In this document: one piece after another, positions 1 through 64,000 of the stretch
Layout: each line of letters begins with the position of its first letter
Position numbering within the stretch: position 1 is the first letter of the stretch
Assembly: GCF_021290385.1 (NCBI RefSeq)
Contig: NZ_CP089928.1
Span: 124,001-188,000, forward strand
Reading direction: 5' to 3'
From: Microbulbifer sp. YPW16
GTDB taxonomy: Bacteria; Pseudomonadota; Gammaproteobacteria; Pseudomonadales; Cellvibrionaceae
DNA length: 64,000 nt
The notes under the pieces: model-generated
What the model saw: only the letters and a program-made list of their open reading frames with translations
What the model was told of the DNA's origin: nothing
Database searches by the model: none
Translations under genes and position numbers: made by a program

Positions 1-643
1 CATCCAGGTCGAACGCATTGGCGAGGGCTTCCCGGTTCATCCACAGCACGCCAAAGCGCTTCTTGTCCGGCACGATTTCCCCGGGTGAAATCGCATAGAT
101 ATATTCCGGGGACAACACGATGCCGGTGATGGTCAGCCGCTTGCGGGTGCCATTGAGGATGGCGTGGAGATGGTCCCCCGGTCCCAGTCCATGGGCTTCG
201 GCGAAGGCGTCCAGGGCCAGGACTTCCTCCTCATGTTGTGGGTCCACGTAGCGCCCGCGGCGCAGGACTATGTCGTTGATGTGTGGCGTGGGGACTTCCG
301 GCAGTGACTGGATTTCGCCGGTAATCGGCGCACTGGAGCCTTCCACATCCAGGATCACACCGGCACGGATTCGGGTTTCCGCCCGGCGCACCCCGGGCAG
401 GGCAGTGATTTCGTCCAGCAGTGCATTGGGGGCCCGCTTTACCGGTGCGACCACATCCGCAAAGCGGTAGCGCTCGTAGTAGGCGGCGCGGGTTTCGGAA
501 AGCGACAGCAGCATGCCCCGGGACATCAGGTACATGCCCACGCCACAGCCGATCACAATGGCAATGGCCAGGCCCTGTCCCTTGATGGCCCAGAGGTCGC
601 GGACAAGTTTGCGGTTCAGTGGCTTGAGCAGTTCTATCAGCAT
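1..643 (-). CDS. ABC transporter permease, FtsX/MacB type (partial, cut by window start)
   Basis: The first 214 residues are present; the rest lies beyond the window. The reading frame opens at an ATG at 643 with MLIELLKPLNRKL, then a hydrophobic membrane segment (about residues 18-38, rich in AIAIVIGCGVGMYL). It continues into a soluble periplasmic region of the MacB-PCD kind, with a short SLSETRAAYYERYRFADV stretch typical of FtsX-family permeases. It lies 27 bases downstream of the ATPase gene on the same strand, so the two form an exporter operon. Family knowledge: such permeases pair with LolD/MacB-like ATPases to move lipids, lipoproteins or small molecules. The substrate cannot be told from the sequence. 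The window edge makes this partial, not broken. Confidence 0.85.
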   Translation of the reverse strand, partial: MLIELLKPLNRKLVRDLWAIKGQGLAIAIVIGCGVGMYLMSRGMLLSLSETRAAYYERYRFADVVAPVKRAPNALLDEITALPGVRRAETRIRAGVILDVEGSSAPITGEIQSLPEVPTPHINDIVLRRGRYVDPQHEEEVLALDAFAEAHGLGPGDHLHAILNGTRKRLTITGIVLSPEYIYAISPGEIVPDKKRFGVLWMNREALANAFDLD

Positions 644-670
644 TGGCAGCGCCTGCGGGGTAGACGGCCC

Positions 671-1399
671 TTACCAGCTGAGCTGGTCCGGTGCACAGGG
701 TTCCGGGTGGCGCTCGCTTCTCTGAATACGGCCATCGGCCATATAAAGCACGCGATCGGCCATGTCCGCGATACCGGCATTATGGGTGATGATCATGGTG
801 GTGGTGTCCAGCTCGCGGTTGGCGCGGGCGATTGCTTCCAGCACCACAATTCCTGTTTTACTGTCGAGCGCGCCGGTGGGTTCGTCGCAGAATAGGACAT
901 TGGGTTGTTTGGCAATTGCGCGGGCGATGGCGACCCGCTGTTGCTCCCCGCCGGATAGCTGGGCGGGGAAATGTTCCATGCGCTGTTCCAGGCCCACCAG
1001 GCGCAGCGCCTCCTCCGGACGCATGGGGTTCTTTGAAATCTCGGTTACCAGGGCGACATTCTCGCGGGCGGTAAGGCTGGGAATCAGGTTGTAGAACTGG
1101 AACACAAATCCCACATGCTCGCGCCGAAACAGGGTCAGGTGGCGGTCATCGAAGGCTGTCAGTTCACGCCTGCCGAAAAACACCCGCCCCGAAGTGGGGG
1201 AATCGAGTCCACCGAGGATATTCAGCAGGGTCGACTTGCCGCTGCCGGATGGGCCCAGCAATACCACCATCTCCCCGCTGGGAACTTCCAGGTCAACGCC
1301 ACGCAAGGCGTGCACAGTGGCTTCACCGCTGCCATAGGTTTTGGTGAGCTTCTCGGCACGGAACGCGATGGCCTCACTGTCAGTGGCTGTGCTCTCCAT
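671..1399 (-). CDS. ABC transporter ATP-binding protein, LolD/MacB family
   Basis: A 242-residue ATPase with all core motifs: Walker [10 protein letters not shown] (49-57), Q-loop near residue 101, signature LSGGEQQR (148-155), Walker B VLFCDEPT (168-175) and a switch histidine in IITHN. Length and motif order match the LolD/MacB/FtsE group that powers MacB-type exporters. The start ATG at 1399 is preceded by GGAGG eight bases upstream. The partial permease follows directly, so this is the energising subunit of that exporter. No membrane-fusion partner is visible inside the window. The specific substrate is unknown. Confidence 0.93.
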
Positions 1400-1436
1400 C
1401 GAGTGCCTCCATGTACCTGCAGCGCGGCCGGCCTGC

Positions 1437-2780
1437 TCAACCAGCGCCCGTTGGCCAGAGGAATATCACGGCAATGCCGGTAATAAAGGGTAAGGTAAAC
1501 AGCAGCAGCACCCCCCTGAACAGCGCCCAGCCACCCAGGGCACCGGCAGCGCCCGCCTTGAAAACCAGGTTGGCCAGTGTCGCGATGATCATTGCACGCC
1601 AGGCGGTGGCGGCTTCCAGTGCCCCCCTGCCGGCCAGGTTGGCGGTGGACAGGGTAATGGCGTCCACGTCGGTAAAACCGGAAATCAACGCCACGACATA
1701 GATACCCTGGTTGCCGAAATAATCCTTGGCCGCGGCGACGGCGAGTAAGACCAGGGCATACATCAGGCCAAACACCAGTGCCGGGGTCAGTTCCGCCGGG
1801 TTGGTCTGCTCGGGCATCTGGTCTTCCCGGGCCCCGATTCTCAGGTAGCCCAGCCCGCACACCGTGACACTTACCACCAGCATAACCGCCAGGGGCGGGA
1901 TGAGTTGCAGGACCATGCGCGGCGCAACCACGGCAATTTCCACGAACATGCGCAGGAACATGCTGGTGGAGGCAATCAGGATCACCAGGGCTGCCAGCCT
2001 GACCAGCGTTGCCTGATTGCGCGCCCTGCGCGCGTAACTGACCGTGGTGGCGGTGGAGGAGATCAGGCCACCAATAAGCCCGCTGAGCAGCGTGCCGGTG
2101 CGGGCGCCGACGATCTTGTAGGCGCCATAGCCGCCGAGGCCAATGCCCACGATCAGCACGACAAGCAGCCAGATCTTGAAGGGATTCAGTACATCGTAGG
2201 GGCCGAAGGTCCGGTTGGGGAGAATCGGCAGGATGATCAGGGAAATCAACGCAAACTGCATGATGGCACGCAGGTCTTTCTCCGGCAGGTGCTGGGCAAA
2301 GGCGTGCATACTGGGCTTGAGGTGTAGCAGTATGGCGATGGTGCCACCAACCGCCACGGCGATGGATTTCTCGCCCACCATCACATAGGCCCCCACCAGG
2401 TAGATCATCAGTGCGGTGATTTCCGTGGTAATGCCGGTGGTTTCCTCCTCGCCACGGAGTCGCTCAACATTGCCGAGAATGAGCAGGATAGTGACGCTCA
2501 GGAGTCCTGCGGGCACCAGCCACTGGGCCTGGTAGACCATGCCGATACGTGCCGCGAGGGCGCCAAATACCGCAATCAGGGGAAAGGTGCGAATGCCACC
2601 AATGCGATCGGTGGTGCGCTCGCGCTGCAGGCCCACCAGCAACCCCAGGCTGAGTGCGATACCGAACGCGATGGCGCTATCCAGGTCGACGTAGCCAATA
2701 GCGCCGGGTATCTCGTTGCTGGCGGGGTTCTCCAGTGGCTGTCCGGGGGAACCGGGGCTTCCTTGCAAGTCAGGGTCCAT
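1437..2780 (-). CDS. MgtC/SapB N-terminal domain plus DUF4010 membrane protein
   Basis: A 447-residue polytopic inner-membrane protein. The first third carries the MgtC/SapB pattern ([11 protein letters not shown], then [15 protein letters not shown]), and the remainder is the DUF4010 module with about eight further hydrophobic segments. This two-domain architecture is a recognised conserved family of unknown transport or regulatory role; MgtC itself modulates the F-type ATP synthase and Mg2+ stress survival in Salmonella, but that role should not be transferred to this longer protein. The annotated ATG at 2780 has no good Shine-Dalgarno sequence, so the start is uncertain. The stop is 37 bases from the ABC ATPase start, so cotranscription with the exporter is possible. 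Confidence 0.85.
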
Positions 2781-3038
2781 TTATTGGGATTATGCTGTCG
2801 GATCATTCAAGCCAGCCGGCATGGGGCGAATGCACTGGTGTGAGTTTTTCGTCAGTCCGGCAGGCGTCCTTAATCTGTCGCGGGTGAGTTCATCCTTTAA
2901 TATAGTCGCTGGCCGCGGGCCCTGTGGCGGCCTGGTGATCCCGGGGGCGGCGGGGAGCAGGTGCCGGGATAGACATCACAGCCTGATCTGGCGTTGCTCT
3001 CAACAGCCTGTGCCACAGGAGGCAGCGGCGGCCAGTTA

Positions 3039-3905
3039 TCAGAACCAGAAGCGCACACCGGCTACTGCGAAGGTGAATTCAGAGTCCTCCCCATCAGCTT
3101 CGACCAGGTCGGCGGATTCCCCAATCTTGCGTTCCCAGGAAACACCGAGGTAGGGGGCAAACTTGGGTGTAATCATGTAGCGCAGGCGCAACCCCAGCTC
3201 GATAGCGGTAAATCCCTCGCCAATGTTGTAGGCCGGGATATCGGAGAAAGAGAAATCCGTTTCCAGCCTGGGCTCCAGCACAACCCGTTGGCTGAAGTGG
3301 AAGCCCCGCTCTATCTCCAGCCGCCAGGAGACATGGCCGTCTTCGCTGATGTAGCCGGTCAGGTCGGTTTCAAAGCCATAGGGTGTCATTCCCTGCAGCC
3401 CCGACGCCAGAAACGAGCGACTTTCGCGGGGATTGAAGTCGTGTCGTATACCCAGCTGGTAGTCCCAGAAAGGGCGGATGGCGTGGTTCCAGAAAACCTC
3501 GAGCTTTGCCGCCTCGGTCTTGCCGCCGGCTTCCCGCTCGCCCTCGGACTCCAGATACAGTTTGTTATGGTCGCCACCATACCAGGCATCAATTTCCCAG
3601 AGCTGCTTTTCGGTATCACCGTCGCGTTGGTACTCGAGTCTCTTGCCCAGCACCTGCATAAATTTCTGGTTGTCGTGGATGGGAATAACACCAAAGTTTC
3701 CCTGGGGTTTTCCCGTCGCATCTTCTGCGTACTTGCGAATCTGCTTTCCAGGTTCAGGGGGCAGTGGCGGGCTCCGGTAGCCTTCCGGTTTGGGCTCGGT
3801 GCCATCCTCTGAGGCCTGGATCGGGACATTTTTCGGGGGCTCCGACGCTGCCGCGAAGCTCACCGGCAGCAACAGGAGAAGGGGCAGGGCAGGGTAGTTT
3901 TTCAT
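3039..3905 (-). CDS. copB: Copper resistance protein B (outer membrane)
   Basis: A 288-residue protein of the CopB family. It has a signal peptide (MKNYPALPLLLLLPVSFAAA), a charged mature N-terminus, and a C-terminal beta-barrel of alternating strands ending in an aromatic FAVAGVRFWF, typical of outer-membrane anchoring. The start at 3905 was chosen because it directly precedes the signal peptide; an in-frame ATG at 3983 would overlap copA and add unlikely sequence. It starts 8 bases after the copA stop, so the two are translationally linked. In Pseudomonas and related bacteria CopB works with the periplasmic oxidase CopA in copper sequestration and export. Long for a minimal CopB barrel but without the Met-rich repeats of some homologues. 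Confidence 0.9.
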   Translation of the reverse strand: MKNYPALPLLLLLPVSFAAASEPPKNVPIQASEDGTEPKPEGYRSPPLPPEPGKQIRKYAEDATGKPQGNFGVIPIHDNQKFMQVLGKRLEYQRDGDTEKQLWEIDAWYGGDHNKLYLESEGEREAGGKTEAAKLEVFWNHAIRPFWDYQLGIRHDFNPRESRSFLASGLQGMTPYGFETDLTGYISEDGHVSWRLEIERGFHFSQRVVLEPRLETDFSFSDIPAYNIGEGFTAIELGLRLRYMITPKFAPYLGVSWERKIGESADLVEADGEDSEFTFAVAGVRFWF

Positions 3906-3913
3906 AAGCTTGC

Positions 3914-5713
3914 TCAGGCAACCCGTACCACCTGGAACATCCCCGCCTCCATGTGGTAGAGCAGGTGACAGTGGAACGCCCAATCGCCTTTTTCGATGGG
4001 TGTAATCAGCACCGACAGCACCTCTCCCGGCTTGATCAGGATGGTGTGCTTGAATGGTATCCGTTCATTATCCTCGCCGTTTTCCAGCTGCATCCACATC
4101 CCGTGAAGGTGCATCGGGTGTTCCATCATGGTGTGGTTGACCATGAACAGCCGCAGCCTTTCGTTGTACCTGAACAGGTAGGGACCGGGTTGTTGGGTAA
4201 ATTTCTTTCCATCCAGCGAGAAAATAAACCGCTCCATATTGGCGGTGATGTTGATGGTCATTTCGCGGTCGACCGTGGCGCTGTAGGGCTGGGGCTCCGC
4301 GGAAACCAGGTCAGAGTAGGTAAGGACTTTCCAGCCATCGTTGCCCAGGCCGATACCGGGCTGATTGAGCCGGCGCTGCGGATTCATCACCACCATGGCC
4401 ACATTGGGGTTTTTCCTGTTGGGCAGGAAAGGCATAGGGCCATTGGGTCCAGGGATGGCGTCATCCTGCATTTGCAGGCGCTTGCGGTGCAGCTTTTCCT
4501 TCATTGCCTCTGACATGCCGCCGAAATACCGGCCCTTCATCATGCCCATGCCAATATCTTCCAGCTTGCGATCCGGCACTGGTCGCAGTTCCGGTACCGG
4601 TGCGGTCATTCCGGGTTCCGGGGCAAGGGTCCCGCGAGCGTAGCCGCTGCGGTCGAGCGACTCGGCAAACAGGGTGTAGGCGCGGGCTTCCCGCGGCCTG
4701 ATGAGTACGTCATAAGTCTCTGCTACACCAATCCGGAATTCGTGGCAGCGTACCGGCTGCACTGCCTTGCCGTCGGCCATCACTACTTCCATATCCAGGC
4801 CCGGGATGCGCACATCGAAGTTACTCATTGCCGCGGCATTGATCACCCTTAACCTGACCGTCTCACCCGGAAGGAACTGGCCGCTCCAGTTCATGTCCGG
4901 CGAATGACCGTTCATCAGGTAGGTATAGATATACCCGGTGACGTTGGAGAGATCGCGGGGGCTCATGTTCATCCTGCGAAATGGCAGCAGTTCGGCATTG
5001 GCTTCTGCAAAGCCTTTTTCCCGCACCTCATGCAGATAGTCGAACACGGTGCGCTTGTAGTAGATGTAGTGTTCGGGGTTGAGATTGATATTGCGGAACA
5101 GGGACTCGGGATCGGTAAACGCCCAGTCTGAAAGGACGATTACATGGTCGCGGTCGTAGTGGAAGGGCTCACCGTCCTTCGGGTCAATCACCAGCGGGCC
5201 ATAGGTGCCGGTCTGCTCCTGAAAACGTGAGTGGCTGTGGTACCAGTAGGTGCCCGCCTGTACCACCGGGAATCGATAGCGGTAGGTCTCGCCCGGTTGG
5301 ATCCCATTGAAGTTCACCCCGGGCACACCATCCATGCGGAAAGGTACCAGGATCCCGTGCCAGTGAATGGAAGCGTGCTTTGTTCCATCGAGGTGGTTGG
5401 TGACATCCATTGTCACGGTATCGCCCTCGCGCCAGCGGATCAAAGGGCCGGGGACGGTGCCGTTGATGGCAGTGGCTGTGCCGTAGCGACCGTCGATACC
5501 CAGGGGGGTATATCGCAGCGCCAGGTCAAAATAGTCCTGCGGATGGTAATCCCCGATCCCGCCATGCAGGTTGCGGGGTGAAGCGAGCGCCCAGGAGGCC
5601 AGGGGCAGCGCCCCATTGATACCGGTGGTAAACAGGCCGACGCCCAGGCCCCGGAGAAACTGGCGCCTGCTGCAGGTTCCGGCCGTGCGATACGGCTTTT
5701 GCCTCGATTCCAT
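3914..5713 (-). CDS. copA: Copper resistance multicopper oxidase
   Basis: A 599-residue periplasmic multicopper oxidase (CopA/PcoA). A twin-arginine signal is visible at residues 16-22 (SRRQFLR). Copper ligands appear in the expected four clusters: HWHG (117-120), WYHSH (157-161), HPMHLHG in the C-terminal cupredoxin domain, and HCHLLYHMEAGM (581-592), which supplies the type 1/type 3 ligands. A Met-rich linker (GMGMMKGRYFGGM, KRLQM) in the middle resembles the Cu(I)-binding insert of CopA proteins. It oxidises Cu(I) and binds copper in the periplasm. It is followed closely by copB. No copC, copD or cop two-component genes are seen nearby. Confidence 0.95.
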   Translation of the reverse strand: MESRQKPYRTAGTCSRRQFLRGLGVGLFTTGINGALPLASWALASPRNLHGGIGDYHPQDYFDLALRYTPLGIDGRYGTATAINGTVPGPLIRWREGDTVTMDVTNHLDGTKHASIHWHGILVPFRMDGVPGVNFNGIQPGETYRYRFPVVQAGTYWYHSHSRFQEQTGTYGPLVIDPKDGEPFHYDRDHVIVLSDWAFTDPESLFRNINLNPEHYIYYKRTVFDYLHEVREKGFAEANAELLPFRRMNMSPRDLSNVTGYIYTYLMNGHSPDMNWSGQFLPGETVRLRVINAAAMSNFDVRIPGLDMEVVMADGKAVQPVRCHEFRIGVAETYDVLIRPREARAYTLFAESLDRSGYARGTLAPEPGMTAPVPELRPVPDRKLEDIGMGMMKGRYFGGMSEAMKEKLHRKRLQMQDDAIPGPNGPMPFLPNRKNPNVAMVVMNPQRRLNQPGIGLGNDGWKVLTYSDLVSAEPQPYSATVDREMTINITANMERFIFSLDGKKFTQQPGPYLFRYNERLRLFMVNHTMMEHPMHLHGMWMQLENGEDNERIPFKHTILIKPGEVLSVLITPIEKGDWAFHCHLLYHMEAGMFQVVRVA

Positions 5714-5847
5714 TGTGACCTGTTTCCCCGCTGGCGAGATGGGGGAACTCTAGTCTATCCGTGTGGGCGCCGCGCGGATCGGGCCGCCGGCTCAACAAAG
5801 AAAAGAAGCCGGGGACCCGTATTGAATGTGCATTCTGCAGCCGTGGC

Positions 5848-7146
5848 TCAGCCGGCGGAACCCACGCCACAGGAGCCCAGGCGTTGCTTCCAGAGCTGTT
5901 CATTGGCCAGGAAATCCGCATACTCCTCGCGGAAATCCTCACAGGCTGCGGTCCCGTCCTCGGAGGAAGCACAGCAGGTCAGCGCCTTCCTGAGTTCGCG
6001 CTCGGAAACACTGTCAAAGGCGGTGGAATCGTCCGGTCCGTACATGATGCTGTCTTCCCAGGATTTCACCGGGCGCCAGGAATTATTGCCGTATGCCCCG
6101 CCATAGAAGCAGCCGGCGCCGGCTTCGCAGTCCAGGCCGATATCCTCGGTCCCCCAGACTGGCGCGCAGTTGGAGCCGAAGTAGTCGTCCGGGGTTTCCG
6201 ACCAGGCGCAGCACTGGTAAACCCCGTTCTCGTCTTTGGTGCAGTCCCCGTCCTCGAGCCGGTTGTGGCTGACACACTGGTCACGGGTAGTGAGGGTGGG
6301 GCAGACGGAAGTCTCGGACTGCGTGTACTCGGAAGCCGGTTTGAAAGAATTGCACCATTTGGAGCAGCCGGGACCGTCCAGGTTGCGCCATTCCCGCGAG
6401 CGCTCGCTGGGCCAGCCTTCCACGGCATCGCCGTTCTTGTTGATGCCTCCACCGTAGAAGTCCGCCAGCCCGAAGTTGTGGCCCACTTCGTGGATTACGG
6501 TATTGGTCTGTTTTTCCAGCACTGTCTCCTGGTCCAGGTTCGAGTTCGATCCCACGTAAATTACTTCGCCGGCCGAGCCGCCGTTGGGAGAGTCCGCGAA
6601 CGCCACCTTGATCAGCCCATTGATGTCACTGACATCGCACTGGGCCAGGATTTCCTGGTGGATTTTTTCGTCGTCGCACTGGAGGAGGTCACCGCCGTTG
6701 AGGCCCTGGTTGGTGCCCTTGCAGTTGAAGTCCTCGCCACTGCCGACATCCAGCTGGTAGAAAGCCAGGTGGCTGAAGTATTCGCTGAATGGGGGAATCG
6801 CCTGGAATTGCTCGTAAACCGCATTGTTGACCAGCTCGTCAAAATACGGTGCGTCGTTGATATTGAGGAAAAATATCTTCAGCTCGGCGTTTTCGCTGCC
6901 CTCGAAGGGTACGCAGTTGCCGACGGAGACATAGTCTCCGGGAAGCAGGCCGGTTGTACCGGTATTGCCGGAACCACCGCTATCGCCGCCGTTGCTGCCA
7001 CCACTGTCACCGGAGCTGCCATTGTCAGTGGAACTGGAGCCGGGCGGGCTGGAAGGGGAGTCATCGCCACCGCCGCCACCACTACAGGCGGACAGCAGGC
7101 AAATAGAGACCATCAACAGCAGAGTGCGAATACAGGGAGACATCAT
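5848..7146 (-). CDS. Lipoprotein zinc metalloprotease with metzincin-type motif
   Basis: A 432-residue exported lipoprotein. A signal with lipobox LLSAC (Cys21) is followed by about 45 residues of Gly/Ser/Asp linker. A catalytic motif HEVGHNFGLAD (219-229) fits the metzincin zinc signature HExxHxxGxxD, and a later SIMYGP (366-371) is a plausible Met-turn. The C-terminal half is cysteine-rich (about 18 Cys), suggesting several disulfides. The GGAYGNNSWRP segment before the Met-turn is reminiscent of M64 (IgA peptidase) proteins, but family assignment is tentative. The start ATG at 7146 was preferred over a GTG at 7155, since AGAAGTGA lies at a better distance. Likely anchored to the outer membrane; substrate unknown. 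Confidence 0.75.
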   Translation of the reverse strand: MMSPCIRTLLLMVSICLLSACSGGGGGDDSPSSPPGSSSTDNGSSGDSGGSNGGDSGGSGNTGTTGLLPGDYVSVGNCVPFEGSENAELKIFFLNINDAPYFDELVNNAVYEQFQAIPPFSEYFSHLAFYQLDVGSGEDFNCKGTNQGLNGGDLLQCDDEKIHQEILAQCDVSDINGLIKVAFADSPNGGSAGEVIYVGSNSNLDQETVLEKQTNTVIHEVGHNFGLADFYGGGINKNGDAVEGWPSERSREWRNLDGPGCSKWCNSFKPASEYTQSETSVCPTLTTRDQCVSHNRLEDGDCTKDENGVYQCCAWSETPDDYFGSNCAPVWGTEDIGLDCEAGAGCFYGGAYGNNSWRPVKSWEDSIMYGPDDSTAFDSVSERELRKALTCCASSEDGTAACEDFREEYADFLANEQLWKQRLGSCGVGSAG

Positions 7147-7621
7147 TGGAATCACTTCTGGTGGCTATTTTTTATACATTTCGCGGAGCCGCGCTGCGTG
7201 TTATGTCCGCTATGCACCTGCAGCCTTCAATGACCTAATGGTCGCCTCATGGCGACCCGAAACTCCCTGTCTTTTTGGTGAACAAATTTTATGCAGCGCT
7301 TTTCGCCAGCCGCACACCCCATATGCGCGACGCAATTGGCGCAAAATGATACAGATTGATTTCGCTTTTGCATACCCTGCAAACGAAGTGGTTAGTAATT
7401 GATCAATTGGGGTTCCCCTTAAAATTGCAGGGGGGCGCATGCGAAGTGAGGTATGTGGTAATCGCCGGGAAGAACCCGGGCGAACTCCAGGAAGTTTCAC
7501 GGCCGGAGAGAACCAGGAATCGGCTGAGCTGGATCCACTGCCGGCTACCGTTTATTTGATAGTGCCGTGAATTAATGATGAGGCAGGTTTTTTACTGCCG
7601 CCGGGAGTAAACGACGGTCAT
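7147..7621. other. Intergenic region between greB and the metalloprotease gene
   Basis: About 475 bases without a convincing gene. It is clearly richer in A+T than its surroundings between about 7260 and 7440 and should hold the promoter of the metalloprotease gene. A perfect 12-base palindrome AATTGATCAATT lies at 7397-7408. Downstream of greB there is a weak hairpin with GGCAG/CTGCC arms (about 7582-7599) but no proper T tract. Short open frames here have no recognisable features. Confidence 0.5.
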
Positions 7622-8131
7622 TCAGTCGGCAGCTTCCTCGTATCGGATTTCCAGGACGTAATAGGTTACCCACTGCTCCTCAATGCGAATATCCACCTCG
7701 TCGTCCAGTCGCTTGCCCAGCAGCGCGCGGGCTACCGGCGAGTCCATGGAGATCAGTCCCTCTTTCACATTGAATTCGTCCGGGCCCACAATGCGATAGG
7801 TACTGGTGTTGCCCTTGTCATCCTCAATGGTGACCCAGGCCCCGAAAAACACCTTGTCGCGCTCTTCCGGGATACGGTCCACCACCGTGATTTCTTCCAG
7901 GCGCTTGGTGAGAAACCTTACCCGGCTGTCGATTTCCCGCAGGCGTTTCTTGCCGTAAATGTAATCCGCATTCTCGGAACGATCGCCCAGTTTGGCAGCT
8001 TCACTCACGGCATTGGTTACGCGCGGCCGTTCCTCTTCCCACAGGAACTTTACCTCAGCGCGCATGCGGCGGGCGCCCTCGGGAGTGATATAGCGTGAGC
8101 CGCGGGGCCGCGGCGGTCTCCATCGTCCCAC
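7622..8131 (-). CDS. greB: Transcription elongation factor GreB
   Basis: A 169-residue GreA/GreB factor. The N-terminal coiled coil holds LGDRSENADYIYGKKRLREID, with the acidic tip DRSENAD that reaches the RNA polymerase active site to stimulate cleavage of backtracked RNA. The C-terminal FKBP-like domain follows (VFFGAWVTIEDD, ISMDSPVARALLGK). REIDSRVRFLTKRLE points to GreB rather than GreA. The gene starts at a GTG (8131) with GGAG about ten bases upstream. The first 12 residues are basic and Pro/Arg-rich, longer than in the E. coli protein. It begins 17 bases after the S9 peptidase stop. Confidence 0.95.
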   Translation of the reverse strand: MGRWRPPRPRGSRYITPEGARRMRAEVKFLWEEERPRVTNAVSEAAKLGDRSENADYIYGKKRLREIDSRVRFLTKRLEEITVVDRIPEERDKVFFGAWVTIEDDKGNTSTYRIVGPDEFNVKEGLISMDSPVARALLGKRLDDEVDIRIEEQWVTYYVLEIRYEEAAD

Positions 8132-8147
8132 TGGAATTCAGCTCCTG

Positions 8148-10121
8148 TTATCCGTTGGCACTTTGCTGACTGAGATTCTCGATCTCGATACCGGGGCCGG
8201 GCTCCGCCAGCGGAAAGCCGAAAATACGGCTGTAAAACTCCAGCTCTGCAGACAGTGCCATCTTGATACTGTCGGCGGCGCGGAAGCCGTGCCCCTCCTC
8301 GGCAAAGGTAATGTAGGCCACGGGAATACCCTGCTGACGCAGGGCATCGACCATCGCTTCGGCCTGGTTGGGCGGCACCACTTTGTCTTCCATCCCCTGG
8401 AATACAATCACCGGGCAGTTGAGTTGCTCCACGTGATTGATCGGCGAGCGTGCACGGTACAGCGCTTCCGCAGCGGGCCACGGACCCACCAGCTTGTCCA
8501 GGTAGCGGGATTCGAATTTATGGGTGTCGCGGGCAAGCGTGGTGAGGTCGCCGACGCCATAAAGGCTGGCGCCGGCCTTGAAAGTGTGATGGAAAGTGAG
8601 GGCGGCCAGCACGGTATAGCCCCCGGCACTGCTGCCCTTGACCAGGAGCCGCTGCGGATCCGCAAGGCCCTTCGCAACCAGGTATTCCGCCCCGGCACAG
8701 ACATCCTCTACATCCAGCACGCCCCAGCCATCCTTGAGGCGGTCGCGGTAGGCGCGGCCATAGCCGGTGCTGCCGGAGTAATTGACGTCCAGTACGGCAA
8801 ACCCGCGACTGGTCCAGTACTGTATTTTCAGGTTTAGCCCGGCTGAGGTGGCCCCGGTGGGACCACCGTGGCTGAGGACTAGCAGCGGTGGCAACTCGTC
8901 CCCGGGACCGGTGTAGTCCGGGTTCTGCGGCGCGTAATAGAAGGCAAATACGTTCCGGTCGCCCACCGGGTACTGGATAGCCTGGGCCTGGGAGAAATTG
9001 TTTGCGGGCAGCCCTGCGCTATTGCTGCGGGCGATCTTGGTGAGTTGCCCGGAGTGGTCGTCAAAAGCGACTACTGAGGAAAAATCGCCGGGGGATGCGG
9101 CGATGAATACCGCCTTATGGCTCTCGCAGTGCAGGCTCTCGATATCGCAGTAAGGTTGCTCGATTCGCTCATGACCCCCGCCTTCCAGGTCAATGCGCCC
9201 GAGCTGCCAGCGACCCTCTTCGGTGTAGGTACAGAGTATCGAGTCACTGGTCAGGAAACTGTAAGTGGACATACCAAAGACCCACTGCGGCGTGGCGAAC
9301 TCGGCGTCCTTCTCCCATATCGGTTTATCGTCGCCGCGACGATAGATATTCCACCAGTTACTGCGATCAGAAACATAGAACAGTTCACCCCCGGGGGACC
9401 ACTGGGGCTGGAAGATTGATTCCTCCGCGCCGCCGGCAATGACTTCGATATTTCCGGGAATGCCGTCTTCATCCAGGTTTGCCAGGCAAAGCTCGGTTCC
9501 ATCCCAGGGCATATTGGGATGGAACCAGCGCAGGAAACTGAGCCGCTGGCCGTCCGGGCTGAGCCGGGGGTTGGAGTAGAAGTCAGCTCCCTCTACCAGC
9601 ACATCGGGTTCACCCTGCGTGGCAGTTTCCCCCAGTGGGACAGCCACAATGCGTGCCACTGGTTCATCGCCGCCTTCACATGGGCGGTAGTCCTCCTGGA
9701 TACAGACCAGGCGATTGTGGTGCTGGTCCAGGGAAAAATCTGCGTAGCGGCAGGGATCATCCGGTGTGAGAGGCTGTGGCTCGCCACCCTCCAGCGGCAT
9801 CCGGTAAATGCGCTGGTCCGTTGCGAGCACAAAGTACACCTGGTCCCCTGCAACCAGGTAGCTGGCGCCGCCATATTCATGCGCCTTGGAGCGGACACTG
9901 AGCGGGGCAGGGGTGATATCCCGGGTACCATGCTCCGGGCAGTGCTGGACCAGGACCGAGCGCCCCTTTTCTGCCGGGCGGGATTCCAGCCAGTAATAGC
10001 GGCCGTCTACCAGGCTTGCTTCACCGAGTCGCACGCTGCCCTTTACCAGGAGGTCGGCGGTAACGGCAGATTTCCAGCTGCCGTAGGGTGCGGCGGTAAT
10101 GCCGTTGGGCTGCTCGCTCAT
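8148..10121 (-). CDS. S9 family peptidase (prolyl oligopeptidase-like, acylaminoacyl/dipeptidyl peptidase)
   Basis: A 657-residue cytoplasmic serine peptidase. The N-terminal 380 residues form a WD-like beta-propeller (repeated blades such as PRLSPDGQRLSFLRW and PQWSPGGELFYVSDRSNWW). The C-terminal alpha/beta hydrolase domain has the nucleophile in GSSAGGY, the acid in GMEDKVVPP and the histidine in EEGHGF. No signal peptide is seen. The family hydrolyses short peptides, often releasing N-terminal dipeptides or acylated residues. The start at 10121 has GGAG eight bases upstream. It reads away from the BKACE gene; the 26-bp palindrome at 10247 lies in their shared upstream region, so coregulation is possible but unproven. 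Confidence 0.92.
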   Translation of the reverse strand: MSEQPNGITAAPYGSWKSAVTADLLVKGSVRLGEASLVDGRYYWLESRPAEKGRSVLVQHCPEHGTRDITPAPLSVRSKAHEYGGASYLVAGDQVYFVLATDQRIYRMPLEGGEPQPLTPDDPCRYADFSLDQHHNRLVCIQEDYRPCEGGDEPVARIVAVPLGETATQGEPDVLVEGADFYSNPRLSPDGQRLSFLRWFHPNMPWDGTELCLANLDEDGIPGNIEVIAGGAEESIFQPQWSPGGELFYVSDRSNWWNIYRRGDDKPIWEKDAEFATPQWVFGMSTYSFLTSDSILCTYTEEGRWQLGRIDLEGGGHERIEQPYCDIESLHCESHKAVFIAASPGDFSSVVAFDDHSGQLTKIARSNSAGLPANNFSQAQAIQYPVGDRNVFAFYYAPQNPDYTGPGDELPPLLVLSHGGPTGATSAGLNLKIQYWTSRGFAVLDVNYSGSTGYGRAYRDRLKDGWGVLDVEDVCAGAEYLVAKGLADPQRLLVKGSSAGGYTVLAALTFHHTFKAGASLYGVGDLTTLARDTHKFESRYLDKLVGPWPAAEALYRARSPINHVEQLNCPVIVFQGMEDKVVPPNQAEAMVDALRQQGIPVAYITFAEEGHGFRAADSIKMALSAELEFYSRIFGFPLAEPGPGIEIENLSQQSANG

Positions 10122-10246
10122 GAATTGGTCTCCATTCTACCGCTGTTTATTTCGGGGCTGCTTGCCCGACTTATGGCGCGCATTCTGCCGAGCCGCCAGG
10201 CCGTGTACAAGTCGGCTTTGCCGGCCCGGCGGCCTGTGGTAGCCTG

Positions 10247-10272
10247 ACAAACCAAGCAATTGCTTGGTTTGT
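10247..10272. promoter_or_regulatory. Perfect 26-bp palindrome, probable TetR-family operator
   Basis: The sequence centred at 10259/10260 is a perfect inverted repeat with 13 matched pairs; its core reads ACCAAGCAATTGCTTGGT (10251-10268). It lies 117 bases before the BKACE start and 125 bases before the divergent S9 peptidase start. The core arms ACCAAGC/GCTTGGT with a 4-base spacer are identical to those at 20873-20890 beside the TetR gene. This makes it a strong operator candidate for that regulator. Confidence 0.75.
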
Positions 10273-10389
10273 GTTCTGTTCCAGCCGGCCCGGATTGCGG
10301 CCTGCGGCGCGAATTCCACTATGCCCCGGGATGGCGAGGTGCTTGCCCCGGGCCCGGGTTCCAATAAAGATAATTCAGGAGTCCTGCCC

Positions 10390-11244
10390 ATGTCCGATGA
10401 AGTTGTCATTACCTGTGCCCTGACCGGCGTGCTCACCAATCCCCAGCAGCACCCGGTACCGGTCACGCCGGAAGAAATGGCTGCCTCTGCCCGCGAGGCC
10501 TTCGATGCCGGGGCGTCGGTGATGCATGTGCATTTCCGTTCCCAGGAACCGGGTATGGGACACCTGCCCAGCTGGGATCCCCAGGTGGCCGTGGCCATTG
10601 CCGAGGCGATTCGCCATGCCTGTCCGGGCGTAATCCTCAACTTCAGCACCGGCACCATCGGTCGGGACCAGCAGGGCGCGCTGGACTGCATTCGTGCCGG
10701 GCGGCCGGAAATTGCCGCCTGCAATGCCGGCAGCCTCAATTACCTGAAAGCCCGTTCGAATGGCACCTGGGCCTGGCCGCCGATGTTGTTCGAGAACACG
10801 GTGGAGAAAATTGAGGAGTTACTGGAGGTCTGCCGCGAGACCGGCACACGGCCGGAGTTCGAGTGCTTTGATGTGGGCATTGTCCGCTCTGTTGGTATGT
10901 TCAGCGATGTAGGTATGGTCGAGCAGCCCAACTATAACCTGGTGATGGGAGTCGCCTCGGGCATGCCCGCGGACCCGGACCTGCTGCAACTATTAACGCG
11001 ATACATGCATGAAGGAACCCTGTGGCAGAGTACGGTGATCGGGCGCCAGGAAATCTGGGCACTGCACCGCAAGACCGCCGAACTTGGCGGCCACCTGCGC
11101 AGTGGGGTGGAGGATACTTTCTACCTCTCGGATGGCTCGCGTACCAGTGGCAATGGCCCGTTGATCGAGGCGCTGGTTAATTTGGCGGAGGAAGCCGGTC
11201 GTACCGTCGTGTCCCCGCAGCGGGCGCGGGAGATTTTCCTCTAG
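10390..11244 (+). CDS. Beta-keto acid cleavage enzyme (BKACE, DUF849 family)
   Basis: A 284-residue BKACE (3-keto-5-aminohexanoate cleavage enzyme family). The Zn-binding HVH motif is at 46-48 (MHVHFR). The family TIM barrel is evident from LNFSTGT, AACNAGSLNY and FECFDVG. It normally condenses a beta-keto acid with acetyl-CoA to give acetoacetate and a new acyl-CoA. The start at 10390 is backed by AGGAG seven bases upstream; the frame is open further upstream without support. The operator at 10247 ties it to the TetR regulator at 20921. The AGCS symporter follows 160 bases downstream on the same strand. Substrate unknown; regulation hints at a branched or terpenoid beta-keto acid. Confidence 0.88.
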   Translation: MSDEVVITCALTGVLTNPQQHPVPVTPEEMAASAREAFDAGASVMHVHFRSQEPGMGHLPSWDPQVAVAIAEAIRHACPGVILNFSTGTIGRDQQGALDCIRAGRPEIAACNAGSLNYLKARSNGTWAWPPMLFENTVEKIEELLEVCRETGTRPEFECFDVGIVRSVGMFSDVGMVEQPNYNLVMGVASGMPADPDLLQLLTRYMHEGTLWQSTVIGRQEIWALHRKTAELGGHLRSGVEDTFYLSDGSRTSGNGPLIEALVNLAEEAGRTVVSPQRAREIFL

Positions 11245-11404
11245 GGGCATGGGCCCCGTCGCCGGCAGGGGACCAACCGGTCTGCCACGGGTCATATAGT
11301 TCCCTCGGGGTAAACTAGTCTTAAACGCAGGTGTAGTCTTTTCCGCCACCAGTTGCGGGCCGGTGTCGTGCCCGCAAACCGGGGCCAACCAGCGGAGTGG
11401 CCGA

Positions 11405-12883
11405 ATGCAATCCTTCCTTGATGCACTCTCGACAGTAATCGGCTGGGGCAACTCCCTTGCCTGGGGGGGGATCGGTGGTTTCTGGTGGCTGGGAGTCCTG
11501 ATTGCGGCGTTGTTGCCCGCAGGCCTTTACTTCACCATACGCAGCCGGTTCATCCAGTTCCGCGCTTTCGGTCATATGCTCTACGTCATGCGCTGTAGCC
11601 TGCGCCGCGAGCACTATGACTCGGTTTCCTCATTTGAGGCCTTTGCCACCAGTGCCGCCGCCAGGGTCGGGACCGGTAATATTGCCGGTGTGGCGGTGGC
11701 GATTACGGCCGGTGGCCCGGGGGCTGTCCTGTGGATGTGGCTTGTGGCCCTGGTGGGCATGGCCACCAGTTTTGTGGAAAACACCCTGGCGCAGACCTAT
11801 AAGGAGCGCGGGGAGGAGCACGGTACTTTCCGTGGCGGCCCCGCCTATTACATCGAGAAAGGCCTGGGTCGCCAGTGGAAATGGCTGGCGGTGGTGTTCT
11901 CGATTTTCCTGGTGATCAGTTTCGGCTTCTTCTTTAACGCCGTGCAGGCCAATGCAATGGCTTCTGCTATCAGCGCCGCGTTCGAGATAAACCCGCTGCT
12001 GGTGGGAGTGATTGTTGCCCTGGTGGCGGCAATGATCGTTTTCGGGGGGATTCATACCATCGGCCGCTTTGCCGGGCTGGTGGTACCGGTGATGGCGCTG
12101 GCCTACCTGGCCATTGCGATCCTGGTGATCTTTATGAACCTGGGTGAGCTGCCATCCGTGCTGGGCCTGGTAGTCAGCAATGCCTTCGGCGTGCAGGAAG
12201 CCGGGGCGGGTGCTTTCGGGGCGGTTGTTGCCAATGGCATCAAGCGTGGTCTTTTCTCCAATGAGGCCGGTATGGGCTCATCACCCAACGTGGGTGCCGC
12301 GGCGGACGTAAAGCACCCGGCGGTCCAGGGCTATGTGCAGATGGCGTCAGTATTCCTGGATACCATCCTGATCTGTACGGCGACAGCGGCGATCATCCTG
12401 CTGGCTGATGTGCATATGGTGGGTGACATCGAGGGCGTGACCCTGACCCAGGATGCGCTGGCCAGCGAAGTGGGCAGCTGGGGCAGCGGCTTTATTGCCA
12501 TCGCGCTGATCTTCTTTGCCTTTACCTCCATCATTGCCAATTATTACTACGCGGAAACCAATATTTTCTACCTCTGGCACACCCGCACATCGATCCTCTG
12601 TTACCGGGCACTCTATATCCTGTTTATCCTCTTTGGTGCCTGGGTGGCGGCCAGTGGCAGCTCCGACAATTTCGCGCTGCTGTGGAATATGGCCGATATG
12701 TCCATGGGCTTTATGGCGACGGCGAACCTGCTGGCGATGCTGTTACTGTCCGGGGTGGCATTCCGGGTAATGGCTGACTACGAGGAACAGCGCGCGCGGG
12801 GCATTGACCAGCCGATGTTCGATGCACGCAAGCACAATATCCCGGGGGTGGAGCACGATGTCTGGGACGCTGATCGCTGGTAA
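11405..12883 (+). CDS. AGCS-family sodium:amino-acid symporter
   Basis: A 492-residue inner-membrane symporter with about 11 hydrophobic segments. The AGCS signature region is clear: FATSAAARVGTGNIAGVAVAITAGGPGAVLWMW (about 78-110) and the later GLFSNEAGMGSSPNVGAAA. The family couples uptake of alanine, glycine or related amino acids to Na+. The start at 11405 is preceded by GGAG. It follows the BKACE gene and may be cotranscribed, although 160 bases separate them and an own promoter is possible. It converges on the acyl-CoA dehydrogenase gene with only 27 bases between stops. Confidence 0.93.
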   Translation: MQSFLDALSTVIGWGNSLAWGGIGGFWWLGVLIAALLPAGLYFTIRSRFIQFRAFGHMLYVMRCSLRREHYDSVSSFEAFATSAAARVGTGNIAGVAVAITAGGPGAVLWMWLVALVGMATSFVENTLAQTYKERGEEHGTFRGGPAYYIEKGLGRQWKWLAVVFSIFLVISFGFFFNAVQANAMASAISAAFEINPLLVGVIVALVAAMIVFGGIHTIGRFAGLVVPVMALAYLAIAILVIFMNLGELPSVLGLVVSNAFGVQEAGAGAFGAVVANGIKRGLFSNEAGMGSSPNVGAAADVKHPAVQGYVQMASVFLDTILICTATAAIILLADVHMVGDIEGVTLTQDALASEVGSWGSGFIAIALIFFAFTSIIANYYYAETNIFYLWHTRTSILCYRALYILFILFGAWVAASGSSDNFALLWNMADMSMGFMATANLLAMLLLSGVAFRVMADYEEQRARGIDQPMFDARKHNIPGVEHDVWDADRW

Positions 12884-12910
12884 CTGTCCCTCTCTTCTCT
12901 GTGGTTGCCG

Positions 12911-14104
12911 TCAGATTCCCATCTGCCGCGACGCCAGGTCCCGCAGGATTTCCTCGGAACCGCCGCCGATCGCGTTGACCCGGACTTCGCGGTAAATGCG
13001 TTCCGTGCGGCTGCCACGCATATAGCCCGCGCCTCCCATAACCTGCATGGCTTCGCGGGCACAGAGTTCCATGGTTTCGGTGGCCTGCACCTTCAGCAGT
13101 GATACATCGGCAACCCCGAGTTCACCACGCTGCTCGGCAGCGGCACAGAGTTCCAGGTAGGCGGCGGTGGCGTTGATGCGCTGCAGCATCTGCGCAAACT
13201 TGTGGCGGATTACCTGGTGGTCGGCGAGCCGCTTGCCGAATGTCTTGCGCTCCCTTGCCCAGTCGATCGCTTCCTGCAGGCAGACGCGACTGTACTCTAC
13301 GCAGGACGCGGCGATGCCGAGTCGTTCGCTGTTAAAATTGTGCACGATCGGCAGGAAACCGGCATTCTCCTCCCCGACCAGGTTGGCCCTCGGGACGCGA
13401 ACCCCGTCGAAGAAAATACTGGCAGTGTCGGAGCACCACCAGCCCTGTTTCTGCTCCAGCGCCTGGCGCTCCACGCCGGCTGCATCGGCCGGGATCAGCA
13501 GCAGGGAAATTCCCCCGAAGCCTTCGCCGCCAGTGCGCACCGCGGCGGTGAACCAGTTGGCCCGCATACCACCGGTGATAAAGGTCTTTTCGCCGCGGAC
13601 GATAAAGTCATCGCCATCCCGCTCGGCGCGGCACTGCAGGTTGGCAACATCTGAGCCGGCACCGGGCTCGGTGACCGCGAGGGCAATATGCCTTTCGCCG
13701 CGCAGTACCGGGGGAATCACCGCCTCCCTGAGGGCGGGACTGCCGTAATGGACGACTGGTGGCAGGGCGATGCCGTGCACCATCAGGCTGGCGTAAAGCC
13801 CGCCCGCGCCACACCGGGCGAGTTCTTCGGCGGCGACAATGGTGTGGAATATATCCCCGGGAATGCCGCCGTAGGCTTCGGGATAACCGAGAGGTAACAG
13901 GCCGACATCCGCCGCTTTGGGCCACAGCTCCTGTGGCAATTGGCCTTCCTCATCCCACTGGCTGACAAATGGTGCAATCTCTCGATCGACGAAACGGCGC
14001 AGTTGCTCGCGCCATTGATGATGCTCGTCGGTGCGGAAGGGGCTGTACAGGCGGCTGGAATCAATGTCGAACACAGGCTGTCCCTCTGGTAACCGTTGAT
14101 GCAC
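12911..14104 (-). CDS. Acyl-CoA dehydrogenase, last gene of the atu-like operon
   Basis: A 397-residue flavin acyl-CoA dehydrogenase. Seen are the FAD/substrate loop ALAVTEPGAGSDVANLQ, the second signature KTFITGG and the C-terminal signature QVMGGAGYMRGSRTERIYREVRVNAIGGGSEEIL. A glutamate in GGGSEEIL is at the position of the catalytic base in the isovaleryl/short-chain group. It lies 13 bases after the biotin carboxylase stop, so it belongs to the same transcript. It is distinct from the dehydrogenase at 16983, and Pseudomonas atu clusters have no second one at this place. It could act on a later chain-shortened intermediate. Confidence 0.9.
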   Translation of the reverse strand: MHQRLPEGQPVFDIDSSRLYSPFRTDEHHQWREQLRRFVDREIAPFVSQWDEEGQLPQELWPKAADVGLLPLGYPEAYGGIPGDIFHTIVAAEELARCGAGGLYASLMVHGIALPPVVHYGSPALREAVIPPVLRGERHIALAVTEPGAGSDVANLQCRAERDGDDFIVRGEKTFITGGMRANWFTAAVRTGGEGFGGISLLLIPADAAGVERQALEQKQGWWCSDTASIFFDGVRVPRANLVGEENAGFLPIVHNFNSERLGIAASCVEYSRVCLQEAIDWARERKTFGKRLADHQVIRHKFAQMLQRINATAAYLELCAAAEQRGELGVADVSLLKVQATETMELCAREAMQVMGGAGYMRGSRTERIYREVRVNAIGGGSEEILRDLASRQMGI

Positions 14105-14117
14105 TTTGGTGGCCGGG

Positions 14118-16169
14118 TCAGGATGCGGCGGTGGACTGCTCGGCGGAGGAGAGCATTGCTTCCGGTTCTATCCGTACCAGCAATTGCCCACCGCGTACCT
14201 GCTCCCCGGGCCGTGCGGCAAGTTCAGCGATGACACCGTCGCAGTCGGCCCTGAGCGCATGCTCCATTTTCATCGCCTCAACCACTGCGACGGAATCGCC
14301 CTTGCGGACCGGCTGGCCCTGTTCCACACAGAGCTCAACCACGGTGCCATCCATGGGAGCCTTGAGGGTGCCGCTCGCCGGCCCTTCCATTGTACGTGCC
14401 GGGGCATGGGTACAGTCCCGCCATGCCAGCTGCCTGCCCCCGACCAGGGTAACCAGCTCGGAGGCGCGGTGATGAAAGACGACAGTTTCCTCCACTCCAT
14501 CGACTGCCAGCAGCACCTGCTTTTCAGCAGAGCGCATCAGTGCCATCTCGAGGGTCAAGCCTTCGCAGTGGACACGATAATGCCGCGCGCGAAGTGGGAG
14601 CAGCTGGCACTCGAAACTGTTATTTTCCTGTTGCAGGCGGTAAACCAGTGGTGTGCTGTGATCGCCGCTGCGCCAGTCAGCCCGATGGCGGCGCAGGTCT
14701 GCAGGATCGAGCAGGCCGTGATGCATCAGCACTACTGCGATGGCGGCGTGCCGGGGAGTCGCCTGGGCACTCTCCGGGGCCTCAACAAGGTATCTTCCCT
14801 CATTGCCCAGGAATGCAGTTGTGGCCTGGCCGGCGGCAAATAGCGGGTCGGCCACCAGCCGGTTGAGGAAATAGCCATTATGTTTCGGGCCGATCAGTTC
14901 GAGCCGCGCCAGGGCGTCGAGCATGCGCAGCCGGGCCTGTTCCCGGTCCCGGCCGGCGGTAATCAGTTTGCCCAGCATGGGGTCATAATACGGGCTGACA
15001 AGGCCACCGTTGATGACCGCGTGATCGCAACGGATACCATCACCGGCAGGTGTCCGCCAGTGGAGTACCTCGCCGGTCTGGGGCAGGAAATCGCGATCCG
15101 GGTCTTCCGCATAGAGTCGTACCTCGATGGCATGGCCACAAAGCTGGATCTCGTCCTGGGTCACTGGCAGCGGCTCACCACGGGCGACGGACAGTTGCCA
15201 GGCTACCAGGTCGAGGCCGGTGACCATCTCGGTCACCGGGTGCTCAACCTGCAGGCGGGTATTCATTTCCAGAAAGTAAAAGTTCCCGCTTTCGTCCAGC
15301 AGGAATTCCACTGTGCCGGCACCGCGATAATCGCAGGCGCCCGCTGCCGCGATAGCCGCGCTACCCATGCGCTGGCGCAGGCCAGTATCTACTGCGGGGG
15401 AGGGGCTCTCCTCAACAATTTTCTGGTGCCGCCGCTGGACCGAGCAATCCCGCTCGCCCAGGTGGACAATATTGCCATGGTTGTCGGCGAAGACCTGGAC
15501 CTCTACGTGACGGGCATTGACCAGTGCTTTTTCCAGGATAACTTCGTCGCTGCCAAAGGCACTGCGGGCCTCGCTGCGGGCTGAGCGCAGGTGGGCCTGC
15601 AATTCCTCGGCGGATTCCACCAGCCGCATGCCGCGGCCACCACCGCCATCGGCGGCCTTGATCATCAGCGGGTAGCCGATCTCTTCAGCAGCGCGGACCA
15701 GGTCGTTGTCGTCAGCGACCGCGTCACCGGCGGCAAAGCCAGGTATGCAGGGAACCCCGGCATCAGCCACGAGCGCCTTCGCGCGGCGCTTGTTGGCCAT
15801 GGCCTCGATGGCCTGCGCCGGCGGGCCGACAAAAAGAAGCCCGCTTTCCGCACATGCGCGGGCGAAATCGGCATTTTCCGAGAGAAAACCGTAGCCCGGG
15901 TGCACGGCGTTAGCGCCAGCCCGTTGCGCGGCATCGAGTATCTTGCCGATATCCAGGTAGGATTCCTGTGGACTGCACCCGCCAATGGCGACGGCGGTAT
16001 CGGCCATGCGCGCGTGCAGGGCGTCCCTGTCCGGCTCACTGTAGATGGCCACCGTACGGTACCCCTCACTGCGAGCAGTGCGGATAATGCGCACGGCGAT
16101 TTCGCCCCGGTTGGCCACCAGAAGTGTGGGGCGGGCGGACGCTGGTGACTTCTCTGGTATCTGCATCAT
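14118..16169 (-). CDS. atuF: Acyl-CoA carboxylase alpha subunit (biotin carboxylase + BCCP), AtuF/LiuD-like
   Basis: A 683-residue biotin-dependent carboxylase subunit. It has the N-terminal biotin carboxylase domain (LLVANRGEIAVRIIRTAR; ATP-grasp KAADGGGGRGMR; HVEVQVFADNHGN; EMNTRLQVEHPVTE), a linker domain, and the C-terminal biotinyl domain with the acceptor Lys634 in VEAMKMEH. The start used is the ATG at 16169, which overlaps the hydratase stop as ATGA; a GTG at 16181 is an alternative. It pairs with the carboxyltransferase at 18240. Sequence alone does not separate methylcrotonyl- from geranyl-CoA carboxylase; the TetR gene and gene order favour the geranyl type. The atu symbol is by synteny. 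Confidence 0.85.
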   Translation of the reverse strand: MMQIPEKSPASARPTLLVANRGEIAVRIIRTARSEGYRTVAIYSEPDRDALHARMADTAVAIGGCSPQESYLDIGKILDAAQRAGANAVHPGYGFLSENADFARACAESGLLFVGPPAQAIEAMANKRRAKALVADAGVPCIPGFAAGDAVADDNDLVRAAEEIGYPLMIKAADGGGGRGMRLVESAEELQAHLRSARSEARSAFGSDEVILEKALVNARHVEVQVFADNHGNIVHLGERDCSVQRRHQKIVEESPSPAVDTGLRQRMGSAAIAAAGACDYRGAGTVEFLLDESGNFYFLEMNTRLQVEHPVTEMVTGLDLVAWQLSVARGEPLPVTQDEIQLCGHAIEVRLYAEDPDRDFLPQTGEVLHWRTPAGDGIRCDHAVINGGLVSPYYDPMLGKLITAGRDREQARLRMLDALARLELIGPKHNGYFLNRLVADPLFAAGQATTAFLGNEGRYLVEAPESAQATPRHAAIAVVLMHHGLLDPADLRRHRADWRSGDHSTPLVYRLQQENNSFECQLLPLRARHYRVHCEGLTLEMALMRSAEKQVLLAVDGVEETVVFHHRASELVTLVGGRQLAWRDCTHAPARTMEGPASGTLKAPMDGTVVELCVEQGQPVRKGDSVAVVEAMKMEHALRADCDGVIAELAARPGEQVRGGQLLVRIEPEAMLSSAEQSTAAS

Positions 16170-16993
16170 TGCTGCTGCCACTCCGGGGGGCGCTTCTCAA
16201 TAAAGGCCCGGGTTCCCTCTCGGCCCTCGTGGCCCTGGACCGCATCGGAAAACTGTCGTGCAGCGTGGTCCAGCAGTTGGTCGAGGTCGCCAGCGAGCGG
16301 TACGGGGCTGCTGTCGAGGAGCAGCCGCTTGGTGGCGGCGAGCGCATCTGGTGCGCAGCGACCCACCGCCGCGAGCTGCTGTGCTACTGCGGTATCGAGT
16401 TCCCTTGCGTCTTTCACCGATGCGTGCACCAGGCCGATGCGCAGGGCCTCTCCGGCACCGATACTGGCGCCGGCGAGCGCCAGCCTGCGGGTCTGCGATG
16501 ACCCGATACGCGCAACGATAAATGGGGCCACCTGTGCCGGCAGCAGGCCCAGGCGGGTTTCCGGCAGGGAGAAGCGGGCGGTCTCGCTGGCAATGGCGAT
16601 GTCGGCGACGCAGGCCAGGCCCAGGCCGCCACCCATAATGGCCCCCTCGAGCGCAGCGATGGTTACCAGCGGTGAGCATTCGAAGCGTTGCAGCAGTTCG
16701 CCGAAACGGCGATTCATGGTTGCGAATGCATCGCTATCGCCGGCCTCGACCCGCTGCTGTGCGGCGAGCAGGTCAGTGACATCTGCGCCGGCGGAGAAAT
16801 TCTCCCCGGAACCGCGCAATACCAGTGCGCGGATTGCCGGGTCCTGTTCGGCCTGCTCCAGTTGCGCCAGTAGCCCACCCACCATCTGCAGGCTGAGGGC
16901 ATTGCGCTGGTCCGGGCGGTTCAGGGTCAGGAAAACTGCATGCCCCTCGTGGCGGGCCAGCAGTTCACCGCTTACTGTTGTGTCAGTGTGCAC
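16166..16993 (-). CDS. atuE: Enoyl-CoA hydratase/isomerase, AtuE/LiuC-like
   Basis: A 275-residue crotonase. The oxyanion-hole segments are FSAGADVTDL and EGAIMGGGLGLACVADIAIA, followed by FSLPETRLGLLPAQVAPFIV, a pattern shared with methylglutaconyl/isohexenylglutaconyl-CoA hydratases. In the proposed pathway it hydrates the carboxylated enoyl-CoA. The start was set at a GTG (16993) because GGAGG lies nine bases upstream; an ATG at 17020 would overlap the preceding gene by 38 bases. It overlaps the carboxylase gene by four bases. Role depends on the atu reading of the cluster. Confidence 0.82.
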   Translation of the reverse strand: MHTDTTVSGELLARHEGHAVFLTLNRPDQRNALSLQMVGGLLAQLEQAEQDPAIRALVLRGSGENFSAGADVTDLLAAQQRVEAGDSDAFATMNRRFGELLQRFECSPLVTIAALEGAIMGGGLGLACVADIAIASETARFSLPETRLGLLPAQVAPFIVARIGSSQTRRLALAGASIGAGEALRIGLVHASVKDARELDTAVAQQLAAVGRCAPDALAATKRLLLDSSPVPLAGDLDQLLDHAARQFSDAVQGHEGREGTRAFIEKRPPEWQQQ

Positions 16994-18194
16994 GCTGGGT
17001 TGCCTCCGCTTTGCCGGCATTTGAGCCCGTCGCTTCGGGTTTTCTCGCCCGGGGCAGAATCCCCATCAGTTTGCAGATGATGCCCAGCATTACCTCGTCT
17101 GCCCCCCCGCCGATGGCAGTGAGCCGCGAGTCCCGGTAGGCGCGGTTGATGGGCGTCTCTTCCATGTAGCCCATGCCCCCCCAGAACTGCAGGCACTGGT
17201 CGGGAATGGAGCGGGCCAGGCGCCCGGATTTCAGTTTGGCCATGGATGCGAGCGTGGTGACGTCCTCGCCCGCCACGTAAGCTTCTGTGGCGCGCCAGGT
17301 GAGCGCCCGCAGGCATTCCACCTCGGTCTGCATCTCTGCAAGGTTGAAATGCACCGTCTGGTTATCCAGCAGGGGGCCGCCAAAAACGTCGCGTTCACGG
17401 GTGTAGTTGATGGTGGACGAGACACAGTTTTCCAGGCCGCGAATAGTCAGCAGGGCACCGGCCAGGCGTTCCTCCTGGAACTGCAGCATCTGCAGCAGGA
17501 AGCCGTCGCCCTCGTTGCCGATACGATTACCCTGTGGGACCCGGACATTGTCGAAAAATACCGGTGCGGTTTCCGAGGAGCGCATGCCCATTTTTTTCAA
17601 CCGGTCCCCGACCCGGACGCCGGGCGCGTCGGCGGGAATAACCAGCAGGGACTTGTTCCGGTGGGGCTTGCCCTCGCCGGTGTTCACCAGGGTGCAGAAA
17701 AAGTCGGCCCGGGGGGCATTGGTGATCCACATCTTGCTGCCATTAACAAGGTAGTCATCACCGTCCGGAATGGCCGTGGTTTTGACACCGGCCACATCGG
17801 AGCCGGCACCCGGTTCGGACACGGCGATGGCGCCGATCATTTGTCCGCTAATCGCCGGGAGGAGAAACTCTTCCCTGAGTGCGTCGCTGGCGAAATTGGC
17901 CAGCGCCGGTGTCGCCATGGCGGTCTGTACCGCAATTGCCAGCGGCACACCGCCACAGTGGGCCGCGCCAAGCTCCTCGAGGAAGACCGCCTCGTAGCTG
18001 AAATCGAGGCCCAGGCCGCCGTACTCGGTGGGCTTGCTGATGCCCAGCAAACCCAGTTCCCCCAGTTTTCCGAACAGCTCCCGGGTGGGGAATTCGCCCG
18101 CTTCCTCCCATTCGGTAACATGGGGATTGATTTCGCGCTCGACAAAATTGCGCACGGTGCGCTGAAGCTCGCGATGCTCGTCAGTCAGTATCAT
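16983..18194 (-). CDS. atuD: Acyl-CoA dehydrogenase, AtuD-like (citronellyl-CoA dehydrogenase type)
   Basis: A 403-residue acyl-CoA dehydrogenase. The first signature is AIAVSEPGAGSDVAGVKTTA, the second KMWITNAPRADFF, and the C-terminal signature runs from LQFWGGMGYMEETPINRAYRD into LTAIGGGADEVMLGIICKLMG. As I remember the P. aeruginosa AtuD sequence, the segments FQEERL, ASMAKLK and DEVMLGIICKL are shared, which supports a citronellyl-CoA dehydrogenase role, but no alignment was run. It sits between carboxyltransferase and hydratase exactly as atuD does. The stop overlaps the hydratase start. The C-terminal 20 residues are an Ala/Lys-rich tail with no evident role. Confidence 0.82.
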   Translation of the reverse strand: MILTDEHRELQRTVRNFVEREINPHVTEWEEAGEFPTRELFGKLGELGLLGISKPTEYGGLGLDFSYEAVFLEELGAAHCGGVPLAIAVQTAMATPALANFASDALREEFLLPAISGQMIGAIAVSEPGAGSDVAGVKTTAIPDGDDYLVNGSKMWITNAPRADFFCTLVNTGEGKPHRNKSLLVIPADAPGVRVGDRLKKMGMRSSETAPVFFDNVRVPQGNRIGNEGDGFLLQMLQFQEERLAGALLTIRGLENCVSSTINYTRERDVFGGPLLDNQTVHFNLAEMQTEVECLRALTWRATEAYVAGEDVTTLASMAKLKSGRLARSIPDQCLQFWGGMGYMEETPINRAYRDSRLTAIGGGADEVMLGIICKLMGILPRARKPEATGSNAGKAEATQRAH

Positions 18195-18239
18195 GGCGTT
18201 GTCCCTGATTCCTTGAACCTGGTTACCAGTCCGGCGCGG

Positions 18240-19847
18240 CTAGAACCTCGCCACACCGAAAGTATTTTTCCGCTGCGGCGCCAGTTCTGCTTCCCGGCAT
18301 ATTTCCAGCAGCATACCCAGCAGCCTGCGGGTATCGCGCGGATCGATGATACCGTCGTCCCACAGCCGCGCACTGCAGGAGAGGGCGTCCGAGCCGGCCT
18401 CCATGAAGGCGGCGGTGTCCTGCTCCAGTTTGTCCAGTGATGCCTCGTCGACAGCGCCGGCACGCTGCATTTTCTGCTCGGTCACTATCCGCAGCACCTT
18501 GCCCGCCTGCGCTGCACCCATCACCGCGGTGCGCGAGTTTGGCCAGGCAAAAATGAAGCGCGGGTCGAACCCGCGGCCGCACATGGCGTAATTGCCGGCG
18601 CCGTAAGAGCCACCGATCACGATGCTGATCTTGGGCACACTGGCATTGGCCACCGCCTGGATCATCTTGGAGCCGTGCTTGATGATGCCGTTGCGCTCGA
18701 CTTCCGTGCCGACCATAAAGCCGGTGGTATTGTGCAGGAAGAGCAGGGGAGTGTTGCCCTGCTCGCACAGCTGGATGAACTGCGCCGCCTTGTTCGCCCC
18801 GGGGGGAGTGATAGGGCCATTGTTGCCAATTATCCCGATCACGCGGCCCTCGATCCGGGCATGGCAGCACACCGTCTGCCGGTCAAACTCCGGCTTGAAA
18901 TCGAGGATGGCGGAGTCGTCGACCAGGCGCGCCAGCACTTCGCGCACATCATAGGGGCGCCTGCTGTCGGCAGGAATCAGCCCCAGTAGCTCTTCCTCGG
19001 GGTGACGGGGAGGGCGCCAGTCTTCCGTAGCCGTTGCTGGTGTTCCAGCGGGCAGGGCGGCGATTATCTCGCGGGCCATGCGGATACCATCGGCATCGTC
19101 TTCGGCCAGGTAGTCGCCGCTGCCGGATTGCCGGCAGTGCATTTCGGCACCGCCCAGGGTTTCCTCGTCGGCGATTTCACCGGTGGCGGCTTTCAGGAGT
19201 GGGGGGCCTGCCAGGTACATTCCGGTCTGTCCCCGGACCATTACCACATAGTCGGACAGGCCCGGTTGGTAGGCCCCACCGGCTGTGGCCCCCCCATGCA
19301 CCACGGTGACCTGGGGGATGCCGGCAGCGGACATGCGGGCCTGGTTGGCAAACCCGCGACCGCCGGGCGCAAACGTCTCGTTGGCGAACATCAGGTTGGC
19401 GCCGCCACTCTGGGCCAGGGTAACCACAGGCAAGTGGTTTTCCCGTGCGATCTGCTGCATGCGCAGTGCCTTGTCCATTCCCGCCGGCGAGATGGTGCCC
19501 CCCTTTACTGCATAATTGTCGACGCGCACCATGCAGCGTCGGCCGCTGATCCTGCCGATGCCGCAGATGGCGCCGCCACCGGCACCGCTGCCGTCGTTAT
19601 CGTCGTAGAGCCGGTAGCCCGCCAGGGAACAGAGTTCAATAAATGGGGCGCCGGGATCCAGCAGGCGGTTGAGCCTCTCCCGGGGCAGGAGCCAGCCGCG
19701 CTGGCGATAGCGATCGCCTTTGTCCGCCGCCACTGCCACCGGGCGTTGTTCGGCCTCGCGGAAGCGCGCGATGGCCTGGAGCATGGCTTCGCGGTTTTCG
19801 GCGAACTCCGCCGACCCTGTTTCCACCTGTGACTCGATTGGCTGCAT
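18240..19847 (-). CDS. atuC: Acyl-CoA carboxylase beta subunit (carboxyltransferase), AtuC-like
   Basis: A 535-residue carboxyltransferase. Key segments: QSGGANLMFANETFAPGG, GGATAGGAYQPGLSDYVV, FLAGPPLLK-like YLAGPPLLKAATG, and the C-terminal NNGPITPPGANKAAQFIQLC and GGSYGAGNYAMCGRGF. Methylcrotonyl-CoA carboxylases usually read GGAYVPAMADE where this has GGAYQPGLSDY, a difference I associate with geranyl-CoA carboxylase (AtuC). The start ATG at 19847 overlaps the SDR stop by one base and has GGAGG ten bases upstream. It forms the carboxylase with the alpha subunit at 14118. Confidence 0.82.
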   Translation of the reverse strand: MQPIESQVETGSAEFAENREAMLQAIARFREAEQRPVAVAADKGDRYRQRGWLLPRERLNRLLDPGAPFIELCSLAGYRLYDDNDGSGAGGGAICGIGRISGRRCMVRVDNYAVKGGTISPAGMDKALRMQQIARENHLPVVTLAQSGGANLMFANETFAPGGRGFANQARMSAAGIPQVTVVHGGATAGGAYQPGLSDYVVMVRGQTGMYLAGPPLLKAATGEIADEETLGGAEMHCRQSGSGDYLAEDDADGIRMAREIIAALPAGTPATATEDWRPPRHPEEELLGLIPADSRRPYDVREVLARLVDDSAILDFKPEFDRQTVCCHARIEGRVIGIIGNNGPITPPGANKAAQFIQLCEQGNTPLLFLHNTTGFMVGTEVERNGIIKHGSKMIQAVANASVPKISIVIGGSYGAGNYAMCGRGFDPRFIFAWPNSRTAVMGAAQAGKVLRIVTEQKMQRAGAVDEASLDKLEQDTAAFMEAGSDALSCSARLWDDGIIDPRDTRRLLGMLLEICREAELAPQRKNTFGVARF

Positions 19848-20740
19848 CAGAGTTTGCCCTCCGCCTCGAGTTCGGTGACCACAGCCGGTTTTACGCTGCG
19901 ATGGAATCCCTCGAAGCGCTTGCGGTTCCTGGCCGGGGCCGGTTGCCACAACGGGGAGTGGTGCTTGAGACTGGAGCCACCATCGATGCGCAGGGTCTGT
20001 CCGGTAATGTAGCCGGCGGCTTCGGATAGCAGGAAGCATACCGCCGCGCTGATCTCGGCCTCCTCACCCAGCCGGTAAAGGGGAATGCTGTCGCGAAACC
20101 CAGGAAGCAGTTGGCGCAGGAAATCCGGGTCATAGGTATCGAAACCGCTGGAGAGAACGTAACCGGGGGCGACCGCGTTCACGCGCACGCCGCTGGCTGC
20201 CCATTCCACCGCGGCGGTTTCCGTCAGGTTGTCCATACCGGCGCGGGCAGCACCGGAGTGCCCCATGAGGGGCATGCCGCCCGCATTGTCGGCGGTGATA
20301 TTGACAATGGCGCCACCGTCGCGCTTCATCGACTGGGTGTAAACCTCCCGCGCCATCAGGAAGCCACCCAGCAGGTTGCTGCGAACCACTGCCTCGAACC
20401 CCCGGGCTGAAATCTGCTCGAGCTGCGAGGGAAACTGGCCGCCGGCATTGTTGACCAGGCCATGGATACGGTGGTGGTCCCTGAGGATGGTGCCCACGGT
20501 CGCGCGCACACCGTCCTCGTCGCGGATATCGAGGCAGTGGTAGCTGCTGTCGCCGCCATCCTCCCTTATCTCACCGCTTACGCGTTGTAACTTCTCTTCA
20601 GTGCGGCCGACCAGCACCACGTGGGCACCGAGGCTGGCCAGTTCATGAGCTATGCAGCGACCGATACCACTGCCGCCGCCGGTGACAATATGGACCTGGT
20701 CGGCAAAGCTGCCCGGTCGCAATTGGCTCTGGTAGGGCAT
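19847..20740 (-). CDS. SDR oxidoreductase, PECR-like, first gene of the atu-like operon
   Basis: A 297-residue short-chain dehydrogenase/reductase. It has the NADP(H) motif TGGGSGIG (about 20-27) and NNAGG. In place of the usual YxxxK active site it has GHSGAARAGMDNL, which closely follows peroxisomal trans-2-enoyl-CoA reductase (PECR), as do NAVAPGYV and the C-terminal FITGQ-like YITGQTLRIDGG. It is therefore more likely an enoyl-CoA reductase than an alcohol dehydrogenase. The position corresponds to atuB in Pseudomonas. The start at 20740 has GGAG seven bases upstream. The operon promoter and operator lie in the 180 bases between this gene and the TetR gene. Confidence 0.85.
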   Translation of the reverse strand: MPYQSQLRPGSFADQVHIVTGGGSGIGRCIAHELASLGAHVVLVGRTEEKLQRVSGEIREDGGDSSYHCLDIRDEDGVRATVGTILRDHHRIHGLVNNAGGQFPSQLEQISARGFEAVVRSNLLGGFLMAREVYTQSMKRDGGAIVNITADNAGGMPLMGHSGAARAGMDNLTETAAVEWAASGVRVNAVAPGYVLSSGFDTYDPDFLRQLLPGFRDSIPLYRLGEEAEISAAVCFLLSEAAGYITGQTLRIDGGSSLKHHSPLWQPAPARNRKRFEGFHRSVKPAVVTELEAEGKL

Positions 20741-20872
20741 GGAGCTCTCCTGTCTACCGTGTGACCCTGGGGTTGTTATTGTTTGTGCGGTTACCCGGGA
20801 CCCGGCAGTTGCGCGAATTTTGCTGGCAGCATCTTGCACGGGACGGGCACATTGAGCATGATGGTCAACGCT

Positions 20873-20890
20873 ACCAAGCAAGCGCTTGGT
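20873..20890. promoter_or_regulatory. Inverted repeat ACCAAGC-N4-GCTTGGT, probable TetR operator
   Basis: The sequence ACCAAGCAAGCGCTTGGT has perfect 7-base arms with a 4-base spacer. It lies in the divergent promoter region of the SDR-led operon (start 20740) and the TetR gene (start 20921). It matches the core of the palindrome at 10247-10272 in 16 of 18 positions. The likely function is autoregulation and repression of the operon by the adjacent TetR protein; AtuR in Pseudomonas is known to bind inverted repeats in the equivalent intergenic region. Confidence 0.75.
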
Positions 20891-20920
20891 TATCAATAGT
20901 TTTGATTCGGGGGTGAGTCT

Positions 20921-21577
20921 GTGTCGGGCAGTAATGCGGTGGCGAAGAGTGGTGCGAAGTCGGGGGCTGGATCCGCGGAACTGGTGCAGGCGCTGGTGGC
21001 GGGCGGGGAGCTGACTGACCCGGATTCGCCGCGGGGGCGACTGCTCAACGCGGCGGCTCGGCTGTTTGTGGAAAAAGGTTTTGCGCGCACCACAGTGCGG
21101 GATATTGCCGCTGAAGTGGGGATACTGTCCGGCAGTATTTTCCACCATTTCCGCAGCAAGGAGGCCATTCTCTGCCAGGTGATGCGGGAAGTAACGACCT
21201 TCGCGCGGGCGCGCATGGAGCAGGCGGTTACCCGGGAGCGCTCACCTCGGGGCAGGCTGAGGGCCTGCATACTCTGCGAGCTGGAAGCCATCCACGGTAG
21301 GGCCGTGCCCGGCTTTACCATCCTGGTATCGGAATGGCGGAGCCTGAGCCCGGAGAGCCAGAAGCAGGTCCTGCGCCTGCGGGAGGGCTATGAGCAGCTG
21401 TGGCGGGAGGTGCTGGCAGATGCCGGCCGGATGGATGATCCGGCGCTGGCCCGGCGACTGCTGCAGGGCGCACTGTCCCACAGTTACAACTGGTACCGGC
21501 CGAAAAGGCAGGGCTTGTCGCTGGATGAGCTGGCCGGGCAGGTCCTCTCCCTGTTCGCCCGCCAGGGCGCTGCCTGA
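20921..21577 (+). CDS. atuR: TetR-family transcriptional regulator, AtuR-like
   Basis: A 218-residue TetR regulator. The helix-turn-helix spans about residues 40-85 (LLNAAARLFVEKGFARTTVRDIAAEVG, then SGSIFHHFRSKEAIL). The rest is an alpha-helical ligand-binding domain. An unusual Ser/Ala/Gly-rich N-terminal extension of about 35 residues precedes the DNA-binding domain. It starts at a GTG (20921) after GGGGGTGAG, and no nearer ATG precedes the HTH. It is divergent from the carboxylase operon and flanked by the inverted repeat at 20873. In Pseudomonas AtuR represses the terpene operon and is released by pathway intermediates; I infer the same here. Confidence 0.85.
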   Translation: MSGSNAVAKSGAKSGAGSAELVQALVAGGELTDPDSPRGRLLNAAARLFVEKGFARTTVRDIAAEVGILSGSIFHHFRSKEAILCQVMREVTTFARARMEQAVTRERSPRGRLRACILCELEAIHGRAVPGFTILVSEWRSLSPESQKQVLRLREGYEQLWREVLADAGRMDDPALARRLLQGALSHSYNWYRPKRQGLSLDELAGQVLSLFARQGAA

Positions 21578-21774
21578 GCAGTATGCATGCTTGCTGCTGA
21601 GACGCGGTTATCACTCGGTGTGTGTGCGACCACGCTTTTTTCCCGGAATGACCCTTATGGGCCAGGGGCTGTGAGAACCAGTGCCCACCCTGGCCAATAA
21701 TAATAAATTAGTCTTCGTGCACACTGCCCGACACCCCGGGAAAATAACAGGAACAAGTGTCACCGGAGCGCGCG

Positions 21775-24306
21775 ATGTCTGCCGAGCTATTTCAAGTTGT
21801 ATCTGCCGGGAAAACCCTGCGTGGTAAGCCCCCGGGAGAAGTCTTGCAGGCGGCCGCAAAGGCCTTTTCCATCCCCGAGGCAAAGGCGCGCAAGCTGCTG
21901 TTGAAGGGGTGGGTGATCAGGGACCGCCTCTCTTCCCAGCAAGTACTTGAATACCGTTCACGCCTGCAGCGTATCGGGCTTCGGGTCGAGGTTTTCCCGG
22001 CGGGCCAATACGACAACCGGGCACTCATAGCCCGGCTGGAGCACGCGCGAAAGAGACGCCGCCCGGAAGAGCCGGTGGCGAAGTCATCGCCGGGGGATGC
22101 TGCAGTCGCCCCTCCACCGGCTCATGCCACCCCGGCAGGGCGTAGTGAGAAGCAGCCGGTGAAGGGGACGCAGGGAGCGCGCGGTTCCAGGGCGCAGCGG
22201 CAACTTGAATCGTTGTTCGATGGCAGCGATGCCACTATTGCTGATCCCCTTTCATCCCGGAGTGCTCTATTGGCTGGTTTGCCCGGAGCCGTACTCGTTC
22301 CAGCGGCGTTCTCTCTATTGCTGGCGATTTGCATTTACAGTGCCGGCAGCGCCCTGTGGGAGTTCGGCCTGGCGCTGGTGGCCGGTGAGGCGGGCCCGGG
22401 ATCGGTCGCCGGCCTGCTCCTGTCACTTCTTTTGAGTGGGTTGGTGGCCGCGCTACTGGCATGGCCATTTTTTGGTGCGCCGCGGCTTGCGCGGGACCTG
22501 TTGCCAGAGGCGCGTCCGCTCAAGCGCAGTGACGCCCGCGGACTCTACCTGTTACTGGATGTGCTGGCTGAAAAGACAGGCCTGCCCCGCACACCTGCGG
22601 TGACAGTTACCGCGGGCAGTGATATTCGGGTAGAGGCAACGAAGCTGTCGGAGGCCTTCAGGCAGAACCTGCCGCTCCAGGTGGGTCTGGGCACGGCCTA
22701 TTGCCTGACCGGTAATGAGCTGCTGGCGCTAGTGGCGCGACAGCGTGGAATTTACCGTGGTCGCCTGCGGGCGACAGTCGCATGGTTGGCCCTGGAAACA
22801 CCGCGGCGCCTGCAGTGGATGCAATGGGCGATGGAAAATGACCGCAGCGTTATCGCGCCGGCCGGTAATACGGGCGCGGCAATGCGACCATTGCACCACT
22901 TGCTGACCCTGTGCGGTCGCGGTGTGATCCCGATCCTGGACCGGCTCGAGGCATTCCACCAGGTAGTGGCGGGCCCTGCCGCGCGCATGCTGGAGCGGGA
23001 GGGTGACCGCTGTGCCGCCTGCCTGATCGGCAGTGACGCGATGGCGCCATTTGCGGAAAAGTGGCATCACATGGTGCATGCGGACCTGGTGGTGGCCGAG
23101 GTCAACCGCGAGGCCTCCATCGCGGGCCAGCGCCTGGAGAACTACCCGCGCGCTATTCAGTGGACCATGCGAAACCTGGACCGGGAGACCCTTTCCAACC
23201 TGGAGCTGGCGATGGGCCAGCGATCTGATTGCTGGGATACCGCCGCACCGGCGGATAACGACCGGATAGCGGCGGCCGAGGAGCTGGGCCTGCCTGCGGC
23301 GATCCGCACAGAGTTCTCCGTGCAGCGCCTGATCGACGACCTGCCTGGCCTGGCAGTGGATGTCAGTGCCGATATTGCCGCTCCGGACACGCGGCCAGTC
23401 GACAACCAGCAGCTGCTCACTTCCAGTGAGGACGCCGAGCAGGCCCTCCGGGTTATCGGTGAATATTTCAATCGTATCCCGCCTCGCCGCTTCCTGCTCC
23501 TGGAGCCGCCGACTGAGGAGAGCCTGGCGGCCATGGGGCTGCAGGAGTGTATCGACTGGCTGCGCACCAGGTTGGTGGAATTGCGCGAGCTTACAGGTCG
23601 CCTCGATGAGCTGGCCGTGCGCACACCCGCGGCGGAACTGGGTATCGAGTTATTGCGGCATTCCGTAAAAATACAGCCTTCTGACTTCTATCTCGAGGGT
23701 TCGGGCGCAGCTGCGGCAGAGGCGACCCTGAGGGAGTTCCGGCAGCAGCGCGATGGCGCGCAGGTGCAGTACCTGCAGATCCAGGGAGTATTCGCATTGC
23801 GCCTGAAGCGCGCGATTGGGTCCATGAAAAGCGATGACCGCAGCTGGGCGGATTCTGCCCGGCGCGAACTTGAGGCATTCGGCGGCCTGGCACCTCACCT
23901 GGACCGGCTCGATGAACTGGCGCGGATTCTGGGCCTCGGGATTGACCGGCTGTCACTGGACTCGGGCCAGCGCGAGACCCTGCAGAAATTCCATGGCCTG
24001 GCCCGGCGCGGCCTGCAGATCGTCCAGCACCGGGTGGAAAACAGCGAGACGCTCACCAGCCTTGGCCTGGGCGCAGCGCTGGAGCAGCGGCTGGCGGGTG
24101 CGGGACGTGTCGGTATGGAGGAGTTGCCCGGGGAGCGCCAGGCGCTGGTTGACGCCCTGCAGGAAATGGAGCTCCGTTGCAAAACCGTCAGTGCCACGGT
24201 CAACGAGCATTACCACCGGCACATCGCGCGGCTGCTCAGGCAGTGTCTCGAGTTGGAAAAAGCCCTGCAGGTGAAGCCGTTGCGGCTGGTGGGGGAGCTG
24301 AGCTAG
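21775..24306 (+). CDS. Large membrane protein with degenerate M48 peptidase-like region
   Basis: An 843-residue protein of unknown function. Residues 1-80 form a small alpha/beta domain (FQVVSAGKTLRGK, AKARKLLLKGW, YRSRLQRIGLRVEVFPAGQ). A basic, Pro-rich linker leads to two transmembrane segments (about 166-190 and 209-233). Next is a stretch laid out like M48 peptidases: LPLQVGLGTAYCLTGNELLA followed by LVARQRGIYRG where the zinc motif LAHExGHxxG should be; the catalytic His and Glu are replaced by Arg and Gln. The last 350 residues are helical and probably coiled coil. The start at 21775 has GGAG six bases upstream; a GTG at 21757 is possible. Likely a non-catalytic membrane scaffold. Confidence 0.7.
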   Translation: MSAELFQVVSAGKTLRGKPPGEVLQAAAKAFSIPEAKARKLLLKGWVIRDRLSSQQVLEYRSRLQRIGLRVEVFPAGQYDNRALIARLEHARKRRRPEEPVAKSSPGDAAVAPPPAHATPAGRSEKQPVKGTQGARGSRAQRQLESLFDGSDATIADPLSSRSALLAGLPGAVLVPAAFSLLLAICIYSAGSALWEFGLALVAGEAGPGSVAGLLLSLLLSGLVAALLAWPFFGAPRLARDLLPEARPLKRSDARGLYLLLDVLAEKTGLPRTPAVTVTAGSDIRVEATKLSEAFRQNLPLQVGLGTAYCLTGNELLALVARQRGIYRGRLRATVAWLALETPRRLQWMQWAMENDRSVIAPAGNTGAAMRPLHHLLTLCGRGVIPILDRLEAFHQVVAGPAARMLEREGDRCAACLIGSDAMAPFAEKWHHMVHADLVVAEVNREASIAGQRLENYPRAIQWTMRNLDRETLSNLELAMGQRSDCWDTAAPADNDRIAAAEELGLPAAIRTEFSVQRLIDDLPGLAVDVSADIAAPDTRPVDNQQLLTSSEDAEQALRVIGEYFNRIPPRRFLLLEPPTEESLAAMGLQECIDWLRTRLVELRELTGRLDELAVRTPAAELGIELLRHSVKIQPSDFYLEGSGAAAAEATLREFRQQRDGAQVQYLQIQGVFALRLKRAIGSMKSDDRSWADSARRELEAFGGLAPHLDRLDELARILGLGIDRLSLDSGQRETLQKFHGLARRGLQIVQHRVENSETLTSLGLGAALEQRLAGAGRVGMEELPGERQALVDALQEMELRCKTVSATVNEHYHRHIARLLRQCLELEKALQVKPLRLVGELS

Positions 24307-24322
24307 GCAGGGCTACCCTTTG

Positions 24323-24342
24323 CCGGCGCAGTTGCGCGCCGG
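24323..24342. terminator. Hairpin between convergent genes, possible terminator
   Basis: A 7-bp GC stem (CCGGCGC/GCGCCGG) with a 6-base loop lies between the stop of the M48-like gene and the stop of the SUI1 gene. It is followed by only three T bases on the plus strand, so it could act weakly in either direction. Confidence 0.45.
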
Positions 24343-24344
24343 TT

Positions 24345-24668
24345 TCAGCCTCCGGCGAGCTTGACCTTGAAATCGCGCGCCTCCAGCAGCGCCTTGATTT
24401 CTGCGCGCTTGTCGCCCTGGATCTCGATGACCCCGTCTTTGAGGGCGCCGCCGCAACCACAGCGCTTCTTCAGCTCGGCCAGCAGTAACTTGAGCTCACT
24501 GTCGGTGCCCGGTACGCCGCGCACGCAGGTCACCCCCTTTCCCTTGCGCCCCTTGGTCTCCCGCTGGATGCGTACTACTCCGTCGCCCTCATGGCGCCGT
24601 TGCTGTTCCGGTTGTTCTTTGATCCGCCCTACATCGGTGGAATATACCCGGCGGGTATCTTTAGCCAT
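24345..24668 (-). CDS. yciH: SUI1/eIF1-like translation factor YciH
   Basis: A 107-residue protein with the SUI1 fold: VRIQRETKGRKGKGVTCVRGVPG followed by LKKRCGCGGALKDGVIEIQGDKR and a C-terminal GFKVKLAGG-like RDFKVKLAGG. These match bacterial YciH, which discriminates against non-canonical initiation complexes. The start ATG at 24668 matches the family N-terminus (MAKDTRRVYST); an upstream in-frame ATG at 24695 adds nine residues without need. It stands alone between a convergent neighbour and a divergent ion channel gene. Confidence 0.92.
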   Translation of the reverse strand: MAKDTRRVYSTDVGRIKEQPEQQRRHEGDGVVRIQRETKGRKGKGVTCVRGVPGTDSELKLLLAELKKRCGCGGALKDGVIEIQGDKRAEIKALLEARDFKVKLAGG

Positions 24669-24889
24669 AATCGCTGCCTTCCGCTCGTTCTCCAACTGCG
24701 GGAAGCCCGGTACCGGCCCGGGGCCGCTGAATTGGCGGTCCCGGCCAGTTGTACTTCATGCCGAGGCTCCCCGGCGGCAAGATTACAGGCAAAGGTCCGC
24801 CGGTGCCATCTGAAGACATTGTCTGGTCCCCCTGCACTCTGGCAGGGGGACGGCTGTGGCGCTATAGTCATGGCTATTGTGGAGGGGAT

Positions 24890-25846
24890 ATGGCATTAAC
24901 CGGAAAGAGAAAGTGGCTCAACGAAGTCATCTTCGGCACTGACACGCCACTGGGGAAAGGGTTCGACGTCTTCCTGATCTGGGCCATCCTGATCAGCGTG
25001 TTGCTGGTGCTGCTGGTATCGGTGGAGAGTATCGCCGGCCGCTATGGCGAGTTGTTCTTTATCCTCGAGTGGGTTTTTACCGCGCTGTTCACGGTCGAGT
25101 ACCTGGCGCGGATTTACTGTGCGGTCGACCGGCGCAGTTATATTTTCAGTTTCTACGGGGTTGTCGACCTGCTGGCGATCCTGCCCAGTTATCTCGCACT
25201 ACTCTTTACCGGGGCAAGTTACCTGCTGGTTATCCGCCTGCTGCGTGTACTGAGGATTTTCCGGATTCTCAAGCTGGTGCGCTACCTGCGCGATGCCAAC
25301 CTGCTGCTGCGCTCCCTGTGGCAGGCGCGACGCAGGATCCTGGTGTTTTATGCCGGTGTGCTGGTGGTATGCATTATTTTCGGCTCGCTGATGTTTGTGG
25401 TTGAGGGACCTGCACACGGGTTTACCAGCATTCCCAAGAGTATTTACTGGACCATTGTCACCCTGACCACAGTAGGTTTTGGCGATATCACACCGCAGTC
25501 GCCACTGGGCCAGGGGATTGCATCACTGACCATGCTGATCGGTTACTCCATTATCGCGGTGCCCACTGGCATTGTGACCGCGGAGCTGGCCTCTGAGCTG
25601 GGGCGGGAACGCCTGTCGATTCGCTGCGACAATTGTAGCCGGGCAGGTCACGACCGCGATGCGGAATACTGCAAGCATTGCGGTTACAAGCTGGAGGACG
25701 TGGAGCGCGAAGCGGAGAAGAAGCAAGAGCGGAAAGCGGAAAAGAAAGCTGAAAGAAAGGCTCACAGGAAGGTGCGGTCCTATGCCGAGGAGGAGAGCCG
25801 GCGGCAGACCGGCAAACCCGAATCTGGTGGGGACGACAGCGGGTAG
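24890..25846 (+). CDS. Voltage-gated potassium channel-like ion transporter with C-terminal zinc ribbon
   Basis: A 318-residue six-helix ion channel. The S4 voltage sensor is basic at every third position (IRLLRVLRIFRILKLVRYLR, 115-134). The pore has the K+ selectivity filter TVGFGD (194-199). After S6 there is a four-cysteine zinc ribbon (CDNC at 246-249, CKHC at 261-264) and a highly charged Lys/Glu tail of about 50 residues predicted to be helical. The start has GGAGG just upstream. The channel conducts K+; the ribbon probably serves assembly or gating. Confidence 0.92.
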   Translation: MALTGKRKWLNEVIFGTDTPLGKGFDVFLIWAILISVLLVLLVSVESIAGRYGELFFILEWVFTALFTVEYLARIYCAVDRRSYIFSFYGVVDLLAILPSYLALLFTGASYLLVIRLLRVLRIFRILKLVRYLRDANLLLRSLWQARRRILVFYAGVLVVCIIFGSLMFVVEGPAHGFTSIPKSIYWTIVTLTTVGFGDITPQSPLGQGIASLTMLIGYSIIAVPTGIVTAELASELGRERLSIRCDNCSRAGHDRDAEYCKHCGYKLEDVEREAEKKQERKAEKKAERKAHRKVRSYAEEESRRQTGKPESGGDDSG

Positions 25847-25881
25847 GCTGGGCCTGTCCGCTACCGCCATCACCTGGTGCG

Positions 25882-26346
25882 TTACCAGTTGTCGGGCACC
25901 CTGACCGCTACCACGTCAGCAGTGGCACAGACCCGGCCATCGCTGGACAGGGTGCAGGCCAGGACCGTCTTGCGCTCTGACCGTTTGGTAATCTTTGCAT
26001 CGAGTACCACCGGCTTGTCGATTGCGGCCGGGGCCTTGTACTGCACATCCAGTTTACCGGTCGCATACCAGATTTTATCCCCTGTCCCCACCTCACGGCC
26101 GGCCTGGCGGTATCCGTCGGCAATCGCAGTACAGATGGTGTGGCAGTCGATTACCGTGGCAATGATGCCGCCATTGAGGTAGTGGGTGGGCCCGGCACAG
26201 TGGTGGGTTGCCGGTATGAACTCGCAGTGACTGCTGTCGGGCCCGGTCCAGTAGCTTTTGATCTGCAGGCCCGCGCTGTTCTCGGGGCCGCAACCGAAGC
26301 AGTGGTTATGCGGGATCTGGTCCTGGATTGCGGTTTCTGCTGGCAT
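25882..26346 (-). CDS. PaaI-family hotdog thioesterase
   Basis: A 154-residue hotdog-fold protein. The N-terminus NHCFGCGPENSAGLQIK and the central LNGGIIATVIDCHTICTAIA (PaaI family HGG-like helix with Asp) are characteristic of the PaaI/YigI acyl-CoA thioesterase group. It probably hydrolyses small acyl- or aryl-CoA esters in the cytoplasm. A strong AGGGGG lies just before the start. The gene stands between the convergent ion channel and a divergent serine hydrolase. Its substrate is unknown. Confidence 0.85.
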   Translation of the reverse strand: MPAETAIQDQIPHNHCFGCGPENSAGLQIKSYWTGPDSSHCEFIPATHHCAGPTHYLNGGIIATVIDCHTICTAIADGYRQAGREVGTGDKIWYATGKLDVQYKAPAAIDKPVVLDAKITKRSERKTVLACTLSSDGRVCATADVVAVRVPDNW

Positions 26347-26454
26347 GGGTCCCCCTGGAAGCCGTCATTACAATAGCTGGCAATGCTAACCATTTGCGCG
26401 GGGAAGGGGAAGAAACTACCCTTGCGCCTCGTTTTTGTTGCTGGACAGGTATCG

Positions 26455-27600
26455 ATGGAGATTTACGGACACTGCGCCCCCGGGTTCGAAGCACTGTACG
26501 ACTGCTTTGCCGACAACTTTCGCCACCATGGTGATACGGGAGCGGCCTTTGCGGTCCGCCAGGACGGCGAGACAATTGTGTCCCTATGGGCCGGGTTCGC
26601 CGACCGGGCCGGAGAGGTGCCCTATACAGAGGATACACTGGCCAATGTATTCTCCTGCTCCAAGGGCGTGCTTGCACTGCTGACCCTGCAGCAGGTGGCG
26701 GCGGGCCGCATTGAGCTGGATCGCCCGGTTGCAGACTATTGGCCGGAGTTCGCGGCCGCGGGCAAGCAGGCGGTGACGCCGCGCCAGCTGCTGTGCCACC
26801 GTTCCGGTGTGGTGGCTTTCCGGGAGCGGATGGAGGACGCGGTCATCTATGACTGGGAGCGTTCCTGTGCGGCGGTGGCTTCGACCGAACCCTGGTGGTC
26901 GCCCGGTAGTCGCCAGGGTTATTCCCCGTTCCTGTATGGCTGGGCCCTGGGCGGTTTGCTGGAGCGTGCCTGCGGTGAGTCCCTGCGGACGCTGTACCGC
27001 CAGTCCCTGGCCGAGCCGCTGGAGTTGCACGGTGGCTTTGGCGGTGTGAACCATCTTTCCGACCGGCTGGCGGACGTCGTTCCGTTGAAGCAGCCCCTGC
27101 CGGAGCTGCGGGAGAACGCAGTGGGCCGGGCAATGAAATCGGATCGTGAAGGGCCGGTTGCCAGGGCCTTCACAAACCCTATGAGCCTGATGATGAGCAG
27201 CAACAGCGAGCAGTGGCGCGGGGCGCTGATTCCGGCTGCAAACGGGCACTTCAGTGCGCTCGACCTGGCAACCATTTACGGTGACCTGGCGGGAGAGGAG
27301 CCGGCGATGCTGCCCCGGGAAGTGCTCTCAGAGGCGGTGCGACAGCAGAGCTGCGAGCGGGATACGGTGTTGCAGGCGGAGATCAGCTTCGGTTGCGGTT
27401 ACATTCGGAGTGGCTCTGCGGCTGACCTGCGGTTTGGCAGTGAGCGCGGTTTCGGCCACCCGGGAGCTGGTGGCAGCGTTGGCTTTGCCGATCCCGAAAC
27501 CGGCATCGGGGTCGGTTACGTGACCTCGCGACTGGGGCAAAGCCTGTTTATGGACCGGCGCGCTGTGGCGCTGGTTGACCTTCTGTATACCTTTCTGTGA
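26455..27600 (+). CDS. Serine hydrolase, beta-lactamase/esterase EstB-like family
   Basis: A 381-residue protein of the class C beta-lactamase fold family. The SxxK motif is SCSKG (about residue 68), the second motif Tyr is in GYSPFLYGW, and the third-motif region is GHPGAGGSVGFADPETG. There is no signal peptide, so it is cytoplasmic, which argues for an esterase/lactonase role (EstB, LACTB-like) rather than antibiotic resistance. The start at 26455 was chosen for its upstream AGG; the frame opens at 26383. It lies 19 bases before slyX, likely cotranscribed. Confidence 0.85.
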   Translation: MEIYGHCAPGFEALYDCFADNFRHHGDTGAAFAVRQDGETIVSLWAGFADRAGEVPYTEDTLANVFSCSKGVLALLTLQQVAAGRIELDRPVADYWPEFAAAGKQAVTPRQLLCHRSGVVAFRERMEDAVIYDWERSCAAVASTEPWWSPGSRQGYSPFLYGWALGGLLERACGESLRTLYRQSLAEPLELHGGFGGVNHLSDRLADVVPLKQPLPELRENAVGRAMKSDREGPVARAFTNPMSLMMSSNSEQWRGALIPAANGHFSALDLATIYGDLAGEEPAMLPREVLSEAVRQQSCERDTVLQAEISFGCGYIRSGSAADLRFGSERGFGHPGAGGSVGFADPETGIGVGYVTSRLGQSLFMDRRAVALVDLLYTFL

Positions 27601-27619
27601 AACAACACCGGGTGGCCCG

Positions 27620-27856
27620 ATGAGTGAAGAACTGGCAGACCTGCGCAGCCGTGTCGAGGAGCTCGAGACTCGCCTGGCTTTCCAGGAGGATACCCTGGTG
27701 CAGCTGAATGATGTGATTGCCGAACAGGATGCAAATATCAGGACCCTGGTGGCACGGCTGCGGGAAATGGGAGAGCGTTACCGGGACCTTAGCGATGAGT
27801 TGCACGGTGGTGGGCGCGGTGGCGCGGATGCCAACGAGAAGCCCCCGCATTACTAA
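27620..27856 (+). CDS. slyX: SlyX family coiled-coil protein
   Basis: A 78-residue protein that is almost one continuous coiled coil: LADLRSRVEELETRLAFQEDTLVQLNDVIAEQD. This matches SlyX, and the C-terminal GxxxxKPPHY ending (ANEKPPHY) is the SlyX hallmark. The family's function is unknown despite its wide conservation. The start ATG at 27620 follows the serine hydrolase by 19 bases. A GC hairpin without T tract (27870-27891) follows the stop. Confidence 0.9.
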   Translation: MSEELADLRSRVEELETRLAFQEDTLVQLNDVIAEQDANIRTLVARLREMGERYRDLSDELHGGGRGGADANEKPPHY

Positions 27857-28645
27857 TGGCTCGTTCATGCCCGCCCGGAACTGAAGGCGGGGACCTGTAG
27901 ACCTGGCTGCCAGTGGATCCGGGATTTTGGGTGTAGCTTGCTGGTCAAAATATGATCGATCTTCATCTGGGCTGGTTGCCGTGCAGCGGGCTCGGAAAAC
28001 AGCCTGGAACTATTGCCGCCAGGGACATAGTTACCGCTTCTTCATGCTTGTATAACACGATCGTCTTGGTTCAGCGCCATGTTCGACTGGTGAAGTCCTC
28101 GATGACGATTATTTTGCAAAAAAATTCCGGGTTTGCCCTCGTCAAGTGTTGACAAAACTTTTTCCACATGGCGAAGGGGCCATTGTGAATGCTTGGTCAA
28201 CTTTCCCTAGTTGGTACGATAACTTTTGATGTAGTCGTAACATATTGTTTTTTAAGGATAAAATCCGAAGATTAAAAAGTGCGCAAAACGCTGGGAGCAA
28301 GTGAAGTCGCCGCTTGGCGTAGTCTTTTACCCATTCATTAACAGAGTTATCCACAGAAGTTGTGGAAGATATGCCGGCGATACCCGGGTTGTGGCGGTGC
28401 AGCATTTGCTGCCCGGTCATGTGGATTTCAACGTGCATGCAGAAAATACCGACTTCTGTTGTCCATAAATGCGCATTGCTTTATGGACCTCGGCGCAAAT
28501 TCCGCCTAGTCTTCGCAACCTGAGGAAGGGGGGCGGTTCAGCTGCGAGTCAGCTGTTCCGCGGCAACATTTCCACTAATGCGGCGGGCGCCTCTGCCACG
28601 CCGCGACGTAATTCCCGTTCACTAAAAGCGTTAGGAGAACCTTAC
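27857..28645. other. Long A+T-richer intergenic region with DnaA-box-like sites
   Basis: About 790 bases without a convincing gene, unusually long and A+T-rich (especially 28080-28360) for this window. It holds a perfect DnaA box TTATCCACA at 28347-28355, a second match to TTWTNCACA at 28160-28168 (TTTTCCACA), and two degenerate ones on the opposite strand at 28361-28369 and 28420-28428. The distal end must contain the promoter of the OmpA-type lipoprotein gene. A small RNA is possible but I see no hairpin-plus-T-tract inside. Open frames here lack family features. Confidence 0.5.
28347..28355 (+). promoter_or_regulatory. DnaA box TTATCCACA
   Basis: An exact match to the high-affinity DnaA binding site TTATCCACA. 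A relaxed match (TTTTCCACA) lies 187 bases upstream. No replication genes are nearby, so this is not evidence of an origin; it could be a DnaA titration or regulatory site, or chance. Confidence 0.45.
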
Positions 28646-29296
28646 ATGAAAAAATGGGTCGCAATTCTCGCACTGGGCTCACTGGTTGGCTGTACCACGC
28701 TGGATCCGTACACCGGCGAGAGCAAAACCAGCAACGCCGCGAAAGGTGCCGGTGCCGGTGCCGTGGCGGGGGCTATCATCGGCGCCGCGACTGCCAGCAA
28801 GGATGACCGCAAGAAAGGTGCGATCACTGGTGCCCTGGGTGGTGCCGCAATCGGTGGTGGCGTGGGCTACTACATGGATCGCCAGGAAATGGCACTGCGT
28901 GAGCGCCTGGAAGGCACCGGTGTGCGTGTCCAGCGTGAAGGTGACAATATTCGCCTGATTATGCCGGGCAATATCACTTTCGCCACTGATCGTGCTGATA
29001 TCCGCCGTGACTTCTATGACACCCTGGATTCCGTAGTACTCGTTCTCAAGGAGTTCGACAAGACTGCCATCCGTGTCAGCGGGCACACTGACAGCACCGG
29101 TTCTGACGTCTACAACCAGACCCTGAGTGAGCGTCGCGCCAACTCTGTCGCCAGTTTCTTTACCAATGGCGGAATTGCCAGCGGTCGTGTCCAGGCTGTG
29201 GGTTACGGTGAGCGTTACCCCATTGCCGCAAATGACACCGCGTCCGGTAAGCAGGCGAACCGCCGCGTCGAGCTCGAGTTGCTGCCGATCAAATAA
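28646..29296 (+). CDS. OmpA-family lipoprotein with glycine zipper (YiaD-like)
   Basis: A 216-residue outer-membrane lipoprotein. The signal peptide MKKWVAILALGSLVGC ends in lipobox LVGC (Cys16). Next comes a glycine zipper (GAGAGAVAGAIIGAATA and GALGGAAIGGGVGYYMD, residues 38-80). The C-terminal OmpA domain (about 100-216) has the peptidoglycan-binding segment RVSGHTDSTGSDVYNQTLSERRA and ends NRRVELELLPIK. It matches E. coli YiaD in architecture. AGGAG precedes the start. A strong terminator follows, so it is a monocistronic gene. Confidence 0.93.
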   Translation: MKKWVAILALGSLVGCTTLDPYTGESKTSNAAKGAGAGAVAGAIIGAATASKDDRKKGAITGALGGAAIGGGVGYYMDRQEMALRERLEGTGVRVQREGDNIRLIMPGNITFATDRADIRRDFYDTLDSVVLVLKEFDKTAIRVSGHTDSTGSDVYNQTLSERRANSVASFFTNGGIASGRVQAVGYGERYPIAANDTASGKQANRRVELELLPIK

Positions 29297-29304
29297 TGTG
29301 AGAC

Positions 29305-29332
29305 AAAAGAGGGCACTTCGGTGCCCTTTTTT
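29305..29332 (+). terminator. Rho-independent terminator after the OmpA-type lipoprotein gene
   Basis: A GGGCAC/GTGCCC stem with a stable TTCG tetraloop, flanked by an A-rich run before and six T bases after. This is the clearest intrinsic terminator in the window and may work in both directions. Confidence 0.92.
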
Positions 29333-29558
29333 GTGCACGGCACATACTGGATGTCGTCACTTTCCCTGCCTCGGGGGAATGTCCGGCACCATTTCTGCCA
29401 TCGGTGAAAGTACAAAGGAGTAAAGTACACAGGAGTATTGGAAACTTCCTGTCGTAATGTTGGCGGCAAGCGCCGGGTAGCTGAGACCGACAGAGGCCTG
29501 ACAGCCCCGAACAGGGTAGTGAGATAAAAGGGATACCAGACACAAGGGAGTGAGAACG

Positions 29559-30158
29559 GTGAAGAACTTCTTGCTGGGCCAGGATATTACTTGCGATAAA
29601 ACCCTGCAGGGCCTTACCTGCCGAATACCCCGATCCTTTTGCCGGTCAATATGTTCAGCTGCACTGCTCGCCATGCTGCCGCTCGCCGGTCCCTCGAGTG
29701 CAGCCAGCAACCCCGGCGAGGCGTCTGGAGTTTCCTCCGGGCCAGATCAGGAATCCACCCTAACCGATAGTGGCTCTGCGGTAACAACTGTGGGGAGTGT
29801 CGGCAATGCCATCGCCACACGCTATCAGGAGGCGGCATTTGTCGCAGAGGTGAAAATTGCCGGGATTCACCGCGACGTGGACCAGGCCCTGTCGGAGCCC
29901 GGCATGGTGGCGATCAAGGGCTACGTTTACTCGGCCGTATCAGAGCAGGTCTGGAAAGGCGAGTCCAACCGGCTGGTGGCTTTCCGGCGCGGGCTGGATG
30001 CGTGTGAGAAAAAACTCCAGAAAGGTGCACGCTACCTGATTTTTGCCAGTCCCGATATTTACGGCAGGTTGCAGTTGCACAGCTGCGAGGCTGCTGTGCC
30101 GGAGTCCGAGGCGGCGCCCCTGTTGGCACGCATGAAGGAGTCCGGGCTGCAGGGGTAG
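29559..30158 (+). CDS. Exported protein, NTR/TIMP-like pattern, unknown function
   Basis: About 199 residues. After a basic N-terminus a hydrophobic segment (ICSAALLAMLPLAGPSSAAS) looks like a signal peptide. The mature part contains AFVAEVKIAGI, VYSAVSEQVWKGE, then a Cys in GLDACEKKLQKGARYLIFAS and a second Cys in LQLHSCEAAVPESEAAPLL. This spacing is reminiscent of netrin/TIMP-like (NTR) domains found in bacterial secreted proteins. The start is uncertain: GTG at 29559 with AGGGAG eight bases upstream was chosen; GTG 29550 is an alternative. Confidence in a real gene is moderate and in the fold low. Confidence 0.6.
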   Translation: MKNFLLGQDITCDKTLQGLTCRIPRSFCRSICSAALLAMLPLAGPSSAASNPGEASGVSSGPDQESTLTDSGSAVTTVGSVGNAIATRYQEAAFVAEVKIAGIHRDVDQALSEPGMVAIKGYVYSAVSEQVWKGESNRLVAFRRGLDACEKKLQKGARYLIFASPDIYGRLQLHSCEAAVPESEAAPLLARMKESGLQG

Positions 30159-30617
30159 GGGCGCTCTGGTTGGGCTCCAGGCTTGTCTGGGGTACTGCCT
30201 GCCACCACACTGCGAACAGCGAGTGATATCCGCTGCCGGCGTTCCCTGGTTTGTCGCGGATGTCGCTTGATGCCCCGGGTGTCTCGCCGTTAATCCCCGT
30301 CAGGGTCGCCTGATCGACATCTTTTTAAAACTATTCGTTATTACCACAGCGCCGGCTACAGCAAGACTGCCTGAGGTATAGGAACAATGTTCCTTGAATA
30401 ACCCGATTGGCGAGTTATTCTTATCAATATTGGCGCCAACATCTTCCAAGTTGAGTCAACAGGCGATACCTCGCCCGGCGTCATGGACAGGCAGCGGGAA
30501 AACATTTTCCCGGCCCTTCGGGAACCGACCTTGATTGCGGCCGTCCCGGAGCGGGCCCCGGGCTTTCCGCGGCGATGTCTTGAATTCGTGTTACAGCCAG
30601 GGCTCAAAGGTGGGTTT
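30159..30617. other. Intergenic region with small palindromes
   Basis: About 460 bases without a convincing gene. The second half (30320-30450) is A+T-richer and probably carries the promoter of the acidic membrane-anchored protein. Two symmetric motifs are seen: AGGAACAATGTTCCT (30380-30394) and the 10-base palindrome TTGGCGCCAA (30430-30439). No RNA gene is recognised. Confidence 0.45.
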
Positions 30618-31121
30618 ATGAAAAAGTTACTGCTTCCGCTGATTATTCTGCTGCTGATTATCGGGTACTTCATGTCGCGGGGCGGCGATGATACGGCCGG
30701 CGATGCTTACGATTCGCTCGAGACGCCTGACAGCGAGACCATGGACCAGGGTACGCCGGACACCACGACCCCCGATGAGTCCCAGACTCCGCCGGACGGC
30801 ATGGGTACCATGGAATCACCGGACACCGCGCCCGATACCGGCACCCCCGATACTGATACTCCGCGGGAAAGTGATGAGCCCGATACCGTGCCGCCGGGCG
30901 AGGAGAGTGCCCTCGAGAGAGAGGCGGAGGAGGCAATGAAAGCCACCAAGGAGGCGGCCGAGGAAACCGGTGAAGTGATTGAGGGTGCGGCTGAAAAGGC
31001 CGGCGAGGCGATTGAAGATGCCGGCGAGGCCACCAAGAAAGCGGCCGAGGACACAATGGACAGGATTAGCGGCGACGAGGATAAGGAAACCAAGAGCACT
31101 GATGAACCTCAGAATCAGTAA
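30618..31121 (+). CDS. Membrane-anchored acidic low-complexity protein, unknown function
   Basis: A 167-residue protein. Residues 3-20 (KLLLPLIILLLIIGYFM) are a single transmembrane or signal-anchor helix. Residues 25-100 are disordered, rich in Asp, Thr, Pro and Glu, with repeated TPDT/PDT units. Residues 100-155 form an Ala/Glu/Lys amphipathic helix with imperfect 11-residue repeats (EETGEVIEGAAEKAGEAIED, EATKKAAEDT), like LEA or apolipoprotein-type helices. The start has AAAGG at a reasonable distance. A strong terminator follows. No family is recognised; a periplasmic stress or lipid-surface protein is one possible reading. Confidence 0.7.
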   Translation: MKKLLLPLIILLLIIGYFMSRGGDDTAGDAYDSLETPDSETMDQGTPDTTTPDESQTPPDGMGTMESPDTAPDTGTPDTDTPRESDEPDTVPPGEESALEREAEEAMKATKEAAEETGEVIEGAAEKAGEAIEDAGEATKKAAEDTMDRISGDEDKETKSTDEPQNQ

Positions 31122-31141
31122 CAGTATCCCCGGTTACCGGC

Positions 31142-31173
31142 AATCGGCGCAGCTTTCCCGCGGCGCCGATTTT
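31142..31173 (+). terminator. Rho-independent terminator after the acidic membrane-anchored gene
   Basis: A perfect 9-bp stem (AATCGGCGC/GCGCCGATT) with a 12-base loop, followed by a short T run. It ends only 12 bases before the next start codon (31185), so it may also influence that gene. Confidence 0.8.
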
Positions 31174-31184
31174 ATGTGTTGGCT

Positions 31185-31553
31185 ATGATCGAGCATCACT
31201 GGCATCGCAATCACTCCGTGCTGGAGGTTGTGCCCAGGGCACCGCTGCAGAGGGAAGACTTTGAGGCGTTGGCACAGCAGGTTGATCCGGTAATCGAGGA
31301 GCATGGCAGCCTCGCCGGGGTCCTCATCAATGCCGCCAGCTTCCCGGGCTGGGAGGACTTCTCCGGGCTTGTTTCGCACTTCACGTTTGTACGCGATCAT
31401 CACCGCAATGTGCACAAGATTGCGGTGGTTTCCGATCAGCCCCTGCTCGGGTATATGCCGCGGCTGGTGGACCATTTTGTCAGTGCGGATGTGCGTCCGT
31501 TTCCCGGCGAAGAACGGCGGCGCGCACTGGAATGGCTGGCCGAGCCCGGTTAG
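31185..31553 (+). CDS. SpoIIAA/STAS-like small protein (PF11964 type)
   Basis: A 122-residue protein resembling the SpoIIAA-like family: a strand VLEVVPRAPLQREDFEALAQQVD, a central LAGVLINAASFPGWEDFSGLVSHFTFVRDHHRNVHKIAVVSD and the C-terminal FPGEERRRALEWL. The family has a STAS-type fold; its cellular role is unknown. The ATG at 31185 was chosen; a GTG at 31176 is possible and neither has a good Shine-Dalgarno sequence. It sits right after a terminator hairpin and 36 bases before rsmJ. Confidence 0.82.
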   Translation: MIEHHWHRNHSVLEVVPRAPLQREDFEALAQQVDPVIEEHGSLAGVLINAASFPGWEDFSGLVSHFTFVRDHHRNVHKIAVVSDQPLLGYMPRLVDHFVSADVRPFPGEERRRALEWLAEPG

Positions 31554-31589
31554 TATCCGCGTTTCTGCAGTAACTGGATCGGAACCCGC

Positions 31590-32393
31590 GTGACCCATAC
31601 CCTGGCAGTGATCGCCGCAGCACCAGAGTGGCTGCCGGCTGCACGTGAACTGGCGGTGCAGCTTGGCCTCGAACTGCTGCAGGAAATCGACCCCACCCAA
31701 ATTTCACAATACCCCTATGTTTTGCGGCGTGGCGAGATGTTGCAGCTGTGCGCTACCGGTCGCAAGGCGCCCGGTCCCGTAACGGTGGACTTTGTCAGCG
31801 GTGCCGCGGCCCATCGACGTAAATACGGCGGGGGCAAGGGCCAGCAGATCGCCAAGGCCGTGGGCATCCGTGCGGGGTTCAGGCCGCGGGTGGTGGACGC
31901 TACCGGTGGCCTGGGGCGCGATGCGTTTGTACTGGCATCACTGGGTAGTGAGGTAGTGCTGCTGGAGCGTAATCCTGTTGTCCGGGCGCTGCTCGCCGAT
32001 GGCCTGTCGCGCCTGCGCGCGGCGGCCGAGCTGGATCCTGAACTTGCGGGAGTTGCGGCCCGCCTACAGCTGTCCGATGCTATCGAGGATTCGGTGAGCT
32101 GGCTGCAGGCGCAGCCGGCCGAGTCGATCCCGGTGGTATACCTGGACCCGATGTTCCCGGCACGCGGCAAGAGTGCGAAAGTGAAAAAGGAAATGGCCGC
32201 TTTCCACCAGCTGGTTGGCGAGGACCTGGATGCGGATGCGTTGCTCGAGCCGGCCCTCGCCGCCTGCTACTACCGCACCGTGGTCAAGCGTCCGCGTCTG
32301 GCGCCCTGGCTGGCAGGGCGAAAGCCGTCATTGTCGCTGGAAGGGAAGTCCGGGCGTTTTGACCTTTATACCAGGCACGGAGTGCCCGGCTGA
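31590..32393 (+). CDS. rsmJ: 16S rRNA (guanine-1516-N2)-methyltransferase
   Basis: A 267-residue SAM methyltransferase of the RsmJ (YhiQ) family. The N-terminal region is followed by VDFVSGAAAHRRKYGGGKGQ, the SAM-binding motif VVDATGGLGRDAFVLAS, and the catalytic-site motif VYLDPMFP (DPMFP) with KSAKVKKEM. It methylates G1516 of 16S rRNA. The gene begins at a GTG (31590). Convergent with sdaA, 31 bases between stops. Confidence 0.94.
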   Translation: MTHTLAVIAAAPEWLPAARELAVQLGLELLQEIDPTQISQYPYVLRRGEMLQLCATGRKAPGPVTVDFVSGAAAHRRKYGGGKGQQIAKAVGIRAGFRPRVVDATGGLGRDAFVLASLGSEVVLLERNPVVRALLADGLSRLRAAAELDPELAGVAARLQLSDAIEDSVSWLQAQPAESIPVVYLDPMFPARGKSAKVKKEMAAFHQLVGEDLDADALLEPALAACYYRTVVKRPRLAPWLAGRKPSLSLEGKSGRFDLYTRHGVPG

Positions 32394-32424
32394 CGCGCGG
32401 GCACGGGGATGGCGGGCTCGATCT

Positions 32425-33810
32425 TCAGCAGTTGACGGCATTCACAGCCAGGCCGCCCTGGGATGTTTCCTTGTATTTGCTCTGCATGTCGATACCGGTC
32501 TGGCGCATTGTTTCGATCACGCTGTCCAGGGGTACGATGTGGGCGCCATCACCGCGCAGCGACAGCCGGGCGGCATTGATGGCCTTGACTGCCCCCATGG
32601 TGTTGCGCTCGATACAGGGAACCTGCACCAGTCCGCCGATGGGGTCACAGGTAAGGCCCAGGTTGTGTTCCATGCCGATTTCGGCCGCGTTTTCGATCTG
32701 CTGGTTGCTGCCGCCCTGGACCGCCGCGAGTCCGGCGGAAGCCATGGAGCAGGCCACCCCGATTTCGCCCTGGCAGCCAACTTCCGCTGCGGAGATCGAT
32801 GCATTCTTTTTGAACAGCATGCCGATGGCGCCGGCAGTGAGCAGGAATTTCACCACCTGGTCTTTCAGGTCACCGTGTTTTTCCGGCTTGTGCACAAAAT
32901 TTACGTAGTAGGCGATGGCTGCGGGGATTACCCCGGCTGCACCATTGGTGGGAGAGGTCACGATACGGCCCCGGGCTGCATTTTCCTCGTTTACCGCCAG
33001 CGCATAGAGGCTGACCCAGTCCAGGATAGCCAGGCCATCCTCACGCTCCTCACGGCTCTGCTTGCTCAATTCCTGGTACATTTCCGCGGCCCGGCGACGG
33101 ACCTTCAGCCCACCCGGTAGCAGGCCATACTGGTGACAGCCGCGCTGGATAGAGGCGTCCATCACCTGCCAGATTTCCCACAGGCCATCTTTCACCGCCT
33201 GCTCCGGGCGGAAGGCCTTTTCGTTTTCCATTGCCAGTTCGGCAATGGTCCAGCCGTGTTTTTCGCAGATTGTCATCAGCTCGGCGGCATTGCTGAAATC
33301 ATAGGGGAGCAGGGTGGCGATCTGGTCCTTGTGGGCAAAGTCCTCTTCGGAGAGTACGAAGCCGCCGCCGATGGAGAAATAACTGCGCTCGAACAGCAGC
33401 TCGCCGTCGGCATAGGCCTGGCAGGTCATGCCGTTGGCATGCTGTGGCAGGAATTCGTCCTCATGGAAAACCAGGTCATGTTCGCGAACGAAGCGAATGT
33501 CGTGGTCCCCATGCAGGCACAGTTGCTCACCGCGCTCGATGCGCGCCAGCTTGCTGTCGATGCTGTCGACGTCGATGGTGTCGGGGGATTCCCCCAGTAG
33601 CCCCATCAGTACCGCCATATCGGTGCCGTGGCCGATGCCGGTCAGGGCCAGGGAGCCGTAGAGGTGCACCTGGACGCGGTCGGTCTGCCTGAGTTCACCG
33701 CGCTGCCCGAGATCCGATACAAACTGCCGTGCGGCGACCATGGGCCCCACGGTATGCGAACTGGAGGGGCCGATACCGATCTTGAACAGTTCGAAAACGC
33801 TGATACTCAT
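32425..33810 (-). CDS. sdaA: L-serine dehydratase (iron-sulfur, single chain)
   Basis: A 461-residue [4Fe-4S] L-serine ammonia-lyase that converts L-serine to pyruvate and ammonia. The beta domain starts ISVFELFKIGIGPSSSHTVGPM; the alpha domain carries cluster cysteines in GCQGEIGVACSMAS and TCDPIGGLVQVPC, and the C-terminal region ends in a Cys (NAVNC) near the active site. Length matches E. coli SdaA/SdaB. The start at 33810 matches the family N-terminus and has AGGAG upstream; the frame extends to 33882 without support. It stands alone, facing rsmJ. Confidence 0.95.
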   Translation of the reverse strand: MSISVFELFKIGIGPSSSHTVGPMVAARQFVSDLGQRGELRQTDRVQVHLYGSLALTGIGHGTDMAVLMGLLGESPDTIDVDSIDSKLARIERGEQLCLHGDHDIRFVREHDLVFHEDEFLPQHANGMTCQAYADGELLFERSYFSIGGGFVLSEEDFAHKDQIATLLPYDFSNAAELMTICEKHGWTIAELAMENEKAFRPEQAVKDGLWEIWQVMDASIQRGCHQYGLLPGGLKVRRRAAEMYQELSKQSREEREDGLAILDWVSLYALAVNEENAARGRIVTSPTNGAAGVIPAAIAYYVNFVHKPEKHGDLKDQVVKFLLTAGAIGMLFKKNASISAAEVGCQGEIGVACSMASAGLAAVQGGSNQQIENAAEIGMEHNLGLTCDPIGGLVQVPCIERNTMGAVKAINAARLSLRGDGAHIVPLDSVIETMRQTGIDMQSKYKETSQGGLAVNAVNC

Positions 33811-33972
33811 TGACGCTGGCGCTCCTGGACTGACTGGTCCGAAAATTATGGTGTGGTCACTTTGCCGCAACGTGGCAGACATTCAAGGCACACGGCGGCA
33901 TTCCACAGAATATCCTTCCACTACAGTCTTTGACCGAGTTTAAGTGCCTAAATTGCGTCTTTGTGGCACAAG

Positions 33973-34950
33973 CTACGGTGTATTTGCGACCAGGATGGCC
34001 CTTTTGGGCGCGGGGTGACCCTCGATGGTGCGGTCCGGGAATTCCGGGTCGAGGAAGTCGGCCAGGGACTCAAAATGCATCCAGTCGGTCCGGCGCTGCT
34101 CACCCAGGCTGGTGGGGGCAACATCCACCGTGCGCGGATTGGTAAATCCACTTTTGCGCAGCCAGCTTTCCAGGGTCGCACAGCTGGGCAGGAACCAGAC
34201 ATTGCGCATTTTGGCATAGCGCCCCTCGGGCACCAGGCACTGGCCCAGCTCCCCGTCGATCACCAGGGTTTCCAGCACCAGCTGGCCACCGGGCCGCAGG
34301 GTTTCGCGCAATTCGCGCAGGTGGGCCATGGGTGAGCGGCGGTGGTACAGCACCCCCATGGAGAAAGTGGTATCAAAGGCGCGCAATTGCGGCGGGACTG
34401 ACTCGATGCCGATGGGCAGGACATCCACCGGCAGTTCGTCTCCCATGTACTTTTTAAGCGCATAAAACTGGGCGACGAACTTGGCCGAAGGGTCAATGCC
34501 GATCACGCGGCGCGCACCCGCGCCATACTGGCGCCAGCAGTGGTAGCCATTGCCGCAGCCGACGTCCAGTACCAGACGATTCTCCATCGACTCCAGGTGC
34601 GGCAGGACACGCTCCCACTTCCAGTCCGAGCGCCACTCAGTATCGATATGCAGGCCAAATATTTCCCAGGGGCCCTTGCGCCAGGGGTGCAGGCGGCGCA
34701 GCTCGCGCTCCAGGCTTTCCAGTTGTCCCGGTGTGGCGTCACCGGCCTGGCCGATCACTACGCCATCGACAAACTCGGTGGAGTCGCAGGTGATTGCGGG
34801 CAGGTTGCTCAATGCCGCGCGCCAGTCGGGCAGGTCGCCCCAGCGATGCTCGCTCAGGCCGGCAGCTACCTGCTGGGGCAGCGTGGCCAGCCAGCCGCGC
34901 AGGGCAGGGGTATGCTGGAGGCCTTGATAGAGCTGGGTGTAGTCGATCAT
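33973..34950 (-). CDS. cmoB: tRNA U34 carboxymethyltransferase
   Basis: A 325-residue class I methyltransferase of the CmoB family. Diagnostic stretches: LHPWRKGPWEIFGLHIDTEWRSDWKW, SAM motif VLDVGCGNGYHCWR, and FSMGVLYHRRSP. It transfers the carboxymethyl group from carboxy-SAM to 5-hydroxyuridine at tRNA position 34. It follows cmoA by 15 bases, which supplies carboxy-SAM, so the two work as one pathway. Confidence 0.96.
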   Translation of the reverse strand: MIDYTQLYQGLQHTPALRGWLATLPQQVAAGLSEHRWGDLPDWRAALSNLPAITCDSTEFVDGVVIGQAGDATPGQLESLERELRRLHPWRKGPWEIFGLHIDTEWRSDWKWERVLPHLESMENRLVLDVGCGNGYHCWRQYGAGARRVIGIDPSAKFVAQFYALKKYMGDELPVDVLPIGIESVPPQLRAFDTTFSMGVLYHRRSPMAHLRELRETLRPGGQLVLETLVIDGELGQCLVPEGRYAKMRNVWFLPSCATLESWLRKSGFTNPRTVDVAPTSLGEQRRTDWMHFESLADFLDPEFPDRTIEGHPAPKRAILVANTP

Positions 34951-34965
34951 TGCTTGTTCCCGACC

Positions 34966-35703
34966 TCAGTGCGGTGCCTTGATGGCGATCATCGAGGCAA
35001 AATTAAAGCACTGGAACCATACGTCGACACTGCCGAACCCGACTCCCTTGAGGCGGTCCCGATGTGCTGCCAGGGTCTCCGGGATGAGGACGTTCTCCAG
35101 GGCGGAGCGCTTCTGTGCCACTTCGAGTTCGCTGTAGCCATTGGCGCGCTTGAACGAGTGGTGCAGGTCGATCATCAGCTCCTGGTGGTCGCGATCCTCG
35201 AAGGCGACTTTTTCCGACAGGATCAGGACTCCGCCCGGTCTCAGCCCCTCGAATATTCTCCGCAGGATACTTTCCCGCTCGGCAACGGGAATGAATTGCA
35301 GGGTGAAGTTGAGAACCACCACGGAAGCGTTTTCGATGGCTACATTTTGCAGGTCATCACAGATTAGCTGGACCGGGAGTTGGCCGCTGTCTGCCGCCAG
35401 GACAGTGCGGGCCCTCTCAACCATCGCGGGTGAATTATCGATCGCTACGATCTCGCAGTCCGCTGCCGGGATGCGGTGGCGCATGGCCAGCGTGGCAGCG
35501 CAAAGGGAGCTGCCGAGGTCATAGCAACGGCTACCCGACTGGGCATAGCGCTCGGCCAGGGTGCCGATCATGGCGACGATGGTGGTATAGCCCGGCACTG
35601 AACGCTGGATCATGTCCGGGAAAACATCCACCACGGACTGGTCGAAGCGGAAGCCCGCCACGTCGCCCAGGGGATTGGCGTAAATGCTGTCTTTCTTGCT
35701 CAT
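34966..35703 (-). CDS. cmoA: Carboxy-SAM synthase
   Basis: A 245-residue protein with family features [25 protein letters not shown] site [17 protein letters not shown], and [12 protein letters not shown]. It makes carboxy-S-adenosylmethionine from SAM and prephenate for CmoB. The start ATG at 35703 gives the family N-terminus [11 protein letters not shown]; the frame runs upstream to 35778 without support. It is directly upstream of cmoB and 81 bases after the M16 peptidase. Confidence 0.95.
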
Positions 35704-35784
35704 GAATTTCTGCAAAGCGATTGCGTGGAATAGGCTGGTGGCCGTCGGTGCACTGCACCCGGCGGCCAGTGTGCCCATTTCCGC

Positions 35785-38715
35785 TTAGAGCTTTTCTTCC
35801 TCCAGCCCGAGAGCCAGTCCCGCCTCGCGACCCTGGTTGCCCGTGACTACCGCAGTACCGGCCTTTTCCGGGCTCAGGTAAGTGGCTGCCACGCGTTGCA
35901 GGTCGCCGAGTTTTACCTCGGTAACACGGCGGCGGAACTCTTCCCTTACCTCGTGGGTACGGCCGTAGAGCGCGGAGTGGAATGCCTTCTTGGCCTCGCC
36001 GGAAGGAGAACCGGGCTTATCCAGCCCGCCGACCACCCCGAGGATGGCCTCTTCCACCTGCGAATCCTGGTGCTGCCCATTGGCGAGCCACTCCAGGGAG
36101 GCATCGAAATCCTGCAGGGTCTCCGCCATGCGCGGGTCGCGATAAGAGAAGAATCGGAAGACCCCCAGGTTGTTGTCATGGCCGGCACCGCCGCCGTACG
36201 CACCACCCTGTTCGCGGATGGTGCGGTGCAGGAAGCCATTGCGCAGGAAGCCGCCCAGCACTGCCAGCGGGGCAGAGTCGGGGTGGCTCATGGGGACGGT
36301 CGCATAGGCTTTGGAGCAGAAGTTGACCTGGCTATTAGCCAGCCACAGCTCCCCCACCTGGTGGGGGTTGAATGAGCCGTTCTCGGTCGCGCCGGCACCG
36401 CTGGCTTCGTTGCCCAGGCTGGCCATGGCGCGGGTAAACTCCGGCAGTTTTTCCTCTTCCCCCACCAGCAGGAACTGTCGCTCTGCTGACAGGATCTTGC
36501 GATGGATCGCCTGCAGTTTCTCCTGGAGGACGTCCAGTCCACTGTCATCGAAGCTGCGCACCAGGCCCTTAAGGTGGCGCAGGCCCAGTAGTCCCCCGGT
36601 AGCGTGGCTCTCAAAGGCGGCACGGTTGAAACCGGCACTGGCGGCGGCCATTGCCAGTGCATGGCCGTTGCCCACCACGCCCTGTTCCCGACGCGCCAGC
36701 GTCTGCAACATCAGCTCGCGGATACGCGGCAGTTCGTCGAACCGCACCTGCTCCAGGGTGGCGTCCATAAGTTCCGTGAGCGCTTCCTGGTTTGGCGCCA
36801 GTGCCTTGCCGGACAGGACGAAATGCCCGCGCAGTTGCTGCAGGTCGTCGATGGCGGTGCGGCTGCTGGTAAAGCTGTGCAGCGCACCGCAGACGCGGGC
36901 CTGCCACTGCTGGACTTCCAGGTAGTCCTTCTCGCCCAGGCCGACTTCACTCAGCACCTGGCAGTAGTAGGGCAGGAGCTGCTTTTCCTCTTCGGTGAAT
37001 TCCGGCAGGGCGCAGACCACCTGCTGGTAAACCAGGCCGTTGGTGCCGGCGCTATAGCGGGTCAGTTTCTGCCGCCCGACTTCCACTTCCTCGCCCTCGA
37101 CCCGGGGCATCTCCGGTGGGATGTCCTCCACCCCGACCCGCGGCAGGATTGAGGCGTCGTCCTCGCGCTCCTGTCGCTCCTGCAGGGCGCTGGCGGTCTG
37201 GATAATCTGCTGTTTCTCGCCCTCGCTCAGGGCTGCCCGGATCTCCGCCAGGCGCGCTTTCTCGGCCTGGTCGCGGCGCCCGGCCAGCTCAGTGTCGGGG
37301 CGCAGCACCAGGCGGACCCGGTGCTGGTTGTCCACCAGCAGTTCGCGGGCCACATCGGCGATGAAGCGGGGGTCCTTGATCTGTTCGCGCAGCTTTTCCA
37401 GGGTGGCATCAATATTGAGCAGGCCAATGGCATCGCCGCGGTGGGTGGCGCCGGTGAGGGCGGTCATGATCAATTGCAGGCCGTAGGGGAAACCATCGCC
37501 GCCGATCTCCCGTTGCTGCAGCTCCAGCTGGTGCAGGCTGGCGGCAAGTTGCTCGTAGGGGATACCGTTTTCGGCCACGTCCCGCAGCACATCCATGACC
37601 TGCTGCTCCAGTTCATCGGCACGGTCGCGCTCGCTGCCCTCAATGCCGCAGACAAATGCCATCTCCCGCTGGGTATCGTCGAGGCCCAGGAGCGGGGAGG
37701 GCGAGGTACCCAGGTCGGTGGTTTCCAGCAGCTTCATCAGTGGCGAGGCACTGTTGTCCAGCAGGACGCCTGCCAGCAGGTGGGCGGTCAGCACGGACTC
37801 GAGATCGGTGACATCGCCCAGCAGCCAGGCCAGCACGATATGGGTCTTGCTGCCTACGTTCCCGCTGTCGCCTTCTTCGCTCTCGGTTTCGCTGAGGGGG
37901 TAGAACTCCTCGACCGACACCGGCGCCAGGTAGCGGTCTTCGCGGCCGACCTCGATGACCTTGTCCAGTTTCTCAAACCTGCCCAGGGCCTTTTCCTCAA
38001 AGGCTGCCTGGTGCTCGGCGGCGGGGATGTCCCCGAATGTCATAAAGGTGGCATTACTGGGGTGGTAATGGGTGCGGTAAAACGACTGCAGTTGTTCATA
38101 GGTGAGCTTGGGAATGTCTGCGGGCTCCCCGCCGGAATTCCAGTGGTAGGTGGTGGTGGGGAACAGGTAGCGACTGAGCGACTGCCATAGCTGGGAGGTG
38201 ACAGAGCTCATGGCACCTTTCATCTCGTTGTACACCACGCCCTTGTACACCAGCTCGCTGTCGGCGTTACCCGCCTCACTGAATTCCAGCCGGTGCCCCT
38301 CCTGGGCGAAATCCAGCGGGTCCAGCTTGGCGAAGAAAACTGCGTCCAGGTAGACATCGAGCAGGTTGTTGAAGTCCTTGCGGTTCTGGCTGGCGAACGG
38401 GTAGGCAGTCCAGTCGGAACTGGTAAAGGCGTTCATAAAGGTGTTGAGGGAACGCCGTATCATCATGAAAAACGGGTCGCGTACCGGGTACTTGTCACTG
38501 CCACAGAGCGCCGTATGCTCGAGGATGTGGGCCACCCCGGTAGAATCCTGGGGCACGGTGCGGAGGGCCACCAGGAAGACGTTCTCCGGGTTGTCCGCAG
38601 CGATATGCAGGTGCTGCGCGCCTGTCACCTTGTGGCGGTATTCCTCCACCCTGACGCCGAGGGACTCAATCTCAGCGCTGGTGACCTGTTCGAAAGCGGG
38701 ATGTGAATTACTCAA
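35785..38715 (-). CDS. M16 family metallopeptidase, PreP/Cym1 type
   Basis: A 976-residue zinc peptidase. The inverted zinc motif HILEH is at 63-67, within GVAHILEHTALCGSDKYPVRDPF, which is the PreP (presequence protease)/Cym1 hallmark; the M16C-associated domain follows in the middle (DAILPRVGVEDIPPE-like region) and the R/Y-loop SYRDPRMAETLQDFD near the C-terminus. No signal peptide, so it is cytoplasmic. Bacterial PreP homologues degrade small peptides. It lies 81 bases upstream of cmoA and could be cotranscribed with cmoAB. Divergent from the DUF599 gene. Confidence 0.94.
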   Translation of the reverse strand: MSNSHPAFEQVTSAEIESLGVRVEEYRHKVTGAQHLHIAADNPENVFLVALRTVPQDSTGVAHILEHTALCGSDKYPVRDPFFMMIRRSLNTFMNAFTSSDWTAYPFASQNRKDFNNLLDVYLDAVFFAKLDPLDFAQEGHRLEFSEAGNADSELVYKGVVYNEMKGAMSSVTSQLWQSLSRYLFPTTTYHWNSGGEPADIPKLTYEQLQSFYRTHYHPSNATFMTFGDIPAAEHQAAFEEKALGRFEKLDKVIEVGREDRYLAPVSVEEFYPLSETESEEGDSGNVGSKTHIVLAWLLGDVTDLESVLTAHLLAGVLLDNSASPLMKLLETTDLGTSPSPLLGLDDTQREMAFVCGIEGSERDRADELEQQVMDVLRDVAENGIPYEQLAASLHQLELQQREIGGDGFPYGLQLIMTALTGATHRGDAIGLLNIDATLEKLREQIKDPRFIADVARELLVDNQHRVRLVLRPDTELAGRRDQAEKARLAEIRAALSEGEKQQIIQTASALQERQEREDDASILPRVGVEDIPPEMPRVEGEEVEVGRQKLTRYSAGTNGLVYQQVVCALPEFTEEEKQLLPYYCQVLSEVGLGEKDYLEVQQWQARVCGALHSFTSSRTAIDDLQQLRGHFVLSGKALAPNQEALTELMDATLEQVRFDELPRIRELMLQTLARREQGVVGNGHALAMAAASAGFNRAAFESHATGGLLGLRHLKGLVRSFDDSGLDVLQEKLQAIHRKILSAERQFLLVGEEEKLPEFTRAMASLGNEASGAGATENGSFNPHQVGELWLANSQVNFCSKAYATVPMSHPDSAPLAVLGGFLRNGFLHRTIREQGGAYGGGAGHDNNLGVFRFFSYRDPRMAETLQDFDASLEWLANGQHQDSQVEEAILGVVGGLDKPGSPSGEAKKAFHSALYGRTHEVREEFRRRVTEVKLGDLQRVAATYLSPEKAGTAVVTGNQGREAGLALGLEEEKL

Positions 38716-38937
38716 AAGACAGCTCCATGAGTTAGCTTGCGGGCCGGTGATGCCGGCTGCTCCGGGCGGGCCCGGCAGGATTTGGCCGTTATTCTACCGC
38801 CTCGCCGTCCGGGAAAAACAGTGTTGACAAGGGTGCCAGCAGGCCAAAGACTGCGGACAGCTGTTCCAGGCTCTGGCGTCCCGGCACTATAGCCGGGATT
38901 CCGGCAGGATAAATGTAGACGAATACGGAGACAGACG

Positions 38938-39651
38938 TTGACCTGGTTGGACATTGCCAGCGTGGCTGGATTTCTTGTTACCTGGGGCGGGTATACGCTG
39001 TTCGCCCGCAAGAAAGCGAAGGTGTCGTGGTGCCTCGCTTCATCCATGCAGTGGTACCGGGTGGAGTGGATGCTGCGGATGCTCGATCGCGACATGCGTA
39101 TGCCGGATGCGGCGATCATCGGTAACCTGGAGCGGGTGATCGGCTTCTTCGCCTCTACCAGCATCCTGATCCTGGCGGGCCTGGTGACCGCGCTGAGTGC
39201 CAATCAGGCGGCGATCAAGGTCCTGAGTACCCTGCCGTTTGCCGAAGAGACCACGGTGCAGCAGTTCGAACTCAAGATCCTGCTGCTGATCCTGATTTTT
39301 ATCTTCGCCTTCTTCAACTTCACCTGGTCGCTGCGGCAGTATTCCTTCGCCAACGTCCTGATCGGTGCGGCCCCGCTGCCCGACGCGGATGATACGTCCG
39401 ACGAGGAGCGGCGCCGCTTCGCCATCAGCACCGCCAAGGTGATCGACCAGGCGGGTCACAGCTACAACTACGGACTGCGCTCATACTATTTCGCGATGGC
39501 GGTAATGGGCTGGTTTGTTCACCCGTTGCTGTTTGTTGCCGGCTACCTGGTGGTGGCGCTGGTATTGTTCCTGCGGGAATTCCGCTCGCGCACCCTGCGG
39601 GCAATCCTGGCGGCCGAGGGCAAGGTCCTCGAGCGTGCCGGGGAAAGCTAG
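38938..39651 (+). CDS. DUF599 family membrane protein
   Basis: A 237-residue integral membrane protein with four predicted hydrophobic segments, including GFFASTSILILAGLVTALSA and LLILIFIFAFFNFTWSLRQYSF. The DUF599 pattern is present (FARKKAKVSWCLAS near the N-terminus, then GHSYNYGLRSYYFAMAVMGWFVHP). The function of the family is unknown. It starts at a TTG (38938) with GGAG seven bases upstream; no ATG is available before the first membrane segment. It is the first of three plus-strand genes with short gaps. Confidence 0.87.
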   Translation: MTWLDIASVAGFLVTWGGYTLFARKKAKVSWCLASSMQWYRVEWMLRMLDRDMRMPDAAIIGNLERVIGFFASTSILILAGLVTALSANQAAIKVLSTLPFAEETTVQQFELKILLLILIFIFAFFNFTWSLRQYSFANVLIGAAPLPDADDTSDEERRRFAISTAKVIDQAGHSYNYGLRSYYFAMAVMGWFVHPLLFVAGYLVVALVLFLREFRSRTLRAILAAEGKVLERAGES

Positions 39652-39666
39652 AGAGGGGGAGTGACT

Positions 39667-40005
39667 ATGGATACCGGGCAAATCCTGCGGGAATTCGATG
39701 CCATTGCGCGGGCGCGCGACTGGCAGTCACTGCATTCCCCCAAGAACCTGGCCATGGCGCTTGCGGTGGAGGTGGCCGAGCTCGGCCGCCACCTGCAGTG
39801 GCGCACCGATGGCGATATCGAGCAGCTGCTGGCGGAGCCGGAAAGCGAAGCAAGGGCGGCCATGGCATCGGAGCTGGCGGATATCCAGATGTACCTGCTC
39901 AAGCTGTCGTCGGTGATGGGGGTCGACCTGGAAGCGGCCGTTGCCGGCAAGATCACAGAGAACCGGCGGCGCTTCTTGCCCGCCGAAACGGGCCGGGGTG
40001 ACTGA
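39667..40005 (+). CDS. MazG-like nucleotide pyrophosphohydrolase
   Basis: A 112-residue all-helical protein of the MazG/dCTPase-like superfamily. The metal-binding pattern is HSPKNLAMALAVEVAELGRHLQW with a later ELADIQMYLLKLS (ExxE and ExxD). Members hydrolyse non-canonical or surplus dNTPs to monophosphates. The ATG at 39667 was chosen because GGGGGAG lies six bases upstream; a GTG at 39661 would abut it. It precedes cmoM by six bases. Confidence 0.9.
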   Translation: MDTGQILREFDAIARARDWQSLHSPKNLAMALAVEVAELGRHLQWRTDGDIEQLLAEPESEARAAMASELADIQMYLLKLSSVMGVDLEAAVAGKITENRRRFLPAETGRGD

Positions 40006-40011
40006 AGCGCA

Positions 40012-40791
40012 ATGGCGGACAGGAACTTCGATGACCTGGCAGAGCGTTTCCGCAAGCGTATCTACGGCGGGCTCAAGGGCGATATCCGGCTGGCGGTACT
40101 GAACCGGGACTTGCAGCCGGTGCTGGACACCGGCGCCAGGCTGCGGGTGCTGGATGCCGGTGGCGGCCAGGGACAGTTCGCGCTCGACCTGGCGGAGGCG
40201 GGTCACCAGGTCACTATCGCCGATATCTCCGCCAGGATGCTGGCGCAGGCGCGGGAGCTGGCGGCCGAGCGCCACCTGCAGGAGCGGGTTGCGTTCGTGC
40301 AGGGGCCCCTGCAGGCGCTGGGGCGGGAGGAAAAGCACCAGGGCAACGACCTGGTACTGTGTCATGCAGTGCTGGAGTGGCTGGAGAAGCCACATGAGGC
40401 CGTACAGCAGCTCGTGCAGATGCTGCGCCCGGGGGGGCATTTGTCCCTGACGTTCTACAACCGGCGCGCGCTGGAGTTTCGCCTGCTGCAGCGGGGCAGT
40501 TTCCGCCAGCTGGATCGCAATATCGACAGTGGCTACTGGGGCGGCCACCCTGGCAGCCTGACCCCGGATAACCCGCTGTGCCCGGAATGGGTGCAGGACT
40601 GGGTGCTGCAGGCAGGACTGACGGTAACGGCACACAGCGGTATTCGCTGTTTCAACGATTTTATGACGCCCTCGATCCGCGACAAGCTGCCTGCCAGTGC
40701 AGTAGTGGGAAAGGAGCTGGAGTTTTCACGGCGGGATCCCTACCGGCAGCTGGCGCGTTATGTGCACCTGCTGTGCCGGAGGCCCCTCTGA
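40012..40791 (+). CDS. cmoM: tRNA 5-carboxymethoxyuridine methyltransferase
   Basis: A 259-residue class I methyltransferase matching CmoM (SmtA) along its length: NFDDLAERFRKRIYGGLKG at the N-terminus, SAM motif VLDAGGGQGQ (47-56), CHAVLEWLEKP, LSLTFYNRRALEFRLLQRG and the C-terminal RRDPYRQLARYVHLLCR. It methylates cmo5U34 to mcmo5U34, the step after CmoA/CmoB. It follows the MazG-like gene by six bases. cmoA and cmoB lie about 4 kb away on the other strand. Confidence 0.92.
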   Translation: MADRNFDDLAERFRKRIYGGLKGDIRLAVLNRDLQPVLDTGARLRVLDAGGGQGQFALDLAEAGHQVTIADISARMLAQARELAAERHLQERVAFVQGPLQALGREEKHQGNDLVLCHAVLEWLEKPHEAVQQLVQMLRPGGHLSLTFYNRRALEFRLLQRGSFRQLDRNIDSGYWGGHPGSLTPDNPLCPEWVQDWVLQAGLTVTAHSGIRCFNDFMTPSIRDKLPASAVVGKELEFSRRDPYRQLARYVHLLCRRPL

Positions 40792-40876
40792 TGCGGGGTA
40801 GGGTGATTTTCAGGGCGGGCTGGTAGGGCTTGCAGCGGGGGCGGCCTGTTGGAAAGCTGGCCAGGTCATTAATTGG

Positions 40877-41389
40877 CTAGAGCTGCTTCAGGAGTAATTC
40901 CTTGGCGGCATTGATGCGGGAAGCCAGGTAGTCGTTGCCGCCCCGGTCCGGGTGCATCCTCTGGATCAGGCGGCGATGGGCGGCGAGTATTTCTTCCCGG
41001 GTCGCACCCTCGGGTACATCGAGAATCCGGCGTGCCTCTGCCACGGTAAGTGGGCTCTCGCCCGTGCCCTGCGTGGATTGCCCCTGTGTATCCTGTCCTG
41101 ACTCCTGTTGCCGCGCCTGCGCGTGGCGGGCAATCAGTGGAGCCAGCCAGGGCAGGTGCCGGCCCAGCCAGCCCAGGATGCGGCCCAGTACCGGCAGTAC
41201 CAGCGCCACGGCGGCACCGACCCAGTGCAGGCGGCCCGTGACAGCCAGTAATACCGCCACCATTGCCACGGCCAGCAGCGTCCACTGCAGTAACAATTTG
41301 CGGCGTTGGCGCGGGGGGCTGGCGGTAAATTTCTGCCAAGCAATCCAGGCAAAGATGCCGAGCGCAATCAGCAGGATGATTCTGGCCAC
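40877..41389 (-). CDS. Membrane-anchored J-domain protein
   Basis: A 170-residue protein. Residues 1-20 and about 33-75 are hydrophobic (two to three membrane segments). A Gln/Ser/Thr-rich linker leads to a C-terminal J-domain-like part with ARRILDVPEGATREEILAAHRRLIQRMHPDRGGN, including the essential HPD tripeptide. The topology resembles mitochondrial TIM14/Pam18 and bacterial DnaJ-like membrane proteins that recruit DnaK to the membrane. It lies between convergent cmoM and a downstream porin gene on the same strand. Confidence 0.87.
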   Translation of the reverse strand: MARIILLIALGIFAWIAWQKFTASPPRQRRKLLLQWTLLAVAMVAVLLAVTGRLHWVGAAVALVLPVLGRILGWLGRHLPWLAPLIARHAQARQQESGQDTQGQSTQGTGESPLTVAEARRILDVPEGATREEILAAHRRLIQRMHPDRGGNDYLASRINAAKELLLKQL

Positions 41390-41428
41390 TGGGTGTTCCT
41401 TGTTAAATAACCCGGGGCCGTGAGGTTA

Positions 41429-42694
41429 TCAGATGTCGACGCGCATGCCGACCGCAATCACATCACCGGCGAACGCCGCACCCAGCGAGTTACTGTCATC
41501 GATGGTGTTTTCCGTATACAGCTTGACACGGTCGCTCCAGCGATACTGGAAGCCGATGAAATACTTTTTAAGCTCGAACAGGTCCTCGTCGATCAGCGCC
41601 TCCTCGAAACCGGGATCATCGGAGCGCAGGATATTGTGGCCGAAATAGAACGAGTAGCAGTCCTTGAGGCCCCAGGTGTAGGTAAAGATGGACTCACTGC
41701 CTTCGGCATCGAAGAAGTTGGTAATGCCCTCGGTGGAGCCCTCCGGGGCCAGCTCATTGTTCTGCGAGCGCTGGGCCACAACCCCGGCGTAGAGGCCTTC
41801 CTGGTAGGGCCCTTTGCCGTATTGAAATCCGGCGATCAGGGCCCAGGAGTTACTGCTGGCACCGATACTGAAGTCGGTCCTTATCAGGATCGGATTGAGG
41901 GGGTCGGTAATATCGAACACGCGCCCGCGCGTGGTTTCCAGGTCAATCTTCACGCGGTTATAGGCCGCGCCGAGTGTGAGGCCGTCGCCGACATCGGCCG
42001 TATACTGGAGTGAAATCGAGTGTCCCAGCCCGAATTCACAGTCTCCCTCCGGGCACTCCAGCAGCAGGTCTTCGCCGACCACGTTCTCTACTCTGACATC
42101 AATCGGGGCGGTGTGGGCCTGGTATTGCAGGCCAATCTTCATTTCGCCGCCCAGGCCGGCCCAGCTCTTGTGCCAGGTGATGGCGCTGTCGGCGCGACCG
42201 GTGCCGAGGATGCCGCCATCGCTGCCCAGCGAGAAGGCACCGCTGGCAAGGCCACCGGAAATCTCATACCAGTCGGTATAGCCAGCGACATCGTAATAGA
42301 CGGCCCATTGCTTGCCGGCGACGAAGTCACCCCAGTGTTCGTGCTTGGCGAATACATGGCCCTGGCGGATAAACAGCGACCGACCGCGATCGCCCAGGCC
42401 CGCCTGTTGGTCACCGGCGATGATCAGCGGTTGCCCCGCCGAGATCGCATTGACCCCCCACTCTGCATTGAAACCGACATTCCAGTCCTTGTAGGCAGAG
42501 GTATTGAGGCCCAGGCGAATGCGGTTGAAGCCATCATCCAGAAAGGTGTTGCCATCGGTATTGATCTGGTTTGCGCTGAAATACCCGGAAATAAACAGCG
42601 TGACCTCATCCGATTCGTAAACCGGGACTGCGTTCGCCAGGCTTGCGCCGAGCAGGGTGACACCGGCGATACCGGTTGCTATATGCTTGTACAT
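41429..42694 (-). CDS. Outer-membrane porin (general, Gram-negative type)
   Basis: A 421-residue beta-barrel protein. The signal peptide is MYKHIATGIAGVTLLGASLANA. The mature part is built of amphipathic beta strands with aromatic ends (VTLFISGYFSANQI, FNRIRLGLNTSAYKDW, YFIGFQYRWSDRVKLYTEN) and ends in a short strand VGMRVDI. It looks like a trimeric 16-strand porin. The start ATG at 42694 precedes the signal peptide; an ATG at 42751 adds 19 unlikely residues. Substrate unknown. Confidence 0.82.
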   Translation of the reverse strand: MYKHIATGIAGVTLLGASLANAVPVYESDEVTLFISGYFSANQINTDGNTFLDDGFNRIRLGLNTSAYKDWNVGFNAEWGVNAISAGQPLIIAGDQQAGLGDRGRSLFIRQGHVFAKHEHWGDFVAGKQWAVYYDVAGYTDWYEISGGLASGAFSLGSDGGILGTGRADSAITWHKSWAGLGGEMKIGLQYQAHTAPIDVRVENVVGEDLLLECPEGDCEFGLGHSISLQYTADVGDGLTLGAAYNRVKIDLETTRGRVFDITDPLNPILIRTDFSIGASSNSWALIAGFQYGKGPYQEGLYAGVVAQRSQNNELAPEGSTEGITNFFDAEGSESIFTYTWGLKDCYSFYFGHNILRSDDPGFEEALIDEDLFELKKYFIGFQYRWSDRVKLYTENTIDDSNSLGAAFAGDVIAVGMRVDI

Positions 42695-42865
42695 CCTAAG
42701 TCCACGATATCCATGTGGTGATTCACAGTGCATTGCACTGCGATTGGTCATTGAAAAATAGCCCAGTAAGCTGAAACCACAGTCCTAAATAGTTAAACTG
42801 GCGCCCAACTGACGGCTACTGCCTTGTTTTGGTTGAGCGAACTGAACCCGGGAGCTGAAAAAAAC

Positions 42866-43492
42866 GTGACTGGCACGCAAAACGATACCCGTCGCCTGTT
42901 CGGGCTGACCGTACGCAAGAACGCCCATCCGGATATGCGCCGCCTGCGGCGTGAAGCCGGTGACCCCACCCTGCACGGCAACAAGTTCTGGAAGAGTTCC
43001 TGCCTCACCATGGACTACCTCAAGCGCCATCCCCTCAGGAAGGGCGCACGTGTGCTGGACCTGGGATGTGGCTGGGGGCTGGGTGGAATCTTCTGTGCAA
43101 AGCAGTTTTCTGCTGATGTGACTGGTCTGGATGCGGATCCCAGCGTATTCCCCTTTGTCGACTATCATGCAGAGTTGAATGGGGTCGATGTCAAAACCTG
43201 GCGCTGCCGTTACGAGAAAGTCACTGAAAAGGACCTTGCCGCCTTTGACGCGATCATCGGGACGGACATCTGTTTCTGGGACAAGCTGGAGGCGCCACTC
43301 TTCAACCTGACGCGCCGGGCATTGCGGGCCGGCGTGGAGAGGGTGGTCCTGGTGGATCCCGGCCGCTCACCGTTCCGGCGACTGGCGGAGCGCGCACAGG
43401 ACAAGCTGGGGGCGGATTACCGGGAATGGCAGGTCAGCAGGCCGATGAAGGCCAGCGGCTGCATCATGGTTGCCGGTGAAGCCGGGAGTTAA
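42866..43492 (+). CDS. Class I SAM-dependent methyltransferase
   Basis: A 208-residue protein with the SAM motif [19 protein letters not shown], then [14 protein letters not shown] and a later [13 protein letters not shown] that resembles the motif II-IV arrangement of protein lysine methyltransferases of the ETFB-KMT/METTL20 group. Target unknown. A GTG at 42866 with GGGAG ten bases upstream was chosen; an in-frame TTG lies at 42824. Followed 40 bases later by msrA, same strand. Confidence 0.78.
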
Positions 43493-43532
43493 GATTTACC
43501 AGGGCCAGCCGGCCCGGAGAGGTGGAGAGACG

Positions 43533-44162
43533 ATGCAATACGACAAGTTCAAGATGCCCTGCGCGGACCAGATACTGCCGGGCCGCAAAGAGCCCATGGA
43601 CATCACCGGGATTCATTTCGTCAACGACAAACCCATGAAGGGACCATTTCCCGAGGGAATGCAACAGGCCATTTTTGGCATGGGGTGTTTCTGGGGGGCC
43701 GAGCGCCTGTTCTGGGAAATCGACGGAGTGTACGTCACAGCTGCCGGATATGCGGACGGCTGTACCGAGAACCCGAATTACAAGGAAGTCTGCAGCGGCC
43801 GCACCGGCCATGCCGAGGTGGTACTGGTAGTGTTTGACCCGGACAAGGTGAGCTACGCGCACCTGCTGAAGCGCTTCTGGGAAGAGCATGACCCCACCCA
43901 GGGTATGCGCCAGGGCAATGACCTGGGTACCCAGTACCGCTCCTGTATTTTCTGTTTCGACGAAACCCAGCTGGAACAGGCGAAGAAGTCGAAAGAGAAG
44001 TTCCAGGCGGCCCTGCAAGACAAGGGGTATGACGAAATCACCACGGAAATCGCCATGGCGCCGGAATTCTATTACGCAGAGGAGGAGCACCAGCAATACC
44101 TGGCGAAGAACCCCGAGGGTTACTGCGGCCTGGCGGGTACCGGCGCCTGCCTGATTCGCTAA
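43533..44162 (+). CDS. msrA: Peptide-methionine (S)-S-oxide reductase
   Basis: A 209-residue MsrA. The catalytic Cys52 is in [14 protein letters not shown]; substrate-pocket residues follow in [26 protein letters not shown], and resolving cysteines are near the end ([13 protein letters not shown], Cys198 and Cys206). It reduces methionine-S-sulfoxide in proteins, repairing oxidative damage. The start at 43533 has GGAGAG upstream. Convergent with the sulfurtransferase gene. Confidence 0.95.
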
Positions 44163-44265
44163 GGTTTTTCCATAGCCTGATGAGTGGCCGACGCGGCCGG
44201 CCCCGATGCGACCAGCAGGGTGCCGGCCGCTTCTGTTTTGGGGCTGGGCGGGCCGCTACCCGGCG

Positions 44266-45111
44266 TCAGCCGGCCTCATGGGAAGTGGGATGCAGTATGT
44301 GGGCGCACCAGTCGCTCCAGCTGCCCGGGTACAGGCGTGCATCGTCCCGACCGATGAGATGCAGGGACAGCAGGTTGACGCAGGCGGTGACGCCGGAGCC
44401 GCAGTAGCAGATCAGTGGCTCATCGGAACGGACGTCCTGCCAATGCTCCCTGAGCGCCCGTGGCGATTTCAGTCTGCCGTCCTCCCCGGTGTTTTCCTGC
44501 CAGGGTTTGTTGATGGCGGAGGGGATATGGCCCGCCACCGGGTCCATGGGCTCGTCAGTGCCGTCGAAGCGCGCCGGGTCCCGGGCATCCACCAGTTGCC
44601 AGGCGGGGTTGGCCAGGCCCGAGTAGATCTCCCAGTGGTCGGCGACCGCGGCGGGATCCGGGCTGGGGGCAAAGGTGCCATGGGGCACCGGTTGCGCCTC
44701 GCCGCTTTCCACCGGCAGGCCGGCATCGCGCCAGGCCGAGAAACCGCCATTCAGCACAGATACCCGCCCCAGCCCGAAAAAGCGCAACAGCCACCAGGCG
44801 CGCGCGGCAAAAGCCAGGCGCTGGTCGTCGTAGACCACCACACGGGAATCGGCACTGATCCCGAGCCGGCGGGCAACCTCGGCAAATTGCTCTACCGAGG
44901 GCAGGGGGTGACGGCCACCATAGCGCTCGTGCGGCCCGGAGAGGTCCCCGTGCAGGCTCGCATACTGGGCCCGCGGGATATGGGACTGCGCAAACCAGCC
45001 CTGGCCGGCATCCGGTTGGGCGAGGTCGTAACGGCAGTCAAGGATAACGAGTTCGGGATCCTTGAGGAGATCCGACAGTTCGGCAACTTCGATAACGGCC
45101 TGGGTATTCAT
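44266..45111 (-). CDS. sseA: 3-mercaptopyruvate/thiosulfate sulfurtransferase
   Basis: A 281-residue tandem rhodanese. The N-terminal inactive domain has VILDCRYDLAQPDAG and HIPRAQYASLHGDLSGP; the C-terminal domain has the catalytic Cys237 in the loop CGSGVTA, which fits the CGSGVT[AS] signature of 3-mercaptopyruvate sulfurtransferases. It moves sulfur from 3-mercaptopyruvate to cyanide or thiols. Stands alone, reading away from the DcaP-type porin gene on the same strand. Confidence 0.92.
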   Translation of the reverse strand: MNTQAVIEVAELSDLLKDPELVILDCRYDLAQPDAGQGWFAQSHIPRAQYASLHGDLSGPHERYGGRHPLPSVEQFAEVARRLGISADSRVVVYDDQRLAFAARAWWLLRFFGLGRVSVLNGGFSAWRDAGLPVESGEAQPVPHGTFAPSPDPAAVADHWEIYSGLANPAWQLVDARDPARFDGTDEPMDPVAGHIPSAINKPWQENTGEDGRLKSPRALREHWQDVRSDEPLICYCGSGVTACVNLLSLHLIGRDDARLYPGSWSDWCAHILHPTSHEAG

Positions 45112-45323
45112 CTTCCGTAACGTCTTTGTATTGTTATGAGGTAGAAATTACGGACAAACGGTGGCCGTGTCCAGCCTCTAGCGGATGACAGTTGGCGGGG
45201 TAAAGACGGCGCTGAGCCAAGCGGCTCCAGTTGCCGCGGAATGGAGCCAGCTGGGTGATGCGGGGGGCATCCCGCGAGGCAGCCGGGCTGCGCCGGGTCC
45301 TGGCTGGTGCTCGCGGGGGCAAG

Positions 45324-46574
45324 TCAGTCTCCAACGAGGTCCATATTGAATTTGTACTTGAAGGAAAACTGCAGGCGCCAGTCCTCCGAGCGAAAATCGT
45401 CCCGGGCCTCGCGGTCGGCCCAGATCAGTTCCGGGCCCAGGATTACACTCTTCACCGGGTGGTACAGCAGGTTGATGGACGCATACTCACCCTGTTCATA
45501 GGCCCGCTCCAGCTGGCCATCGGTATTGTTGATGTCGAGACCCGACCAGCCGACGCTAGTCGTCCAGTTGTCGTTCCAGTCAATGTCCAGGTATGCCATG
45601 AGTCCCAGCATCGGCAGTGGCTCACCGGTGAGAGGGGTTACCGGGTTGTTGAAGTTTTCCACCACGCCGATGTCCGCGGGCGCATCATTCATATAGCTCT
45701 GTATGCCTTCCCCGTAAGTTGCACTCAGGTTTAGCTCGGTATAATCCATCTTGATACTGCCGGAGAAGTTGATGCCCCAGCCGGTCACATCGCCGTCCAG
45801 GTCAAACTCACTATTCGGTGAATTCTGCCATTCGATCCGGCGGGCGAGGGCGGCCATCTGGAAGTGGCCCCAGTGGGTCGATTGTCGGTACTGGGCGGTA
45901 ACGTCCGGAAGGCGGAAATGCCCCACAACGCCCTCTAGCTGGATAAATTCGTCGTAGTCGCTCTCGTCCCGGGTTGCCCCGGGGCGTTCCAGCGCCACTG
46001 CAAAATGCGAATCACCGTCCCTCCAGGGAGTCCAGCGAAGCTGGACATTGCGGAAGAAAGGAATGCCGTTGGGGCCCCACTTCTCTACCACATTGGGGAA
46101 TATCGAGGAGTCCATGAACAGGGTCCAGGTCTGGCCTGCGCCCACCTGGCAGAATTCCGCCCAGCCATGGCGAAAACGGAAGGTGGTCTCCCCGACATTG
46201 CTGCCGGAACCAAAAAGTTCGTATTCAAACCAGGTCTTTACCTCGCCACAACGGGTTTGCCAGTTTCCCTTGAAGCCCATGCGTGTCTGCCGCACGCTGG
46301 CATAGAAATTTCCATCCGGTGGGAATTCATCCTCGAACGCTGGCAATTTGGTAGGCCGCATGACATCAAACCAGTCGTCTGCTGTCTGGTTCTTTTCGTA
46401 TCCCATATCCAGCTGGATAGTGGTGTAGAGGTTGAGGTGTGGCTTGCCGAACAGCTCACCGCCGTCCTGTGCGGCAGAGACCGGTGCTGTTAACCATGCA
46501 AGTGCCAGGAATATTGCCGGCCGCAGTCGCAGTCCTTGCCGGGGGAAGGCAGCGTCAGGTTGTAAAGCTCTCAT
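45324..46574 (-). CDS. DcaP-type outer-membrane porin
   Basis: A 416-residue beta-barrel. The signal sequence contains LRPAIFLALAWLTAPVSAAQ; the mature protein shows FYASVRQTRMGFKGNW, KTWFEYELFG, FRFRHGWAEF, GQTWTLFMD and the ending LQFSFKYKFNMDLVGD, a pattern shared with DcaP trimeric porins, which admit small negatively charged dicarboxylates. It lies 121 bases after the periplasmic amidohydrolase gene on the same strand, suggesting that porin and enzyme handle the same substrate. The start has GGAAG just upstream. Confidence 0.82.
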   Translation of the reverse strand: MRALQPDAAFPRQGLRLRPAIFLALAWLTAPVSAAQDGGELFGKPHLNLYTTIQLDMGYEKNQTADDWFDVMRPTKLPAFEDEFPPDGNFYASVRQTRMGFKGNWQTRCGEVKTWFEYELFGSGSNVGETTFRFRHGWAEFCQVGAGQTWTLFMDSSIFPNVVEKWGPNGIPFFRNVQLRWTPWRDGDSHFAVALERPGATRDESDYDEFIQLEGVVGHFRLPDVTAQYRQSTHWGHFQMAALARRIEWQNSPNSEFDLDGDVTGWGINFSGSIKMDYTELNLSATYGEGIQSYMNDAPADIGVVENFNNPVTPLTGEPLPMLGLMAYLDIDWNDNWTTSVGWSGLDINNTDGQLERAYEQGEYASINLLYHPVKSVILGPELIWADREARDDFRSEDWRLQFSFKYKFNMDLVGD

Positions 46575-46695
46575 GAATCTTCCGTGATCATTGCCGGGTG
46601 TGGACCGGGGCCATTCCCGGCCCCTGTCGGGTGGAAGCTGCCCCGGAAGCGGGACAGTCAGCAGTTGCAGGTGCGTACGCAGGTAACAGGGCGTT

Positions 46696-47820
46696 TCACT
46701 GCTTTACGTTTTTCTCTTCCCAGGCGCGCACCTTGCGCCGGCCTTCATTGAAAATACGCTCGTAGTTGCCCTTGGTAATCTTCTCTTTCGCTTCCGGTGT
46801 GAGCTTGTCCCAGACCGGATTGTACTTTTCATAGACCGCTTTCTGCGCTTCGATGGAGTCGGGGGCAACCACATCGGAACCGAACAGGAACCGGTCGGGA
46901 TACTTGTTGAGAAGGTCTGCTGTTTTCTGTACAGCCTCTGGAGTCTCCGTGGCGTACTTGGCCACTTCATCCCAGGAAATATCGATATTCACGTGCTTCA
47001 TCTTGGGATTGGTGACAATCTTTTCCGCGATCGCAAGCTGGTCCTTGATTGGCCTCACCACACGCCCCAGTCCCATATGGGCCCAGATAATGGTTGTCTC
47101 CGGGTGGCGCTCAAAAAGGGCCTTTAACTGCTTCAGGGCAAAGGGTTCCTTGCCCGGCTTGGGAAATGGCGTATTGATATCGTTGTGGAGGATGACCACC
47201 AGGCCGGTCTCCCCGGCAAAGTCGAAAATTTTGTCGAGCGCGGGGTCCGTGAGGCTGGCGGTATCGCCCGCGACCTTGGACGATACAAACTCCTTGTGGA
47301 TGGTGAATTCCCCGATCCCGGAAAATACGCCCGGGTAGGTTTCCAGCACGCGGCGGATGTGGTCGGCAGCGTACATGTCTGCCGGGTTGAAGCCGGTGAT
47401 CATGGGGTCGAGCCGGGCCTTCTGCTCGTCCGAGAGGCTGTTATAGGCCTCGGCAATGTGGGCGTCGGTGAAGGAGTAGTAATACAGGGGTGAGTCCGAC
47501 TCGAGGTAATAGGTTGGTGCTGTCTCGCCGGTATTCTCGTAAGACCAGGTTTGCTGCAGCGGAATCCCGAACAGCGTAGAGCGCCCGACAGTGTCACCCA
47601 TTATGTCCAGGTAATCGTCAATATCGGTGCCTTCCTGAACGTAGTTGGTCAGGTGGAAATGGGAATCGTGGAAGAGGGCATCTTCGGGAACACTATTGTC
47701 CTGCCCTGTGGCTCCACTGGCGAGCAGTGTCGCGAGACAGAGGGCTACACAGGGAGCCGGTCCCTGCCTGTGGATTGTCCGGAGGAAGGTGCCAAGGTTG
47801 CCACTTGAAACACGCGCCAT
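46696..47820 (-). CDS. Exported amidohydrolase (amidohydrolase 2 family)
   Basis: A 374-residue TIM-barrel hydrolase with a signal peptide (CVALCLATLLASGATGQ). Metal ligands appear as HFH in DSHFHLTN, His in LVVILHNDIN, His in IIWAHMGLGRV, and Asp in FLFGSDVVAPD, matching PF04909. The family contains decarboxylases and lactone hydrolases, but few are periplasmic. Cotranscription with the DcaP porin (next gene, 121 bases) suggests degradation of a small acidic compound that enters through that porin. GGAG lies before the start. Confidence 0.85.
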   Translation of the reverse strand: MARVSSGNLGTFLRTIHRQGPAPCVALCLATLLASGATGQDNSVPEDALFHDSHFHLTNYVQEGTDIDDYLDIMGDTVGRSTLFGIPLQQTWSYENTGETAPTYYLESDSPLYYYSFTDAHIAEAYNSLSDEQKARLDPMITGFNPADMYAADHIRRVLETYPGVFSGIGEFTIHKEFVSSKVAGDTASLTDPALDKIFDFAGETGLVVILHNDINTPFPKPGKEPFALKQLKALFERHPETTIIWAHMGLGRVVRPIKDQLAIAEKIVTNPKMKHVNIDISWDEVAKYATETPEAVQKTADLLNKYPDRFLFGSDVVAPDSIEAQKAVYEKYNPVWDKLTPEAKEKITKGNYERIFNEGRRKVRAWEEKNVKQ

Positions 47821-48002
47821 ATGAAATTCTCCAATGCTCGTCGAGGCGACTGGTAACGGTAACCGGGCAGAGAGTCCTGACAGGAAACCCCGTTTAGTCT
47901 AGAAGGCTGGGGCGCATGGGCGTGGCAGGGGCCGACAACTTCGATATCGTTTCCCCGTGGGGGCGAAGGGAAAGAACGGGGGAAGGTAGGGGCGGAAAGA
48001 TA

Positions 48003-48026
48003 GCGGCGACACCTCTGGTGCGCCGC
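48003..48026 (-). terminator. Possible terminator after the lipoprotein hydrolase gene
   Basis: A 10-bp stem with one bulged base (GCGGCG-A-CACC against GGTG-CGCCGC) and a 3-base loop lies just past the hydrolase stop on the minus strand, followed by TATCTTT. The T run is weak, so termination is only likely. Confidence 0.5.
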
Positions 48027-48036
48027 CCCGGGACAA

Positions 48037-49734
48037 TTACTGCGCAGCAGGTGTTTCCTGCGACACCGCGTCGCTACGGCTGCCGGGATCCGCCGGAGAG
48101 GTCCCGTCGGTAGCCTGGCCGGTTGCCTGTTCCGGCGGCTCTGCGAGCGGATTCTCCCCGTTGTCGCCCGGGTGCTCCTCGGGTTGCACGGGAGCCTTTT
48201 CCGCTGCGAGTTCCTCCTGGCGGCACTGGGCAACCCCCTCTGTGGCGTCGTTGCCTGGGTTGTCGAGGAAGCGGGCGGCGGCGCTCTCGGCGCAGTTACT
48301 GGCGGAGATCACATCATGGGCGAGTTTCGGGAACAGCAGCCACTGGTGATTGGGCAGTTCCTGCCGGGCCTCGTCCGCATCCGCGGCATCCAGCACCGGG
48401 TCCAGGGCGCCGTGCAGTACCAGGGCCGGTAACGGTGTGCGGATCGGCCTGGACTCGTCCAGTGGTGCCGAGGGAATGGCCCAGATCCGGCACTGTACCT
48501 GCAGGAGGTCGACATCGGCGCGCACAGCGCCACCGAGGATGCCCGATTCTGCCGCTTCTGCCCGTGCCCGGTCGAAATTAACGAACGGCGCCTCCTCGTG
48601 GCAGAAATGGCTCACCCCGGCGGCATCCCCGAAATAGGGGTCCAGCAGGATGTTCATGAATTTGCCGATCGCCTCTTTTACCGGGGCATTGTTGCCGTTT
48701 TCCAGCCCCTCGATCACTCGCGGCAGTTCCGGGTAGAAGCTCTCATCGTACAGGGCCTGGAACAGGACCCGCAGCAGCCGCTGGCCGGTCAGTACGAACG
48801 GGTATTCCTCCTCGGAGTAGAGATGCCGGATATCAATCTTGCGTGGATTCTCGTCCAGGGTCTGCACCAGGCTTTCCAGGCGGCGTTGCAGGTCCGGATA
48901 GCGGCTGTTGCACTGCTTGTCCTCGCGGCAGAAATCCAGGCCCCGCTGGTACGCTTCCAGGGTGTCTGCAGGCAACTGCTGGGTGTACTTGATTTCCGGG
49001 AATACGGCGCTGTTCAGCACCAGCGCACGCACCGACTGGGGGAAGTCCCGGGCCACGGTAAGGGCGTAGCGGGAGGCGTAGGAGACCCCGTACAGGTTGA
49101 GCTTGTCGAGATCCAGCTGTTGGCGCAGGGCATCCACATCGCGGGCCACATTGGCGCTGTGGTACTGGGCCAGGTCAGCCTGCTCGCTGAGCCGGCTGTA
49201 GCAGCGCTCCATGCTGAAGGTGAAGACCCGGGCCTCCTCATCCCGCGACAGGTGGCGCTGGAAAGCGGTCTCCGCATCCCGGATAAACTCGTCACAGGTC
49301 AGCCGGGGCCGGGCCATGCCCGTGCCGCGGGGGTCCATCACGATCAGGTCGCGGCCATCGTCGACCGTCATCTCGGCATAGTTGATCCACAACCACTCGG
49401 AGGCGTTTTCAGGTTCCAGCCCCAGTGCCGCACCGGGGCCCCCCGCGCCGAGGTGGAGTAGTGGAAGCTTGTCGGGATCCGGCTCGAAAGCGACAAACCG
49501 CACCACCGGGAACTGGATCCGTCGACCGGCCGGCTCAGCGTAGTCCTCCGGTACTTCCATCATGAAGCACTGTGCCAGGGGCCAGTCGCCATCGGTCTCG
49601 AACCAGCAGGGCTTGGGGACCAGTCGAGTGGGCTCTTCGCCCACGGCGGCCGTGCGCGGGTCGCGTTCGCAGGCCCAGAGCGTAGCGCACATCAGCAGCG
49701 CCAGGGCTGCCCTGGCAATACGGAGTTCAGTCAA
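48037..49734 (-). CDS. Lipoprotein alpha/beta hydrolase, TAP-like C-terminal domain
   Basis: A 565-residue exported hydrolase. The N-terminus ALALLMCATLWAC carries a probable lipobox. The alpha/beta hydrolase core has the oxyanion region GGPGAALGLEP, an aspartate region VMDPRGTGMA, the nucleophile Ser in YGVSYASRYAL, the acid in HGALDPVLDA and His in KLAHDVISA; the family is tripeptidyl aminopeptidase (SlpD/TAP-like, prolyl aminopeptidase-like). The last 65 residues are a disordered Glu/Pro-rich tail. It starts at a TTG (49734) with AGGTGA upstream. It likely trims peptides in the periplasm. Confidence 0.85.
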   Translation of the reverse strand: MTELRIARAALALLMCATLWACERDPRTAAVGEEPTRLVPKPCWFETDGDWPLAQCFMMEVPEDYAEPAGRRIQFPVVRFVAFEPDPDKLPLLHLGAGGPGAALGLEPENASEWLWINYAEMTVDDGRDLIVMDPRGTGMARPRLTCDEFIRDAETAFQRHLSRDEEARVFTFSMERCYSRLSEQADLAQYHSANVARDVDALRQQLDLDKLNLYGVSYASRYALTVARDFPQSVRALVLNSAVFPEIKYTQQLPADTLEAYQRGLDFCREDKQCNSRYPDLQRRLESLVQTLDENPRKIDIRHLYSEEEYPFVLTGQRLLRVLFQALYDESFYPELPRVIEGLENGNNAPVKEAIGKFMNILLDPYFGDAAGVSHFCHEEAPFVNFDRARAEAAESGILGGAVRADVDLLQVQCRIWAIPSAPLDESRPIRTPLPALVLHGALDPVLDAADADEARQELPNHQWLLFPKLAHDVISASNCAESAAARFLDNPGNDATEGVAQCRQEELAAEKAPVQPEEHPGDNGENPLAEPPEQATGQATDGTSPADPGSRSDAVSQETPAAQ

Positions 49735-49781
49735 GCGTAGTCACCTGTAATCTACGGACCGGGGATTTCGGCCGGTTGCTT

Positions 49782-50399
49782 TCAATGGTTGCCGAACCGC
49801 GCAATAGGCGCGCTCAGGTTCCAGCGCAGGGCGGCCAGGCGGATACCCAGGGTAACCAGTACGGCGATGGCCACCACCGCCTCACCGGGAAGTTTACCGC
49901 TGGCGTCGAGTAACACCAGTGTTGCGGCACCGGAGAGCGCAGCGGTGGCATAGATTTCACGGCGCAACAGCAGGGGGATGTCACCTGCCAGGATGTCCCG
50001 GATCAGTCCGCCAAAGGTGCCGGTCATGACGCCCATGACAATGGCGATGGCGGGGCTATGGCCAAGGTCCAGGCCCTTCTGGGTGCCGATCACCACAAAC
50101 ACTGCCAGGCCCATGGCGTCGGCAATTTTCAGCAGCCGCATCGGCACCTGCAGGTAGCGGATCAGGTAAAAGCTGACCACTCCCGTACCCGCCGCCAGCC
50201 ACAGGTAGTGGCTCTCCTGCAGCCAGAAGACCGGGATATTGAGGATCATGTCGCGGGTGGTGCCACCGCCGGTAGCGGTGACACAGGCGAGCACCACTGC
50301 GCCGAACAGGTCCATCTGCTTGTGGCCGGCGGCGAGGACACCGGTAAAGGCAAAGACCACAATGCCGATAAGATCGAACCAGTACAGCAGTTGTTCCAT
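49782..50399 (-). CDS. TRIC family (UPF0126) cation channel
   Basis: A 205-residue protein with seven hydrophobic helices in two repeats. Repeat one has GIVVFAFTGVLAAGHK and ATGGGTTRDMIL; repeat two has GLAVFVVIGTQKG and GTFGGLIRDILAGDIP. The paired GGG(T)RD / GGLIRD motifs are the TRIC signature. Bacterial homologues conduct K+ and other monovalent cations in crystal-structure studies. The gene is 70 bases downstream of gcdH on the same strand. Confidence 0.93.
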   Translation of the reverse strand: MEQLLYWFDLIGIVVFAFTGVLAAGHKQMDLFGAVVLACVTATGGGTTRDMILNIPVFWLQESHYLWLAAGTGVVSFYLIRYLQVPMRLLKIADAMGLAVFVVIGTQKGLDLGHSPAIAIVMGVMTGTFGGLIRDILAGDIPLLLRREIYATAALSGAATLVLLDASGKLPGEAVVAIAVLVTLGIRLAALRWNLSAPIARFGNH

Positions 50400-50469
50400 T
50401 GGGAGGTGCCCGTGTTGAGAGTGCGCCTGCAGGCCGCCCGGGGGCGGCTACAGGCGCATCATACAGGCA

Positions 50470-51654
<1,185 letters not shown>

Positions 51655-52022
51655 TATTTGTCTCGTCTACCTTCGCTGTCGGTTGCTTCCGGGGCCGGCC
51701 CCGGGCATTGCTGCTTGCATGGTAATCAGTTGCACCATAATTGCCACGGGTAGGTCCGCGACCGGCGCCTGACTGGGCGGCCGCTAGTATGGCTATGGTC
51801 ATCCTTGCTGGAATTTGTGATCACTTTCCAGTGGTGGCCATGATACCGGAGTCCGCGGCAGAGGGCACTCCCCAGTTCCGGATGGAAAGGCCATTACCAC
51901 CCGAAGAACGTAGAGAGGAGCGAGAGCGGAAGGGTAAACAAGCGTAAATACGCTTGTCCGGGCGCCTGGCTGCGCAATAATTTCCCGGCTTTCGATTGAA
52001 TAACACAACTGGCGGACGTTTT
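51655..52022. other. Divergent promoter region between gcdH and the RND efflux operon
   Basis: About 370 bases. It contains the inverted repeat at 51938-51957 close to the efflux operon. A 69-codon frame on the plus strand (51741-51947) lacks family features and is not counted as a gene. No regulator gene is adjacent. Confidence 0.5.
51938..51957. promoter_or_regulatory. Inverted repeat ACAAGCGTA-AA-TACGCTTGT upstream of the efflux operon
   Basis: Perfect 9-base arms with a 2-base spacer, 65 bases before the efflux operon start at 52023. The symmetry is typical of TetR/MarR-type operators. No regulator lies next to it, so the cognate protein would have to be encoded elsewhere. Confidence 0.55.
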
Positions 52023-53468
52023 TTGTCTATTTCGCGAATACTGGCACTGCTGTTACCCCTGTTGACGGCCTGTGCCACCCAGCCATTGCCACCGGGACTG
52101 CCGCAGCAGGCCCTGGGGTTGCCGGACGCCTTTTCCCTGTCGGGTGAGGCGGAGCCGGGATTGCGCTGGTGGGACAATTTCCGGGATCCGCAGATGGACC
52201 TGCTGGTCACCCGAGCGCTCGCCGACAGCCCGGACCTGCGGGGGGTGCTGTGGCGCCTGCAACAGGCCGAGGCCACAGCGCTCGGGGCCCGGTCGGGCCT
52301 GTGGCCACGGCTGACCGGCGGCCTCGACCACACCGAGCAGCGCCGCTCCAGTAACAGTGATTTCGACTTTTCCGGTGGTGAGAACGAGGGCGGCAGCTGG
52401 AGTGGCCGCCTGGCGGCCAGTTACGAGGTGGACCTGTGGGGGCGGGTGCGCTCCGGTGCACTCGCCGCGGAGGCAGCGAAGCTGGCGCAGGAAGAGAGTC
52501 TGCAGGCGGCCGCACTCAGCCTGGCAGCGGAGGTGGCTGCCACCTGGCTGCAACTGCGCGAGCAGTGGGGCCAGCGGGAGCTGCTGGCCAGGCAGCTGGA
52601 TACCAACCGCAAAACATTGCGGGTGCTGGAACTGCGGTTTGGTGGCGGTACCAGCGCTGCCGCGGATGTCCTGCAACAGCGCCAGCTGGTGGAGCAGTCA
52701 CAGCAGGAGCTGGATGCGGCCGGGTTCAATATCGAGATATTGAAAGTACAGCTCGCCACCCTGGTGGGCGTGAATACCGGTGAGCTCGAAACCATGGTGC
52801 AACCGGCGGCAGGTCTCCCGGCGCTGCCGGCACTGCCCGACACGGGGGTCCCCTCCCGGTTACTGCTGCGCCGTCCCGATGTGCGCGAGGCGCAGCGGAA
52901 CCTGCTGCAGGGCCACTACCTGGCCAAACAGGCCTGGGCCGAGCGGTTGCCGGTGATCAGCCTGTCGGCGATCTATAGCGGGGGCGGTCCGGCCATCAGT
53001 GATATCGCCAGGGACTGGTTGCTGACCCTGACCGCCGCCGCCGAGGGAGTGATTTTCGACGGCGGGCAGCTGTCGTCAGAGCAACAGCGGCAGCAAGCCG
53101 CGGAGCAGGAGCAGTGGCAGCTCTACCGGGCCACGGTACTCGAGGCCCTGTCTGAGGTGGAGCAGGCGCTGGTGCAGGAACAGGCGGTGCGCGTGCGCCT
53201 GGAACACCTGCGTGAACGGGCGGCGCTGTCTGACCTGATTGTGGAGCGCCAGCGGCGCGCCTATAGCCGCGGCACCGTGGATTTTCTCAATGTCCTGGCT
53301 GCCACCAATGACCAGCAGAGCCTGGAGCGGCAATTACTCACCGCCAGGCGAGAGCTGATCGAGAACCGTGTAACCCTCTACCGGGCGCTGTCCGGTGGGA
53401 TACCCGGAGAGGACCTGCCCCCGGCGCTGCCGGTGGAGCTGGAGTTGTACCGGGCGGGGGAATCCTGA
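52023..53468 (+). CDS. Outer-membrane efflux lipoprotein, NodT/OprM family
   Basis: A protein of 481 residues. The N-terminus SISRILALLLPLLTACATQ ends in a lipobox (LTAC). The two outer-membrane efflux repeats are visible (RWWDNFRDPQMDLLV and GRVRSGALAAEAAK, then RPDVREAQRNL and SRGTVDFLNVLAA). The start is unclear: a TTG at 52023 with GGCGGA upstream fits the lipoprotein signal; a TTG at 51996 is an alternative without Shine-Dalgarno. It overlaps the adaptor gene by one base, so the three genes are one operon. Confidence 0.9.
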   Translation: MSISRILALLLPLLTACATQPLPPGLPQQALGLPDAFSLSGEAEPGLRWWDNFRDPQMDLLVTRALADSPDLRGVLWRLQQAEATALGARSGLWPRLTGGLDHTEQRRSSNSDFDFSGGENEGGSWSGRLAASYEVDLWGRVRSGALAAEAAKLAQEESLQAAALSLAAEVAATWLQLREQWGQRELLARQLDTNRKTLRVLELRFGGGTSAAADVLQQRQLVEQSQQELDAAGFNIEILKVQLATLVGVNTGELETMVQPAAGLPALPALPDTGVPSRLLLRRPDVREAQRNLLQGHYLAKQAWAERLPVISLSAIYSGGGPAISDIARDWLLTLTAAAEGVIFDGGQLSSEQQRQQAAEQEQWQLYRATVLEALSEVEQALVQEQAVRVRLEHLRERAALSDLIVERQRRAYSRGTVDFLNVLAATNDQQSLERQLLTARRELIENRVTLYRALSGGIPGEDLPPALPVELELYRAGES

Positions 53469-54760
53469 TGGCGAGACGCCTCAACTGGAATTTCGTATTG
53501 CCCATTGGGTTGCTGGTTGGTGCCGTGTTGCTTGCCAGTTGGTTCCTGCGGGAGAGACCCACCATGAGCCGCGCCGACCGGGCACCGCCTGCTCCGACCG
53601 TGGATGTCGCCGTGGCTGAGCGCGGGCGCTTCCCGGTGACCGTGGAGGCGCTGGGCCGGGTGCAGGCCCGGGAAATGGTGGAATTGCAGCCACAGGTGGA
53701 AGGTCGGGTGGACTGGCTCGATTACGACCTGGGGCAGGGATCGACACTGGAGGAAGACCAGCTGCTGGCCCGTATCGAAACCGAGCCCTATCAACTGGCC
53801 CTGCAGACCGCGCGCAGCACCCTGGCCGAGCGACGTGCCGAGTTACAGCAGGAGCAGGGCCAGCGACAGGTGGCGCAGGAGGAGTACGAGTTGCTGGGCA
53901 GCTCACTGCCGGAGGCGGACCGCGCCCTGGTACTGCGTGAGCCCCAGCTGGCGGCAGCCCGTGCCCGGGTAGATGCGGCCGAGGCCCAGCTGCGGCTGGC
54001 GCAACGGGACCTGCGCCTGACCGAGATCCGCGCGCCTTTCAAGGCATTGCTGGTCAGCCGCACTGTCGATGTGGGGGACAGGGTGGGGCCCGGTACTGTG
54101 CTCTACGAACTGGCCGGGGCCGATCGCTTCCATATCGAGGTGGAGGTGCCGGCAAACCAGCTCGCGCGCCTGCGTAGCAAGGGCGTGGAGGTGAATGTGC
54201 AGGGGAGCCAGTGGCCGGCCAACCGTTTTCGGGCGGGCCGTTTCGTGCGGCTGATCCCGGTGCTGGAAGAGCAGGGCCGGCTCGCGCGGGTACTGGTGGA
54301 GCTGGAGGACCCGCTGGCGATCGCCAATCCCGGCGAGCCGCAGCTGTTGCTGAATGACCTGGCACGGGTCCGTATTGTCAGCCCGGCGTCACAGGACCGC
54401 GTGCGGGTGCCGTTGTCGGCGGTGCAGGACGGCGATGTGGTCTGGGTCGTGGCAGACGGCAGGATCCGTATACAACCGGTCGAGGTGGCCTACCTGAGTG
54501 GCGATTTCGCGCTGCTGGATGAGGGCCTTACCGGTGGTGAGATCCTGGTTACCACGCGCCTGAATACGGTGATCGATGGAATGAAGGTCAGCGTCGCTGC
54601 CCCGGCCACGATGCGTGGCAGCGAGCGGCCCGCCGGGGACCCGAACCGCGCCGGCAGGCGCCCCACGAGTCGCCCGCCCGGGTCCGGGCAGGCTGGTCCC
54701 GCGGAAAGGCCGGCCGATGATCCGGCCGCACCAGTGAAGGACCGGGGAGTGCACAAATGA
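53468..54760 (+). CDS. RND efflux periplasmic adaptor (membrane fusion protein)
   Basis: A 430-residue adaptor. An N-terminal membrane anchor (NFVLPIGLLVGAVLLASWFL) is followed by the HlyD/lipoyl segments: VEALGRVQAREMVELQPQVEGRVDWL, a helical hairpin (LAERRAELQQEQGQRQVAQEEYE), and TEIRAPFKALLVSRTVDVGDRV, then beta-barrel VNVQGSQWPANRF. A 50-residue Arg/Pro/Ala tail at the C-terminus is unusual. It overlaps the preceding stop by one base and the RND gene by four. Confidence 0.93.
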   Translation: MARRLNWNFVLPIGLLVGAVLLASWFLRERPTMSRADRAPPAPTVDVAVAERGRFPVTVEALGRVQAREMVELQPQVEGRVDWLDYDLGQGSTLEEDQLLARIETEPYQLALQTARSTLAERRAELQQEQGQRQVAQEEYELLGSSLPEADRALVLREPQLAAARARVDAAEAQLRLAQRDLRLTEIRAPFKALLVSRTVDVGDRVGPGTVLYELAGADRFHIEVEVPANQLARLRSKGVEVNVQGSQWPANRFRAGRFVRLIPVLEEQGRLARVLVELEDPLAIANPGEPQLLLNDLARVRIVSPASQDRVRVPLSAVQDGDVVWVVADGRIRIQPVEVAYLSGDFALLDEGLTGGEILVTTRLNTVIDGMKVSVAAPATMRGSERPAGDPNRAGRRPTSRPPGSGQAGPAERPADDPAAPVKDRGVHK

Positions 54761-57700
54761 GTGACCCGTCTGCGGAAAAAACCGCACGCCGCCCGGTGGT
54801 GGAGACCCGCGGTGGCGCCATTGCCTGGATGGCCCACAACCATGTCACTGCCAACCTGTTGATGCTGGTGCTGATCGTTGGTGGGCTGGCATTTTCGATG
54901 ATCGTGAAGAAAGAAGTATTCCCGGATTTCAGCCTGGACATGGTGACGGTGCAGATCTCCTATCCCGGCGCCAGTCCCGAGGAAGTGGAGCGCGGCGTGC
55001 TGGTGGCGGCCGAACAGGCGGTGCAGGGCATTCCCGGAATCCGCGAGATGCGTGGCAGTACGGGCGAGGGCAGTGCTTCGCTGACCCTGGAGCTGGACGA
55101 GGACGCTGACGGCAGTAAGGTCTACCAGGATATCCAGCAGGCGATCGACCGTGTAACCACCTTCCCCGGTGATATCGAGCGCCCGCAGGTGAGTCTTGCC
55201 GACCGCCAGCGGGATGTACTCGACCTGGTGGTGCACGGCGATATCGACGTGCGCGCGCTGCGCGCCATCACCATGCAGATTTACGAGGAGCTGGAAGCTC
55301 ACCCGGGTATCACCTCGCTGGAAACCTATGGTGTGCGGGATTTCGAGGTGGCGGTGGAAGTCCGGCGTGAGGACCTGCGTCGCTACGGCTTGTCGTTGCC
55401 AGATGTGGCGGCACTGGTGCGCGATGCGGCGGTGGATGTGCCCGCCGGGGGCGTCAAGACCGGGGCCGGCGAGGTGCTGGTGCGGGTTACCGAGCGCCGC
55501 GACTGGGCGCGGGAGTTCGGTGATATCGTGGTGGTGCAGGGCACCGGTGGGGGCACGGTGCGGCTCAGGGATATCGCCACGGTGCGCGACGCGCTGGTGG
55601 AAGAGCCGCGCAACATGACCTTTAACGGCGAGCCGGCAATGGGCATCGACGTGTTCCGTATCGGTACCCAGACCCCCATGAGTGTCAGCGCGGCCACGCA
55701 CGAGGTGTTGGCCGAAGTGCGTCGCACCCTGCCGGAGGGTGTACAGATCAGCGTGCGCGATGACGACTCACAGATTTTTCGCGAGCGCCTGTCGTTGCTG
55801 CTGAAAAACGGGTTTATCGGGCTGATGCTGGTATTCCTGGTCCTGGGGGCTTTCCTGGAGTTGCGCCTGGCTTTCTGGGTGACGCTTGGTATTCCCACCA
55901 GTTTCCTCGGTGCACTGCTGTTCCTGCCGGCGATGGATCTCTCCATCAATATGGTGAGCATGTTCGCGTTCATCATTGCGCTGGGTATCGTGGTGGATGA
56001 TGCGATCATCGCCGGGGAAAATATCTACGAGTGGCGGCGGCTGGGTTACAGCAACCTGGAGGCGGCGATTGCCGGTGCGCGGCAGGTGTCGGTGCCTCTC
56101 ACATTTGCCATCCTCACCAATATCGTTGCCTTTATACCGCTGATGCACCTGCCGGGATTCATGGGCAAGATTTTCGGCATTATCCCGCTGGTGGTGGGTT
56201 CGGTATTCGTAATCTCCTGGGTGGAGGCGCTGTTTATCCTGCCGTCGCACCTGGCATATTCCCGGCGCGGTTACCGTAACAACCAGGCGCGACGTTTCGC
56301 CGCGCGCCAGAAAATGGTTGCCCGCAGTCTTGATCGCTTCGTGGAAAAGCGCTTCAGGCCATTCCTGGACCTGTGCATCCGCCATCGATATACGACCATT
56401 GCGGTGGCACTGGCGACACTGATGGTGGTAACCGGCTATGCCGCCAGCGGGCGTATGGGGTTCACCCTGATGCCCAGGGTTGAGCGGGACTCGGGCCGGG
56501 TGCAGATCACTTTTCCGGCGGGCACCGCGGAACAGCAACTCGAGCGTGCCCGCGCCCAGATTATCGACGCCGCAAACCGTGTCCTGGATGAAAGGGGGCG
56601 GGAGGATGTGTTCCTGGGAATGCGGGGGTTGATCCAGGGCAATGAGGTGCAGGTGGATGTTTATTTTGTGCCTTCCGACCAGCGCACTTTTACCACCGGG
56701 GAATTTGTCCGTGACTGGCGGCGCGCGGTGGGGCCGGTGGCCGGGGCCCTGAGTTCCCGTTTTGCCGCGGACCGCGGCGGTCCCGGTGCCGGTCCGGCGC
56801 TGACGGTTGAGCTGCGCCACACGGATACCCGGATCCTGGAAGAGGTGGCGCTGCGGCTGGCGTCGGCGCTGGAGGATTTCCCCAATGTCAGCGATATCGA
56901 TCCGGGTATTTCGCTGGGCAAGCAGCAGCTGGACCTCACCCTGACGGAAACCGCGAAGAGCCTGGGGCTTACCGCGGAGGAAATCGGCCGGCAGTTGCGC
57001 TCATCGATCTACGGCGCCGAGGCCATGCGCCAGCAGCGCGGGCGCGACCAGGTCAAGGTGATGGTGCGGCTGCCGGAAGCACAGCGGGGCACCCTTGAAG
57101 ACGTGTCCAGTATCATGATCCGTGCCGGCAACAACCTCTGGTTGCCGCTGCCGGACCTGGTCGAGGTGGACAAGGGGCGTGCCTACGCCGGTATCAACCG
57201 GCGCGAGGGGCGCCGGGTAATGACGGTGACTGCCAACGTCGAACCCTCGGACCAGGCCACCCTGGTAATCAACGAACTGAACGCCTCCGTGGTGCCACAG
57301 TTGCGTGCAGAGTACGCAGGGCTGGGCATTTCCTATGAGGGACGCCAGGCCGAGGAGCGCGAGGGGCTGTCGTCCCTGGGGCTCACCTTTTCCCTGACCA
57401 TGGCGGCGCTCTACCTGCTGCTGGCGATTCCGCTGAAGAGTTATATCCAGCCGCTGACGGTGATGGTGGCGATTCCCTTTGGTGTCATCGGCGCGGTGCT
57501 CGGGCACCTGGTAATGGGTTACGGGCTCAGTATGGTCAGCCTGCTGGGGATGGTGGCACTGGCTGGGGTGGTGATCAACGATACCCTGGTCATGATCGAG
57601 TACGGCAACCGCTTGCGGGAAGAAGGTGTCGAGATCACCGAGGCGATCAAGCGGGCCGCGGCGCGCCGCTTCCGGCCGATCATTCTCACCACTGTCACCA

Positions 57701-57924
57701 CTTTCTGCGGCCTGATGCCGATGATTTTCGAAACCTCGGTGCAGGCGCGCTTTATGATTCCCATGGCCATCTCGCTGGGCTACGGCATCCTCGCCGCAAC
57801 CACCATTTCCCTGTTGCTGGTGCCCTGCCTGTACCTGATGTTTGCGCGGGACATTCCGGCCCGGTTCGGGTTGCTGCGCACCGGCCGGCGCTCCCCGCTC
57901 AGTCCCGACGCAGGTGGTCCTTGA
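54757..57924 (+). CDS. RND efflux transporter, AcrB/HAE family
   Basis: A 1055-residue inner-membrane proton-driven exporter with 12 predicted helices and two large periplasmic loops. Typical segments: FPDFSLDMVTVQISYPGASPEEVERGV, the TM4 ALGIVVDDAIIAGENIYE carrying the proton-relay aspartates, and the C-terminal VVINDTLVMIEYGNRLREEG. The length fits the family. The start overlaps the adaptor stop (ATGA). Its 3' end overlaps the CPA2 antiporter gene by 26 bases convergently. The substrate is unknown. Confidence 0.95.
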   Translation: MSDPSAEKTARRPVVETRGGAIAWMAHNHVTANLLMLVLIVGGLAFSMIVKKEVFPDFSLDMVTVQISYPGASPEEVERGVLVAAEQAVQGIPGIREMRGSTGEGSASLTLELDEDADGSKVYQDIQQAIDRVTTFPGDIERPQVSLADRQRDVLDLVVHGDIDVRALRAITMQIYEELEAHPGITSLETYGVRDFEVAVEVRREDLRRYGLSLPDVAALVRDAAVDVPAGGVKTGAGEVLVRVTERRDWAREFGDIVVVQGTGGGTVRLRDIATVRDALVEEPRNMTFNGEPAMGIDVFRIGTQTPMSVSAATHEVLAEVRRTLPEGVQISVRDDDSQIFRERLSLLLKNGFIGLMLVFLVLGAFLELRLAFWVTLGIPTSFLGALLFLPAMDLSINMVSMFAFIIALGIVVDDAIIAGENIYEWRRLGYSNLEAAIAGARQVSVPLTFAILTNIVAFIPLMHLPGFMGKIFGIIPLVVGSVFVISWVEALFILPSHLAYSRRGYRNNQARRFAARQKMVARSLDRFVEKRFRPFLDLCIRHRYTTIAVALATLMVVTGYAASGRMGFTLMPRVERDSGRVQITFPAGTAEQQLERARAQIIDAANRVLDERGREDVFLGMRGLIQGNEVQVDVYFVPSDQRTFTTGEFVRDWRRAVGPVAGALSSRFAADRGGPGAGPALTVELRHTDTRILEEVALRLASALEDFPNVSDIDPGISLGKQQLDLTLTETAKSLGLTAEEIGRQLRSSIYGAEAMRQQRGRDQVKVMVRLPEAQRGTLEDVSSIMIRAGNNLWLPLPDLVEVDKGRAYAGINRREGRRVMTVTANVEPSDQATLVINELNASVVPQLRAEYAGLGISYEGRQAEEREGLSSLGLTFSLTMAALYLLLAIPLKSYIQPLTVMVAIPFGVIGAVLGHLVMGYGLSMVSLLGMVALAGVVINDTLVMIEYGNRLREEGVEITEAIKRAAARRFRPIILTTVTTFCGLMPMIFETSVQARFMIPMAISLGYGILAATTISLLLVPCLYLMFARDIPARFGLLRTGRRSPLSPDAGGP

Positions 57925-59068
57925 TGGCGATCGGGTTGGGGAAATTCAGCACCACAATATAGGACGACACCAGGAAGGTGATAATGGCGGTGGCCTGGAT
58001 CAGGTGCGAAGCGGCACTGCCGATCAACTGCTGCCCTGCGGCGAGGAAGGCAATCAGCAGCGAGAATTCACTGATCTGCCCGAGGCGAAACCCCACATCC
58101 CAGGACAGCACATTCTGCTCGCTCTGGTTTCCCAGCAGGTAACGGAACACCACCGGCTTTACCGCCAGCACAGCCGCCGCCGTCACCAGTGCGGGCAGGG
58201 CTATCTCCGGCACCATGGCCAGGTTGAACTGGGCCCCCAGGCTGAAGAAAAACAGGATCAGGAAGAAGTCCCGCAGCGGTTTCAGGCTCAGGGCAATGTA
58301 CTGGGAGATGGGACTGGTGGCGAGGGTGATGCCACCAATAAAGGCGCCGATTTCCCGCGACAGGCCCGCTATCTCGGCCACTTCCGCCATACCCATACAC
58401 CATCCCAGTGCCACCAGGAAGACGTATTCGTGGAACCGGTCGAAGCGCGTCAGCAGGGGCAGCAGGACGTATTTCACCACCGCCCAGGCGGCGACCACCA
58501 GCAGGGGCAGGGCGGCAAACGACATGCCCAGGCGGACGAAATCGACCTCGCCGGTACTGCCACTCAGGAGGATCATCAGGCAGGCAATGGCGACGAAATC
58601 CTGGAACAGCAACAGGCCCACCATGATCTCGCCCAGGTGCTTGTGGTGCAGTACGGTCGTGGGCAGCAGCTTGATGCCGATGATGGTGCTGGAAAACATC
58701 ATCGCCATGCCGATCACCCAGGATTCGGCGTTGGTGAAACCGAACAGCTGGCCGATGGCATAGCCCATTCCCAGGAACAGCGCACAGCTGATCAGGCCCA
58801 CAAACGTGGCCTTGCGCATTACCGAAACCAGTGCCCGGGGCTGCATGTCCAGTCCCAGCAGGAACAGCAGGAAGATGATGCCGATGGTGGACATGTCGGC
58901 CAGCAGCTGGACATTGTTGACCACGCCCACGCCGGACGGGCCCAGCAGCACCCCCAGCGCGATATACGCTACCAGCAAAGGCTGCCGGCCATACAGCGCC
59001 AGGGTGGCAATCAGCGCGGCGCCGCTGAAGATCAGGAAAAAAGACTGGAAGAGGGAGGTTTCCGCCAC
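57899..59068 (-). CDS. CPA2 family monovalent cation:proton antiporter
   Basis: A 389-residue membrane protein with 11-12 hydrophobic segments. It shows YIALGVLLGPSGVGVV, FLLFLLGLDMQPRAL, the conserved GLLLFQDFVAIACL with its key aspartate, and the Gln-rich GFRLGQISEFSLLIAF. It belongs to the KefB/Na+:H+ antiporter CPA2 group but lacks the cytosolic RCK domain of KefB/KefC. It starts at a GTG (59068) with AGGAG five bases upstream; a longer frame opens at 59113. The stop lies inside the RND gene's 3' end. Confidence 0.9.
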   Translation of the reverse strand: MAETSLFQSFFLIFSGAALIATLALYGRQPLLVAYIALGVLLGPSGVGVVNNVQLLADMSTIGIIFLLFLLGLDMQPRALVSVMRKATFVGLISCALFLGMGYAIGQLFGFTNAESWVIGMAMMFSSTIIGIKLLPTTVLHHKHLGEIMVGLLLFQDFVAIACLMILLSGSTGEVDFVRLGMSFAALPLLVVAAWAVVKYVLLPLLTRFDRFHEYVFLVALGWCMGMAEVAEIAGLSREIGAFIGGITLATSPISQYIALSLKPLRDFFLILFFFSLGAQFNLAMVPEIALPALVTAAAVLAVKPVVFRYLLGNQSEQNVLSWDVGFRLGQISEFSLLIAFLAAGQQLIGSAASHLIQATAIITFLVSSYIVVLNFPNPIAIKDHLRRD

Positions 59069-59180
59069 TGTCGCTCCTTGTGTCGCTGTCCCGTCCGGGG
59101 CTGGTCCCCGCATCCATTATCCACGGAAGCCGGCGCAGCGGAAACCACCGAGGCAATGTCGCCCCGGCAGGGGCGAACAT

Positions 59181-60809
59181 TCAGAGGTTGAACCAGCGCA
59201 GGTTCTCGGCCCGCTCCGACAGGATCGGTTGGGCGCAGGTCTTGCCCTGTGGTGCGCGCAGGATCTCCCGTGCTTCCGCCAGGAAACCGTCCAGTGCGCC
59301 GGTCACCGGGGCCGGGATGTCGGTGCCGGCACTGTCGATCTCCAGCTGCAGTGGCGGTTCGGCCGCCTCGCCCTGGTAGCGCCACACCCCGCCGGCGGCG
59401 TCATACTGGTAATAGGGTAGAAGCCGGTAGCCTTCCGCGGCGATGATCTCGATGGCCTCGATCAGGTAATCGGCAGTCTCCTGGTCGAGGAAGTAATTGA
59501 AGTTGAGGCGCACCCAGCCTGGCTTGAGGATACTCTCGCCCTCACTGACCAGTTGTTCCAGCGCGGCGCTCTGTTCCGGGGTCAGGTGCAGCAGCTGGTG
59601 GCCGTAGGGGCCGGCACAGGAGCAGCCACCGCGGACCTGGATGCCAAACAGGTCGTTCAGCAGGGCCACCACAAACCCGTGGTGCAGGGGCTTGCCGTCG
59701 CGAAGAATGTGCATCGATACGATGCTCACCCGCGGTGCCCCGGTACCACCGAGGATCTCGATATTGGGGTTCTGTCCCCAGCGGCTGAAGGCGCGGTCCA
59801 GCCACTGGGCCTCCCGCGCCTCGATCTCAGCCGCGCCTACCCGGTCTTTCAGTGCAAAGACCATACCGGCGCGCACGGATTCCACGATGGCCGGGGTGCC
59901 GGCTTCCTCGCGACGCTCACCGGCGGGGAGGTAGGTGTGGCTCTCGGGGCCCACCCAGGAGACGGTGCCGCCTCCGGGTACCGCCGGCTGTTCCGCCGGC
60001 AGCAGGGATTTGCGCACCACCAGCAGGCCCGGCGTGCCGGGGCCACCGACGAACTTGTGCGGTGACAGGAACAGCGCATCCTTGCAGGTGCTGTTGCCAT
60101 CCCCCTGCATGTCGATCTGGACGTAGGGCCCGGCGGCGGCGTAATCCCAGAACGACAGGGCGCCGTGGCGATGCAGCAGTGCGGTCACGGCATCCACGTC
60201 AGTGCGGATACCGGTGACGTTGGAGGCGGCGGAGAAGCTGCCGATGCGTAGGGGGCGGTCCGCGTACTGGCGCAGTGCCTGTTCCAGCGCCTCGAGGTCC
60301 ACGCTGCCATTGTCGCCCTGTGGAATGGTCACCACCTCCGCGACTGACTCGCGCCAGGGCAGGTCGTTGGAGTGATGCTCATAGGGGCCGATAAACACCA
60401 CTGGCCGTTGTGCCGCGGGGATTTCCGCAGAGGCGGCGCCGAAGCGCTGGTAATGGTCGGCGCGCAGTCCCAGGCAATCCACCAGCCGGTTGACGGCGGC
60501 GGTGGCACCGGCACCGCAGAAAATTACCGCGTGCTCTTCTCCGGCATTGACGGATTTGCGCACCGCCGCCCGTGCCTGCTCCCGGAAAGCTGTGGTCTGG
60601 CGGCCCGTCGCCGATGTCTCGGTATGGGTGTTGGCATACCAGGGCAGGACCTGGTTACGAATGGCATCCTCGATAAATGTCAGGCCGCGACCGGATGCGG
60701 TGTAGTCGGCGTAGACCAGTGGCCGGGTGCCGAAGGGGGTGCTGAGCGGCAGGCGCTCACCGATGACGCTGGAACGGATACGCTCGAGAAGGGGGGCAAG
60801 GTCTTGCAT
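59181..60809 (-). CDS. Class V aminotransferase / cysteine desulfurase-like PLP enzyme
   Basis: A 542-residue PLP enzyme. The Schiff-base lysine is Lys252 in LSPHKFVGGPGTPG with Asp222 (FWDYAAAGPY) as the ring-nitrogen partner, matching class V. Other segments: HTETSATGRQ, FCGAGATAAVNRLV and RGGCSCAGPYGH. It is long for a cysteine desulfurase (usual about 400) because of about 120 extra C-terminal residues rich in acidic and aromatic residues. The reaction is not predictable. The Lrp regulator gene lies 135 bases upstream on the same strand. Confidence 0.88.
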   Translation of the reverse strand: MQDLAPLLERIRSSVIGERLPLSTPFGTRPLVYADYTASGRGLTFIEDAIRNQVLPWYANTHTETSATGRQTTAFREQARAAVRKSVNAGEEHAVIFCGAGATAAVNRLVDCLGLRADHYQRFGAASAEIPAAQRPVVFIGPYEHHSNDLPWRESVAEVVTIPQGDNGSVDLEALEQALRQYADRPLRIGSFSAASNVTGIRTDVDAVTALLHRHGALSFWDYAAAGPYVQIDMQGDGNSTCKDALFLSPHKFVGGPGTPGLLVVRKSLLPAEQPAVPGGGTVSWVGPESHTYLPAGERREEAGTPAIVESVRAGMVFALKDRVGAAEIEAREAQWLDRAFSRWGQNPNIEILGGTGAPRVSIVSMHILRDGKPLHHGFVVALLNDLFGIQVRGGCSCAGPYGHQLLHLTPEQSAALEQLVSEGESILKPGWVRLNFNYFLDQETADYLIEAIEIIAAEGYRLLPYYQYDAAGGVWRYQGEAAEPPLQLEIDSAGTDIPAPVTGALDGFLAEAREILRAPQGKTCAQPILSERAENLRWFNL

Positions 60810-60829
60810 GTCTACCTCTACTGCCTGAC

Positions 60830-60851
60830 GGCCCGGGACGCGCCCCGGGCC
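60830..60851. other. GC-rich hairpin between the lrp-like and aminotransferase genes
   Basis: An 8-bp perfect stem (GGCCCGGG/CCCGGGCC) with a 6-base loop sits in the 5' leader of the aminotransferase gene. There is no T run after it on the minus strand, so it is not a classical terminator; it may be a leader structure. Confidence 0.4.
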
Positions 60852-60944
60852 CCACGCCGGCAGTGCTTCCGCTGCGTGGGGTGGTGCGTGGCCCGCCGTC
60901 GATCGTTGTTAAAATTATCGGGTACGGTACTCGAGCGGCCGGTG

Positions 60945-61415
60945 TCACTCTCCGGAGGGGATCGGCAGTTCTGTGGTGCTCTTGATCTGCTCCATGGCAA
61001 AGTTGGAGACAATATCGCTGATGCCCACCTGGCGGATCAGTTCCTTGTAGAAGCGGTCATACGCGGCGATATCACTGACTACGATGCGTAGCAGGTAATC
61101 GTACTCACCGGCCATGCGGTAGCAGTCGACCACCTCGGGCAGTTTTGCCACCAGGGCCGCAAATGATTCGGCCCACTCGGCTGTGTGCTGGTCGGTTTTC
61201 ACCTGGGCGAAAACCGATACCGGCAACCCCAGCACCTCCGCATTCAGGAGGGCCACCTTGCGGCGGATGATGCCGCTTTTTTCCAACTTCTGGATCCGCC
61301 GCCAGCATGGGGTCTTGGTCAGCCCCACACGCTCGGCCAGCTCTTCAATGGAGAGGCTAACATCTGATTGCAGGATAGCAAGAAGTTGTCTGTCAATCGC
61401 GTCAAGTGAGGACAT
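60945..61415 (-). CDS. Lrp/AsnC family transcriptional regulator
   Basis: A 156-residue regulator. The N-terminal helix-turn-helix is DAIDRQLLAILQSDVSLSIEELAERVGLTKTPCWRRIQKLEKSGII; the C-terminal RAM/effector domain contains MAGEYDYLLRIVVSDIAAYDRFY. The family binds amino acids and controls amino-acid metabolism. It lies upstream of the aminotransferase gene on the same strand and just beyond phhA, so the effector may be an aromatic or related amino acid; this is inference. Confidence 0.93.
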   Translation of the reverse strand: MSSLDAIDRQLLAILQSDVSLSIEELAERVGLTKTPCWRRIQKLEKSGIIRRKVALLNAEVLGLPVSVFAQVKTDQHTAEWAESFAALVAKLPEVVDCYRMAGEYDYLLRIVVSDIAAYDRFYKELIRQVGISDIVSNFAMEQIKSTTELPIPSGE

Positions 61416-61654
61416 TGCTCTACAAGGCTCCCTATAACGCGGGGTGTGTATCCCTGAACCGTAAACTGGGGGCCGTCAATGGCAACAAAATACCCCGGCT
61501 AATTTGTATGCAGTGCGGGGATCCGACGTTGGGAATCGTTGGCCTCTCACTGCACTCACACCGGTAACGTTAATCTCCGGTGAGGCGAGTCGGTAGCCCG
61601 GATTTCTCCCCGGGGCTGGGGAGTGGGGAAGCGGGAGGTGGGCATTGCCGAATG

Positions 61655-61679
61655 CGCGCCACAGGGGGCCTGTGGCGCG
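61655..61679. terminator. Strong GC hairpin after phhA, possible terminator
   Basis: An 11-bp perfect stem (CGCGCCACAGG/CCTGTGGCGCG) with a 3-base loop begins 8 bases past the phhA stop. The minus-strand continuation has no T run, so intrinsic termination is uncertain, but the position suggests a 3'-end structure. Confidence 0.5.
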
Positions 61680-61686
61680 TACCGGG

Positions 61687-62502
61687 TCAGGCTGCGTTCT
61701 TGGGCGGGAAGCGGGGCTCGAACAGGCCCCGGTCGATGGCCTCGCGCACATGGCTCATCAGGTCTATTTCGGTGAGCTCCTGCAATTGCTGCAGGTCGTT
61801 CAGCACGTAATAAATCGGCTGTACGATATCGATGCGGTAGGGGGTGCGCAGCGCATCGAGCACGTCAAAGTCGTAGCGGGCCGGTTCATCGCCCAGTGCA
61901 TACAGGGTCTCCTTGGGAGAAGACAGGATACCGCCGCCGTAGATGCGCAGGCCGTCACTGGTCTGCAGCAGGCCAAATTCCACCGTAAACCAGTACAGGC
62001 GGGCCAGGTACGCACGCTCCTTGGGGGATGCCGCCAGGCCCAGCTGGCCGTATTTCTGTGTGAAGTTGGCAAAAGCCGGGTTGGTCAGCATGGCGCAGTG
62101 ACCGAAAATCTCATGGAAAATATCCGGTTCCTGCAGGTAATCGAACTCCTCCGGGGTGCGGATAAAGGTGGCGACCGGGAATTTGCGGTCCGCCAACAGC
62201 CCGAAAAAGGTCTCGAAGCCGATCAGGGCGGGCACCCGTGCAACTTCCCAGCCGGTCTCCCGACGCAGGACGCTGCTGACCTCTTCCAGTTGCGGGATGC
62301 GGTCCCGGGGCAGGTCCAGGAGCTCGAGGCCGCGCAGGTATTCGTCGCAGGCCCGTCCGGGCACCACTTCCAGCTGGCGTTCGATCAGGCGCTGCCAGGT
62401 CTGGTGCTCCACATCGGTGTAGTGGATATAGCCCTGCGCGTCCGGCTCCCGGGCCACATACTTGCTCGGTTTCTTGCCGTTGGCTTGTGATTCTTTCTTC
62501 AT
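61687..62502 (-). CDS. phhA: Phenylalanine 4-monooxygenase
   Basis: A 271-residue aromatic amino acid hydroxylase. Iron ligands: His130 and His135 in FHEIFGH and Glu175 in WFTVEFG. It hydroxylates phenylalanine to tyrosine using tetrahydropterin and iron, as in Pseudomonas PhhA. Length fits the bacterial single-domain enzyme. The start at 62502 has GGGAGAG eight bases upstream. It is divergent from a TyrR-like gene, with a TyrR box between them. No phhB (pterin dehydratase) follows within the window. Confidence 0.96.
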   Translation of the reverse strand: MKKESQANGKKPSKYVAREPDAQGYIHYTDVEHQTWQRLIERQLEVVPGRACDEYLRGLELLDLPRDRIPQLEEVSSVLRRETGWEVARVPALIGFETFFGLLADRKFPVATFIRTPEEFDYLQEPDIFHEIFGHCAMLTNPAFANFTQKYGQLGLAASPKERAYLARLYWFTVEFGLLQTSDGLRIYGGGILSSPKETLYALGDEPARYDFDVLDALRTPYRIDIVQPIYYVLNDLQQLQELTEIDLMSHVREAIDRGLFEPRFPPKNAA

Positions 62503-62679
62503 GGCTCTGCTCTCCCGTCGCTCCGCTTTTGACGTCCCTGCGTACCGATGGCCGCAGGGTCCCGCGGGCGCGTTAACTCTTTGTTGTTATCACCCGTACA
62601 TTCTTAGACAGGCGCAGGCCCGAACGGCAGTCCCCGGGGCCCATAGTTGCGCCCTGGTGTGCGCCGGGACTAAGATTTC

Positions 62680-62697
62680 TGTAAATAATTGTTTACA
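62680..62697. promoter_or_regulatory. TyrR box TGTAAATAATTGTTTACA
   Basis: Exact match to the TyrR box consensus TGTAA-N6-TTACA, extended by flanking symmetry to 22 bases (62678-62699, one mismatched pair). It lies 177 bases upstream of the phhA start and only 7 bases before the tyrR-like start codon. It most likely serves TyrR control of phhA and autoregulation. Confidence 0.85.
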
Positions 62698-62704
62698 GAT
62701 TCTT

Positions 62705-64000
62705 ATGCGAATAGAAATAACATGTGAAAATCGTGTAGGTATATTGCAGGAAATTACGGCCATATTTGCCGATTTTCGCGTTAACGTGACTTCCGGTGAG
62801 CTCGGTGGCGACAGTGGTGACAAGGTCTACCTTTCGGCGCCGGGGATGCTCAATACCCAGTTCAGCGCGATCGAGAAATCCCTGTTGCAGGTGCCCGGCC
62901 TGAAACGGGTACGCCGTATTTCCCTGATTCCCTCCGAACGCCGCCACTTCGAGCTGGACACACTCCTGCGCCATGTCTCGGAGCCGGTACTCTCGGTCGA
63001 CCGCGAGGGGCGGGTGGTCGCGGCCAACCTGGCCGCAGCACGGGCCTTCGGCGTCAGTATGGACCGGGTGCCGGGCATGCAACTGCAGCGCTTCCTGCCG
63101 CTGCTGCAGGTGGCGGAGTTACTGCGGGATTTTGCCGTGCCACGCTATGGGGTGCCGGTTACCGTGCGCGGGCAGGATTTCCGGCTGGAGTGGGTACCCA
63201 TTGCACTGGGGGACGACAGCGCGGTGGAATCCCTCGCTGGCGCAGTGTTGACCCTGCAGCCAGACGCAGATACAGCGGCCCTGTCGCGACTGCCATCACC
63301 GGTAGCGTTGTGGGATTTCGATCTTCGCCGGCAGGCCTGCCTGGACCTGCAGGAAATGGCGGCGTTGGCGTCGCCGCTCTTGATAACCGGAGAGGCGGGA
63401 AGCGGCAAGAGCACCTTTGCCGGCGCGGTTCATTACCTGTCGCCGCTGGCTTCCCGGGGGGACTGTATGCGCCTGGATCCTTCCCAGGGATTCGAGGCAG
63501 GCTTGCCTTCCGGTGCCTGGCCGGATGCCGGAACCCTGGTGATCGAGGAGCCGGAGCGGTTGGCCCCGGCCGCGCAGCAGTCACTCCTGCGGCAGCTGCG
63601 GGCGCTGCCCCGAACCGTCCGGGCAGTGGCCACGAGCCAGCAACCCGCGCTCCTGCAGCCGGCCCTGGCCCAGTTTTTCTCTGAACTGGTACTGGAGCTG
63701 CCACCCCTGCGCAGTATGCGTCCCGCGATCGGCCGTTTTGCCAGTGCGACATTGCGAGAGCTGGATAAACCCGGGGCGGCGGGTCAGCGGGAAGGGCTGG
63801 CCCTGGGCGAGCAGGCTGCGGAGTGCCTGCATGGGTTTGACTGGCCCGGTAACTTTGCCGGCCTGCATGATTGTCTCGCCGCGGCCGTGCGCCGCTGTCG
63901 CGCCCGAGGGGCAACGGAGATCAGCGCTGGGGACCTGCCACAGCCGGCACGGGCGGGAGATGGACTGCCGCTCGACTGGGCGCGGGGCCTGGGTTACCGC
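62705..64000 (+). CDS. TyrR/PhhR-type transcriptional regulator (partial, cut by window end)
   Basis: The first 432 residues are present. The N-terminal ACT domain (residues 1-75) starts MRIEITCENRVGILQEI, matching TyrR, followed by a PAS domain (85-190; VLSVDREGRVVAANLAAARAFG). The AAA+ region has Walker A GEAGSGKS (229-236) but Walker B is LVIEEPERL with Glu instead of the usual Asp; the sigma-54 GAFTGA loop is absent and the distance from Walker A to Walker B is about 45 residues, shorter than usual. WPGNF (380-384) remains. The HTH expected at the C-terminus is beyond the window. No Shine-Dalgarno sequence; the TyrR box occupies its place. Likely regulates phhA and itself. Confidence 0.85.
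   Translation, partial: MRIEITCENRVGILQEITAIFADFRVNVTSGELGGDSGDKVYLSAPGMLNTQFSAIEKSLLQVPGLKRVRRISLIPSERRHFELDTLLRHVSEPVLSVDREGRVVAANLAAARAFGVSMDRVPGMQLQRFLPLLQVAELLRDFAVPRYGVPVTVRGQDFRLEWVPIALGDDSAVESLAGAVLTLQPDADTAALSRLPSPVALWDFDLRRQACLDLQEMAALASPLLITGEAGSGKSTFAGAVHYLSPLASRGDCMRLDPSQGFEAGLPSGAWPDAGTLVIEEPERLAPAAQQSLLRQLRALPRTVRAVATSQQPALLQPALAQFFSELVLELPPLRSMRPAIGRFASATLRELDKPGAAGQREGLALGEQAAECLHGFDWPGNFAGLHDCLAAAVRRCRARGATEISAGDLPQPARAGDGLPLDWARGLGYR

Follow-up and report, generated by a model that had tools for sequence, protein, structure and literature searches.

Geranyl-CoA carboxylase (GCC) operons, which serve the degradation of citronellol-like plant oils, have been described in pseudomonads together with their repressors. 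In Pseudomonas aeruginosa and P. citronellolis, the gene for the TetR-type terpene repressor AtuR is divergent from atuABCDEFGH, and RdmA, an AtuR homologue of P. nitroreducens, is likewise divergent from its dmg operon. AtuR is reported to bind a 13-bp repeat, AGCAAGCGCTTGG / CCAAGCGCTTGCT (PMC9973270, available part), and its promoter carries two repeats ~40 bp apart. Part of the literature names AtuA as the lyase of terpene breakdown, and a review gives this step to LiuE; in the textbook pathway, the lyase products are acetate and 7-methyl-3-oxooctenoyl-CoA. A separate family, the beta-keto acid cleavage enzymes (BKACE or Kce, PF05853, formerly DUF849), converts a beta-keto acid and acetyl-CoA into an acyl-CoA and acetoacetate (generic reaction; PMC11961710, available part). 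Among the papers covered, none on BKACE has a title on terpenes and none joins the Kce reaction to geranyl-CoA, although the main survey (Bastard et al., 2014) may say more; one review, in its accessible part, mentions keto acid cleavage enzyme/DUF849 and terpene without linking them.

Two similar sites in the Microbulbifer locus

We analyzed a 64,000-nt stretch of Microbulbifer sp. YPW16 (the window; positions 124,001 to 188,000 of NZ_CP089928.1), in which a GCC operon faces a TetR gene and a BKACE gene lies apart from it. The relevant features, in window coordinates, are:

8148..10121, minus strand: S9 peptidase, divergent from BKACE
10251..10268, no strand: predicted operator 1, ACCAAGC-AATT-GCTTGGT (ACCAAGCAATTGCTTGGT), core of a 26-bp perfect palindrome
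10390..11244, plus strand: BKACE, 284 aa, PF05853 at 263.7 bits against a cut-off of 24.8
11405..12883, plus strand: AGCS amino acid symporter, neighbor of BKACE
12911..14104, minus strand: acyl-CoA dehydrogenase 2 (profile match)
14118..16181, minus strand: biotin carboxylase/biotin carrier alpha subunit (BC), AtuF-like (profile match)
16166..17020, minus strand: enoyl-CoA hydratase family, AtuE-like (profile match)
16983..18194, minus strand: acyl-CoA dehydrogenase 1, AtuD-like (profile match)
18240..19850, minus strand: GCC beta subunit, AtuC-like carboxyltransferase (CT; structure-sequence comparison)
19847..20740, minus strand: short-chain dehydrogenase (SDR), AtuB-like, first gene of the operon (profile matches; start ATG at 20740 chosen from sequence)
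20873..20890, no strand: predicted operator 2, ACCAAGC-AAGC-GCTTGGT (ACCAAGCAAGCGCTTGGT), between TetR and the GCC operon
20921..21577, plus strand: TetR-family regulator, AtuR-type (TetR_N and TetR_C_24)

The CT protein scores 802 bits against GCC beta (5IKL_B) and 478 against the beta subunit of the MCC type (3U9R). The alignment, on which the pocket position was counted, places the diagnostic Gly in the pocket and lacks the preceding three-residue MCC insertion (GCC/MCC rule from the available part of PMC4673880). By sequence comparison, the operon facing TetR encodes a GCC. The AtuE-like ORF matches the gamma-carboxygeranoyl-CoA hydratase model at 166 bits, under its cut-off of 426. The core order SDR-CT-ACAD-ECH-BC corresponds to AtuB through AtuF. 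In contrast to the atu system, however, the six operon genes include a single SDR and no acyl-CoA ligase, AtuA is missing from the genome, and a second operator precedes BKACE.

A sequence-only reading had proposed that two near-identical dyads, at 10251-10268 and 20873-20890, link these loci and that the first is the core of a perfect 26-bp palindrome. Both sites are present, with 16 of 18 positions identical, as is the palindrome (10247-10272). Operator 1 is located in the intergenic region of the divergent S9 and BKACE genes, and the BKACE ATG follows 121 bp downstream. The same reading judged a chance origin of the shared dyad unlikely, and the counts bear this out: there are two exact matches in the window versus none in 100 dinucleotide shuffles, and the expectation from the window base composition is 0.017 exact copies per genome. 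Of all dyads in the window with 7-bp arms and a spacer of 0-8, ACCAAGC alone is present twice; any repeated 7-bp-arm dyad appeared in one of 30 mononucleotide shuffles, and one with spacer 4 in none of 30. Such dyads are not in themselves rare (the window has 10 with spacer 4), and the rarity lies in two sharing one sequence.

The genome-wide search that had been suggested as a check, carried out on the single contig of 4,194,587 bp, found ACCAAGC-N4-GCTTGGT exactly twice, at these two sites. There were no one-mismatch copies, and eight two-mismatch copies versus one for a reversed control pattern. With three mismatches allowed, matches do not exceed chance (two in the window, chance mean 3.67); thus, the signal lies in exactness. 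Seven of the eight two-mismatch copies fall inside mechanical ORFs (>=100 aa), which carries little weight because both exact sites also overlap ORFs in this GC-rich genome. A further perfect dyad in the genome, CCCAAGCCTTTGCTTGGG, differs from the motif at two positions; it falls within the start of a gene whose product carries TolA-binding and TPR domains, and we take it as a chance match.

Operator 2 contains, at 20877-20889, the exact published AtuR repeat AGCAAGCGCTTGG. Operator 1 agrees with it in the arms but lacks the 13-mer, its center being AATT. The window has one site beside TetR in contrast to the two at the AtuR promoter; the genus g24 has paired sites whose starts are 36–37 bp apart, and several loci of the order also have two. 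A related protein, the mycobacterial TetR KstR2 of cholesterol use (4W97, 70 bits), has the operator motif AnCAAGnnCTTGnT, with half-sites CAAG and CTTG separated by 2 bp; in the conserved dyad described here, however, this gap is 6 bp, and the gene content differs. The KstR2 motif occurs in operator 2 at a shifted register and not in operator 1. We rejected this register (CAAGCGCTTG) for the operator because conservation lies in the arms ACCAAGC/GCTTGGT; the center varies within the pattern RNNY, and among 137 sites with no more than one mismatch it is AAGC or GCTT in 112. Among 96 TetR relatives, residues 66-76, which we take to be the recognition-helix region, are much more conserved than residues 100-210. 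An Acidovorax TetR paper naming geranyl-CoA carboxylase treats, in its accessible part, other genes. The repressor, like its operator, belongs to a kind already known from AtuR; its second target, BKACE, does not.

Co-occurrence of the site with TetR, BKACE and GCC

Of 48 genomes of the genus, 29 have the motif, TetR, a close BKACE and GCC beta all together, and the remaining 19 have none of the four. The exact motif lies beside TetR in all 29 and ahead of BKACE in 26 (own genome included), with one mismatch in two more. Twelve of the 29 have BKACE without linkage to TetR, and there the site is exact in nine and has one mismatch in two; BKACE of G097 has no site at up to two mismatches. Six unlinked BKACE loci in the wider order carry an exact site in three cases, a one-mismatch site in two and none in one (G170). 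In the genera g27 (4/4 genomes) and g24 (5/5), the GCC operon begins with BKACE, which is transcribed away from TetR, and the site lies between the two. Across 144 genomes of the family, motif and TetR occur together in 42, TetR only in one (33% identity), the motif only in five and neither in 96; site and TetR are present and a close BKACE is absent in G008 and G115. The five motif-only genomes (G026, G032, G041, G124, G125) are close to the chance level, since 2 of the 144 genomes also match the reversed control pattern; their ~10-kb loci hold no relative of a window gene (E 1e-10).

A motif-blind search returned ACCAAGC-N4-GCTTGGT as the top 7-bp-arm dyad both before TetR (86/96) and before BKACE (56/106), counts that include near-copies of one genome; in coding controls, the best 7-bp-arm dyad reached 4/124. 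Among the best 80 of 566 named loci by BKACE likeness, which partly repeat the genomes above, CT or BC is found in 51 and AtuA in one. At 41 of these best 80 of 566, no site (up to two mismatches) lies within 400 bp upstream, which limits the operator link to part of the BKACE branch; 28 of the 41 still have CT or BC, and in 24 of these BKACE directly follows BC.

TetR could instead control the GCC operon alone, the BKACE-side palindrome being another regulator's site or a structural element such as a terminator-like hairpin, and the likeness of the two sites a matter of chance or shared DNA descent. A consensus scan does class the 26-bp palindrome as terminator-like (one found, 0.2 expected), and its AATT center departs from the AtuR 13-mer. 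Yet its tail, GTTCTGTTCC, falls short of a clean T-run, and the genes on either side of the site are divergent, making an intrinsic terminator unlikely. Moreover, 42 of 60 distinct BKACE-side sites in relatives have the AAGC or GCTT center of the TetR side; 18 have others, AATT among them in three, so operator 1 represents a minority form. The BKACE-side arms are kept even where BKACE is far from TetR, and the exact motif is missing from all 19 TetR-less genus genomes. We consider control of the GCC operon alone very unlikely.

The sequence-only reading had also allowed the S9 peptidase and the AGCS symporter into the TetR regulon. Co-occurrence, own sites and the dyad search support membership of the carboxylase operon and BKACE; the other two were rejected, as both persist where TetR, BKACE and the site are gone. 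S9 is present in 47 of 48 genus genomes irrespective of TetR (its tree covers the 30 of the 47 with a fetched locus). Seven of the 19 TetR-less genomes were represented by an S9 locus of ~4.9 kb; none of these loci has a site (up to two mismatches), and in four of them S9 adjoins AGCS without BKACE. Conversely, AGCS is not adjacent to BKACE in 6 of 28 other BKACE-bearing genus genomes, being absent from the fetched BKACE locus in G110, G092, G102, G104 and G097 and ~3.5 kb away in G098. S9 is thus probably a bystander and AGCS probably a neighbor rather than a regulon member, although the shared site may influence S9 transcription. The arrangement seen in the genus, with S9 divergent from BKACE and AGCS often next after it, might suggest that the three form one module for amino-acid or peptide use and that the carboxylase link is incidental. 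However, besides the persistence of S9 and AGCS just described, BKACE at the loci covered outside the genus is found with GCC genes or alone and not with close S9/AGCS relatives, and such a module is hardly credible.

AtuA and BKACE as alternatives

AtuA (PF07287) and BKACE belong to different Pfam families. PF07287 has no match in the genome of strain YPW16; 12 of the family's 144 genomes have at least one. In the order's other families, AtuA is present in 37 of 40 GCC loci (of 104 CT loci outside the genus, the 40 with the highest scores), and in 36 of these 37 it heads the operon, with TetR and the same operator alongside; in L332 it lies behind BC. The two proteins occur together in none of 121 GCC loci, a non-random sample in which at least four genomes appear twice and six loci were chosen with their content known. 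One GCC locus (G007, 8 kb) has neither AtuA nor BKACE, TetR or the site. Parsimony on the CT tree gives four AtuA/BKACE switches, one of which depends on scoring L352 as BKACE-type via the genome's unlinked BKACE. The tree, from a quick search, covers 85 of the 121 loci, omitting near-copies and alternate loci of the order, and has long branches (L251, L214, L372 and others).

Site identity, co-occurrence, conserved position, the shared operator and the exchange with AtuA can be read directly from the genomes; binding, derepression, ligand, substrate and product are what we infer. Because of the co-occurrence, BKACE's own site, its place at the head of GCC operons and its exchange with AtuA, both the carboxylase operon and BKACE are very probable targets of TetR. 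We regard it as likely, with good confidence, that a single AtuR-type TetR repressor uses both sites as operators and that BKACE is a dedicated pathway enzyme replacing AtuA. By analogy with AtuR, from which we take both repression and ligand, the repressor would shut both loci and release them in response to a branched acyclic (isoprenoid) acid or the corresponding CoA ester. Within Microbulbifer, BKACE lies apart from the operon and would have an operator copy of its own.

A putative role for BKACE in isoprenoid breakdown

The PF05853 match spans the whole length of the Microbulbifer protein. H46, H48, E156, E158, R237, E241 and D242 are identical in all 107 loci, that of strain YPW16 among them, and the HxH motif presumably provides zinc ligands. 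Solved family members score no higher than 120 bits against this protein. At the position of Glu20 in chain 2Y7D (Kce Glu14, by our own count), all 107 BKACE loci have Leu. Kce Glu14 serves as the amino-group binder, and Leu at this position fits an uncharged chain.

In the pathway we propose, GCC and the hydratase would yield 3-hydroxy-3-isohexenylglutaryl-CoA. A LiuE-type lyase encoded elsewhere would then split this into acetyl-CoA and the free acid 7-methyl-3-oxooct-6-enoate; an HMGL-like (LiuE-type) gene lies 3 kb from an MCC-type subunit in this genome. BKACE would convert the free acid and acetyl-CoA into 5-methylhex-4-enoyl-CoA and acetoacetate, a step that would spare separate CoA activation. 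The textbook lyase products argue against this order, since with them BKACE would have no free beta-keto acid to act on. An HMG-CoA lyase query (the genome's own LiuE-type protein) found no match inside the operons of the 80 BKACE and 40 order loci. The 10 ORFs scanned in four BKACE loci include no acetoacetate-handling gene, although five of the 10 ORFs lack a Pfam match and may be shadow ORFs; within these limits, the absence counts against the proposed chemistry.

BKACE might itself be the lyase that cleaves 3-hydroxy-3-isohexenylglutaryl-CoA, the reaction proposed for AtuA, rather than act after LiuE. Its occupation of the AtuA slot would fit, as would the lyase role that some of the literature gives to AtuA. 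The reaction described for BKACE is, however, of another type (PMC11961710, available part), and both the review's assignment to LiuE and the HMGL-like gene beside MCC speak for a lyase elsewhere; we therefore consider a lyase role of BKACE improbable. Alternatively, BKACE belongs to the regulon but acts on another substrate of the same carboxylase, such as a DSF-type or longer isoprenoid acid, so that its exchange with AtuA reflects substrate range and not the same step. RdmA, which uses the same repeats as AtuR, controls DSF breakdown in P. nitroreducens (PMC9973270, available part), GCC also accepts 3-methylcrotonyl-CoA (PMC4673880, available part), and the dehydrogenase set varies between operons. 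Set against this, CT, dehydrogenase, hydratase and BC relatives are common to both operon types, and AtuA and BKACE are exchanged mostly at the same first-gene slot, making a different substrate rather unlikely.

For BKACE as the enzyme after the lyase, we judge the case evenly balanced: it may be an unrecognized enzyme in the degradation of acyclic isoprenoids, common across Proteobacteria and Myxococcota and repeatedly swapped with AtuA, that moves the chain of the lyase's free beta-keto acid onto CoA and releases acetoacetate. If so, AtuA would have to solve the same problem differently, which is a prediction for its uncertain reaction, and the ascription of the lyase step to AtuA or LiuE would become directly testable. 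The conserved operator, used as a tag, points to AtuA and BKACE, two unrelated proteins, as alternatives within one pathway and to a likely substrate class for a branch of BKACE without a role that we could find.

The two operators and their probable regulator

As the sequence-only reading had stated, the window carries two copies of ACCAAGC-N4-GCTTGGT, at 10251-10268 (site 1) and 20873-20890 (site 2), identical at 16 of 18 positions. The genes concerned are as follows.

10390-11244, beta-keto acid cleavage enzyme (BKACE), full-length PF05853 match
20921-21577, TetR regulator, facing the geranyl-CoA carboxylase (GCC) operon
21757-24306, plus strand, 849-aa protein following TetR, no Pfam match

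The operon facing TetR encodes, in order, an SDR, the carboxyltransferase (CT), an acyl-CoA dehydrogenase, an enoyl-CoA hydratase, the biotin carboxylase (BC), and a second acyl-CoA dehydrogenase. The closest solved structure to CT is the GCC beta subunit 5IKL (802 bits, versus 478 for the MCC beta subunit 3U9R). By alignment, CT has the GCC-type glycine and lacks the three-residue MCC insertion, features that tell GCC from MCC according to PMC4673880. Elsewhere in the genome, at 2.92 Mb, a separate MCC-type subunit is encoded ~3 kb from an HMGL-like (LiuE-type) gene.

The exact motif occurs twice in the window versus zero times in 100 shuffles, and with three mismatches permitted the count is at chance level; thus, the signal resides in exact matching. 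Many copies elsewhere in the genome had been named as grounds for abandoning the idea; it survives, since the single 4.19-Mb contig of the genome has no exact copy beyond the two window sites, with 0.017 expected per genome, and no one-mismatch copy. A dyad search run without the motif as input returned it as the most frequent 7-bp-arm dyad before both TetR (86/96) and BKACE (56/106); in coding controls the top dyad reached 4/124. Across 137 different sites with no more than one mismatch, the operator centre is RNNY, with AAGC or GCTT in 112; AATT, the centre of site 1, is a minority form. Where the centre is AAGC, as it mostly is, there is a third CAAG half-site, overlapping and offset by 4 bp, that might let two dimers bind.

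P. aeruginosa AtuR binds AGCAAGCGCTTGG and CCAAGCGCTTGCT according to PMC9973270, and site 2 holds AGCAAGCGCTTGG exactly. In the order's other families, the best-scoring 40 of 104 GCC loci were fetched; in 38 of them a TetR homologue adjoins the operon, and an 18-bp site that is exact or has one mismatch accompanies it. The two exceptions (L353 and L287) lie at a contig end and start near SDR. TetR residues 66-76, which we took as the recognition-helix region, have a mean majority share of 0.91 versus 0.59 for residues 100-210 (96 sequences). Operator and regulator can be assigned to the already known AtuR kind. In a Pseudoteredinibacter-like genus (g24, L157-L161), the region between TetR and BKACE holds two operator copies, an exact one and a one-mismatch one, at a spacing of 36-37 bp, resembling the two AtuR repeats of Pseudomonas.

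Co-occurrence and extent of the predicted regulon

The exact motif is present in 29 of 48 genus genomes, and the same 29 carry TetR, a close BKACE, and GCC beta; the other 19 have none of the four. Across the family (144 genomes) the motif is found in 47, TetR in 43, and a close BKACE in 40, co-occurrence counts that, like those of the genus, are inflated by relatedness. On an S9 protein tree of 30 genomes, module presence and absence needs five changes, at least four of them forced by well-supported branches, so the module was gained or lost several times. Two genomes, G008 and G115, have site and TetR with close BKACE missing; G008 instead has an AtuA-type GCC locus.

Of the 29 genus genomes, counting that of the window, 17 have BKACE no more than ~12 kb from TetR and 12 have it farther off, from ~42 kb up to separate contigs. 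Before the distant gene the site is exact in nine genomes, has one mismatch in two, and is absent within two mismatches in one (G097). BKACE is the first GCC operon gene, with the TetR intergenic region in common, in the Simiduia-like (g27, 4/4) and Pseudoteredinibacter-like (5/5) genera, and the Exilibacterium-like genus (g11, 2/2) has the split layout with one site per place. For the wider order, six loci with an unlinked BKACE divide into three with exact sites, two with one mismatch, and one without a site.

Named genomes were scanned with 13 orthologues of BKACE as queries; the best 80 of 566 loci come, by record title, from Gamma-, Alpha-, and Betaproteobacteria and Myxococcota. Among these 80, CT or BC is within the locus in 51 (40 of the 49 that extend 9 kb or more to both sides), and AtuA in one. 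In 39, the 400 bp preceding BKACE contain a site (at most one mismatch), and 16 of these 39 are among the 29 loci in which neither CT nor BC is linked; CT or BC is linked in 28 of the 41 site-less loci, with BKACE directly after BC in 24. Site identity, co-occurrence, and the site kept before distant BKACE genes strongly support the predicted TetR regulon, very probably a real two-site AtuR-type regulon with BKACE among its targets.

The S9 peptidase (8148-10121) and AGCS symporter (11405-12883), also suggested as possible members, are not supported as such. S9 is present in 47/48 genus genomes, and no site was found near it in the seven TetR-less genomes with a returned S9 locus, where it adjoins AGCS in four and the gene for the 849-aa protein in three. 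In sequence terms, both look like bystanders. The 849-aa protein adjoins TetR in 27 of 28 other TetR-bearing genus genomes (37-77% identity); its relatives beside S9 in three of the seven TetR-less genomes show 48-50%.

In seven genus genomes (L109, L111, L115, L117, L118, L121, L150) CT, a single acyl-CoA dehydrogenase, and BC are all that is left of the GCC operon; SDR, hydratase, and second dehydrogenase were not found in these loci at E 1e-10, and TetR, its site, and BKACE are retained. In a close relative (G007) the GCC genes adjoin AGCS, and TetR, site, AtuA, and BKACE are all missing from the 8-kb locus (L373); control and partner enzyme have been lost or moved.

Exchange of BKACE and AtuA

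AtuA, the PF07287 protein of the Pseudomonas atu operon, is encoded in 37 of the 40 order GCC loci from other families (best-scoring 40 of 104), as the first gene beside TetR in 36; BKACE is in none of the 40. Among 121 GCC loci, drawn as non-random samples, 63 have BKACE, 40 AtuA, 18 neither, and none both. Fourteen of the 18 come from genomes with an unlinked BKACE; the fifteenth is L352, one of the three AtuA-less order loci, whose genome has an unlinked BKACE with an exact site. Ten order genomes outside the genus have a close BKACE, by coordinates within 10 kb of GCC CT in five (G464, G176, G240, G267, G424). Mapped onto an 85-locus CT tree, the two states call for four switches.

Five family genomes (G097, G102, G104, G117, G118) encode both proteins, with AtuA apart from GCC; G039 would be a sixth if its weak match, in two pieces, is counted. 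Two of them, the genus members G104 (C1:3423116-3428768) and G102 (C17 and C21), have AtuA and an additional carboxyltransferase (47% identity), which in G104 are ~3 kb apart and possibly represent a second GCC-like pathway. An 8.9-Mb family genome (G113; contigs C18, C21, C70) has three GCC loci with AtuA ~2 kb off, plus five distant BKACEs.

A putative mechanism

At the sequence level, site identity, common presence and absence, conserved position, and the AtuA exchange are established. We found no report of BKACE as a target of an AtuR-type regulator, or of the AtuA/BKACE exchange, in the literature searched; to that extent both are new to us, the regulator type being already known. The position aligned with Glu20 of chain 2Y7D, a glutamate that serves as amino-group binder, is leucine in 107/107 loci, which fits an uncharged chain. 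HMG-CoA lyase chemistry would yield acetyl-CoA and a free beta-keto acid, exactly BKACE's kind of substrate. The products of the lyase step are instead given as acetate and 7-methyl-3-oxooctenoyl-CoA in PMC4847356, which assigns the step to AtuA, and PMC4097962, which assigns it to LiuE. BKACEs turn a beta-keto acid and acetyl-CoA into acetoacetate and an acyl-CoA; one member has beta-ketohexanoate among its known substrates (PMC11961710). TetR would repress both transcription units, and an isoprenoid acid or its CoA ester would release it.
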